A stretch of DNA of 33,803 nt, taken from IMG/VR virus record IMGVR_UViG_3300010354_000304, positions 1 to 33,803 of that record, one strand, 5' to 3'. Below the pieces are notes generated by a model. That model saw only the letters and a list, made by a program, of their open reading frames with translations, had not been told where the DNA came from and ran no database searches. The DNA is from a virus. A program made the translations under genes and the position numbers. This document shows, in pieces, positions 1-33,803 of the stretch (position 1 is the first letter of the stretch; each line of letters begins with the position of its first letter).

Positions 1-902
1 CAGTAGAAGTCGCTGTGAGCTCGCAGCTTGCCACGAGCGATCCCCGAGGCCAGCAGACCTGCAAGGTCGGGACGGGTGGTTGTGTCATGTCCGGCCAGTA
101 CGTCTTCCCTAGAAACGGAATAATGTAGAGCAGGGCGAGTGCCGCGCCAGCTACTTTTAATACGTGCAACGCGTTCGTCGTCTGGTTCAATGTATTCTCC
201 TGTGCGTACCCAGTGGTGGTGAATGTCTAACACCAAAGCGCAGTGGTCAGCGAGCTTGAGTGACTCGTCGATGCCGTGCTTGGTTTCGTCGTTTTCGATG
301 GTAATGGTATTGCGTGCTTCGGGGCTGAGTCGCTGGAGGACGTCCTGAATACCTTCGGCACCGCGGCGACCACTGATGTGGACGTTGATTTTAAAGTCCT
401 GAAATTGCTGACCGTAGCCCATCCAGCGCACCATATCTGCATGATACTCAAACTCCTCTATGCTGCGTTCTACAATGCTATCATGGTGACTAGCCAGTAC
501 ACAAAACTGACCAGGATGAAAACTAAGACGAACGCCAAGTTGGCGAGCAACATGGCCAACGCTAGCAAAATGACGATTGCAATATTCACGAACGTCAGTA
601 CGACGCCAGAAATAACTCCAGTTAGGTTCGGTATAAACAGGCAGAATATCACTGCCAAGACGAACCATGCGACGACCCTCATCCAAGCCACCTACTCTTT
701 CTACCAGCCGCTGTGCGCTGGCTATGTTGTGCTCCATGAGATCCCAGAGACGCTGTTCAGCATCATCTCGAGTCTGACGGTTAAGCCAGGCTACTGTAGT
801 GGTGCGAGTATTCAGCGCTTTGGCAGCATCATCTTTGCCAAAACCATCGATCTGATCTGGAGTATCAATCCACTTACAACAAAATCCGACTCGGGGTGTC
901 AT
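1..902 (-). CDS. uvsE: UV damage endonuclease UvdE/UvsE (3' end beyond window)
   Basis: The frame is open from an ATG at 902 to the left edge, giving 300 residues with no stop, so the C-terminus is outside the window. UvdE enzymes are TIM-barrel, metal-dependent endonucleases that nick DNA 5' of UV photoproducts and start excision repair. Recognisable signatures, in order: RMVRLGSDILPVYT (about 78-91), LSFHPGQF with a ligand-type His (about 126-133), a NVHISG strand (about 173-178), the TIENDE acidic motif (about 201-206), LDIHHH (about 225-230), LHYS (about 259-262) and RAHSDFY near residue 295. Length and motif order fit the family; the last metal-binding Glu would lie outside. The start has AAAGG upstream and a sigma70 promoter at 930-958. 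In a phage this would repair UV-damaged phage DNA. The function call is strong; only completeness is unknown. Confidence 0.9.
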   Translation of the reverse strand, partial: MTPRVGFCCKWIDTPDQIDGFGKDDAAKALNTRTTTVAWLNRQTRDDAEQRLWDLMEHNIASAQRLVERVGGLDEGRRMVRLGSDILPVYTEPNWSYFWRRTDVREYCNRHFASVGHVARQLGVRLSFHPGQFCVLASHHDSIVERSIEEFEYHADMVRWMGYGQQFQDFKINVHISGRRGAEGIQDVLQRLSPEARNTITIENDETKHGIDESLKLADHCALVLDIHHHWVRTGEYIEPDDERVARIKSSWRGTRPALHYSVSREDVLAGHDTTTRPDLAGLLASGIARGKLRAHSDFY

Positions 903-929
903 AACAACCTTTCAGTGAAAACATAATAT

Positions 930-958
930 ATTATAGCACAAACTACATCTGCTGTCGA
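930..958 (-). promoter_or_regulatory. sigma70-type promoter for uvsE
   Basis: On the minus strand TCGACA and a perfect TATAAT are separated by 17 bases. The -10 lies 27 bases before the uvsE ATG, leaving a leader of about 20 bases that contains AAAGG. The -35 falls within the last codons of the upstream 94-residue ORF. Confidence 0.65.
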
Positions 959-1227
959 ATGTTTATATGCTGTATACTAGCAAGAATGCGCACAGCACAG
1001 CGCCTTGCTCGAGTACTGAGAAGTTGGTTGACGCTAGCCTGACGTAGACAGAATTCCACAACTCCCGCATCCAATTCATTGAGATCATGTTCCTGAACCT
1101 TTCCATAAGAATCATTGTGTAGATTTACAGCAGCCAAAGTTACAGCTATTTCTTCGTCGGTGTACAGACTGATCACCGTACTCTGTTGAATACGTGGGCG
1201 TTGTGGGAATGTCAGTATGGTAGCCAT
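943..1227 (-). CDS. hypothetical protein, 94 aa
   Basis: I do not recognise this protein. It is 94 residues, soluble, with no membrane segment and no clear motif. The middle (about 22-55) is acidic and probably helical, and the tail is Arg-rich. It sits between a 111-residue hypothetical protein and uvsE. The ATG has no Shine-Dalgarno sequence, but an exact T4-late-type octamer ends only five bases before it, so the mRNA may be leaderless. An internal GTG start with AGAG upstream is also possible. Confidence 0.6.
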   Translation of the reverse strand: MATILTFPQRPRIQQSTVISLYTDEEIAVTLAAVNLHNDSYGKVQEHDLNELDAGVVEFCLRQASVNQLLSTRARRCAVRILASIQHINIRQQM

Positions 1228-1232
1228 ACCGA

Positions 1233-1240
1233 TATTTATA
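1233..1240 (-). promoter_or_regulatory. T4-late-type promoter octamer TATAAATA
   Basis: The minus strand reads TATAAATA, identical to the T4 late promoter -10 octamer used by the gp55-type sigma factor with the sliding clamp. It lies five bases upstream of the ATG at 1227, so transcription would begin at or next to the start codon. No -35 is expected for this class. Confidence 0.5.
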
Positions 1241-1245
1241 TTGCA

Positions 1246-1581
1246 TCATGGCTTATGAACTCGTAGTATGCGAACCTGATCCTTGGGTGCCAGATAACAG
1301 CGTGCAGCCACGACAAAGTCATGTGTGGCGGGATCGAGATATGAAGTGGTCTCACAGAGCTGATTCTCCAGTATCCAGATAGCCAGCTTATGGGCCAGTG
1401 TCTGACGTATATGGGCACGCCAGGCCAGATCACTGCCATGTTTGAGTTCTTCGCGAGTAAAATGTCCCTTGACAGTAATCATTTTACCGCCTATGGCATA
1501 TTCTTCTATGTTGATGCTGGAGGTAGGGTCAAAGTCCAGGGGTACTTCGCCCCAGGGCTTGTTGGGTGGTAACATGGCCAT
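1246..1581 (-). CDS. hypothetical phage protein, 111 aa
   Basis: Function not recognised. The protein is 111 residues, with a short Pro-rich start, a strand-rich centre (about 25-45) and a C-terminal part ending VRILRVHKP. There is no signal peptide, membrane segment or cysteine motif. Its ATG overlaps the DNA ligase stop as TAATG, so translation is probably coupled to the ligase. Confidence 0.7.
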   Translation of the reverse strand: MAMLPPNKPWGEVPLDFDPTSSINIEEYAIGGKMITVKGHFTREELKHGSDLAWRAHIRQTLAHKLAIWILENQLCETTSYLDPATHDFVVAARCYLAPKDQVRILRVHKP

Positions 1582-2918
1582 TATTTAATCGCTTCTGCTC
1601 GATCTGCCACACTCTTGTCGTCGCGGAATTCTACGAACACTGGCAGGAATAAACTTTCTACGTCTGAATTTTTGTCCTTGATTCGGGCATTGTATTTGAT
1701 GGCCACGATCTTACCGATGCTGTTTGCAGCAGTAATGCTATCGCGATCAGCGTCACTAAAGCCCGTACCCACATTGACTCGGATACCACCACAATCAGAC
1801 TCAAGCACCAGAGCACCAAGACGATTGACATTTTTACCTGTCCCCTCTTCCCAATCCACGACTCTGAGGTCGCATTCCAGCTCGCCCTTGAATTTAATCA
1901 GGCCTTTGCTGCGCTTATTTTCCCAGACACCATCGCGTGTCTTGAGTATTATACCTTCCTGCCCCTGACCGAGAAACTTCTCGAACACTCTGCGAGCTTC
2001 GTCGGCCGTCTGCACCTGCTGACTGTGCACCAGGTCAACATAGTGACCCAGATGCGCCAGACGATTTTTTAAATCGCTGATGCAGTTGCAGAGCTTGGCC
2101 AATCTATCCTTGTAGGCTTCGCGTTCAATGCCAGCCTGGAAGGCCTCCAGTGTGATGGCATCCCAGAGTGTGGCGCGCACCATCACAGCCTCGGACACGC
2201 TCATGGTGCCCTTGACGGCCTTGTTCAGTATGCCATTGCCTGTCTTTCGATCACAGATCTTGCCAGCAGCATCCACCACGACCAGCTCACCATCAAACAC
2301 CATGTCGATGCCGTAGAACTTGGCCATGTGACGGAATGGTTCTTCGATGCTGGGATCGGGTATGTTGATTTCCTTGCCGTTGCGACTGCGAAACTCTACC
2401 TTGTTGTTCTTGACTATGGCATTGAAGCGCATGCCATCCATCTTGACCTGGGCTATGGCAGGCCAGACTACACGGTCTACTAATTTCTGGTCATAGGCAC
2501 TGGCCAGCATGCAGGGATATTCGGGGATCAGGCCAGGCCAAATTTTATTTACTGTGGCATCACTGACACCACAACGCAGATCCTTGGCAATGATGCGTTC
2601 GATGACCTGAGCATCCTTGATGCTCACACTCTCCAGTATAAGCCGCAGATGGTCAATGCCAGCGTTGCCTGTCAGAGTTCTTTCACTGAGTAGTTTCAGG
2701 CGATTCAATGCTACATGAAGCTGGTCCTGCTTCTTTTCATTGACATTGACTCGATATTCTGGAATCTTGCGAATATAAAAATTGGTGAATGGATCCAGCG
2801 CCAGACGACAGACGTTCTTGAAATCGTCGTTGTCCTTGAAGGCCTGCATCACACCCTCTTTGAAGGTGCGACTATTATTGCTGGCCATGTTGTTTAGCAA
2901 ATCCAGAATTTCAACCAC
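1581..2918 (-). CDS. 30: ATP-dependent DNA ligase (T4 gp30-like)
   Basis: This enzyme seals nicks in phage DNA during replication, recombination and repair, through an enzyme-AMP intermediate. At 445 residues it is close to the length of T4 ligase (487). The adenylation motif KMDGMR is at about 159-164, with K159 the nucleophile. A FDGEL motif follows at about 208, EGIILKT near 340 and LIKFK about 15 residues later, matching nucleotidyltransferase motifs III, IV and V. The N-terminal helical region (about 1-130) is also T4-like. The start is GTG with AAGGAG eight bases upstream, and it overlaps the preceding gene by eight bases. Confidence 0.95.
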   Translation of the reverse strand: MVEILDLLNNMASNNSRTFKEGVMQAFKDNDDFKNVCRLALDPFTNFYIRKIPEYRVNVNEKKQDQLHVALNRLKLLSERTLTGNAGIDHLRLILESVSIKDAQVIERIIAKDLRCGVSDATVNKIWPGLIPEYPCMLASAYDQKLVDRVVWPAIAQVKMDGMRFNAIVKNNKVEFRSRNGKEINIPDPSIEEPFRHMAKFYGIDMVFDGELVVVDAAGKICDRKTGNGILNKAVKGTMSVSEAVMVRATLWDAITLEAFQAGIEREAYKDRLAKLCNCISDLKNRLAHLGHYVDLVHSQQVQTADEARRVFEKFLGQGQEGIILKTRDGVWENKRSKGLIKFKGELECDLRVVDWEEGTGKNVNRLGALVLESDCGGIRVNVGTGFSDADRDSITAANSIGKIVAIKYNARIKDKNSDVESLFLPVFVEFRDDKSVADRAEAIK

Positions 2919-3057
2919 GGCGGACTCCTTGCATTTTTAATTGACGATGGAAGTAATTCCAGACTCCGGTCCAGTAATTGCGCGCCCATTCGGTGCGGCA
3001 ATCGGCCAGAACCTCTTCAATGCGATCCATGCGATGGATAATCATTTCAATATTCAT
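2911..3057 (-). CDS. small hypothetical protein, 48 aa
   Basis: I take the ATG at 3057 as the start, because a longer frame back to 3138 would overlap the preceding gene and pass through a strong promoter. The product is 48 residues, charged and probably helical, with no recognised motif. Its 3' end contains the ligase Shine-Dalgarno sequence. The TATAAT of the promoter at 3064-3092 ends six bases before the ATG and no ribosome-binding site is visible, so a leaderless mRNA is possible; the next Met (position 5) is an alternative. Confidence 0.5.
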   Translation of the reverse strand: MNIEMIIHRMDRIEEVLADCRTEWARNYWTGVWNYFHRQLKMQGVRRG

Positions 3058-3063
3058 GTCATT

Positions 3064-3092
3064 ATTATAGCCGTTGTTGTGAGAATTGTCAA
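3064..3092 (-). promoter_or_regulatory. sigma70-type promoter, near-consensus
   Basis: Perfect TTGACA and TATAAT lie 17 bases apart on the minus strand, preceded by GC as in other promoters of this window. The TGA inside TTGACA is the stop codon of the upstream 66-residue gene. It should drive the 48-residue gene and then the DNA ligase. Confidence 0.8.
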
Positions 3093-3289
3093 GCATTTTT
3101 TCCCAGTGCGTGACTATACCGATGCGCACGTACTTCACAGTTCACCTTGGACTTGAGATCCTGTGTTAGGTTGTCTACCTCATCCTGACTGCGTGCCACG
3201 CCACCATAGAGCCAGCTATGTTGCCGGCCCAGACTGTCTACTCGGGCATATTCCAGGATCCAGAATACATCGTTATAACCGTTGTACAT
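3089..3289 (-). CDS. hypothetical protein, 66 aa
   Basis: Function not recognised. This 66-residue soluble protein has a Tyr/Trp-rich N-terminal half (YNGYNDVFWILEYARVD) and a charged C-terminal half. It follows the DsbA-like gene by a few bases. Its stop codon is shared with the -35 box of the next promoter, which is the usual arrangement in this window. Confidence 0.65.
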   Translation of the reverse strand: MYNGYNDVFWILEYARVDSLGRQHSWLYGGVARSQDEVDNLTQDLKSKVNCEVRAHRYSHALGKNA

Positions 3290-3291
3290 GA

Positions 3292-3630
3292 TTAGTCCAG
3301 ATCTCCACCTTCGGAAGTATCTGCTGGATCATAGGCATAACTAGTAGTGCTGGTTTGTGCCTTGACCGTTCCTGTGGTGGTGTTAGTGATGGTTTCGTAA
3401 AGTGTTTCGAACTGCTCGTGCTCGGCCACTTCTTCGCTGTAGTTGCGACGATGGTAGACCTTGGCCATGCGTCGGAAGATCTTTTTGTCTAGATCGTGCT
3501 CCTCGCAGGTAGTCTTGATAACCTCTTTGATAAAATCGCGTTCAGCTTCGGTTCTGGTTAGGCTGTTGCTGATTTCCTGTAGTGCTGACTCGATCTTTTT
3601 TCGATCTGCTGGATTGCTTGGAATGTTCAT
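3292..3630 (-). CDS. dsbA: DsbA-like dsDNA-binding late-transcription coactivator
   Basis: In T4, DsbA binds double-stranded DNA near late promoters and stimulates late transcription. The chosen start at 3630 (MNIPSNPADRKK) has GAGGAG seven bases upstream, giving 112 residues. The core resembles the DsbA-like proteins of T4-like marine phages: a helical segment ALQEISNSLTRTEAERDFIK (about 15-34), then KIFRRMAKVYHRRNY and an acidic segment with EQFETLYETI. The C-terminal tail (about 85-112) is Thr/Ser-rich and low in complexity. Its presence fits the TATAAATA late promoters seen here. The family call is from memory of the sequence pattern. Confidence 0.75.
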   Translation of the reverse strand: MNIPSNPADRKKIESALQEISNSLTRTEAERDFIKEVIKTTCEEHDLDKKIFRRMAKVYHRRNYSEEVAEHEQFETLYETITNTTTGTVKAQTSTTSYAYDPADTSEGGDLD

Positions 3631-3817
3631 GCTTGGGCTCCTCAATTATAACGATGTCGTGTTCACTTACTGGCCAGAAAAATTTAATGGATTTCCAGTA
3701 ACGATGGAAAATATTGTTGATGACTACAACAACACCTGCCATGATTATCAATCCAATGCCAATAAACAACATGGCGTTGGCAAATACTATGCTGGTGGTC
3801 AGAGTGTCTAGATTCAT
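3542..3817 (-). CDS. small single-pass membrane protein, 91 aa
   Basis: The N-terminal part holds one strong hydrophobic helix at about 13-36. It is followed by an aromatic/basic juxtamembrane stretch (HRYWKSIKFFW) and a hydrophilic tail rich in Gln, Ser, Lys and Asn. The last 29 residues overlap the start of dsbA in another frame, which may explain the low-complexity tail. The ATG overlaps the stop of the upstream gene as ATGA, which supports translation. No function is recognised. Confidence 0.6.
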   Translation of the reverse strand: MNLDTLTTSIVFANAMLFIGIGLIIMAGVVVVINNIFHRYWKSIKFFWPVSEHDIVIIEEPKHEHSKQSSRSKKDRVSTTGNQQQPNQNRS

Positions 3818-3990
3818 GTTTCTAGGTCCGGTTGGTTGCGATGCTTCTTTTCTTTGACTCGAATTTCGCTGGCCAGCTGCGCTTGGATGGTGGCGCGCTT
3901 CAACATGCCTCGACGGTGTGGGTCTAGTTCATTATGAAACATAAATTTAAGATGTTTTTTCATGCGAAATGCTGCTGTGGGTTTTAACAT
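3814..3990 (-). CDS. small basic protein, 58 aa
   Basis: This frame has exact stop/start overlaps on both sides: TAATG with the gene before it and ATGA with the gene after. The 58 residues are strongly basic (MLKPTAAFRMKKHLKF at the start, VKEKKHRNQPDLET at the end) with a central amphipathic helix (RRGMLKRATIQAQLASEI). Nucleic-acid binding is plausible from charge alone, but I do not recognise a family. Confidence 0.7.
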   Translation of the reverse strand: MLKPTAAFRMKKHLKFMFHNELDPHRRGMLKRATIQAQLASEIRVKEKKHRNQPDLET

Positions 3991-4370
3991 TAACCTCTCC
4001 TCATGGTAGAAATGTCCTTGGCTTCTTGATCGCTGAAGATTGGAACCATGTTGCTTTTGTGCATGGTGCCAATGCCAACCATCTTGTCGCCAGTATAGAC
4101 TCGGGTGGGGGCTGGTGCAGTACTGCCTGCGCCAGTATCTAGACTAGGGTAACGTGGTGTCTCTCGTCCTGGCGGCGTGCCAAGTTTATAGGTGTCAGCT
4201 AGGGTGCGTTTCACACTCTTGACTTTCTTGGTAGGATGTCGTGCCAGCAGTTCATTCCAGCTGTCGTCAAGCTCACGCGCCAAGCGGGCCTGTTCGGCAT
4301 TGCGGAACTTCGGCCGACCTCGTCGTTTGCCTGTGGTGGAATACATGGGCGGTAGTAGGTGCATTGTCAT
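3990..4370 (-). CDS. conserved T4-like phage protein, 126 aa
   Basis: The start at 4370 (MTMHLLPPMYS) forms an ATGA overlap with the upstream stop. The N-terminal part is basic (TGKRRGRPKFRN), followed by a helical stretch ARLARELDDSWNELLARH. The C-terminal half has a conserved look: YPSLDTG, then VYTGDKMVGIGTMHKSNMVP and FSDQEAKDISTMRR. I recall very similar proteins of unknown function from T4-like cyanophages and pelagiphages. No catalytic motif or Cys pattern is visible, so no function is assigned. Confidence 0.75.
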   Translation of the reverse strand: MTMHLLPPMYSTTGKRRGRPKFRNAEQARLARELDDSWNELLARHPTKKVKSVKRTLADTYKLGTPPGRETPRYPSLDTGAGSTAPAPTRVYTGDKMVGIGTMHKSNMVPIFSDQEAKDISTMRRG

Positions 4371-4594
4371 AGCGGATCTCCCAGACCAGACCAATCATCG
4401 AGAAAGCGATTAACGCGATCTACGGCTTCTTCCAAACTTACTGCCCAAATGACCACGGTTATCTCGTCGTCCCGGATCTTCATATCATAGGGAACCTTGC
4501 CGCGGAAATCAAAGGTGTCAGGCAACTGTGCTGACACTTCGAACCGCTGCAGGTTCTTCATGCGATCCAGAACGCTGGAGATATCGGGCATCAT
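4367..4594 (-). CDS. conserved hypothetical phage protein, 75 aa
   Basis: This 75-residue protein has an N-terminal helix (about 4-20) and then an alternating strand pattern (FDFRGKVPYDMKIRDDEITVVIWAVSLEEAVDRVN). Similar small proteins occur beside the previous gene in T4-like marine phages, as far as I recall. Function unknown. A near-consensus promoter lies 34 bases upstream, inside the membrane-protein gene before it. Confidence 0.7.
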   Translation of the reverse strand: MMPDISSVLDRMKNLQRFEVSAQLPDTFDFRGKVPYDMKIRDDEITVVIWAVSLEEAVDRVNRFLDDWSGLGDPL

Positions 4595-4791
4595 TTTGTC
4601 TTGATGGCAGTGTTAAGGAATGCGTGAATTATAACCACTGCTGCCCAGTTTGTCAAGCTGTATTCCAATGCCAGAGCAAACAGCGAGTTCAGGGCCCAGA
4701 GCACCAGCAGTGGACCAACCAGCGCCAGGACTATGAGCAGCGCCAATATGATATACAGATTGGTTTCGGTAGCTCGGAGTTTAATCATCAT
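4591..4791 (-). CDS. small two-helix membrane protein, 66 aa
   Basis: Almost the whole protein is hydrophobic, with predicted helices at about 12-33 and 36-62 and a short basic tail (AIKTK). It starts with two Met codons; either could be used. It overlaps the next gene through ATGA, and its coding sequence contains the promoter at 4628-4656. It is a candidate for inner-membrane functions such as lysis control or superinfection exclusion, but nothing in it identifies one. Confidence 0.6.
   Translation of the reverse strand: MMIKLRATETNLYIILALLIVLALVGPLLVLWALNSLFALALEYSLTNWAAVVIIHAFLNTAIKTK
4628..4656 (-). promoter_or_regulatory. sigma70-type promoter inside a coding region
   Basis: TTGACA and TATAAT, both perfect, are 17 bases apart on the minus strand. 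They lie within the 3' half of the 66-residue membrane-protein gene and point at the 75-residue gene starting at 4594. Confidence 0.75.
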
Positions 4792-4797
4792 GGCTCC

Positions 4798-5097
4798 TTA
4801 TTGCTGACGGCACCAGAGCTGATAGCCCAGGAAATCGCCAGTTTGATTATAGGTTGCTTCGGTACGACACTGGGGCAGAGCCTGAGGCTGAGCCTGCACC
4901 GGAGGTTGCTGCATGATCACCACTGGAGGTTGTTGATACTGCACCGGCGGTCCCTTGGGTTTGCCAGCCTCATCTAGCTTCTGGTAAAGCCAGTAACCAG
5001 CAATGCCCGTGACAATGCCCTGTTCTCTGGGTCCCCAGGCCAGCGCCGGGGTGCTGATGACAGCGGCCAGCGTGGCCGCAGCGATGATGCGTTTCAT
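4798..5097 (-). CDS. exported Pro/Gln-rich protein, 99 aa
   Basis: A typical signal peptide (MKRIIAAATLAAVISTPALA) with an ALA-type cleavage site ends near residue 20. The mature part has a short conserved-looking segment (REQGIVTGIAGYWLYQKLDEAG), then a Pro/Gln-rich linker (about 49-75). It ends with two cysteines (CRTEATYNQ and LWCRQQ) that could form a disulfide in the periplasm. A GGAG-type ribosome site precedes the ATG. Function unknown. Confidence 0.7.
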   Translation of the reverse strand: MKRIIAAATLAAVISTPALAWGPREQGIVTGIAGYWLYQKLDEAGKPKGPPVQYQQPPVVIMQQPPVQAQPQALPQCRTEATYNQTGDFLGYQLWCRQQ

Positions 5098-5106
5098 GGT
5101 TGCTCC

Positions 5107-5337
5107 TTAGAAATAAAAGTTGGTGTCGAAGTTCAGCGCCTCATAGACTTCTTCGCGGACCGCGGTGTCCATGGCCTCGCCAAAATTTTCGGGATCGCTG
5201 TCAGCCAGAGCGCGCAGCTCGCTGTAGACTTCGGGCCAGGTGCTGCGGTTTTCACGCGCACGGGCCACAATGCCGGCCACGGCACGGTCGCCGGCTTCAC
5301 TGAACATCGCGAAACTCTGGAAATTATTGACAATCAT
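5107..5337 (-). CDS. hypothetical protein, 76 aa
   Basis: This acidic, mostly helical 76-residue protein has no recognised motif: helices at about 5-25 and 33-65, ending in an aromatic tail (NFDTNFYF). It has its own promoter at 5369-5397 with a leader of about 25 bases and AAGGA before the ATG. It is first in its transcription unit and likely expressed early. Confidence 0.65.
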   Translation of the reverse strand: MIVNNFQSFAMFSEAGDRAVAGIVARARENRSTWPEVYSELRALADSDPENFGEAMDTAVREEVYEALNFDTNFYF

Positions 5338-5368
5338 GATCTAGTCCTTTCTCATTCAACGTACCACT

Positions 5369-5397
5369 ATTATGACATAAAATCAGCCTGTTGTCAA
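5369..5397 (-). promoter_or_regulatory. sigma70-type promoter
   Basis: TTGACA and CATAAT are 17 bases apart on the minus strand, with the GCTTGACA extension shared by other promoters here. It lies in a true intergenic gap, directly downstream of the TCATTGA repeat copy at 5404-5426. Confidence 0.75.
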
Positions 5398-5403
5398 GCC
5401 ACT

Positions 5404-5426
5404 GCTAAGTCATTGATTTCATTGAA
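5404..5426 (+). repeat. TCATTGA-type dispersed repeat, copy 1
   Basis: This copy of a 23-bp element (core TCATTGATTTCATTGA, itself two TCATTGA units separated by TT, with GCTAAG at one end) recurs three times at 13696-13806. Positions 5410-5434 match 13760-13784 in 24 of 25 bases. It overlaps the last codons and stop of the 153-residue gene and sits seven bases upstream of a promoter -35. Confidence 0.8.
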
Positions 5427-5880
5427 CTTTTTCTGCCTGTTTTTCAGGCAGCAGCGTGGGGAACGCCTGACGCACCACAGCTTCGGTTAGACCCTTGTAG
5501 GTCTTGGCCAGAGCCTTGTCTTTAAGAGCCACCAGCATGTCGGCTTCGATGCCGTTGATGCCTTCCAGCATCTGAATGAAGACATTTTCTACCTGTATGG
5601 TTTTAATGTTGGCTGGTCGTCTAGGATGATTCTTGATTACCAAATACATGCGGCGCGACTCAGCATAGAGGTTGGTCTCGGCCATGGCCACGGGGTGTGG
5701 ACTTCGTTTGAAGGGCGGCTGGCCCTTGGGAAGATCAAATTCAATGGCTGGATCGAAATTCAATCTCAGCACTTCTTTGAGCAGGGTATTGTCCTGATGT
5801 TGTTGCAGCACGGCTACTCTGGCCCTGAGGCCGTCGGCTTCGCTGACCTTTTGCAGGATTTCTGGTACTAGTAATCTCAT
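5419..5880 (-). CDS. DUF6433-like conserved phage protein, 153 aa
   Basis: I chose the ATG at 5880 (MRLLVPEILQKV) because the longer frame runs into the preceding gene. The pattern matches a family common in T4-like marine phages, which I recall as DUF6433: an N-terminal helical region, then LKEVLRLNFDPAIEFDLPKGQPPFK (about 35-59, quoted only to its core LNFDPAIEFDLP), then an ENVFIQMLEGI stretch, a LVALKDKAL stretch and the ending GLTEAVVRQAFPTLLP. The family has no assigned function that I know. The 3' end carries a perfect stem-loop and the TCATTGA repeat. Confidence 0.75.
   Translation of the reverse strand: MRLLVPEILQKVSEADGLRARVAVLQQHQDNTLLKEVLRLNFDPAIEFDLPKGQPPFKRSPHPVAMAETNLYAESRRMYLVIKNHPRRPANIKTIQVENVFIQMLEGINGIEADMLVALKDKALAKTYKGLTEAVVRQAFPTLLPEKQAEKVQ
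5433..5451 (-). other. gene-end stem-loop without U-tract
   Basis: CTGCCTG and CAGGCAG form a perfect 7-bp stem around a five-base loop at the end of the upstream gene. On the minus strand the stem is followed by AAAAAG rather than a T run, so it is not a standard intrinsic terminator. It could stabilise or process the mRNA 3' end. Confidence 0.4.
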
Positions 5881-5881
5881 T

Positions 5882-6781
5882 TTAAAACTCCGATAGATGT
5901 TCAATCATGTTCTTCATGCGATGTTCCATGAAGTAATTCAGCAGCTGACTGCGGTCCTTGCTGGGTCGATTGCTCCAGACTTCCTGAATGCCATTGCGCA
6001 CAGCGTCAGGTATGTAGTCAAAGTCAATGAGATAGCGATTACGCTGAAAGTTGCGGGCAAGTTCGACTGGTACATGATTGTGAAACTCATCCAGAGGAAT
6101 TTTATGCCACTCGTCCAGTTTTTTCTGTGTTACTGCTTTCTGACGGCTCTCAGTAACAAAGCAATCATCAGGACTAAGAATATTTGGAATGCCGTCACCT
6201 TTGTCTCCTTTGACAATATGCTCCATGAGATAACTGTGTATGGTGCTGTCAGGTTTGACCCATTTCTTATGTATGGGGCTATACTGCTGAACATTCTTGT
6301 ATTTCTGAAGCTGGATGAAATCGTGATCTCCGCTGATGACCAAGAATGGGCGTGGAATGTTCTCACCAAAGGCTCCGTCTTGCTGCAGGTCATTGGTCTG
6401 ACTCCACTGAGCCAGCACAGCAATGACATCGTCGGCCTCGGCGCCATCGACATCAATCACAGTATAGGGAAAGAAGGTGCTGAGCTCGGCTCGAATTTCG
6501 TGCAGTGTATCAAAGATCAGCTTCCAGTCAAAGCCACTGTCCTGCCGAGCCTTTTTGCGGCTGGCCTTGTAGTAGGGAAACTTGTCTTTTCGCCAGTAGT
6601 GGCGGTTATCGCAGGCTATGACCAGCTCGCCAAATTCGCCGCCAAACTTGACCTTGTAGCTGCGTATGGCATTGATGATCATATGGCGAATCAGATCCTT
6701 GCGAATCTCCACATCGGTACGGCCTGCCAATTCTGCCATGAGCGTGGAAATAGCAGTTTGATTAAAGTCAACAACAATCAT
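5882..6781 (-). CDS. rnh: RNase H / 5'-3' exonuclease (T4 Rnh-like)
   Basis: T4 RNase H removes RNA primers from Okazaki fragments and acts as a FEN-family 5' nuclease. The length of 299 residues matches T4 Rnh (305). The acidic metal ligands are in place: D5 in VVDFNQ, D58 in IACDNRHYWR with FPYYKASRK after it, D117-D118 in GAEADDVI, D152 and D154 in ISGDHDF, and D193/D196 in GDKGDGIPN, which is the helix-hairpin-helix DNA-binding region. It is driven by a promoter embedded in the preceding deoxynucleotidase gene. It works with the ligase and primase of this window. Confidence 0.93.
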   Translation of the reverse strand: MIVVDFNQTAISTLMAELAGRTDVEIRKDLIRHMIINAIRSYKVKFGGEFGELVIACDNRHYWRKDKFPYYKASRKKARQDSGFDWKLIFDTLHEIRAELSTFFPYTVIDVDGAEADDVIAVLAQWSQTNDLQQDGAFGENIPRPFLVISGDHDFIQLQKYKNVQQYSPIHKKWVKPDSTIHSYLMEHIVKGDKGDGIPNILSPDDCFVTESRQKAVTQKKLDEWHKIPLDEFHNHVPVELARNFQRNRYLIDFDYIPDAVRNGIQEVWSNRPSKDRSQLLNYFMEHRMKNMIEHLSEF

Positions 6782-6808
6782 GATGGGTCCTAAGAAAATT
6801 ATGGTATG

Positions 6809-7330
6809 TCAATTATATATTAGGACGCTCTGGAAGTCAAGCACTGAATTCAATGCATCAATCGTTTTTTCTGCGCTGGTGTGCAGTATACCAACGCCGC
6901 CGCGCCGGCGCCATTGATCGATGACGTCGGCAGTATCATCAATCAGGATGTCGCGACGACGACAAAAGTTCTGTTTGATCCAGCGACCTGGTACTGTATT
7001 GACCTTGTAGAAGATGCCATGATCCTCACACCATTGCTGCTTGTCGGCTGTAACCCGTTCGTGATATTCAGCGCCGCCAGTGCTGGTCAGTATCTCTACA
7101 TTGATGTCCCGACTACGACGAATTTGTTCTATGAACTGCAGCAGCTCGGCGCTGCCTGGCCAGGTATCAAGCCCGGCAAAATGACCGCCAGTGCAGAAGT
7201 TGTGCCAGGCCTGGCTCTTTTTACCTTCGCGGTCACGTTTCCAATCGCCATTGAGTTCTCGATATCGAGTCATGAAGTCGCTGAGGACTCCATCCATGTC
7301 AAGATATATCGTCTGGCGTCTTGTCGTCAT
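6809..7330 (-). CDS. HAD-family 5'(3')-deoxyribonucleotidase
   Basis: The N-terminal YLDMDGVLSDF motif (about 9-19) is the HAD signature DxDG, with D11 the nucleophile and D13 the acid/base. An ILTSTGG motif (motif II) and IDDTADVIDQW (motif IV) follow. With 173 residues it fits the small deoxyribonucleotidases that dephosphorylate dNMPs or UMP. In a phage this may trim nucleotide pools alongside RNR and dCMP deaminase. The start at 7330 is preferred over an upstream TTG because AAAGAG precedes it. Its last codons contain the -35 and -10 of the RNase H promoter. Confidence 0.8.
   Translation of the reverse strand: MTTRRQTIYLDMDGVLSDFMTRYRELNGDWKRDREGKKSQAWHNFCTGGHFAGLDTWPGSAELLQFIEQIRRSRDINVEILTSTGGAEYHERVTADKQQWCEDHGIFYKVNTVPGRWIKQNFCRRRDILIDDTADVIDQWRRRGGVGILHTSAEKTIDALNSVLDFQSVLIYN
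6812..6840 (-). promoter_or_regulatory. sigma70-type promoter for rnh, inside upstream gene
   Basis: CTTGACT and a perfect TATAAT are spaced 17 bases apart on the minus strand. Both boxes are coding for the last residues of the deoxynucleotidase (VLDF and IYN). The predicted leader to the rnh ATG is about 25 bases. Confidence 0.75.
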
Positions 7331-7586
7331 GTTGTTTTTCTCTTTGTTCAAATCGTTTCTCTTGTATGGTCTTTTCCTTGAAAGTGCGGCGCGGATTGCT
7401 GCACATCAGGCATCGGGGATTGCCGCAGTTCAGTACATGATGCTTTTCTAGCCTATGAGGTTGTTGCAGACTGCGATTGCTTTCAGTAATTCCAAATTGT
7501 CGGGCAATCTTGACCTGCTTGTTGACGGCATTGTGGTCTTTGAGCAGTCTGCGGCTGTGTTTAACCTTGTCATCTTCGTGACTCAT
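7299..7586 (-). CDS. conserved Cys-motif phage protein, 95 aa
   Basis: The central motif HHVLNCGNPRCLMCSNPRRT (about 49-68) has three cysteines with CGNPxCxxC spacing plus neighbouring His residues, suggesting a small zinc site. A strongly basic, Gln-rich tail (FKEKTIQEKRFEQREKQ) follows. This pattern is common in small proteins of many marine and freshwater phages, always without known function. It overlaps the deoxynucleotidase start by 32 bases. It has a GGAG-type ribosome site after the AAA ATPase gene. Confidence 0.75.
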   Translation of the reverse strand: MSHEDDKVKHSRRLLKDHNAVNKQVKIARQFGITESNRSLQQPHRLEKHHVLNCGNPRCLMCSNPRRTFKEKTIQEKRFEQREKQHDDKTPDDIS

Positions 7587-7595
7587 GCGGTCTCC

Positions 7596-8714
7596 TTAGA
7601 AGGCATCCATGTTGTAGGGCTTGTAGCGCTGGCGAGTCAGGAACAGCTGCTGACCCTGACGGTTGCGGAACTCATACACGCCCTGCGCCGGCAGTACCTT
7701 GATTAAATCGCTGGCATCAAACATGCCGCTGGTGCGTTCGTCTTCGTCGTCATCCACGGCCACTTCCAGACCGCAGCCATCGCCATCTTCACTGCGTGAA
7801 CGATTGCGCAGTGGATCTTGCCAATGAAACCGCTCGCGTTCCATGGTCATGGGATTGCCCTGGTACTCACGGGGATGATGTACACGCACCTCACGACCCT
7901 GCACCAGTACCTTGATGTCATAGAAGGTGCCAGTATCGAATTCGGCCTTGACGTTCAGCAGCTTGACAATCTGCTGCGGTGTGTCACCATAGCGATTGAT
8001 TTCTTCCACCATGGCCTTGAGCATGTCAAAGTTGAACTCATTGAACAAACTGGCCAGCGTGCAGATGCTGTCGGTGTGATGCTGATACTGTGGCAGTAAA
8101 TTGTCAGCACAGTATTCACGAATAAAGGCTTCTTCCAGACCACGGAAGTCCAGCATGTAGTAGATGCGGCCTGGACGGTTACGCATATGACGATCCACGC
8201 GCCATTTGTCATTGCAGGTCAGCACGAACAACTTCTGCATGGGATAGACACCATCCATGAGAGTCAGTATGCTTTCCTGTTGGTCTTCGTCGTAGACCTT
8301 TTCAAACTCATCGAACAAAATCATGCAGGGTTGATCAATGTCCTGAATCAGTTTGTTAAACTGATCACCGCTCCAGGCCGAGTTGATGACAATGGTGGGT
8401 ATGCCCTGAGCCGCGCAGTTGATGCTCAGTGTACGAGCCAGCAGAGTCTTGCCCGACCCCTTCTCGCCAGTGAGCATGACGCCGGTGCTCTTGCCCCGAC
8501 GGTCCAGGAATGTATTGATGATGCGGTCGGCATTTTTAAGCGTGTCGCCGTAGACACGACCTGCGGGTTCAAAGCTATCAATCTGTTCTAGATACAGACC
8601 TTCAAAGGGATGGCTCTGTATGATGTAGTTTCCTGCAGGCAGATGCTGATGCAGGTCTATGGCGGCATTGTCGGCTACCTTGTAGGTATTGCCATTGCGA
8701 ATAAAATAAGACAT
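7596..8714 (-). CDS. AAA-family ATPase, 372 aa
   Basis: The protein has a clear AAA core. Walker A is GEKGSGKT (83-90), Walker B is MILFDEFE (131-138), sensor 1 is VLTCND (about 163-168), and arginine-finger candidates lie in RNRPGRIYYM. A helical lid domain (about 195-245) follows. The C-terminal 130 residues contain an acidic patch (AVDDDEDERTS) and a strand-rich end, and are probably specific to the phage family. AAA ATPases of this kind are frequent in T4-like marine phages. Candidate roles are remodelling of a replication or host complex, but no partner gene is evident nearby. It lies upstream of RNase H in the same direction. Confidence 0.88.
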   Translation of the reverse strand: MSYFIRNGNTYKVADNAAIDLHQHLPAGNYIIQSHPFEGLYLEQIDSFEPAGRVYGDTLKNADRIINTFLDRRGKSTGVMLTGEKGSGKTLLARTLSINCAAQGIPTIVINSAWSGDQFNKLIQDIDQPCMILFDEFEKVYDEDQQESILTLMDGVYPMQKLFVLTCNDKWRVDRHMRNRPGRIYYMLDFRGLEEAFIREYCADNLLPQYQHHTDSICTLASLFNEFNFDMLKAMVEEINRYGDTPQQIVKLLNVKAEFDTGTFYDIKVLVQGREVRVHHPREYQGNPMTMERERFHWQDPLRNRSRSEDGDGCGLEVAVDDDEDERTSGMFDASDLIKVLPAQGVYEFRNRQGQQLFLTRQRYKPYNMDAF

Positions 8715-8723
8715 CTTGTACTT

Positions 8724-9158
8724 TCAATTTACTTGGGCTTGTTTATAACGTTCCTGACGCTCGGCTTCGTGCTGATCACACAGAGTCTTGATCCAGCCTC
8801 CGCTGCGTCGTTCACCAGGCACGCCACACTCTTCACAGGTCTGGCCAGCCCAGCTTTCCGCCATGCGTACCATGCCATCAATGGTGTCATCGCCACCGTC
8901 ATAGTAGAAGCGCAGTCCGCCAAATTTTTCCTTGATCTGCGCTACCGTGACCTGCGGGCAGGCTTCGCCACGCCCATAGCGGGCATGTTGTTCGTTCTTC
9001 CAGTCCATGTGATGCTGTATCTGTCGGCATAGACTTTCAATGATGTTCCACCAGCCAGGACCAATGGCAATGCCGCCATAGGGTCGTTCAAACATGGCTG
9101 GGTGGTTTGCCTGTAGTCTGGCTACAAAGGCTTCATAATTTTCTTCAGACCAGGTCAT
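8724..9158 (-). CDS. conserved zinc-binding phage protein, 144 aa
   Basis: This is a widespread phage and prophage hypothetical protein. The N-terminal part has GIAIGPGWWNIIESLC (about 29-44), the middle the hallmark VAQIKEKFGGLRFYY (about 72-86), and the C-terminal part a likely zinc site TCEECGVPGERR followed by GWIKTLCDQHE (CxxC and CxxH). Function is unknown; DNA or RNA contact is only a guess from the zinc site. A promoter lies about 50 bases upstream inside the preceding small gene. Confidence 0.8.
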   Translation of the reverse strand: MTWSEENYEAFVARLQANHPAMFERPYGGIAIGPGWWNIIESLCRQIQHHMDWKNEQHARYGRGEACPQVTVAQIKEKFGGLRFYYDGGDDTIDGMVRMAESWAGQTCEECGVPGERRSGGWIKTLCDQHEAERQERYKQAQVN

Positions 9159-9291
9159 ATAACTTCTCCAGGATAAAACTCAACAATAAAACTACTACAA
9201 TCCACTCCATGATAGTAAATTGTCGGATAAAAGTCAAGACGCCAGGAGCCTTTTTGTACAGCCAAAAGTTGAATCTGTCAACATAGTTCAT
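9145..9291 (-). CDS. small membrane protein, 48 aa
   Basis: The start forms ATGA with the stop of the preceding gene, and the end overlaps the next gene by 14 bases. The 48 residues have an aromatic/basic N-terminal amphipathic part (MNYVDRFNFWLYKK) and one hydrophobic helix at about 28-45 (EWIVVVLLLSFIL). Its coding sequence also holds the promoter at 9209-9237. Function unknown; it is one of several tiny membrane proteins in the accessory region. Confidence 0.65.
   Translation of the reverse strand: MNYVDRFNFWLYKKAPGVLTFIRQFTIMEWIVVVLLLSFILEKLYDLV
9209..9237 (-). promoter_or_regulatory. sigma70-type promoter inside a small gene
   Basis: CTTGACT and TATCAT lie 17 bases apart on the minus strand. 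The site is inside the 48-residue membrane-protein gene, about 50 bases before the ATG at 9158. Confidence 0.6.
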
Positions 9292-9668
9292 GAAAACTCC
9301 CTGCTGGTAAATGCGTAGCCGTCGGCGTCATCCCAGTCATATTCTTCGTTGAACCAGGGACGACTATCTTGACGACCCTGCTCATTGTGCTGCAGATTTT
9401 TGCGACCATCTTCTCTGACAAAGTCAGGCGACTTCCAGGTCTCAATCATTCCAACAAAGTCGTCGTAGTCAATTAGGTCGCCGTATTCGTCGACTATGGT
9501 CTGGCTCTGCAGGAATTCCTTCCAGGCACGCCAGCTGGTCAGACGCTCGGCACGATATCCCTGAAATGTAAACGCCCAGCCATGCGAACTTTTGCCGATG
9601 TGATATTCCTCGTCGTAGCGCTCGCAGCAGTCACAGCGGTTCTTGGCGACATAGTAATTGGTGCCCAT
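9288..9668 (-). CDS. conserved phage protein (MGTNYY family), 126 aa
   Basis: The N-terminus MGTNYYVAKNRCDCCERY with CxCC-type cysteines, followed by HIGKSSHGWAFTFQG (about 22-36), is the signature of a hypothetical protein family common in phages and some bacteria. The C-terminal part is acidic (EEYDWDDADGYAF). I know no experimentally defined function; a metal site from the N-terminal cysteines and His is likely. It is flanked by very small membrane proteins on both sides. Confidence 0.8.
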   Translation of the reverse strand: MGTNYYVAKNRCDCCERYDEEYHIGKSSHGWAFTFQGYRAERLTSWRAWKEFLQSQTIVDEYGDLIDYDDFVGMIETWKSPDFVREDGRKNLQHNEQGRQDSRPWFNEEYDWDDADGYAFTSREFS

Positions 9669-9671
9669 GAT

Positions 9672-9725
9672 TTAACTCCGTAGTACCCAGGCCAGCATGA
9701 CCAGTATTATCATAAACCAAAACAT
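9672..9725 (-). CDS. possible 17-residue hydrophobic peptide
   Basis: A short frame encodes MFWFMIILVMLAWVLRS. It starts through a TAATG overlap with the preceding gene and has GGAG eight bases upstream. It fills the gap before the next gene, which is a position typical of real phage genes. It would be a single membrane helix. It is too short to be sure; chance is the main alternative. Confidence 0.35.
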   Translation of the reverse strand: MFWFMIILVMLAWVLRS

Positions 9726-9958
9726 TATTTGACTCCGAAATGTTCTAGAATTGCTGCGGCATAATACGTTGGTCTTTTGTCTATTTCAAGACCGACCTTG
9801 CGTTCAATGGCATTGTCATACATCACCTTTACGCATTCACGAACAATCAGCTGGGCGAACTTTGACTCAAATGCTTCAGACCAAGTAGGCTCGCCTCTGA
9901 AGTTATCGTCGGCATACTTTTCAGCCTGTTCCGAAAGTTCTCGAATTCGTTCGTTCAT
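9725..9958 (-). CDS. conserved hypothetical phage protein, 77 aa
   Basis: This charged helical protein follows a pattern seen in many phages: NERIRELSEQAEKYADDN at the start, then FESKFAQLIVRECVKVM (about 29-45), and an end like ILEHFGVK. It may be a small regulatory or DNA-associated protein, but no function is known to me. It starts by ATGA overlap with the preceding gene. Confidence 0.75.
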   Translation of the reverse strand: MNERIRELSEQAEKYADDNFRGEPTWSEAFESKFAQLIVRECVKVMYDNAIERKVGLEIDKRPTYYAAAILEHFGVK

Positions 9959-10134
9959 TCTGCCTCCTTAAACAGTGGCACACCATCAGTCAAATGCTTA
10001 ACATATTCCAAATCGGGGAAAGTGTCAAGTGTGCCACGGTGCCGCTGAACCGTCAAGTTACCCTCACGCATAATAGCATAGAAAAACTGGTCAGTGGCAC
10101 CTTGTTCAATCTGTTTTGCAAAATATTCGTTCAT
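9955..10134 (-). CDS. hypothetical protein, 59 aa
   Basis: Both ends use ATGA overlaps, which supports this 59-residue frame. The protein is soluble and charged (MNEYFAKQIEQGATDQFFY at the start). Its middle codons form the promoter at 10000-10028. No family recognised. Confidence 0.65.
   Translation of the reverse strand: MNEYFAKQIEQGATDQFFYAIMREGNLTVQRHRGTLDTFPDLEYVKHLTDGVPLFKEAE
10000..10028 (-). promoter_or_regulatory. sigma70-type promoter inside a small gene
   Basis: CTTGACA and TATGTT are 17 bases apart on the minus strand, within the 59-residue gene. It would transcribe the 77-residue gene at 9958 and those after it. The -10 is weaker than in its sister sites. Confidence 0.55.
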
Positions 10135-11225
10135 AGCACCCTCAGCAGTAAAGTATCTTCATTGATGCGACCATTGAGCCGGGTCTCGGTTGTGGTTAGA
10201 TCTGTCAGCACCTTTCTCAGCGCCACCTTGCCTGCGGTCAGCATCTTGGGAATCACCACATCGGGTTTACGCAGGGTGCGCTGCACACTGGTGTCAGGAT
10301 CCCAGCCCTGCAGGCTGGTGCCCTTGACGCTGAATCCTGCTGGACCCGTGGCATTGTAGACACCCAGCTTCTTGTTCTTGATGTTATACACCCACAACTG
10401 CTGCGCACCCACGATGCTGGTCACCGCCACACTCTTGAGTGCTTCATGCTCCTTCAAATACTTCAGCCGGGCTACCTGCTGACCCGCAGGCTTGGCCTTT
10501 TTAACCCGCACCTTGCGATTGGCTTTCTTGAAGTTGGCATATCTGGCAGCATCTTCCATGAGTGTCGTCAAGAACTCTTTGAATGCTTTTACATCACGCT
10601 TGCCCAGATGACGCCAGGCTTCGGTTACCTGCGCATCAGTGCCAATCAATTCCAGTTCAGCCATCAGTCGCTCACAGATGGGAGCCACGCCGCTGAGATA
10701 GGGCTTGGCGACATTGTGCGACTGACAGTACTTGAACAGGTCGTAACCAGTAGGCTTAAAGGCATTAGCAATAAAATTATCAATCTCGCCATCTATGGCT
10801 TCTCCCAGAAACTCGGCCTGCTTTTCTGCCATGGCATCCTGAATGCTACGACGCGTAGTCACCGGTGCTGCCTGAGCCACGGGTTCTTCCATCACTGCCC
10901 GACTCAGCACATCACGCAGATGCTGCTCAAAACGTTGATCAGTGTCGGTGTCGAACACTGTGCCATTGGTCTTCATTCTGGCAATCCAGCCAAAGGTAGT
11001 GGCAAAGTCCGCAGGACGAACCTGAGTCCAGCGCCGCGCCTCGGCTGGCCAGTTTTTCTTGATCCAGGCGTGTGCATAGGCCAGGGCGTCTTTTTTGTCT
11101 TTCTCGTAGTTGTACCAGTTCATGGCTCGCATGAAAGCCGAACGATTTTCATGATTGTCCAGCAGTTCAGGCCTGGGCTCAGCACCGCTGACCTTTTCCA
11201 TGATCTTGTCAACACGATTAGACAT
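10131..11225 (-). CDS. conserved T4-like phage protein, 364 aa
   Basis: Of unknown function, but it resembles a large hypothetical protein I recall from T4-like marine phages. The N-terminal region has NRSAFMRAMNWYNYEKDKKD (about 27-46) and AHAWIKKNWP (about 52-61). The middle is helical (about 110-235), followed by a very basic stretch (KKANRKVRVKKAKPAGQQ, about 233-250). The C-terminal third is strand-rich with LWVYNIKNKKLGVY and VKGTSLQGWD. The basic linker and lack of any signal peptide suggest a cytoplasmic DNA- or RNA-contacting protein. It overlaps the WYL_2-like gene before it by eight bases. Confidence 0.8.
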   Translation of the reverse strand: MSNRVDKIMEKVSGAEPRPELLDNHENRSAFMRAMNWYNYEKDKKDALAYAHAWIKKNWPAEARRWTQVRPADFATTFGWIARMKTNGTVFDTDTDQRFEQHLRDVLSRAVMEEPVAQAAPVTTRRSIQDAMAEKQAEFLGEAIDGEIDNFIANAFKPTGYDLFKYCQSHNVAKPYLSGVAPICERLMAELELIGTDAQVTEAWRHLGKRDVKAFKEFLTTLMEDAARYANFKKANRKVRVKKAKPAGQQVARLKYLKEHEALKSVAVTSIVGAQQLWVYNIKNKKLGVYNATGPAGFSVKGTSLQGWDPDTSVQRTLRKPDVVIPKMLTAGKVALRKVLTDLTTTETRLNGRINEDTLLLRVL

Positions 11226-11550
11226 GCAGTTCTCCTAGATTAAAACTGAACTCACGAATGCTGTCGAAACGAAAACTACGCCAGTCCTGCTTGTCCAGAT
11301 CCCAGACCACCAGCGCTTCTTCAGAACGCTTGCGTGGATTGGCTTCTTCTTTCTGCAGTTTCTCTGCAGGAATCAGCTCGGGATGTAAACTACAGTGCAT
11401 GTGACGCAGTGTACCATCGGCCTTGACAAAACTGACATTGACTCGTTCACTGCGAACAACTCCGTGAAACCATTCACGAAAGGCCTGACGCTCAGCAGCA
11501 TCGGCCTGGCCATACCAATTACCACTCCAGTTATTAAATTCAAAATTCAC
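11218..11550 (-). CDS. WYL_2-like SH3-type small protein, 110 aa
   Basis: The start is GTG, in phase with GAATTTTGAA and with GGAGCAATC upstream. The middle reads VNVSFVKADGTLRHMHCSLHPELIP (core FVKADGTLRHMHCSL at about 40-55). The end has VVWDLDKQDWRSFRFDSI, the pattern of the WYL_2/Sm-like SH3 fold family common in T4-like phages. That family is thought to bind nucleic acid or ligands, but the phage role is not established. It overlaps its neighbours on both sides. Confidence 0.75.
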   Translation of the reverse strand: MNFEFNNWSGNWYGQADAAERQAFREWFHGVVRSERVNVSFVKADGTLRHMHCSLHPELIPAEKLQKEEANPRKRSEEALVVWDLDKQDWRSFRFDSIREFSFNLGELHV

Positions 11551-11713
11551 GATTGCTCCTATTCATTGCATTAACACCGCTGTGAGCCAGCAGCAGACCT
11601 GCCATAGCCAACAGTCCCTGTAGTACCACACTGGCATTGGGATCATAGTCCAGGGTGCCAACAGCACCAAAGGCTATGAGAAAACCAACTACGATACGAA
11701 TCGAACCCTTCAT
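11540..11713 (-). CDS. small two-helix membrane protein, 57 aa
   Basis: This 57-residue frame joins the preceding gene through an ATGA-type overlap and runs eleven bases into the WYL_2-like gene. Two hydrophobic segments are visible at about 5-20 (IRIVVGFLIAFGAVG) and 28-44 (VVLQGLLAMAGLLLAHS), separated by an acidic turn (LDYDPNA). A hairpin in the inner membrane is likely. No function is recognised. Confidence 0.6.
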   Translation of the reverse strand: MKGSIRIVVGFLIAFGAVGTLDYDPNASVVLQGLLAMAGLLLAHSGVNAMNRSNREF

Positions 11714-11940
11714 AGATACCTTTCACAGATGTGACGCTTGGCATCACGAACATTTTTAAACTTTACATCACCAATTGTAATGGATCTTCCAGCAATTGTC
11801 AAGCAGAAATCATCGTTTTGATGAACATAGATCTTCTTGCCACTGACCACACTCTTGGAGAAGTTGTTGTTGTAGCCTGCAAAGAACAGCGTATCGGCCA
11901 ACTCTTCTCGATGCTGCAGAGCTATGAAGGCATCATTCAT
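11710..11940 (-). CDS. hypothetical protein, 76 aa
   Basis: The protein is 76 residues with an N-terminal helix and a strand-rich C-terminal half (KKIYVHQNDDFCLTIAGRSI, then IGDVKFKNVRDAKRHI), which suggests a small beta-sandwich or SH3-like fold. I do not recognise a family. It starts by ATGA overlap with the preceding gene, and the promoter at 11774-11802 is embedded in it. Confidence 0.65.
   Translation of the reverse strand: MNDAFIALQHREELADTLFFAGYNNNFSKSVVSGKKIYVHQNDDFCLTIAGRSITIGDVKFKNVRDAKRHICERYL
11774..11802 (-). promoter_or_regulatory. sigma70-type promoter inside coding region
   Basis: GCTTGACA and TACAAT are 17 bases apart on the minus strand within the 76-residue gene. It would transcribe the two-helix membrane protein, the WYL_2-like gene and the 364-residue gene. 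Confidence 0.65.
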
Positions 11941-12230
11941 TGTAGTCTGAACCTTTGCAAAACCGAACTGGCCTGAGGATAGGGATTGACATCATCCTGC
12001 ACACTCTCCATGATCTCATCTAATTGGGCCATGAGCACTAGACGAATCAGCAGATCGACCTGATGTTGATCAAACTCACTGAGCGTAGACTGCCAGTTTT
12101 CCAATTCTTCTAATTCACGAAACTGCCACATACAATCCAACAGGGCCACCTGACGCCGACTCAGACCGTCGATGGTCAGTCCAGGCTCACGACTCTGCCC
12201 CAGCTTCCTCTTGCTTGAAAAGCCCGTCAT
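11937..12230 (-). CDS. conserved hypothetical phage protein, 97 aa
   Basis: This acidic helical protein has a pattern common in phages: LSRRQVALLDCMWQFRELEE (about 23-42) followed by WQSTLSEFDQHQVDLLIRLV (about 46-65) and QLDEIMESVQDD. It is probably an all-helical cytoplasmic protein. No function known. It is linked to both neighbours by ATGA overlaps. Confidence 0.75.
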   Translation of the reverse strand: MTGFSSKRKLGQSREPGLTIDGLSRRQVALLDCMWQFRELEELENWQSTLSEFDQHQVDLLIRLVLMAQLDEIMESVQDDVNPYPQASSVLQRFRLQ

Positions 12231-12355
12231 TTTGCCACCTCTCGGACTACATGTTGGATTTTAGTTACTCCGTTGTCGGCCAGGTGAGCCAGTTTACTGA
12301 ATCCCACAGTAGTGGCCGCCACGCCTAGAATGAAACCTATGATTAAGTTACCCAT
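12227..12355 (-). CDS. small membrane-associated protein, 42 aa
   Basis: The 42 residues begin with a hydrophobic Gly-rich helix (MGNLIIGFILGVAATTVGFS) and end in an amphipathic helix (NGVTKIQHVVREVAK). Very similar short proteins are frequent in phages, and none has a known role to my knowledge. The start overlaps the preceding gene by eight bases and the stop overlaps the next ATG as ATGA, so the frame is well supported despite its length. Confidence 0.7.
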   Translation of the reverse strand: MGNLIIGFILGVAATTVGFSKLAHLADNGVTKIQHVVREVAK

Positions 12356-12581
12356 AGTTTTTACGATCTCCGAATTGTTCGTTCCACTCATAGCCTGCCA
12401 TGTAGGCAGTAATTTCTTCGAGTGTCATGTCCTTGCCAGCTACCCGAGCCGACATACCAGTGCCACCGACATAGTAGTGAGGGTCGACTCCGCGCCCATA
12501 GTAATTATCGGCACTGCCACGGTCAAAAGGTCCACCATGGCGGTTGTCATAGGTCTTGCCATTGAAGGTTCCGTAGTCCAT
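12348..12581 (-). CDS. conserved phage protein, 77 aa
   Basis: This family is recognisable by FDRGSADNYYGRGVDPHYY (about 19-37) and then DMTLEEITAYMAGYEWN (about 51-67). It is widespread in phages that also carry the NIDTLEAG-type protein found just upstream. Rich in Tyr, Gly and Asp, with no catalytic motif. Function unknown. A GAGATAGAC leader precedes the ATG. Confidence 0.75.
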   Translation of the reverse strand: MDYGTFNGKTYDNRHGGPFDRGSADNYYGRGVDPHYYVGGTGMSARVAGKDMTLEEITAYMAGYEWNEQFGDRKNYG

Positions 12582-12591
12582 GTCTATCTCC

Positions 12592-12933
12592 TCAATCTAA
12601 ACGGCTACCGGCATAGGCCGTGAATCCACGTTTCTTGAATACCGCGGCGGCGGCTTCGGCGCCAGCCTCCAGCGTGTCGATGTTCTGCACCAGCATGGCA
12701 CTGGGATTCCAGAGCTGGAAACTCTTGGTGTAGCTGCGACGCAGACCTGCCTGGGTCAACATACGACCCATTTTGGTATTGCCCTTGACACCATAGATGT
12801 CTACCCAGGCAAAGCCGCAGCACGGTTGGTCCTGCCCCTTGAGTTTTTCCTGAAAGAATTTCATGGCAGCTTGATAGGCTGCTTCACGAGCCTCGGCAAC
12901 AATGCCGTCAATTGCTTCTTGATCGTATCCCAT
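12592..12933 (-). CDS. conserved phage protein (GFAWV/AGSRLD family), 113 aa
   Basis: The landmarks are QPCCGFAWVDIYGVKGNTKM (about 36-55), SFQLWNPSAMLVQNIDTLEAG (in two blocks, FQLWNPS and QNIDTLEAGAEAA) and the terminal GFTAYAGSRLD. This is a very common hypothetical protein of tailed phages. Sequence conservation is high in my memory, but no function has been shown. It precedes the 77-residue protein, which is its usual neighbour type. Confidence 0.8.
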   Translation of the reverse strand: MGYDQEAIDGIVAEAREAAYQAAMKFFQEKLKGQDQPCCGFAWVDIYGVKGNTKMGRMLTQAGLRRSYTKSFQLWNPSAMLVQNIDTLEAGAEAAAAVFKKRGFTAYAGSRLD

Positions 12934-13289
12934 TATACAGTCTCCTTCATGAAGTCATCATAGTTAATACGCTTGGCGGGGAATTGAATATCACCGTCAA
13001 ACTCCAGCTGGTCCTTCTCGAACTGAGTTTGAAAATCATCCTCGACAAAGCTCCAGCCGATGATGTACTCTTCAGCATAGTCAGATCGGTATTCGATCTT
13101 GTCACGCATGGAGTCCACAATCATCTGGCCTTTCTTGTCGGCAAACTCGTCGCCGAAACGGAACCCATCCACCTCGACGATGATTTCATCGCCGCCTTTG
13201 AACTTCCAGTACTGAGGGCACTCACCTACACCGTCCCAATCGTGGGCGCCATAGTTTTCTTTGTACTGGGTCTCAATTAGAATTCGCAT
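12933..13289 (-). CDS. conserved phage protein (RILIETQYKENYG family), 118 aa
   Basis: The start is one of two adjacent ATG codons. I choose 13289 because GGAG then lies seven bases away. The N-terminus RILIETQYKENYGAHDWDG with PQYWKFKGGDEIIV is a known conserved phage pattern. The remainder is acidic and ends in a DFMKETV tail. Function unknown. It has its own promoter with a leader of about 25 bases. Confidence 0.78.
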   Translation of the reverse strand: MRILIETQYKENYGAHDWDGVGECPQYWKFKGGDEIIVEVDGFRFGDEFADKKGQMIVDSMRDKIEYRSDYAEEYIIGWSFVEDDFQTQFEKDQLEFDGDIQFPAKRINYDDFMKETV

Positions 13290-13320
13290 CATCAAACTCC
13301 TTTTCACTTTCGATGCCACC

Positions 13321-13349
13321 ATTGTAGCACCATTTCATCATTTTGTCAA
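13321..13349 (-). promoter_or_regulatory. sigma70-type promoter
   Basis: GCTTGACA and TACAAT are 17 bases apart on the minus strand. The -35 encodes the last residues of the GIY-YIG-type gene upstream, and the -10 is in the short intergenic gap. Confidence 0.7.
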
Positions 13350-13655
13350 GCCCGTATGATTCAGACTGAATTGGTTGGTTGCTATCATGCTGCGCTCCAA
13401 TTCATGGGCTGCTTGCTTGCCTCGAACCACGGCATAGATGCCATAGGTGTGGTTCTCGGTGCCATACTGGACTATACTGTTGCAGAGATCCCAGCCCTTG
13501 TCTTCATTAAAAGCTCTCCAGATGTGCTTCTGCACTCGGACCAGCAGATGCTTCTTGCTATAGCCTGCTGTGATGCCCACATATTTCTGACCCGTCACCG
13601 TATTGGTGAGGATGTATACTATATGTCGACGGTCTGAACGCTTTTTTCTCATCAT
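13338..13655 (-). CDS. GIY-YIG-type nuclease-like protein, 105 aa
   Basis: The N-terminal pattern HIVYILTNTVTGQKYVGIT (about 10-28) fits the degenerate GIY-YIG core with its two conserved Tyr and following Gly. Later residues include an Arg/Lys-rich helix (KKHLLVRVQKHIWRAF) and an ERSMIATNQ stretch near the end, where the catalytic Glu is expected. GIY-YIG proteins cleave DNA as homing or repair nucleases. It is short (105 residues), so it is probably only the catalytic domain, with no clear DNA-binding module. The -10 of its promoter ends six bases before the ATG with no ribosome site. Alternative: an inactive relative with another role. Confidence 0.65.
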   Translation of the reverse strand: MMRKKRSDRRHIVYILTNTVTGQKYVGITAGYSKKHLLVRVQKHIWRAFNEDKGWDLCNSIVQYGTENHTYGIYAVVRGKQAAHELERSMIATNQFSLNHTGLTK

Positions 13656-13661
13656 ACTTAT

Positions 13662-13689
13662 ATTATAGCACCTTGCACCAAAAGGTCAA
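13662..13689 (-). promoter_or_regulatory. sigma70-type promoter next to repeat cluster
   Basis: GCTTGACC and a perfect TATAAT are 16 bases apart on the minus strand, one base shorter than the rest. The TCATTGA repeat copy at 13696-13723 is immediately upstream. The TATAAT is followed by ATAAGT and then ATG. Confidence 0.7.
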
Positions 13690-13695
13690 GCACTA

Positions 13696-13723
13696 TTTTC
13701 TTCAATGAAATCAATGACTTAGC
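13696..13723 (-). repeat. TCATTGA-type repeat, copy 2
   Basis: This is a 28-bp sequence identical to 13779-13806. In minus orientation it begins GCTAAG and contains TCATTGATTTCATTGA, followed by AGAAAA. It lies seven bases upstream of the promoter -35. Confidence 0.85.
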
Positions 13724-13759
13724 TCACGATTTCACGGGGCGTTTCGGGGGTGTTGTAAC

Positions 13760-13784
13760 TCATTGATTTCATTGGACTTTTTCT
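13760..13784 (+). repeat. TCATTGA-type repeat, inverted copy 3
   Basis: The 25 bases match copy 1 near 5.4 kb (5410-5434) in all but one position, but stand opposite in orientation to copies 2 and 4. Together with copy 4 it can fold into a 15-bp perfect stem with an 11-base loop. Confidence 0.8.
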
Positions 13785-13806
13785 TCAATGAAATCAATGA
13801 CTTAGC
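13779..13806 (-). repeat. TCATTGA-type repeat, copy 4
   Basis: Identical over 28 bases to copy 2 and in the same orientation. It starts just after the stem-loop at the end of the coiled-coil membrane protein gene. Confidence 0.85.
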
Positions 13807-13810
13807 AGAA

Positions 13811-13829
13811 CTGTCTAGTTTTTAGACAG
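13811..13829 (-). other. gene-end stem-loop without U-tract
   Basis: CTGTCTA and TAGACAG make a 7-bp stem with a five-base loop. It contains the TAG stop of the 353-residue gene. No T run follows on the minus strand, so intrinsic termination is unlikely. Its size and position mirror the stem-loop at 5433-5451 next to repeat copy 1. Confidence 0.4.
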
Positions 13830-14876
13830 CGGCTGGCCGTCGACATCAAATCCAGCCTGCTGACGCATCATGCGCTGGGTCTGTGGATGTGGATGCACGG
13901 GCGCATCTGGGTGAGGCTTCTTGAATACCCGATCCAGTATCTCGGGTGGGATGCGGTGTACATCCTTCTTGTGTAGTTTGATCTCGTGTTCATCTACCTC
14001 GGGTTCCAGTTCTTCATACTGGAATACCTCGGGATGGTCAGGAGCTGCACTGGTGGGTGGTGCTGCTGCGGTCCAGACTGGCATTGGTGTTGTTTCTTTG
14101 CGCTGGGTCACAGCAGTTAGTACACGCTGTCGTTCCATCAAGCTCATGTTGCCGGCAATGACCAGCAGAATGGCCATGGGATCGAATACAAAGATTAGAC
14201 TCATGATGATTAGACGCACTGCCTTGCCAATCATGTCTTCAGTACTGTCGCCGTAGATTAGTTCGGCAACATACTTTATGGGGCCAACCTCGGCTTCGAT
14301 CTTGCGGACATCCTGTGCGATTGGCGCACGCTCCTCATTAAGCTGGCCAATAGTTTTCTGGTAGGCCTGGATTTCCGTCTGTAGGCGATCACGCTCTTTC
14401 TGTTGGCTGCGCCGAATACTAACTGCCCTTTCCGCACCTTTTTCTGTGTCACTGCGACCCATGACCTGATCCACAGCCTCATCGAGCTGTTTAAGCGCCC
14501 GGCGATTGGCATCAATGTTCTCCCTCTGTGTACGAATCTTTTCGTCAATAATGGATAGCTGGCCAACACTCTGGCCCGTAACCGCGGCCTGATCTAGATG
14601 TGCTTTCGATAGATAACCAAAAATACCCAGACTCGTAATGATGCTAAGAATAATAACTGCGGCAGTAAAATAATAGCGGAGGATATGAGGAGCGGTACGC
14701 CAATTGCGGTATATCCAGCTCGCTGCAACCAATTTTGCAAGTTCAAGACTGCCTCCCATGAGTCCTGTAGCCAAGGGTGCACTGCTGAAGATGCTGATCA
14801 GTCCAGCCACGCTGAACCAGGCAGCACAGGCGCTGACCGCAAAGGCGCTGAGAAACAGCAGTGCTATGAATATCAT
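13815..14876 (-). CDS. multi-pass membrane protein with coiled coil, 353 aa
   Basis: Three hydrophobic segments occur at about 3-30, 33-52 and 68-90. A long charged helical coiled coil (about 105-198, with repeats of Glu, Gln, Arg, Lys) follows, then a fourth membrane segment at about 221-243. The C-terminal 110 residues are cytoplasmic-type, Pro/Glu/His-rich (HPDAPVHPHPQTQ). I recall coil-containing membrane proteins of this build in T4-like marine phages; none has a known function. The position between two GIY-YIG-type genes is unusual. A role in superinfection exclusion, lysis control or host envelope modification would be guesswork. Confidence 0.75.
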   Translation of the reverse strand: MIFIALLFLSAFAVSACAAWFSVAGLISIFSSAPLATGLMGGSLELAKLVAASWIYRNWRTAPHILRYYFTAAVIILSIITSLGIFGYLSKAHLDQAAVTGQSVGQLSIIDEKIRTQRENIDANRRALKQLDEAVDQVMGRSDTEKGAERAVSIRRSQQKERDRLQTEIQAYQKTIGQLNEERAPIAQDVRKIEAEVGPIKYVAELIYGDSTEDMIGKAVRLIIMSLIFVFDPMAILLVIAGNMSLMERQRVLTAVTQRKETTPMPVWTAAAPPTSAAPDHPEVFQYEELEPEVDEHEIKLHKKDVHRIPPEILDRVFKKPHPDAPVHPHPQTQRMMRQQAGFDVDGQPLSKN

Positions 14877-15268
14877 GTTTTTAAATGTTTACGGTGTACA
14901 CGACAAATTATCCAGCTATTGTAGAATTCAGTAGGACGGCGCAGTACGTCGTGTTCAAACTGAGCCTTGGCTTCCTGATAGGTACATTCACCTTTGTTGC
15001 CGCACAAGTATAGTATTTCTCGGTTAAAGTTGTCAATGCCGGATTTTTCGATGTCGGCCAGCAGCTCGTCATTGCTGCCCCAGTAGTCGCGCCAGTCACT
15101 TTCGGCCAGATAGCGTTTCTTCTTGCCTTTAACCTGGCGAGTCTTTTTGAACCAGAACAGCTTCTTGCCAATGTAACGTCGTCCTGTGACAAGATTGGTG
15201 ATGATGTACACAAAACCATAGTGTTCGGCGGCTGGCTCGACAAATTCAGATCCTTGATAGGTCCACAT
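14873..15268 (-). CDS. GIY-YIG-like endonuclease (Seg-like), 131 aa
   Basis: The motif GFVYIITNLVTGRRYIGKKLFW (core VYIITNLVTGRRYIGKK at about 20-36) is a clear GIY-YIG pattern. It is followed by a basic stretch (KTRQVKGKKKRY), ESDWRDYWGSNDELLADI (about 55-72) and NFNREILYLC with the catalytic-type Glu (about 80-89). Close relatives are annotated in marine T4-like phages as putative endonucleases. Such genes can be homing nucleases that act against related phages, or tame DNA-processing enzymes. It ends by ATGA overlap with the membrane-protein gene. AGGAG precedes its ATG. Confidence 0.8.
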   Translation of the reverse strand: MWTYQGSEFVEPAAEHYGFVYIITNLVTGRRYIGKKLFWFKKTRQVKGKKKRYLAESDWRDYWGSNDELLADIEKSGIDNFNREILYLCGNKGECTYQEAKAQFEHDVLRRPTEFYNSWIICRVHRKHLKT

Positions 15269-15303
15269 CAGATACTCCTATATAATAGGAATATCTATCG
15301 ATG

Positions 15304-15459
15304 TTATTCTTCGTCGTCTTGATCGAAGCTTTCCTCTTCTTCCATGTCAGCACCGCAGAATGGACAGTGCAGTATCTGATAGTAGTGGGTGTCTAGGTCA
15401 TGGCGAATTTTAAAAACAGCATCACAGGCATAGCATTCTACGTGTTTATTTGTGGTCAT
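15304..15459 (-). CDS. small zinc-ribbon protein, 51 aa
   Basis: I take the ATG at 15459 because the longer frame overlaps the deaminase. The 51 residues carry two CxxC knuckles (CYAC and CPFC) about 20 residues apart with His in between, a typical zinc ribbon. An acidic tail (EEEESFDQDDEE) follows. Small proteins like this may be transcription or replication accessories, but no family with known function is recognised. Confidence 0.7.
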   Translation of the reverse strand: MTTNKHVECYACDAVFKIRHDLDTHYYQILHCPFCGADMEEEESFDQDDEE

Positions 15460-15892
15460 CTCTGGGTACTTGTTGTACAAGAATGCCGCCCTGTTGCAGG
15501 AAGTTGATGCCAGCGGTGTCTCGGTAGGTGTCGCGATAGTAGACAGAGGTAATTCCTGACACCAATATGAGTTTAGCACACTGCTGACAGGGTGCATGCG
15601 TTATAAACATGGTCGCGCCTTCACCGCTTTCATGACTGCGCGCCAACTTGGCTATGGCATTCTCCTCGGCATGAATAACTTCAGCCTTGGTTACCAGATC
15701 AACTCTGCCCACGGGTTGATGTAGTTCGTGTTCGCAGTTGTTGTCCCAGCCTGGCGGAGTGCCATTATATCCTATACTTATAATTCTGTTGTCCTTGACG
15801 ACAACTGCGCCTACCTGTAGTCTGCGTGCTGTGCTGAGTTTAGCGTAGCGTTCCGCAACATCCAGATGGGCGCCAATTTCCTTGGTCTTCAT
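15446..15892 (-). CDS. cd: dCMP deaminase
   Basis: Deaminates dCMP to dUMP, the substrate for thymidylate synthesis, which is made here by ThyX. The start at 15892 (MKTKEIGAHLDVAERYAKLS) matches the usual family N-terminus, giving 148 residues. The zinc site is clear: H74 and E76 in VIHAEENAI, and C102/C105 in APCQQC. The typical RRLQVGAVVVKDNRIISIGYNG segment is present (core VGAVVVKDNRIISIGYNG at about 27-44). It overlaps small zinc-ribbon genes at both ends. It is part of the phage's deoxynucleotide set with NrdAB, ThyX and MazG-like. Confidence 0.95.
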   Translation of the reverse strand: MKTKEIGAHLDVAERYAKLSTARRLQVGAVVVKDNRIISIGYNGTPPGWDNNCEHELHQPVGRVDLVTKAEVIHAEENAIAKLARSHESGEGATMFITHAPCQQCAKLILVSGITSVYYRDTYRDTAGINFLQQGGILVQQVPRDDHK

Positions 15893-16046
15893 CGATTTTT
15901 TCCCAACGTGGTGGATCATCAGGGCACTGCTCGCTTTTGATCAGTGCCTTGAGTGGCATAAAACAACCACAGAGTCGGCATCGTTTCAGCATGTCCTGAT
16001 TGGGACACTGACGACAAATACTGAGTCGTTGGTCGTAGTAATGCAC
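15840..16046 (-). CDS. small double-CxxC protein, 68 aa
   Basis: The sequence has CRQCPNQ (about 11-17) and CRLCGCFMPLKALIKSEQCP (about 23-42, first Cys to last), a four- to six-cysteine zinc-binding pattern I recall from many small phage proteins. The start is GTG at 16046, a few bases after the RmlC-like stop, with no clear ribosome site. It overlaps the deaminase gene by 53 bases. Function unknown. Confidence 0.72.
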   Translation of the reverse strand: MHYYDQRLSICRQCPNQDMLKRCRLCGCFMPLKALIKSEQCPDDPPRWEKIDEDQGNWRPSGCCGTLR

Positions 16047-16048
16047 GA

Positions 16049-16570
16049 TTAAAACTTATGACAATCTAACCAGCTGGGTTGATGTAGATCTTTTTCACTG
16101 ACAATAAAGCGGTCTGGATCCAGACCATGCTCTCGCCAGATGGTGCTGTTTTCAGCAAAGTTCAATCCACACTCCTGTGTGCCATCAAATACTGCATCCT
16201 GGTGGTAGGTTACCAGCACATCGTCGGTCAGTGTGACATAGCCATGGTAATAGCCCTGTGGTACATACATGGCCTGATCCAGACGATCCAGCATCACGGC
16301 CTCCCAGCGCCCATAGTCAGGGCTGTCCTGACGAGCATCCACGAACACATCCAAGATGGCACCGCGAATTACTCTTACCAGCTTGGCTACCTGAGCAGTG
16401 CCATGTTGTGAGTGCAGGCCACGCACTGTAAACTGCTTTTCTGTCCAGCAGACATTGGTTTGTCGTACCTGCAGATCCAGTCCCAGATCCCAGCTGTTGT
16501 TCCAGCTTTCAGCAAAGTAACCGCGATGGTCCAGATGTACAGGTGTCTGTATTAGCTTGGCATTGTTCAT
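16049..16570 (-). CDS. rmlC: dTDP-4-dehydrorhamnose 3,5-epimerase-like (RmlC)
   Basis: RmlC-type enzymes epimerise dTDP-4-keto-6-deoxyglucose at C3 and C5 in a cupin barrel. The 173 residues match the family (about 180). Visible signatures: HLDHRGYFAESWN (about 12-24), VRGLHSQHG with the catalytic His (His53) and K63, VIRGAILDVFVDAR (about 67-80) and MYVPQGYYHGYVTL (about 101-114). It starts by ATGA overlap with the RmlB-like gene, so the two are co-translated. It probably makes an activated deoxysugar for the glycosyltransferase in the same cassette. Exact sugar cannot be read from sequence. Confidence 0.9.
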   Translation of the reverse strand: MNNAKLIQTPVHLDHRGYFAESWNNSWDLGLDLQVRQTNVCWTEKQFTVRGLHSQHGTAQVAKLVRVIRGAILDVFVDARQDSPDYGRWEAVMLDRLDQAMYVPQGYYHGYVTLTDDVLVTYHQDAVFDGTQECGLNFAENSTIWREHGLDPDRFIVSEKDLHQPSWLDCHKF

Positions 16571-17604
16571 AGTTTCAACCACCGATCGTTCTTCAGGGTC
16601 CAGTTAATCATCTGTTCCAGACGAGTGTCAAAATCATACTTGGGTGTCCAGCCCAGCTGTTTCATGTACTCACCACTGAGGCTGTAGCGGAAGTCATGGC
16701 CAGGTCTCTGCTTGTCAAATCCCACCATCTTATACTTCAGCTCATGCCCCATGATGCTGGCCACACGCTGTGCTACTTCCAGGTTGCTGATCTCCACGGG
16801 GCCAGCGATGTTGAATTTAGGACACTGATGTCCGCCGAAATCTGCCGGCAGGGGGAAGCCACGGTGTGGCAGATCCATGATGAACATCGTGGCATCGGCT
16901 ACATCGGCAGCATGAATCCAGTGACGCAGGCCACTCTTGGTGCCAGTCTCTTCGTCGCCGTGTATGGTGACCTCTTCGCCGGCCAGCACCTTGCGCATGA
17001 TGATGCCTATGAACTTTTCAGGGTTCTGACGCTCGCCAAAGACATTCATGGTGTGAGTGCAGTATATGGGCATCTTGAAGGTGTTCTCATAGGCCACACA
17101 CATCTCTTCGGCGCCAGCCTTGCTGGCCGAATAGGGACTGCGGCTATTGTAGCGATCATACTCAGTGTAGTTCACGCCCTCGGGAGCATGTCCAAAGACT
17201 TCGTCGGTGCCAAAGTTAATGAACTTTTTCAGGTTGGGCAGATGCTGACGAGCATAGTCCAGCAGGTTTACTGTGCCCACTACGTTGTCCTGCACGAAAC
17301 GCATGGGGTTTTCAATGCTGCGTGTAACGTGACTGCCCGCCGCCAGGTGGACAATGTAGTCAACATCGCCGATCTGACCAGCCAGCTGTGGATTGATTTC
17401 GGCGCGCAGATCATGAAAGATGATGCGCAGACGCCGCATGGTTTCTGGAGGAAACTCCAGAGCCAGGTCGGCCAGACGGTTTAGATTGCCAGCAAAGTCC
17501 AGACGGTCTAGGCTGACTATGTTGTAGCCTGGCTCTTTGAGCAGGCGTCTAATCATGTGGTGTCCGATAAAACCGGCACCACCGGTAACCAATACATTGA
17601 TCAT
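16567..17604 (-). CDS. rmlB: dTDP-glucose 4,6-dehydratase-like (RmlB)
   Basis: An extended SDR enzyme that converts an NDP-glucose into the 4-keto-6-deoxy form using bound NAD. The Rossmann motif is TGGAGFIG (7-14), the active site is FGTDEVFG (131-138) with Asp134 and Glu135, and the catalytic YxxxK is Y158-K162 in SPYSASKAGAEE. Length 345 is typical. The start at 17604 overlaps the glycosyltransferase stop as ATGA. The specificity could be for dTDP-glucose (with RmlC as evidence) or another NDP-sugar. RmlA and RmlD are not in the window and may come from the host or elsewhere in the genome. Confidence 0.92.
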   Translation of the reverse strand: MINVLVTGGAGFIGHHMIRRLLKEPGYNIVSLDRLDFAGNLNRLADLALEFPPETMRRLRIIFHDLRAEINPQLAGQIGDVDYIVHLAAGSHVTRSIENPMRFVQDNVVGTVNLLDYARQHLPNLKKFINFGTDEVFGHAPEGVNYTEYDRYNSRSPYSASKAGAEEMCVAYENTFKMPIYCTHTMNVFGERQNPEKFIGIIMRKVLAGEEVTIHGDEETGTKSGLRHWIHAADVADATMFIMDLPHRGFPLPADFGGHQCPKFNIAGPVEISNLEVAQRVASIMGHELKYKMVGFDKQRPGHDFRYSLSGEYMKQLGWTPKYDFDTRLEQMINWTLKNDRWLKL

Positions 17605-18500
17605 GTTTTTAACCTCGAATACATGGTTGGAGAAATATTAAGATGATACTGCACTTCATCGATCTTGGCCAGTAATTTATCACCCCAGCGATCCCAGAGC
17701 AGACTGTCGGCTTCGTCGTTGAGGTTCTGTCCGCGCCAGAAGTCATCGGTAATGTTCTGTGTTGGATCTGAGTCGGGACGATCGAACCGATAGCCACGGG
17801 GCTGTTTGATGGTCTTGAACCAATGCCAGCTCTTGCACCAATAATGATTGATGCGCATGATGTCATGACTGGGTGTGCCAGTCTTGTTCCAGCCCTGATG
17901 CGGCAGTATGGGTCGGCCTTCCAGATCCACGGTGCCGTGTTCAGTAGTGAACACATGCGGGTTGGTGGCCAGTACGCGGTCACCACCACGCCCACGACCA
18001 CGCACTATACTCTTCATGTGATGGTTCAGAGCATGGTTTAGTGGACCACGTCGTGTATAGGCCTGGGTAACCAGATCAGGGTCGTCGCCCATGGCGTCAT
18101 GTCCATTGCTGCCAAAGAAGCTCCAGTAGATGCCCAGAGCGCTGGCAGGTGTGTCCCACTGACTCCACAGAACATCGCGCAGAGTTTCACCCTCACGCAT
18201 GGGCAGCATGAACTCATCTACATCATTGTAGCTGATCCAGTCATAGTCTGGTCTATAGGTGTCCAGATAATGCTGCATCATGGGATAGTGAACATTGTTG
18301 CCATCTACATCATAGATGTCGATGTCATAGTAGTCGCTTAGCTGGCGCCAGATCGCTCGGGTGTTGTCTTCGCTGCGATGGTCATAGACAATGACCTTGT
18401 CCACGCCCTGCAACAACTGCCAGCTAAACCATTCTACAATCCACTTGCTTTCATTCTTCTGTATGGTGGCAACTGCAATCTTTTGCTCATCACGTGTCAT
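17601..18500 (-). CDS. glycosyltransferase, GT2/GT92-like, 299 aa
   Basis: The chosen ATG at 18500 gives MTRDEQKIAVATIQKNES, the usual start of this family; a longer frame overlaps nrdB. The N-terminal part has KNESKWIVEWFSWQLLQGVD (about 15-34) and VIVYDHRSEDNT (about 36-47). The metal/nucleotide-sugar site is WISYNDVDEFMLP with DVD at 93-95. A later segment WFKTIKQPRG is also typical. These enzymes transfer a sugar from an NDP-sugar. Coupled with RmlB/RmlC, the acceptor may be a virion protein, phage DNA or host surface glycan; no acceptor is identified. It starts after nrdB. Confidence 0.85.
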   Translation of the reverse strand: MTRDEQKIAVATIQKNESKWIVEWFSWQLLQGVDKVIVYDHRSEDNTRAIWRQLSDYYDIDIYDVDGNNVHYPMMQHYLDTYRPDYDWISYNDVDEFMLPMREGETLRDVLWSQWDTPASALGIYWSFFGSNGHDAMGDDPDLVTQAYTRRGPLNHALNHHMKSIVRGRGRGGDRVLATNPHVFTTEHGTVDLEGRPILPHQGWNKTGTPSHDIMRINHYWCKSWHWFKTIKQPRGYRFDRPDSDPTQNITDDFWRGQNLNDEADSLLWDRWGDKLLAKIDEVQYHLNISPTMYSRLKT

Positions 18501-18513
18501 TATAACTCCAGTT

Positions 18514-19500
18514 TTATGCCCAGACTTCGTTCCAATTTCCGCTGAGTGCGCCCTTGGCATAGTCCGTGGCGCGGTTTTCAAAGAAGTTGGTGTGTGTGGG
18601 CGCATTGATCATTTCTTCTACCCAGGGCAGGGGATTCTTTTTACGCTTGAAGATACCCTTGAGTCCCAGTGCAATCAGACGACGATCAGCGATATAACGT
18701 ATATATTCCTTGACTTCAAGGGCGGTCAATCCTTCTATGCCGCCCATGTTAAAAGATAGATCAATGAATCTGTCTTCGAGTTCAACCATCTTTTCTGCAA
18801 TTGTATAAATGCGGCCTTTAAGTTCATCATTCCAGATCTCCGGATTTTCCTGTACATAGGTACGGAACAGCTTGATCATGCTTTCGCAATGCTGAGTTTC
18901 GTCAACAATGCTCCAGGTCACAATCTGACCCATGCCCTTCATTTTGCCTGTGCGTGGGAAGTTAAGTAGCATGATAAAGGAACTGAATAGCTGCATTCCT
19001 TCGGTGAAAGCACTGAATACTGCAATGTGAGTAGCAGTAGAAGCAGCATCGCCATTCTGTGAGCTAATACCAAGAATGTAATCATGCTTGTCCTTCATCT
19101 CCTGATAGGCCAGGAACTCGTTGTAGGTTGACTCGGGCATGCCCAGTGTCTCGATGAGATGACTATAGGCCGCGACATGCAGTGCTTCACGTGCCGAAAA
19201 CCCCAGCAGCATCATGCGTACCTCAGGTTGACGGAAGTAGGGCAGATAGTTTTTAACATAGCCGCCTGCTACATCGATATCGCCCTGTGTAAAGAAACGA
19301 AAGATGTTGGTGAGAAAGTTCTTTTCTTCTTTGCTCAGACGATTCTTCCAGTCCTTGACATCCTCCAGCATGGGTACTTCGGTATGCAACCAATGGCTCT
19401 GCTCATGCTTGAGCCAGCTATCATAGGCCCAGGGATAATGAAAAGGTTTAAAACTATTGCGGTCGTCGGTAATGCGAGTTCGTTGTTCTTTTTTTACCAT
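18514..19500 (-). CDS. nrdB: ribonucleotide reductase small subunit NrdB (class I)
   Basis: Provides the metal-tyrosyl radical for the large subunit NrdA, making dNDPs for phage DNA. All expected ligands can be placed: D74 in FFTQGD, E105 and H108 in REALHVAAY, the radical Tyr Y112, E167 in FTEGMQ, and E201/H204 in DETQHCE. The 328-residue length fits the family. The C-terminal end (SGNWNEVWA) is the region expected to bind NrdA. It lies downstream of nrdA with four small genes between them, all in the same orientation. Confidence 0.96.
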   Translation of the reverse strand: MVKKEQRTRITDDRNSFKPFHYPWAYDSWLKHEQSHWLHTEVPMLEDVKDWKNRLSKEEKNFLTNIFRFFTQGDIDVAGGYVKNYLPYFRQPEVRMMLLGFSAREALHVAAYSHLIETLGMPESTYNEFLAYQEMKDKHDYILGISSQNGDAASTATHIAVFSAFTEGMQLFSSFIMLLNFPRTGKMKGMGQIVTWSIVDETQHCESMIKLFRTYVQENPEIWNDELKGRIYTIAEKMVELEDRFIDLSFNMGGIEGLTALEVKEYIRYIADRRLIALGLKGIFKRKKNPLPWVEEMINAPTHTNFFENRATDYAKGALSGNWNEVWA

Positions 19501-19502
19501 GA

Positions 19503-19934
19503 TTAGTTACACCAGCTTTGTTTTGCTTCACCATGATAAGGGCGGGCCAGCTGATTGTCAATAAGAAGTTGACTCAGACGGAGTTTGCCATCGATGATGA
19601 CATCACCCAGCACACGGCCACCGAACTTGTCCCAGTCTACTAATTCAATATGGATGCTTCGAGCATTCTGTATGGCCTGTTTGGTGAATGCCGTGGCACG
19701 TGCGCCACGATCAGCCTCGGCCTGACACTTGGCACGGGGAGCCTTCTCAGGTGTATCTACGCCCAAAACGCGCAGACTCAGCACAGGCTTGAGCGGTGCT
19801 GGCAAGAAGTCTGCGCGGAATTCCACGGTGTCACCATCCTTGACGCGGGTTACCTGAAACTCATAGATCTGTGGCTGTGGTGCGGCCTGTGCCAGCCCTG
19901 CGGCCAGCATTAGTGTGGCTAATAGGTATTTCAT
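19503..19934 (-). CDS. exported staphylococcal-type nuclease (SNase)
   Basis: An N-terminal signal peptide (MKYLLATLMLAAGLAQA) is followed by a thermonuclease domain. The calcium/active-site pattern is intact: DGDTV (33-37), R55-D60-E63 in LRVLGVDTPE, and R107 in KFGGRVLGDV. The spacing between R55, D60, E63 and R107 equals that of the reference SNase catalytic set. Such enzymes cut DNA and RNA. Export means periplasmic action, for example degrading incoming DNA or released host DNA, although failure of export would let it act on host nucleic acids. It sits between the histone-like gene and nrdB, joined to the former by ATGA. Confidence 0.88.
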   Translation of the reverse strand: MKYLLATLMLAAGLAQAAPQPQIYEFQVTRVKDGDTVEFRADFLPAPLKPVLSLRVLGVDTPEKAPRAKCQAEADRGARATAFTKQAIQNARSIHIELVDWDKFGGRVLGDVIIDGKLRLSQLLIDNQLARPYHGEAKQSWCN

Positions 19935-20128
19935 GCTGCCTCCTTGGTCAGTGCTTCTTTTTCTGCGGTGATTTCCTTGCGGCGTTCCTTGATGGCCTTG
20001 CTCAGAGCCTGCAGTGCCTTGCGGGCACGCGCTGCGCTGGCCTTGACGCCCTTGGCAGTAAATCGTTCATTCTCAGCGACATAGGTATTGTAGGCGTCGA
20101 CGATTTGTTGATGATTGGTTGGTTCCAT
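19931..20128 (-). CDS. histone H1-like small basic protein, 65 aa
   Basis: The start at 20128 has AAGGAG upstream, within the preceding gene's end. The core RFTAKGVKASAARARKALQALSKAIKERRKE (about 22-52, key block KGVKASAARARKAL) is the typical Ala/Lys/Arg helix of H1/Hc1-like proteins in T4-like phages. It likely binds DNA through its lysine- and arginine-rich helices, perhaps in compaction or protection. It overlaps the SNase gene by four bases, so a DNA-binding protein and an exported nuclease are translationally coupled. Confidence 0.8.
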   Translation of the reverse strand: MEPTNHQQIVDAYNTYVAENERFTAKGVKASAARARKALQALSKAIKERRKEITAEKEALTKEAA

Positions 20129-20129
20129 G

Positions 20130-20774
20130 TTATTCTCCTTGTTCATACATTACGGTGTTGGTGTCGCCTAAAAACCATTTAGGATTGGTTTCCACGACAT
20201 ATTTTTTGGTACAGACTCTGAAGTCTGGAAACTTCAGTTCCTTGGGGTTGCTGGCCGCATCATAGAAGATGCAGCGATTGTTGGGCTGGGCAGCATACTG
20301 CCCATTGTTTAGTTCTATAAAATTAAAGCTCTTGTGATCCTCGGGCCACTCGGCATAGCTGGTGTCTATGATGTTGAGATCTGGTGCACTGTGATCCACG
20401 GTGAACAGATAATCTCCAGAATAAAAGTTGCGGTCCTTGGCAAAAAATTTACAGCTTAGATTACGCAGAAATGCTTTCTGTACTATGGTAAAGTCATAAC
20501 TAAAACAATCCCAAATCTGCAAGGTATCCAGGTCCAGGAATTTATCTGTATCCAGATTATCGACGCGACTCACAAAGGCATGCAAGGGCAATTTGTCATA
20601 CAGAGCTCCGTAGTTGGGCAAATAGGCTTCGATTCTAAATGCCTGACTGCGCAGACTCTTGATGCTGACCCAGATGCAGGGTTCATACTCGCCATGCCCT
20701 TTTTCAAAGTCATAGAGAAATTCGCGACGAACCCAGCAGTGTATGGGTGGTAGATTGGCTACTAGATGTGCCAT
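20130..20774 (-). CDS. conserved phage protein between nrdA and nrdB, 214 aa
   Basis: This protein is strand-rich and aromatic (CWVRREFLYDFEKGHGEY and WVSIKSLRSQAFRIEAYLPNYGALYDKLP are its landmark areas, here only named by their cores VRREFLYD and RIEAYLPNYGALYDKLP). It recalls hypothetical proteins that lie between nrdA and nrdB in marine T4-like phages. The conserved block FTIVQKAFLRNL and the acidic centre WPEDHKSFNFIEL are visible. No catalytic motif, signal peptide or membrane helix. It could be linked to nucleotide metabolism by position only. Confidence 0.7.
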   Translation of the reverse strand: MAHLVANLPPIHCWVRREFLYDFEKGHGEYEPCIWVSIKSLRSQAFRIEAYLPNYGALYDKLPLHAFVSRVDNLDTDKFLDLDTLQIWDCFSYDFTIVQKAFLRNLSCKFFAKDRNFYSGDYLFTVDHSAPDLNIIDTSYAEWPEDHKSFNFIELNNGQYAAQPNNRCIFYDAASNPKELKFPDFRVCTKKYVVETNPKWFLGDTNTVMYEQGE

Positions 20775-22571
20775 TTAACCCTCGCAGGCCAGACACTCAT
20801 TGCCCTCAGCCAAGGCCTTGAGGTCGATCTCCTGAATTGCCTGACGCTCAATCTTCTTGGCCACTTTGTCGGCTTTGCCAATCTTTTCACTGCGGCAATA
20901 GTACAGAGTCTTCAATCCCGATTTCCATGCTTGGAAATGTACTGCATGCAGATATTTAACATTGGCATCGGGACGGAAAAAGAGGTTAAGGCTCTGGGCT
21001 TGATCAATGTAGGCCTGACGGTCTGCGGCATGCTGTATGACCCAGCGTTGGTCGATTTCCATGCTGGTTTTGAATACATCGCGTTGCCATTCATCCAGGA
21101 TGTCGAGATGTTGAACACTGCCATCGTTGGCGATGATACTTGACCAGATTTCGTTATAGTCCAATTTACTGTCTGCATCACATTTCTCCTTGATGATGGC
21201 ATCTAAATAACGATTCTTGTTCAGACTGGCTCCACTCAGCGTATCCTGTCGGTAAGCATTGGCACGATAAGGCTCAATGCTAGGGCTAGTGTTGCCCATA
21301 AGAATTGAGCTTGAAGCGTTGGGAGCCACAGCCATAGTATGTGCAAAGCGACGACCAGTGCCAGCACAATCAGGTGCTTCGCCTCGCTCCGTACCCAGTT
21401 CAAGATTGGCATGGTCCAGTCCTTTCTTGATGTGTTGGAAAATCTGGTGATTGCGACCTACACTCAGGGCACTTTCCCAGGGTAGATTGTTGCGCTGCAG
21501 ATAGGCGTGCCAGCCCAGTGCACCTACTCCTATGCTGCGTTCCCGCTGAGCAGAATATTTTGCGCGACCAATAGCGTCAGGAGCATTATCAATAAAGTAT
21601 TGCAGAACATTGTCCAGCATTTCGGCCACATCTCGTAGAAACTGTGCATCATGACGCCAGTCGTCAAAGTACTCCAGATTAACACTTGACAGACAGCACA
21701 CCGCAGTTCTTTCTTTATCAGTCGGCAGTATAATTTCGCTACATAGATTTGATTGTTTAATGGAGAGTCCCAGTTTGCGCTGAAACTCCGGCATAGCCTT
21801 GTTACTAGTATCAATGAAGTGAATATAGGGTTCACCGGTCTGCATCCTTATTTCCAGAATACGTTGCCAGAGGTCGCGAGCACTCACCGTGTCACGGACT
21901 TCACCGCTGTGTGGATCTCGTAGCTGCCAGCTATCATCGGCAGTCTTGTCCAGCATGCTGCGTTCAATGAGCTGCATGAAGTCGTCGGTGATATTCACTC
22001 CATGATGTAGATTCAGTGCTCTCATGTTGGGATCGCCCGTGGGCTTGCGCATCTCTAGAAAAATAAGAATATCAGGATGACTAATATCAAGATAAGCAGC
22101 GTAACTGCCACGGCGAGTTCTGCCCTGTCTATAAGCCAAAGAAGATGCGTCATAGGTACGGAGATGAGGCATAATACCAACAGACTTGTCATCAGCACTA
22201 CGAATACCCAGACCAATTCCAACTCCGCCTCCCAACATTGAAAGCCAATTTACTTCGGACAAAGTATTGACCAAGCCTTCTGCGCTGTCGTCCAGATAAG
22301 GCAGGAAACAGCTAATAGGCAGGCCACGTTTACTGCGACCAAAACTCAGAATCGGCGTGCTATAAGATAGCCAATGTCTGCTGCTGTACTCATAGAGTCG
22401 CTGAGCGTGTTCTGGGTTGCTACCAAATGCTGTGCTAACGAATGCGAACCTTTCCTGTGGGGACGATTCGTCGTCGCGCATGTAACTTTCTTTTAATCTT
22501 TTTAAACCCAATTCATCAAACAAACCATCGCGAGAATAGTCTACCTTGATGCCATGTACTGTTGGCTCCAT
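20775..22571 (-). CDS. nrdA: ribonucleotide reductase large subunit NrdA (class I), short form
   Basis: Catalytic subunit that reduces ribonucleotides. Key residues are recognisable: C88 in PISCFLP, N275-C277-E279 in SNLCSEI (thiyl radical loop), C292 in AVCCLSSVNL, the radical-transfer tyrosines Y557-Y558 in KTLYYCRSE, and C-terminal shuttle cysteines C593/C596 in CLACEG. At 598 residues it is much shorter than E. coli NrdA (761), and the sequence starts directly at the barrel-type region, so the N-terminal ATP-cone is absent. That predicts insensitivity to dATP inhibition. ATG with GGAGATG upstream. Confidence 0.95.
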   Translation of the reverse strand: MEPTVHGIKVDYSRDGLFDELGLKRLKESYMRDDESSPQERFAFVSTAFGSNPEHAQRLYEYSSRHWLSYSTPILSFGRSKRGLPISCFLPYLDDSAEGLVNTLSEVNWLSMLGGGVGIGLGIRSADDKSVGIMPHLRTYDASSLAYRQGRTRRGSYAAYLDISHPDILIFLEMRKPTGDPNMRALNLHHGVNITDDFMQLIERSMLDKTADDSWQLRDPHSGEVRDTVSARDLWQRILEIRMQTGEPYIHFIDTSNKAMPEFQRKLGLSIKQSNLCSEIILPTDKERTAVCCLSSVNLEYFDDWRHDAQFLRDVAEMLDNVLQYFIDNAPDAIGRAKYSAQRERSIGVGALGWHAYLQRNNLPWESALSVGRNHQIFQHIKKGLDHANLELGTERGEAPDCAGTGRRFAHTMAVAPNASSSILMGNTSPSIEPYRANAYRQDTLSGASLNKNRYLDAIIKEKCDADSKLDYNEIWSSIIANDGSVQHLDILDEWQRDVFKTSMEIDQRWVIQHAADRQAYIDQAQSLNLFFRPDANVKYLHAVHFQAWKSGLKTLYYCRSEKIGKADKVAKKIERQAIQEIDLKALAEGNECLACEG

Positions 22572-22592
22572 CTACATCTCCAATTCTATTTT

Positions 22593-22871
22593 TTACTTTA
22601 CTTCTTCGAATATTTTTTTCTGAGCGTCATACCATTCTATCCAGGCATCGTTGCGAGCACGGCATTCGTGGTAGAGGCTGTAGTTCTTGGTCACGGTTTT
22701 TACAACATCACTAAGTAGTGTAGAGTCTGGTGTCTTTTCCAGTTTAGGACAGGGACGCTGAAGTTCAGGCGGCACATCTGGAAAGTTGCGTTTTACTGGC
22801 ACTGGCTTACTGAATATTGAGCATCCACTGAGCATCAGCATCATGGAGGTGATCAGCAGTAGTCTAATCAT
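22593..22871 (-). CDS. Rz1-like outer-membrane spanin lipoprotein
   Basis: A lipoprotein signal with lipobox LSGC (cleavage before C17) is followed by a Pro-rich mature part. RPCPKLEKTPDSTLLSD and YSLYHECRARNDAWIEWY are the Rz1/o-spanin signature, with two further cysteines that can form disulfides. The lipoprotein would sit in the outer membrane and, with its inner partner, fuse both membranes at lysis. It starts by ATGA overlap with the i-spanin-like gene rather than being embedded in it. Confidence 0.78.
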   Translation of the reverse strand: MIRLLLITSMMLMLSGCSIFSKPVPVKRNFPDVPPELQRPCPKLEKTPDSTLLSDVVKTVTKNYSLYHECRARNDAWIEWYDAQKKIFEEVK

Positions 22872-23317
22872 TTTCCTTCTCCGGGCATGTCGGATGCTTC
22901 ATTGAGTATCTGCAGCGCTTCATTGGGAACAGTGCAATCAGCATCAATGATTTTTTCTACTTCCTTGATTTTTTCCTGTATAACGATTTCCTTTTCCTTG
23001 ACTACCTTTATTTTGTTGACAATCTTGGTTTGGATTTCTACATTTTTCTGTGCTGCCTTGGCCTCGCTTTCTGCTACCTTGGCCTGCATGTCAGCCACGG
23101 CCTTTCTCCAGGCCAGCTCTGTGGTTACACTGCCTTCAAAGTAAATACCCACCATGAGCATCAGCGCAGCCAGGGGACGAATTACACGCCCATAGTTGCT
23201 GATTATGGGTATGGCGGAAAGAAAAAAGCCCGCCACCAGTCCCAGGGCACCCAGAGCAGTTACTGCGTGGGCTACCCAGACAAGCCAGTCGTCGGGCAAA
23301 AAGGTCAACATCCACAT
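22868..23317 (-). CDS. Rz-like inner-membrane spanin, two TM segments
   Basis: Hydrophobic segments occur at about 12-40 and 48-62, followed by a long coiled coil (about 70-125) and a tail DADCTVPNEALQILNEAS (about 125-142), which is the usual Rz/i-spanin ending with its single Cys. Classical i-spanins have only one membrane segment, so the extra one is a variation. Together with the lipoprotein it should complete lysis after the endolysin. Holin and endolysin are not evident in the window. Confidence 0.72.
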   Translation of the reverse strand: MWMLTFLPDDWLVWVAHAVTALGALGLVAGFFLSAIPIISNYGRVIRPLAALMLMVGIYFEGSVTTELAWRKAVADMQAKVAESEAKAAQKNVEIQTKIVNKIKVVKEKEIVIQEKIKEVEKIIDADCTVPNEALQILNEASDMPGEGK

Positions 23318-23321
23318 ATGA

Positions 23322-23675
23322 TTATCCTAGTATGGTTTTTATGTCTGGAGGACTATATGTATCAGGTTTTAACACCTTGCCCGTCACAGAATCTTTGATT
23401 AATTTACCATCTACAAATTTACTGCGGTTGCTGCGATTCACTTCATCCCAGACTGCCTGGTTGGGGATGCGCAGACTGTGTTCTAGACCTTCGATGACCC
23501 ATTTTAGATCAGCGCAGGCATCGGCGATTTCCACTAAATCTCGTTCCTCAAAGGCATTGCAGAGCTCAGTATATTCTTCTATGACGAGCCGCATGTAGAG
23601 CTGAGCCTGCTCCCAATCATCCCGAGTCTGGCCGCAGCCCACCATGAACTCTCTGACATCATTTCTGGTATCCAT
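23322..23675 (-). CDS. MazG-like all-alpha NTP pyrophosphohydrolase
   Basis: The EExxE motif is at E33-E34-E37 (VIEEYTELC) and the ExxD motif at E49-D52 (LVEIADACADLKWV), with a helical fold throughout; this is the core of the MazG/PRA-PH superfamily. The 117 residues fit a single-domain enzyme. It would hydrolyse an unwanted or signalling nucleotide, perhaps a non-canonical dNTP or (p)ppGpp in marine-phage models, but the substrate is not readable. It lies between ThyX and the spanins. A CATAAATA late-like element lies seven bases upstream. Confidence 0.82.
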   Translation of the reverse strand: MDTRNDVREFMVGCGQTRDDWEQAQLYMRLVIEEYTELCNAFEERDLVEIADACADLKWVIEGLEHSLRIPNQAVWDEVNRSNRSKFVDGKLIKDSVTGKVLKPDTYSPPDIKTILG

Positions 23676-23682
23676 ATCAACC

Positions 23683-23690
23683 TATTTATG
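23683..23690 (-). promoter_or_regulatory. weak late-promoter-like octamer CATAAATA
   Basis: One mismatch to the T4 late octamer. It overlaps the TAA stop of thyX and ends seven bases before the MazG-like ATG. It could be chance, since TAA-containing A/T stretches are easily formed at stop codons. Confidence 0.25.
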
Positions 23691-24384
23691 TATTTTCCGT
23701 TTTGACAAACAAAGGTATGATCTTGGCCAACTCACGTGCGCATTTCTGGGCGACCTGTTGGTGCTCCAGCTGAGTGCCATTGGCGCTGCGCAGATCTATG
23801 TAGTGAATCCAGCTGCGCACCGTACCAGCCATGTAGAGTCGACTCTGTGTCAGACCCTCGGGCAAGATGGCGCGAGCCTGTTCCTTGGCAATGCCATTTT
23901 CCAGAGCCCAGCGATAGGTGTTGTCTACCCAGCCAATGAGTTCTTTCTGTTTACGTTCCCATTGCAGAGCAATGTACCGGTTCTCAATGTCGGCTTCTTC
24001 AATGGGTATGCTGTTCTGACGATTCTTTTCGTCCTGCAGACGCGCTTCGCGTATCTCGAATTCCAGGCCAGTACCTATGGCACCAACCTCGGCATAGCGC
24101 TGGCTGAACTCCTGAAAGCTGAAGCTGCGGTGACGCAAAATTTGTCGTGCTATGTCTCGGGTGGTGATGATTTCCATGGTCACTGATGCCATCTCAAACG
24201 GGCTCCAGTGCTGATGACGTCTAAGATAACTGAGCAGACGCTCGTTGGTTTCTGTGTTGTGCTGATTACCAGGATTGCTGACTCGGGCACAGTAGGCAAT
24301 CAGATCCTGCACATCGCTGACCAGTTCAGCATCCACAAAGTCTGGATGCGGCTGACTATAACTTACCAGATTTACACTTGACAT
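23686..24384 (-). CDS. thyX: FAD-dependent thymidylate synthase ThyX
   Basis: Makes dTMP from dUMP with methylene-tetrahydrofolate, NAD(P)H and FAD. The signature RHRSFSFQEFSQRY starts at R84 and satisfies the RHRx7S pattern. FEMASVTMEIITTRD (about 63-77) and QARAILPEGLTQSRLYMAG near residue 160 are also family features (core ARAILPEGLTQSRLYM). The 232 residues match the family. The ATG at 24384 follows the primase stop by one base. Combined with dCMP deaminase and RNR it completes the route to dTTP. Confidence 0.95.
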   Translation of the reverse strand: MSSVNLVSYSQPHPDFVDAELVSDVQDLIAYCARVSNPGNQHNTETNERLLSYLRRHQHWSPFEMASVTMEIITTRDIARQILRHRSFSFQEFSQRYAEVGAIGTGLEFEIREARLQDEKNRQNSIPIEEADIENRYIALQWERKQKELIGWVDNTYRWALENGIAKEQARAILPEGLTQSRLYMAGTVRSWIHYIDLRSANGTQLEHQQVAQKCARELAKIIPLFVKTENT

Positions 24385-24385
24385 A

Positions 24386-25429
24386 TTACACCTTTTTCCA
24401 ATTATTAAATTCAACCATGGCTCTGAGGCCGCTGTAGGTACGATTATCTATCATGGTGGCCAGGGTTGGACTGTCTATGCCAGGGTTGGCCAACACCAAA
24501 TCATTGATGTCCTTGCAGTCCGTGTCGGGCCAGATAAAGACATTGTAGCCTGCATCTATGGCACGACGATACACCGACACAACCTCGCGGTTACGTGGCT
24601 GATTATCTATCACCAGAGTTAGTCGGCGCTGCTGAATATTCAGTGCATCCAGCTTGCTAAAACCCGTTCCACCCACGGCCAGAGCATTGGGCAGGAATAA
24701 ACTGTCCAGTGGACCTTCCACGACATACACCGTAGTCAGTGGATTGACTTCTTCTAATCCAAAGATCTGTGGAGCGTCTTCGTCGATTTTGACTGCTATG
24801 TAGCGCAGAGTCTCGCCACGCAGAGCTCGGCAGGTCAGACCCAGCAATCGGCCGCTGCCATCCTTGAAGGGTATGACCAGTCTGGGCTCGGCAGTTTTGA
24901 TTCTGTCACGCATGGCTGGACTGATCTGACCAATCTTGCGCATGTCGTCGATGTAGTACAGACGACTAAGCTGATAGAATGGTATCTTTCTCTGCTCGCA
25001 AAATAGCCTGGCCTCGTGGTCAGCCTCTAGATCGGCAACACGGGGCAGCAGTTCATCCAACAAGGTGCGCTTGGGCAGCAGACCTTCGGCGCTGGTAAAG
25101 TCAAAGGTCTGCTTTAAGTCGGCTTCGGGGTTGCTGTGCGCTCGACGATTCTCACCATTGGCATAGCGCTCCAGACGATATTCTCGATACAGGTTGCTGT
25201 CCAGATTTTTCAGGAATGTACCAAAGTGCTGACTGGCGTCGCAGTTATGGCACTTGTAGTAGAGATCGTTCTTCTGACGATAGAAGTAACCCCGCGCCTT
25301 GTTCTTCTTGGTCTGACTATCGCCGCAGATCGGACAGCGACAGTTGTAGAGATACTGACCCTTCTTTTTAAACAGGCTCAGCTTGCCACCAATTTGATTT
25401 AGGTACTTGACATCGATAAAAAGGCTCAT
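24386..25429 (-). CDS. 61: DNA primase (T4 gp61-like)
   Basis: Synthesises RNA primers on the lagging strand and works with the gp41-type helicase. The N-terminal zinc finger is C30/C32/C35 and C60/C63 (CRCPICGD and YKCHNC). The TOPRIM core appears in the second half: YVVEGPLDSLF with the catalytic Glu (about 234-244) and LTLVIDNQPRN (about 267-277) with the metal-binding acid. The 347 residues match T4 gp61 (342). The ATG lies directly after a terminator-like hairpin whose descending arm carries the GGAG ribosome site. Promoter at 25455-25483. Confidence 0.92.
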   Translation of the reverse strand: MSLFIDVKYLNQIGGKLSLFKKKGQYLYNCRCPICGDSQTKKNKARGYFYRQKNDLYYKCHNCDASQHFGTFLKNLDSNLYREYRLERYANGENRRAHSNPEADLKQTFDFTSAEGLLPKRTLLDELLPRVADLEADHEARLFCEQRKIPFYQLSRLYYIDDMRKIGQISPAMRDRIKTAEPRLVIPFKDGSGRLLGLTCRALRGETLRYIAVKIDEDAPQIFGLEEVNPLTTVYVVEGPLDSLFLPNALAVGGTGFSKLDALNIQQRRLTLVIDNQPRNREVVSVYRRAIDAGYNVFIWPDTDCKDINDLVLANPGIDSPTLATMIDNRTYSGLRAMVEFNNWKKV

Positions 25430-25453
25430 AAAAAAGGCTCCATAACAGAGCCT
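25430..25453 (-). terminator. intrinsic terminator / SD-sequestering hairpin before primase
   Basis: On the minus strand AGGCTC, a seven-base loop and GAGCCT form a 6-bp stem followed by TTTTT. The next bases are TATG with the primase start codon. The stem's descending arm contains GGAGCC, the only ribosome-site candidate for the primase. It would end transcripts from the late operon upstream and can also mask the primase ribosome site. Confidence 0.7.
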
Positions 25454-25454
25454 A

Positions 25455-25483
25455 ATTATATAGGAGACTGACTACAGAGTCAA
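25455..25483 (-). promoter_or_regulatory. sigma70-type promoter for primase
   Basis: TTGACT and a perfect TATAAT are separated by 17 bases. The -35 starts one base after the stop codon of the upstream gene. Transcription would begin at the base of the hairpin at 25435-25453. Confidence 0.72.
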
Positions 25484-25969
25484 TTACTTTATGGCAAACT
25501 CCACCATGCCCAGGATTTTGGTTAGTATGAATCCGCCAACTATGCCGGCACCCACCAATATGTAGCGCCATTTTTCCAATTCGTCGATTCGTTTTTCCAG
25601 ACTGGTCTGTTTATCGTTGTGATATTTCTGATCTTCTTTGAGTTCTCGTTTGAGGTCGTCGATGCCGGCCACGATGCACTGTTGTACGTTGGCTATTTCC
25701 GTACTAAGCTCACGGGTGGTTGTGGTAATGCGGCTGTGAAGTTCTTTGATATCTTCGTTCATTTCCTGTCGTCTCGTTTCTAGTAATTCAAAGATATCAT
25801 GGGTGGCTTTTTCTCCACGATCTAACCGTTGATCGTGAACTGCTAAAATTTTACCAATGTCAGCAGTAACATCAGTGAGTTTTTCTATGGCATGTTCAAT
25901 GCGTTTAATGACTGTGCCAGTCTGATCTAATTCTTGTTCTATGACTGCTAGTTGCGTTTCCACTGACAT
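25484..25969 (-). CDS. coiled-coil protein with C-terminal membrane anchor, 161 aa
   Basis: Almost the whole protein (about 5-130) is a charged heptad-type helix (ETQLAVIEQELDQTG at the start, then SLEKRIDELEKWR). It ends with a single hydrophobic segment at about 134-155 (YILVGAGIVGGFILTKIL). Small coiled-coil proteins of this kind are found in T4-like marine phages without known function. It is preceded by an exact TATAAATA late promoter, so it is probably expressed late; an envelope or virion-associated role fits. Confidence 0.7.
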   Translation of the reverse strand: MSVETQLAVIEQELDQTGTVIKRIEHAIEKLTDVTADIGKILAVHDQRLDRGEKATHDIFELLETRRQEMNEDIKELHSRITTTTRELSTEIANVQQCIVAGIDDLKRELKEDQKYHNDKQTSLEKRIDELEKWRYILVGAGIVGGFILTKILGMVEFAIK

Positions 25970-25998
25970 GTTATTCCAGAAGATGAAGGTTAACTGTT

Positions 25999-26006
25999 TA
26001 TTTATA
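25999..26006 (-). promoter_or_regulatory. T4-late-type promoter octamer TATAAATA
   Basis: Exact match to the T4 late octamer on the minus strand, overlapping the TAA stop of the fibre-like gene. It is 29 bases upstream of the ATG at 25969, a normal distance, with GGAATAAC before the start codon. Confidence 0.65.
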
Positions 26007-27099
26007 TAGTTACAGTACTCACCGGTGTAATGGTTACGATAACACTGGGTACTGCTGGCATAAACGGCGAAGATGCAGTTGCCGCCTGGCTTGAAACTGC
26101 GGCAATAAAGGTATGTGTTTCGTCAGCAACAAACCATTTAATTTCAATATATTCATTGGGCATAGTGGTGGTGAACATGTAGTTCCAGCCAGCGATTACT
26201 GCACCAGCAGCGTTGGCATCGCTCTTCTTGGGCACAGTAACTATGCTGTTGCTGCCGGCGATGTTTTGCCCGTTCAGAGCGAACCAGATGTTGACGCTGT
26301 CTTCGCTGTTGCCAACATTGTAGAGTTGAACACTGAACTGTAGATTGTAGGTACCAGGATGTGCCAGTACAATCTGACTGCTGTTTCCGCCATCTACAGT
26401 TATGCCATAGGATATATCAGTTACTTCAAAAATTAACGAATTGGCGCTGGTGGCTGAACTGGTCTGTGTTGTCTGACTCTGTGCCTGCAGATGATAGTTG
26501 TAGAAATGTCCTGTATCAAAGACGAATTTTTTAGTTGCTGCGTCATAACGCAGGTAACGATGGTCTTCTATGGTGCTGCGATTAACGTCGTCCAGATAAC
26601 GCAAATTAACTTCGCCACTGCCTGGACCCGTAGCAGCAATTTTACCCACCCATTCACGCAGATATCGTATCTCACGTTCCAGATCCTTCTGTGGCTGAGC
26701 CAGCACGGGATCGGGTGCTACTACTCCGGTTTCACTGATGACTCTGGCGACTCGGTCTGCCATGCTTTCTGCTGCTGGCGGTGTTGCGGAATCTTCTGTG
26801 AGTTCTCGGCTACTTCCTGCAGCAGTCTCTCGGTCATGAGACTGGTATGGTGTGGTGGTATCTTCTGGTGTTGACGGAGGTGCGGTGTTTTCTTGAACCA
26901 ACTCATGTGTGCTCTCCCTGACTGTAAACAATTCTTCCAGATCCTGGGCTATGCGTTGTTTGATGCTGGCTTCGCGTTGCTGCCGCTGTTGTTCTTCGCG
27001 TTCCAGTCTTGCTACATGTTCCAGCAGTGCAGCACTGGGCTCCTGTCCCAGACGCTGGGCAAGGTTAACCAGTGAGCGCAGTTCTGCTAGCTTGGCCAT
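26002..27099 (-). CDS. virion decoration/fibre-like protein with jelly-roll-type C-terminus
   Basis: A helical, Gln/Glu/Arg-rich N-terminal region (about 1-62) is followed by a Ser/Thr/Pro-rich linker (about 68-110). A connector with YLREWVGKIAATGPGSGEV and RYLDDVNRSTIEDHRYLRYD comes next (cores named only), and the C-terminal 150 residues form a beta-sandwich-like domain: GTYNLQFSVQLYNVGNS, NIWFALNGQNIAGS, PNEYIEIKWFVADE. The spacing of Tyr-Asn-Leu-Gln-Phe-Ser and Trp-Phe-Ala-Leu-Asn-Gly recalls C1q/TNF-like domains in phage structural proteins. A surface or receptor-contact role is inferred from domain type. Confidence 0.7.
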   Translation of the reverse strand: MAKLAELRSLVNLAQRLGQEPSAALLEHVARLEREEQQRQQREASIKQRIAQDLEELFTVRESTHELVQENTAPPSTPEDTTTPYQSHDRETAAGSSRELTEDSATPPAAESMADRVARVISETGVVAPDPVLAQPQKDLEREIRYLREWVGKIAATGPGSGEVNLRYLDDVNRSTIEDHRYLRYDAATKKFVFDTGHFYNYHLQAQSQTTQTSSATSANSLIFEVTDISYGITVDGGNSSQIVLAHPGTYNLQFSVQLYNVGNSEDSVNIWFALNGQNIAGSNSIVTVPKKSDANAAGAVIAGWNYMFTTTMPNEYIEIKWFVADETHTFIAAVSSQAATASSPFMPAVPSVIVTITPVSTVTI

Positions 27100-27323
27100 T
27101 ACTTCTTGGGCTTGGCAGCAGTCTTTTTAGGCTGTCGCTTGGTGGCAGGTTTCTTGGCCACAGGTTCGGCTACCTTGGCTTCTACTGCGGCTTTGATGCT
27201 TTCAGCCTGAGGGCTGGGTGTTTCAATTTTGTAGGGAGCCTCGGGCTGCTTGAAACGTTCAGTATAACTCAGACCACGCTCGGCGCTGCGACCCGAAAAA
27301 AAGTCCAGTATTTTCTTAAACAT
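27099..27323 (-). CDS. small basic Lys/Ala-rich protein, 74 aa
   Basis: The start at 27323 (MFKKILDFFSGR) overlaps the end of the preceding gene. An amphipathic N-terminal helix is followed by a Pro/Glu linker and a histone-like tail (VAKKPATKRQPKKTAAKPKK). The tail is typical of DNA-binding or packaging-associated proteins. It joins the fibre-like gene by TAATG. Function not recognised. Confidence 0.6.
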   Translation of the reverse strand: MFKKILDFFSGRSAERGLSYTERFKQPEAPYKIETPSPQAESIKAAVEAKVAEPVAKKPATKRQPKKTAAKPKK

Positions 27324-27876
27324 TGTTACGCTTTCTTCTTTGCATGCGTTTCCCCAGCAGGATATCACGGCCAGCCAAGTGGGGATTGGGACTTGGTGTG
27401 GCCTGACCACTAAAGCCTCCGCCTACGGCATTGGCAATTTCTTCGTTGTAGCTGCGAAAACTCTTCATGCTGTTGCCCTGCGGATCCAGACCAGCAAAGT
27501 AGTTTTCTACCAGCTGCATTTCCAGCGCCAGCTCGTTGCTTTCACGCAGAGTCAGCAGACGACTTTCAAAGTTGCTGTGCAGTGGTTCGGTGTTGCGATC
27601 CAGGTGTTCTTTGATCAGACTCAGTGCCGCAGCAAAACTTACAATCTGCTGGCTAGCATAGGGAACACGTTCTATGATGCGTTTGACTCTCCAGACCAGA
27701 CGATCCAGCAGTGTATAGGCGTCTTTTTCTTCGGTGGTTTTTAGATCGCTGAAACGACGCAGTATTTTACCGCGCTCGTCTATGATGCCCAGTCGGAATG
27801 CCTCGGTCTCGTTGAAGGGAGTGCTGAGTTTGCGCAGTATGCGATAGGCAATGATGGCGTCAACAAATCGGCTCAT
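27316..27876 (-). CDS. conserved T4-like phage protein, 186 aa
   Basis: The N-terminal 110 residues form a conserved helical block: FVDAIIAYRILRKLSTPFNE (about 4-23), AFRLGIIDERGKILRRFSDL (about 26-45) and a TTEEKDAYTLLDRLVWRVKR area. The C-terminal part contains ANAVGGGFSGQ and NPHLAGRD, which fits related proteins of marine T4-like phages where the family lies among structural genes. I assign only a virion-associated role by position. The TAATG start couples it to the gene before it. Confidence 0.75.
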   Translation of the reverse strand: MSRFVDAIIAYRILRKLSTPFNETEAFRLGIIDERGKILRRFSDLKTTEEKDAYTLLDRLVWRVKRIIERVPYASQQIVSFAAALSLIKEHLDRNTEPLHSNFESRLLTLRESNELALEMQLVENYFAGLDPQGNSMKSFRSYNEEIANAVGGGFSGQATPSPNPHLAGRDILLGKRMQRRKRNNV

Positions 27877-28271
27877 TAGAGTTTCCTTAGTATATCAACC
27901 AACACAGGGTCCAGAGGTATTTCACTCTCGGGCATTCTGTGTCCAGAACTGACTATCACAACCTGCGGCATGTAGTTCAGATATACCAAAAATGTCTTGA
28001 GCTCGGGCCAGAGGTTCTCCTTGATTTTGAAGAACAACATTCTGGTAGCCGCCTCTACTCCAAACACATTGAAGAATGTCACCAAATGATTGATCACCAG
28101 ACGCTCCTTGATCTCACCGCTGAGTCTGTAACGACCCAGCAATCTTTTGATGTAGCGTAACCGCTTTAAATCATCGTTGAAATCCTGTATGCCGCGACAT
28201 CCAGGATTGTTGTAGTTCTTGATGGCATACATCAAAAAATTATCATTGGTCAAATTTTCAAGCATGTTCAT
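27876..28271 (-). CDS. conserved T4-like phage protein, 131 aa
   Basis: A well conserved helical protein as I recall it from marine T4-like phages. Landmarks are NLTNDNFLMYAIKNYNNPGC (about 6-25), DFNDDLKRLRYIKRLLGRYR (about 30-49), ERLVINHLVTFFNVFGVEAA (about 56-75) and FLVYLNYMPQVV. No catalytic residues or membrane helices are evident. Function is not known, but it is always a neighbour of the 186-residue protein. Confidence 0.78.
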   Translation of the reverse strand: MNMLENLTNDNFLMYAIKNYNNPGCRGIQDFNDDLKRLRYIKRLLGRYRLSGEIKERLVINHLVTFFNVFGVEAATRMLFFKIKENLWPELKTFLVYLNYMPQVVIVSSGHRMPESEIPLDPVLVDILRKL

Positions 28272-28284
28272 GTTTACCGCCCAA

Positions 28285-28584
28285 TCACCAGTTGTTCAGC
28301 GCGGCCCTTACCCAGGTATTGGTGGCCACGCACAGGTATATATGCGTGGTGTTGTAGGCTAACTGACCTCGGGTGCCGGTGCTGGTGGCTGTGGCTGGAA
28401 CCTCAACCACCAGAGTCAGTGAACTGCTGCTGTTGTCCACTGCCACTAGTCGATGCACAGTAAGGCTGGTGCTGAGACTGCTGACAGCAATGCGTTTGCT
28501 AACGTTGCTCTGAACAATGTAGAGCTGATCAGCAGCCGCGGCGGAGGTGGCTAGCGGTAATTCACTGAGTTTCTGGTCGGCCAT
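28285..28584 (-). CDS. fibre-like virion protein, 99 aa
   Basis: The N-terminus MADQKLSELPLATSAAAADQLYIVQ is the short adaptor pattern repeated at the start of many phage fibre and fibritin-like proteins (core KLSELPLATS, then DQLYIVQSNVSKRI). The rest is Ser/Thr/Val-rich beta structure with GTRGQLAYNTTHIYLCVATNTW, typical of tail fibre ends (core RGQLAYNTTHIYLC). It is short, so probably a small accessory fibre. Confidence 0.65.
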   Translation of the reverse strand: MADQKLSELPLATSAAAADQLYIVQSNVSKRIAVSSLSTSLTVHRLVAVDNSSSSLTLVVEVPATATSTGTRGQLAYNTTHIYLCVATNTWVRAALNNW

Positions 28585-28594
28585 GATCTAGTCC

Positions 28595-29152
28595 TTAGGC
28601 TGTGGTTACTACACTGGTTGAACCGCCATCAACATTGGCTGCGTCCACATTGGCCAGAGCAATGGTCAGATCCGATGTAAGCTGGGTCGAACCATAATCA
28701 TTGATACCCATGGTGATGGTCTGGCTAGTAATGCTCAGTGTAACGCCCGTGGTGCTAGGAGCGGTAAACTGGAAGTCCACATAGTTAGGACCACTGGTGC
28801 CATAGCGTGTGGCTGTAATGGTTGCACTGGTGTCGCTGCGTGTAACCAACAGTGTACCAGTTGTGGTGGGTGTGACTCTTTCGTTCCACACAACACGTAC
28901 AATGCCGGCTGCGCCAGTGCTGTAGCTATTGGCTGTGAAGAACACCTGGCTGATGGTGGCAGCTTCCAGTTTAACACTGGTGGCTGTGGTAACACCGCCG
29001 GCTAGGTTACGAATTGCGACAATGACTTCGTCAGTGCCATCTGCGCGGCGAATTTCCCAGCCGCGCGTAGTCGCGAATGTGCGACTCTTTTGTTCAGCGG
29101 TCAAGTTTTTAGGCTTGCTTTCATCGCTGGTATTTGCGCCCCATAGTGGCAT
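28595..29152 (-). CDS. virion structural-type protein, 185 aa
   Basis: Begins MPLWGANTSDESKPKNLTAE, close to the N-terminus of structural hypotheticals in marine T4-like phages. Most of the protein is Thr/Ser/Val-rich beta structure, with blocks such as RGWEIRRADGTDEVIVAIRN (about 30-49), VRVVWNERVTP, and SGPNYVDFQFTAPST. A decoration, neck or fibre component is likely, but the exact role is unknown. GATAAATA lies 36 bases upstream, a late-promoter-like element, and AAGGAG precedes the ATG. Confidence 0.7.
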   Translation of the reverse strand: MPLWGANTSDESKPKNLTAEQKSRTFATTRGWEIRRADGTDEVIVAIRNLAGGVTTATSVKLEAATISQVFFTANSYSTGAAGIVRVVWNERVTPTTTGTLLVTRSDTSATITATRYGTSGPNYVDFQFTAPSTTGVTLSITSQTITMGINDYGSTQLTSDLTIALANVDAANVDGGSTSVVTTA

Positions 29153-29187
29153 GATTGTCTCCTTGTTGAGATGTGTTAATACTAGTT

Positions 29188-30078
29188 TTATTTATCGTCC
29201 AGATCCTGCTCGGAACTTTCTTTGCTGCGTGGTGCTGGACTCATGGTTTCCAGCTTCTTGGTACTGCCATGATAGATGTGGCGAGTACGTTTTCCACTGG
29301 GCTGTGTCACCACAAAACTGTGATGAGCCTGACCAGCCTTGCTGCCGCTCTTTTCGTCGCTGATGCGATTACCAGCCTTGCGATGTGCGTCTTTGATCTT
29401 ATCCAGATCGCTGGCCATCATGGCTTCCAGGAATACCTCTTCATTCTTGGCCTTGTAGCTGGCATCCACTTTGTTGAAGAAGGCTTTTTTCTTTTCTGGT
29501 GTATCCAGCTCGCCGGGATGCTTGACACCGTGTTTAGCCATCATGGCACGGAAGTGCGCATCATAGCCGCTGTCTTTTTTAGCCTCGGTGATGTCATATT
29601 CTGTTGCACGATAGGATATGGTTTCATCGACTTCTTCATCCATGACCTTTTTCTTGCCCTTCATGGGCTTGTCATCATCTTCCATGTCATCGTCGTCTTT
29701 TTCATTTTTATCGTCATCGTCCTCATCGTCTTCGGACTTGCCTTTGACTTTCTTTTTGCCCATGTCGCTGTAGTCTTCTTCCTCGGCCATCTTTTTGGCT
29801 TTCTTGGTTGCGTGACCATGGCTCTCACTCTGCAGGATGCTGAGTTCGGCGACAGGCATACCCCGCTCAATGCCATGTTCGAACATGACATCATACCAGG
29901 CAATGTTGCCATAGCGATCTGGATCGGCATGCTCTTCAGCAATGGTTTTGCCCTTGCCATATTGTGCGTGCTCGACATGCTTGGCGCAGTTATGTACCAC
30001 CTCGCCAGAATTTTTCATCATGGTAGCCTCGGTGCGAGGCTGGTACATTTGACGAATGCTTTCGATTAAATCCTTCAT
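29188..30078 (-). CDS. acidic/lysine-rich virion or core-like protein, 296 aa
   Basis: I use ATG 30078 (MKDLIESIRQMY), which has AGGAG upstream. The N-terminal half has VVHNCAKHVEHAQYGKGKTI and IAWYDVMFEHGIERGMPVAEL (cores named), a pattern I recall in marine T4-like phage proteins. The centre (about 110-150) is a highly acidic Asp/Glu/Lys block. The C-terminal part contains DTPEKKKAFFNKVDASYKAK, a short module seen repeatedly in proteins of such phages, and a basic tail. Acidic-plus-basic composition suggests a scaffold or prohead core role, but that is inference. Confidence 0.7.
   Translation of the reverse strand: MKDLIESIRQMYQPRTEATMMKNSGEVVHNCAKHVEHAQYGKGKTIAEEHADPDRYGNIAWYDVMFEHGIERGMPVAELSILQSESHGHATKKAKKMAEEEDYSDMGKKKVKGKSEDDEDDDDKNEKDDDDMEDDDKPMKGKKKVMDEEVDETISYRATEYDITEAKKDSGYDAHFRAMMAKHGVKHPGELDTPEKKKAFFNKVDASYKAKNEEVFLEAMMASDLDKIKDAHRKAGNRISDEKSGSKAGQAHHSFVVTQPSGKRTRHIYHGSTKKLETMSPAPRSKESSEQDLDDK
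29189..29196 (-). promoter_or_regulatory. late-promoter-like octamer GATAAATA
   Basis: One mismatch to the T4 late octamer, overlapping the TAA stop of the acidic protein and 36 bases before the ATG of the 185-residue structural gene. The distance is suitable for a late promoter, but the first base differs from the consensus T. Confidence 0.3.
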
Positions 30079-30094
30079 TTTACCGTTTCTCCTA

Positions 30095-30123
30095 TTGACA
30101 TCTATTGACAATCTTGTTATACT
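30095..30123 (+). promoter_or_regulatory. candidate plus-strand sigma70 promoter
   Basis: In the 65-base gap between two minus-strand genes the plus strand reads TTGACA, a 17-base spacer and TATACT. The first TTGACA is followed by a second (30105-30110) in a CTATTGACA direct repeat. It would transcribe rightward, against all annotated genes. No ORF or terminator is evident downstream. Confidence 0.4.
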
Positions 30124-30143
30124 GACTGTGTACCCGCTTCAGG

Positions 30144-30470
30144 TTATTTCTTGTTGTGATGAAAGTTAAGCAACCAATGCGCTAACTGCTTCTTGCGTGG
30201 ACTAGCTGAATCTGAGCTGCGAATGCTTCTGAGTTCAGCAGCTGACTTGCCCTTGAGTCCATGTCGTGCGCTGTCGCCCTTGTCTTGCGGGTTACGACCA
30301 TCTTTAAAATTCTCTCCCATGTGCTTGAAGTACTGAACCTGTCGTTCACGTTTCATTGCACCGGCCTTGCTGGGATATCGACCCAGATTACGACCAGTCT
30401 TTTTAGATCTAAGTTCGTAACCGCCAGCAACCTTGACAATGGTCTCGCGAAGTTCTTGAAAAGTCTTCAT
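30144..30470 (-). CDS. basic phage protein, 108 aa
   Basis: The ATG at 30470 forms TAATG with the preceding stop. The N-terminal half has a repeated pattern of conserved phage proteins: VKVAGGYELRSKKTGRNLGR (about 12-31) then PSKAGAMKRERQVQYFKHM (about 33-51). The C-terminal half is Lys/Arg/Ser-rich (ASPRKKQLAHWLLNFHHNKK). It is probably a DNA-binding or virion internal protein by charge. No enzymatic motif. Confidence 0.7.
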   Translation of the reverse strand: MKTFQELRETIVKVAGGYELRSKKTGRNLGRYPSKAGAMKRERQVQYFKHMGENFKDGRNPQDKGDSARHGLKGKSAAELRSIRSSDSASPRKKQLAHWLLNFHHNKK

Positions 30471-30913
30471 TACCAGGCCCGGCAACTCCAGTAACGAGCC
30501 TTGTCCTTGGGACCTGGATCGTCGCAGTTATGACGAGCTCGGAAACTCTTTCTACGAGCTGGTATGTGTTTCTTGATGCTCAAATTCTTGTCGCCGAAGT
30601 TTACCTTCTGTGCCTTGCCATCGCCGTCGGGGTCAACGAATACTTTGCTCTTTTTAACATCGCCGGCCATGGGCTTGTTCAGCGGCACCTTGCGACCCTG
30701 ATAGGTAGCTTCATCGATGTCAGTTTCTTCGTTGCGCGCTGCCCAGATGTTGTCCACCATGTTGGGATAGGGGCGGCCTGCTGCGCGTGCACGTGCGCGG
30801 GCCTTGGCTTTCTGAGCTGGGCTTAGTTTTTCGCTTTCGCCGCGCTCAGCCTTGGGGTTGGGCTTGTCCCATACTTCACGTGTTTCGTTTCGGAGATCAA
30901 AAAAGGATTTCAT
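30470..30913 (-). CDS. DUF5872-like phage protein, 147 aa
   Basis: The C-terminal domain is a recognisable pattern: VPLNKPMAGDVKKSKVFVDP (about 76-95), VNFGDKNLSIKKHIPARRKS (about 104-123) and FRARHNCDDPGPKDKARYWSCRAW with two cysteines (core RARHNCDDPGPKDKARYWSC). I recall this as DUF5872, common in T4-like phages. The N-terminal part is charged with an SEKLSPAQKAKARARARAAG stretch. Function unknown; Lys/Arg content suggests DNA contact. ATGA overlap with the preceding gene. Confidence 0.75.
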   Translation of the reverse strand: MKSFFDLRNETREVWDKPNPKAERGESEKLSPAQKAKARARARAAGRPYPNMVDNIWAARNEETDIDEATYQGRKVPLNKPMAGDVKKSKVFVDPDGDGKAQKVNFGDKNLSIKKHIPARRKSFRARHNCDDPGPKDKARYWSCRAW

Positions 30914-31611
30914 TTGCGGCCCCTCATCTGGTTAAAGGTCTTGGCCGCGCCCTGAGGTGCCTCGGGTGCTGCAGTGACCTGTTGTTGTTTGGCCATCATT
31001 TTATGCACGGCATAGGCATTGCTAAACATACCTTTGCCCTTGGGTGCTTCAACGTGCTGCATGTGAGCCGGTGTTGGAATCTCCTTGCCGCCACGCACTA
31101 CTTTATTGACTCTGATGTGATAGGTATGGGGATTGTCGGCTACAACATGACCTTCGATGTAGTGATCGTCGTGCATGCCTGGGAAATCATAGCTGCGAAC
31201 CTTGTCGCCTACCTTGACACCACGCTGTGGATTGCGATTGCCCTGACTCCAGGCTTCATCAATGGAAACTTCTTCTTTGATCTTGTCCTGAACCTTTTTG
31301 TAGCGCTGGAAGTTGGCATCTTTGTCGGCATCGGTTTTACCAAATTTCCCAGCATCCATCTTCTGATCGATCTGCTTCTTGGCATAGCCAGGCATGTATT
31401 TGCGCAATAGTTGCTGCGCTCCTTCCTGCACTGTGCCTACATGTTCAGCACCATGCACTCGGTAGCCCTGGTTCTTGAAATGTGTGCGAGCCCGGGCCAC
31501 GGCAGTTGATTGATCGCCGCTGATGCGCACAAACTTTTGAATCTGTTCATTGCGCTTGCTCACCATGCTGTGATTGGGATCACTGACTGTAACTTGTACT
31601 CGGTGTTTCAT
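30910..31611 (-). CDS. hypothetical phage protein, SH3-like segment, 233 aa
   Basis: The N-terminal 55 residues (MKHRVQVTVSDPNHSMVSKRNEQ...) look like a strand-helix module shared with other phage proteins. The middle contains LRKYMPGYAKKQIDQKMDAG (about 68-87) and a helical NFQRYKKVQDKIKEEVSIDEAW region. At about 130-170 there is a KVGDKVRSYDFPGMHDDHYIEGHVV block (core KVGDKVRSYDFPG), which resembles an SH3/KOW-type barrel. The C-terminus is Met/Ala/Gln-rich. Virion or scaffold role by position only. Confidence 0.65.
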   Translation of the reverse strand: MKHRVQVTVSDPNHSMVSKRNEQIQKFVRISGDQSTAVARARTHFKNQGYRVHGAEHVGTVQEGAQQLLRKYMPGYAKKQIDQKMDAGKFGKTDADKDANFQRYKKVQDKIKEEVSIDEAWSQGNRNPQRGVKVGDKVRSYDFPGMHDDHYIEGHVVADNPHTYHIRVNKVVRGGKEIPTPAHMQHVEAPKGKGMFSNAYAVHKMMAKQQQVTAAPEAPQGAAKTFNQMRGRK

Positions 31612-31841
31612 TATACCAGTCCTATGGCTATGGAACCTGCAGCAACGACCCAGCGCACTGCTACCTCGCCGTCGGCATGCGCGGCTTCTTGGTAGATGCG
31701 CACCACATCTTCTACTAGTTCCTGTTTTTCTTCCAGCGACAATGCGCCGCTGCGATAATCATTGACGATGGCCAGCAATTCTCGAGCCAGGTCTCCCTGT
31801 ACCCCAGGCTGGTCTTTGTAGGCTGCGATTTCTTCTATCAT
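31611..31841 (-). CDS. small conserved-looking protein, 76 aa
   Basis: This acidic helical protein contains LAIVNDYRSGALSLEEKQELVEDVVR (key part DYRSGALSLEEKQEL at about 28-42), a motif I recall from T4-like phages, and ends in a short hydrophobic segment (AVRWVVAAGSIAIGLV, about 61-76). It may associate with a membrane through that tail. It is joined to neighbours by ATGA and TAATG overlaps. Function unknown. Confidence 0.68.
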   Translation of the reverse strand: MIEEIAAYKDQPGVQGDLARELLAIVNDYRSGALSLEEKQELVEDVVRIYQEAAHADGEVAVRWVVAAGSIAIGLV

Positions 31842-32203
31842 CGAGTTCCCCAGACTTTCTTAAGTATATCCAGACGAGTTTGTGCTAGTTTTAAATTGTG
31901 ATTGCATACCGTAAGATTCTTGGTATCATAGGCCTTGTTGATGCTTTCTTCCAGACCCTGCACCGTTTTGACCTGATTGTCAGCTCTGAACTCGGCATAG
32001 ATTCTGAGATTCTGCGCAGTTTCACGCAGAGGCATCCACTGGCTAAAGTCTTCACGATCATCGCACTTTACCTGCAGAATCTGTTGCTGCACTCGTGTCC
32101 AGCCCTGAGCCAAGGCTGGATCATGTGGGGTGGGCCAGTATTCGGCTATGGTGCTGCAGCCTGCCAGCAACATCAGTGAAGTTATGATCAGTATGCGTTT
32201 CAT
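31838..32203 (-). CDS. lipoprotein, 121 aa
   Basis: A lipoprotein signal MKRILIITSLMLLAGC with the lipobox ending in Cys16 is followed by a soluble helical domain containing two more cysteines (VKCDDREDF and LTVCNHNLKLAQTRLD). No match to a characterised family. The -10-like GATAAATA ends five bases before the ATG and no ribosome site is evident. It would be anchored in the inner or outer membrane of the host. Confidence 0.72.
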   Translation of the reverse strand: MKRILIITSLMLLAGCSTIAEYWPTPHDPALAQGWTRVQQQILQVKCDDREDFSQWMPLRETAQNLRIYAEFRADNQVKTVQGLEESINKAYDTKNLTVCNHNLKLAQTRLDILKKVWGTR

Positions 32204-32208
32204 GGTAT

Positions 32209-32216
32209 TATTTATC
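32209..32216 (-). promoter_or_regulatory. late-promoter-like octamer GATAAATA abutting an ATG
   Basis: One mismatch to the T4 late octamer, ending five bases before the lipoprotein ATG. The arrangement is the same as at 1233-1240. Confidence 0.3.
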
Positions 32217-32223
32217 TTTCTGA

Positions 32224-32652
32224 TTATTTGGTCAGACTGCGCAACATCCAGGCATGCTTTTCATGTGCCTGAACACGGTCCTGCAGATAGTTGCTGATGC
32301 CAATCTGACCAGCGTTTTCCGCGGTTTCATAGCATACTCTGAGAGCGTTCAACAGTGTTTCGTTGTCTTCACGCAGACGAGACAGCATCTCCATGGCCGT
32401 GGCTACTGTGACATCATCCTGTATTAAACTAAGCTCAGTCAGCATTCTCCAGGCACCAGGAGCATAGTCGGGTATGGTGCGTATCAGCTCGGCTATGACA
32501 TCCACGCTGTCGTCAATTTCAGCATAGAGCGTGCCTAGAAATTCATGATACTGCACAAAGTCTGGACCCTCGATGTTCCAGTGGTAATACTGAGCTTTGC
32601 GAGCCAGGGCAAATGCCGTGGCTTGTATTTGTTTGAGTTCATTAACCAACAT
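32224..32652 (-). CDS. dps: Dps-like ferritin (ferroxidase), 142 aa
   Basis: Dps proteins form 12-subunit cages that oxidise iron using hydrogen peroxide and protect DNA. The intersubunit ferroxidase residues are intact: H24 in HWNIEG, H36 in YHEF, D51 and E55 in SVDVIAE, with exactly the spacing of the E. coli Dps set (H51, H63, D78, E82). The fold continues through helices to residue 142. The N-terminus before the first His is 23 residues against about 50 in E. coli Dps, so the lysine-rich DNA-binding tail is absent. It likely acts as an iron/peroxide sink rather than a DNA-condensing factor. GGAG precedes the ATG. Confidence 0.88.
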   Translation of the reverse strand: MLVNELKQIQATAFALARKAQYYHWNIEGPDFVQYHEFLGTLYAEIDDSVDVIAELIRTIPDYAPGAWRMLTELSLIQDDVTVATAMEMLSRLREDNETLLNALRVCYETAENAGQIGISNYLQDRVQAHEKHAWMLRSLTK

Positions 32653-32662
32653 GTTTTCTCCT

Positions 32663-32977
32663 TCAGATCTTGGTGCCAAAAGCCTCGGGCGTAAATCGTG
32701 GATCCTCGCCAACGGCTATTATACAGGCTACCTTGTCATTGTATTGTATTATGGTCCAGGTTTTGGTACTGTGATTCATCAACATCATGATGCTGTTGCC
32801 TTCGTCAAATTTACCAACACCGCGACCATTCCAGACCGGAACCTCGTTGTATTTTTCCGTGAGATGCTGCATCACTGCTTCAATGGTGTCACACACCGTG
32901 GGTTTTTCTGCTCGAAATGGTTCAGCCCAGACCAGGGCGGGAATCAGCAGCAGGGCAGCTAATAGACTACGCATCAT
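32663..32977 (-). CDS. exported protein, 104 aa
   Basis: A signal peptide (MMRSLLAALLLIPALVWA) with AWA-type cleavage is followed by a small soluble domain with two cysteines (VCDTIE and VACIIAVGE) that could form a disulfide. Conserved-looking parts are MQHLTEKYNEVPVWNGRG and MMLMNHSTKTWTIIQYNDKVAC. It would work in the periplasm. Function unknown. ATGA overlap with the gene before it. Confidence 0.7.
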   Translation of the reverse strand: MMRSLLAALLLIPALVWAEPFRAEKPTVCDTIEAVMQHLTEKYNEVPVWNGRGVGKFDEGNSIMMLMNHSTKTWTIIQYNDKVACIIAVGEDPRFTPEAFGTKI

Positions 32978-33803
32978 ACCTCCAATTTACGGTAATGGCG
33001 TAGTCGTTTAATGGTACGATCTGCATCTACTCCTGCGCCGGGTGTGAGCGTGGGTTTCACGCCCATGAGATGCGACTTGGTGTGTGCCAAGCGCTCATTG
33101 TCTGTGGTATCGGTGTCATTGGCCGCCACAGTATCGACTGCGTGTTCTTCGGCGTCATAGATTAAATCCGTGGCCTGATTGGGTCTGTGACCCTGCTCTT
33201 CTTTGACATGGCGCAGACGCTGCATTTCTAGTTTGCGACGCTTGGGCATGAGACGTGTACTGATTCTAATTACTGCCTGCTTGGCATTGCGTACTATGCC
33301 CTCGATGCGATCTTTCTCAGCAGCACTCAGCGAGCTCTTGTCACGACCACGCAGTACCCGACCCATGATGAGATTGCGAGCATGCAGCACTGCACGTTTC
33401 TTCATGCGCTGCGGCGTACTCATGCGGTGCAGGGCCAACTGGCGTGCGATTTTACGTTTGCTGGCCGACTTCAGGAAATCAAAGCGCTTCTTGATGCGCT
33501 GTGCAGCACTCAGCGCTTCATCCAGAGTCTCGCCCTCGGGCTCCCAGCTTTCTTCTTCGGCTTCCTCGTGTTCCTGATCGGCATACAGGTATTCAATGTC
33601 TTTCCATTCCAGCTGATCAATGTGCTTTTCAATCTCACGCAGATCATCGTCGCTGACGTCCTGGTGTCCCTGAATCTCATGTGGTGTCTTGGCCTCGGCA
33701 TGCAGGGTCAGTGGATCGGCACTCTGACGCGGAGGCTTGGCTACCAGCTCCATCATCTTATGAGCATGCATTTCCATGTAGTCACGATGCTGTTCCAGAA
33801 CAC
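32974..33803 (-). CDS. conserved T4-like phage protein, 5' end beyond window
   Basis: The frame stays open past the internal Met at 33777 to the right edge (VLEQHRDYMEMHAHKMMEL), so the gene probably starts outside. Recognisable parts: LEWKDIEYLYADQE (about 62-75 of the visible frame), then a long basic helical module SAAQRIKKRFDFLKSASKRK, RMSTPQRMKKRAVLHARN and a GRDKSSLSAAEKDRIEGIVR segment, which I recall from virion-associated proteins of marine T4-like phages. The tail is acidic and then basic. An internal capsid or DNA-associated role is inferred from charge. Confidence 0.72.
   Translation of the reverse strand, partial: VLEQHRDYMEMHAHKMMELVAKPPRQSADPLTLHAEAKTPHEIQGHQDVSDDDLREIEKHIDQLEWKDIEYLYADQEHEEAEEESWEPEGETLDEALSAAQRIKKRFDFLKSASKRKIARQLALHRMSTPQRMKKRAVLHARNLIMGRVLRGRDKSSLSAAEKDRIEGIVRNAKQAVIRISTRLMPKRRKLEMQRLRHVKEEQGHRPNQATDLIYDAEEHAVDTVAANDTDTTDNERLAHTKSHLMGVKPTLTPGAGVDADRTIKRLRHYRKLEV

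Follow-up and report, generated by a model that had tools for sequence, protein, structure and literature searches.

A dispersed repeat of a T4-type phage resembles host IHF sites placed upstream of sigma-70-type promoters

The TCATTGA-doublet element of the 33,803-nt window (the whole stretch of virus DNA analysed, IMG/VR record IMGVR_UViG_3300010354_000304) is most likely a site for host IHF, rather than for a phage repressor or initiator, because it combines an IHF core with an A-tract, turns up in unrelated phages as well as in genomes of Pseudomonadota, and stands in phase with promoters. We assign a probability of roughly 0.7 to the reading that it is a high-quality IHF site that the phage has positioned ahead of strong sigma-70 promoters; the putative IHF binding is here inferred from sequence. 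The source record is a 33.8-kb virus fragment. The presence of T4-type genes supports its assignment to a T4-type phage, and megablast of positions 1-20000 of the window against isolate phages gave no matches.

Four copies of the element were found in the window, all of them non-coding (Table 1). The 21-nt motif TTCAATGNWATCAANNNNTTA had three exact matches and one with a single mismatch, while 1000 Markov-1 simulations of the window gave means of 0.000 exact matches and 0.004 matches at ≤1 mismatch, and the observed number was reached in none of them (0/1000). The repeat is thus real, as the sequence-only reading had proposed, and the identity of copies 2 and 4 over 28 bp (13696-13723 and 13779-13806) and the lack of further full copies in the window, judged by motif search, were likewise borne out. 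The same reading had matched copy 1 to inverted copy 3 at 24 of 25 positions, which was a mistake: the match, at 25/25 positions, is to inverted copy 4, and copies 1 and 3 agree at 27 of 29 positions in the same plus-strand orientation. On the minus strand, the order previously described, from a gene end with a 7-bp hairpin through the element(s) to a promoter, holds at both loci; at the window's remaining strong promoters, nothing similar to the element turned up. The Pfam GIY-YIG score of the homing-endonuclease-like gene was below the cut-off of that profile, and in relatives, the 76-aa gene and the one that follows DUF6433 vary in position.

Table 1. Positions of the IHF-type sites and neighbouring features in the window.
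Feature	Position	Strand	Basis or remark
76-aa gene behind IHF-linked promoter	5107..5337	-	in relatives, homologues come after GIY-YIG gene
Sigma-70-type promoter TTGACA-17-CATAAT, TG before -10	5369..5397	-	11/12 matches
IHF-type site, copy 1 (TTCAATGAAATCAATGACTTA)	5406..5426	-	exact TTCAATGNWATCAANNNNTTA match; bend centre ~5419, -35 22 bp downstream
Upstream gene, DUF6433 / phrog_461	5419..5904	-	stop codon falls inside copy 1
A-tract (A5 on minus strand) 5' of copy 1's IHF core	5428..5432	-	sequence; register as lambda attP H' A-tract
7-bp hairpin CTGCCTG-N5-CAGGCAG, last codons of upstream gene	5433..5451	.	sequence
GIY-YIG homing-endonuclease-like gene, 105 aa, behind IHF-linked promoter	13338..13655	-	PHROG 5123, E 5e-9
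Sigma-70-type promoter TTGACC-16-TATAAT, TG before -10	13662..13689	-	11/12 matches
IHF-type site, copy 2, promoter-proximal	13701..13721	+	exact motif; bend centre ~13708, 19 bp upstream of -35
IHF-type site, copy 3 (TCCAATGAAATCAATGAGTTA), left arm of head-to-head pair	13756..13776	-	1 mismatch; pair analysis
T5/A5 tract common to copies 3 and 4	13778..13782	.	sequence; A5-A6 or T5-T7 in relatives' pairs
IHF-type site, copy 4, right arm of head-to-head pair	13784..13804	+	exact motif; pair analysis
7-bp hairpin CTGTCTA-N5-TAGACAG, upstream gene end	13811..13829	.	sequence
Upstream gene, 353 aa, no function assigned	13815..14876	-	related sequences in many phage contigs

Read on the opposite strand, the element is TTCAATGA-AATCAATGACTTA, in which AATCAATGACTTA fits the IHF consensus WATCAANNNNTTR (as quoted in PMC7581858) perfectly and an A-tract lies upstream, as is usual for IHF sites. 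All four copies matched this 13-bp core, as AATCAATGACTTA or AATCAATGAGTTA, with an A/T-rich 5' element ca. 10-14 bp upstream of it (A5/T5 at copies 1, 3 and 4; ATTTT at copy 2). The TCATTGA doublet has a period of 9 bp, equal to the distance between the two kinks in the IHF-H' structure. When the same core was applied to lambda attP and to the Mu early region, three sites and one site were obtained, respectively, falling in places known for IHF sites, and the lambda H' A-tract stands in the same register relative to the core as that of the element. In the element-bearing phage contigs, non-coding core sites other than the exact element occurred at 4.89 per 10 kb as against 1.10 for the reversed control (4.4-fold), and the frequency of A at -14 to -10 of these additional sites was 0.53-0.64.

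The spacing between element and promoter, examined across relatives and other phages, showed fixed distance peaks. Among 42 promoter clusters (≤75 bp), the bend centre lay 18-23 bp from the -35 in 16 and 28-32 bp in 12 (many loci were retrieved for containing the element, so the counts are no random sample), and it was upstream of the -35 at these distances in both site orientations. The 18-23 bp peak was significant (16/42, p=1.3e-7); 26 of the 42 clusters fall outside it, and periodicity beyond it had modest support (p ~0.04). A reversed-pattern control gave 13 elements and no promoter pairs, compared with 380 elements and 71 promoter pairs for the true pattern. It is nevertheless conceivable, if unlikely, that the sites bind IHF for DNA architecture (topological insulation, packaging or replication) and not for activation, and that they lie near promoters only because intergenic space is scarce. 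IHF acts as an architectural protein at lambda att and cos, and some sites have no sigma-70 promoter close by: they adjoin tRNA halves (L009, L073) or, in Yersinia phage AP10, a T7-class promoter at its right end, or they lie in plasmid arrays. Several head-to-head pairs stood 54-55 bp or more from the -35. The two tight distances, kept when the site is flipped, are however not expected from shared intergenic space alone.

The expectation that the element be conserved at homologous places held in part, as close relatives keep it at both loci and more distant relatives are without it. In L222 and L223, the site is retained at the homologous locus with its orientation flipped. The promoter is present without the element in L224 (66% identity in the upstream gene), in L528 (a GIY-YIG relative, 71%) and in most more distant relatives, and thus the element is not essential. 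A protein-only search found an IHF-like site in 7 of 45 distinct upstream regions, and the notion that all GIY-YIG homologues have the element was dropped.

The exact 20-mer was found in at least 119 other IMG/VR stretches, and the reversed 20-mer in none. It was also present in 85 stretches of GTDB species genomes, ca. 80 of which bear Pseudomonadota titles; IHF is found in this group, and on these titles the carriers are largely IHF-bearing bacteria or their phages. Cultured T4-type phages with sites of this kind include Aeromonas phages Aeh1 and Ah1. Three cyanophage relatives had no match with fewer than 2 mismatches, and the element was absent from Methylophilales phage Melnitz and Pelagibacter phage Mosig, which are among the nearest isolates by protein. 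A concern raised at the outset, that many copies might lie at random in genes, was not supported: ORFs of ≥100 aa contained 14 of 94 phage copies, compared with 76.5% of random positions. Host chromosomes were poor in the element: of 150 genomes from the order to which G001 belongs, only 7 had the degenerate pattern. The density in phages was far higher, so that the element characterises chiefly phages and mobile elements rather than host promoters. Copies in host genomes showed no phasing to promoters. In the literature searched, no relevant paper contained the string ATCAATGACTTA.

That another protein's site (of a phage regulator, an integrase at its arm site, or HU) resembles that of IHF by chance appears distinctly improbable. 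The 5' half TTCAATGA shows greater specification here than in lambda and Mu sites, which match it at 0-2 of 8 positions, the 5' part of IHF sites being without obvious pattern (PMC7581858), and some copies adjoin tRNA halves, as attachment sites do. A phage regulator, however, would not be expected to spread over unrelated phages with GC of 0.31-0.62 and hosts of several classes, and the core with its A-tract fits IHF exactly. Moreover, none of the nine phage records searched encodes an HU/IHF homologue, and a tyrosine integrase (PF00589), which an attP arm or core site would call for in the same phage, was absent from the window record (a fragment), its 167-kb relative and seven other records.

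Copies 3 and 4 are paired head to head, with a T5 tract common to both between them, and the arms of such pairs in relatives are 7-8 bp apart. The 15-bp stem noted earlier (13760-13774 and 13786-13800) is present, but it is the head-to-head overlap of these copies and no separate element. In 13 head-to-head pairs, the arms differ mainly at positions 0, 1, 7, 8 and 14-17 and never at CAA/TCAA, that is, almost only at positions to which IHF is indifferent. Tail-to-tail and direct pairs had no preferred spacing comparable to that of head-to-head pairs. The head-to-head pair probably acts as a unit. The view that the inverted copies make a hairpin in RNA or DNA (a terminator or mRNA stabiliser) and not protein sites, to which the 15-bp pairing of copies 3 and 4 and the true hairpins nearby lend some colour, is barely tenable, since single copies are far commoner than pairs and the complementarity of the arms is not kept in the 13 pairs, which differ at NN/W and NNNN around an invariant CAA/TCAA; an RNA hairpin was rejected because the arms differ at IHF-neutral positions. 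A replication-origin iteron or an enhancer particular to this phage, as the three-copy cluster at 13.7 kb might suggest, has next to no likelihood, given the same element at promoters of unrelated phages and at several loci in one genome (five places in G171, eight copies in G009); the iteron or origin was rejected on its inverted or dispersed copies, a GC-skew profile that has no switch at 13.7 kb, where an origin had been suspected, and the absence of the element from many relatives. Among the functions first offered, a protein-binding site of enhancer type thus survives, and the phage-specific operator, iteron and origin element do not.

In the RIP/RIB (IHF-containing BIME) elements of E. 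coli, an IHF site lies near gene-end hairpins. The present sites are similarly close to hairpins at gene ends, but no REP sequences were recognised and the IHF site stands in phase with a promoter. T4-type phages reportedly carry promoter-early stem-loop cassettes, or PeSLs, their description being ascribed to Arbiol 2010 and Comeau 2014. The window loci are intergenic, belong to a T4-type phage and have a stem-loop followed by an early-type promoter, as PeSLs do. As known from PMC4503421, PeSLs share with these loci the succession of gene end, stem-loop, strong early-type promoter and small accessory gene, and possibly the shuffling of neighbouring genes between loci (here among relatives); the window loci differ in having a putative IHF site between stem-loop and promoter. 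The IHF sites of lambda attP (H1, H2 and H') and the Mu early region resemble the element in core consensus, A-tract register, 9-bp kink spacing and use by phages. Their 5' half is patternless (PMC7581858), whereas TTCAATGA is conserved here, and the present elements occur in T4-superfamily phages, in integrase-less records and phased to sigma-70 promoters. The Correia repeat enclosed elements of Neisseria (PMC2649163) are also non-coding repeats that combine inverted repeats, an IHF site and sigma-70 promoters, but they measure ca. 70-157 bp with terminal inverted repeats, and here there are no unit boundaries beyond the IHF site.

If the element is an IHF site, a single IHF heterodimer would span the A-tract together with TTCAATGA and AATCAATGACTTA, and the DNA would be kinked at two TCAA steps 9 bp apart. 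The resulting sharp bend, ca. 20 bp upstream of the -35 and roughly at position -56, would increase transcription of the accessory gene that follows the promoter, either by folding DNA from further upstream against RNA polymerase or by clearing away silencing proteins. As copies 3 and 4 face each other across one A/T tract, IHF could dock there in either direction or as two neighbouring dimers. The effect of IHF would be activation rather than repression; IHF near promoters can also repress, as at the Correia element of mtrCDE (PMC2649163).

These observations suggest, without proving it, that promoters of lytic phages are driven with the help of a DNA-bending protein of the host. A wider proposal, which we hold tentatively and at somewhat under even odds, is that lytic phages of many families have converged on an extended, near-optimal IHF site (A-tract, TTCAATGA and AATCAATGACTTA) as a portable promoter enhancer, deployed either singly, in constant helical phase, or as two sites facing head to head across a common A-tract, so that the host nucleoid protein would be a general activator of lytic transcription and an IHF site can have a specified 5' half. 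The conserved 5' half would give an IHF search motif sharper than WATCAANNNNTTR alone. In phages, IHF is best known for attachment, packaging and transposition of temperate phages. Should optimised IHF sites indeed stand at a fixed phase before the promoters of lytic T4-type and jumbo phages, host nucleoid proteins would join the lytic programme, and the level of IHF could alter infection.

The gene content of the window, a virus record of 33,803 bases, is that of a T4-superfamily phage, with nearly all genes on the minus strand; by RNase H, its nearest isolates are the Methylophilales phage Melnitz and Kyanoviridae cyanophages of Synechococcus (44-47% identity). The sequence-only reading had described a four-copy repeat, which proved genuine and far above chance in number; on the opposite strand the element is TTCAATGAAATCAATGACTTAGC, usually preceded by A5. 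The minus-strand order proposed in that reading was also seen at both loci, where a gene end with a 7-bp hairpin is followed by the element(s) and then by a strong sigma-70-type promoter with TG preceding the -10. Copy 1 had been matched to inverted copy 3, wrongly, as it is identical to inverted copy 4 (25/25). The reported 15-bp stem between copies 3 and 4 is present, but it is a head-to-head pair formed by these copies facing each other across a common T5 tract.

Features of the window
Feature	Positions	Strand
DUF6433 gene	5419-5904	
RNase H gene	5882-6781	
SegE-type GIY-YIG gene	14873-15268	
NrdA gene	20775-22571	
Copy 1	5406-5426	-
Copy 2	13701-13721	+
Copy 3	13756-13776	-
Copy 4	13784-13804	+

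The exact 20-mer TAAGTCATTGATTTCATTGA was present in at least 119 IMG/VR stretches from contigs with a GC content of 0.31 to 0.62, whose flanks were unrelated except in small groups of related contigs, while its reversed letters, used as a control, gave no IMG/VR stretch. In the GTDB set (one genome per species), it occurred in 85 stretches, about 80 of them Pseudomonadota by title, chiefly Burkholderiales and Comamonadaceae. Phage copies lay outside ORFs far beyond chance, with 14 of 94 falling within an ORF of at least 100 aa versus 76.5% for random positions. Close variants were found in isolate phages, including the T4-type Aeromonas phages Ah1 and Aeh1, Stenotrophomonas phage DLP_6, Caulobacter phage CcrRogue, and the T7-like Yersinia phage AP10. 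Ah1 (107891/108071; L498) and Aeh1 (120033/120203; L521) each have two IHF-type sites, 170-180 bp apart, in the intergenic region between gp26 and gp54, and the AP10 element (L501 1001-1024) closely precedes a T7-class promoter at the right end of the genome. Elsewhere, a tRNA 3' half is directly adjoined by the element in an attachment-site-like manner (L009 3064-3083 and L073 6885-6904), and Acidovorax plasmid pACP3.1 (L502, record 212180-213857) carries a 63-bp direct-repeat array in two blocks, with CCCAATGAAATCAATGACTTAGC or a close variant in every unit and a tyrosine recombinase gene nearby.

The TCAATGA doublet repeats with a period of 9 bp, and the two kinks of DNA in the IHF-DNA structure are 9 bp apart. 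When run on lambda attP and on the early region of Mu, the core search returned the IHF sites expected there, and the A-tract of lambda H' has the same register as that of the element. PMC7581858 quotes WATCAANNNNTTR as the consensus for IHF, and AATCAATGACTTA of the element agrees with it. In the non-coding DNA of element-bearing phage contigs, further core sites, the exact element being excluded, reached 4.4 times the density of the reversed control. These sites showed the A-tract and a preference for C at -6, with TGAC in the free NNNN. Neither an HU/IHF homologue (PF00216) nor a tyrosine integrase (PF00589) was found in nine phage records searched, including those of the window and of G171, a 167-kb relative, while control genomes matched. 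Since these records hold no HU/IHF homologue, the host's IHF is the likely ligand.

For distances to promoters, the bend centre was taken as the point midway between the two TCAA steps, and the other end as the start of any -35 that had a good partner -10 (at least 10/12 matches); promoters with at least 70% similarity were merged into clusters. Among 42 clusters within 75 bp of the bend centre, 16 lay at 18-23 bp (p=1.3e-7 versus uniform), none at 24-27 bp, and 12 at 28-32 bp; past the 18-23 bp peak, the signal for periodicity is no more than suggestive (p about 0.04). Both site orientations were found, mostly at 19-20 with the A-tract side nearest the promoter and at 22-23 with the TTA end nearest, so that the bend position is nearly equal either way; the promoter-proximal sites of the window lie at 22 (copy 1) and 19 (copy 2). 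The real pattern gave 71 promoter pairs from 380 elements versus none from 13 elements of the reversed pattern. Many loci were chosen for containing the element, and the counts should be read accordingly; the reversed-pattern and protein-selected-locus controls are free of that selection. In the 51.5-kb phage contig G009 (L219-L221), all eight IHF-type sites lie on the same strand, and most of them are preceded by a common AACCCCTAAAAC-like flank leading into an opposite-strand promoter.

At the locus of copy 1, relatives L222 and L223 (upstream gene 91% and 67% identical) retain one site before the promoter, flipped, and L224 (66%) has the promoter without a site. At the locus of copies 2-4, all close relatives found via the upstream gene (L249-L256, L299) have the element pair between gene end and promoter, except L251, which has one site and a degenerate partner; more distant relatives with other downstream genes have no element there. 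In a separate GIY-YIG protein search, the promoter was mostly 34-35 nt ahead of the start codon and just 7 of the 45 distinct upstream regions contained an IHF-like site; in three divergent ones (L554, L556, and L557) the core site is exactly 22 bp from the -35. The site is thus an extra that a strong promoter may or may not carry, its placement in those three regions obeying the phasing rule. Genes have also been relocated between the two IHF-linked promoter loci: a 76-aa gene (5107-5337) follows DUF6433 in the window but the GIY-YIG gene in L299, L251, and L255.

A scan for two half-degenerate sites at most 32 bp apart showed both cores complete in 8/8 distinct head-to-head pairs with a gap of 11-12 bp and in 1/20 at other gaps. 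In 13 pairs, the 21-nt arms are separated by 7-9 bp, nearly always A5-A6 or T5-T7; large phages G012 and G013 contain a similar pair. The inverted copies could be read as a hairpin, but the arms differ mainly at IHF-neutral positions (0, 1, 7, 8, and 14-17), with CAA and TCAA identical throughout, a pattern that speaks for two putative protein sites and against a hairpin.

The best reading is that an IHF-induced bend centred near -56 would aid RNA polymerase at phage promoters; we infer the binding, the direction of the effect, and cooperativity within the pair. IHF near a promoter can also reduce transcription, as at a Correia element (PMC2649163); the IHF footprint is expected to leave the -35 uncovered, which favours activation over repression. 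Already known are IHF sites, the exploitation of IHF by phages, and the stem-loop/promoter cassettes of T4-type phages. As far as the literature searched shows, the head-to-head pair with its shared tract is new, as is the extended IHF-type site as a recurrent, phased promoter partner in phages without integrases.
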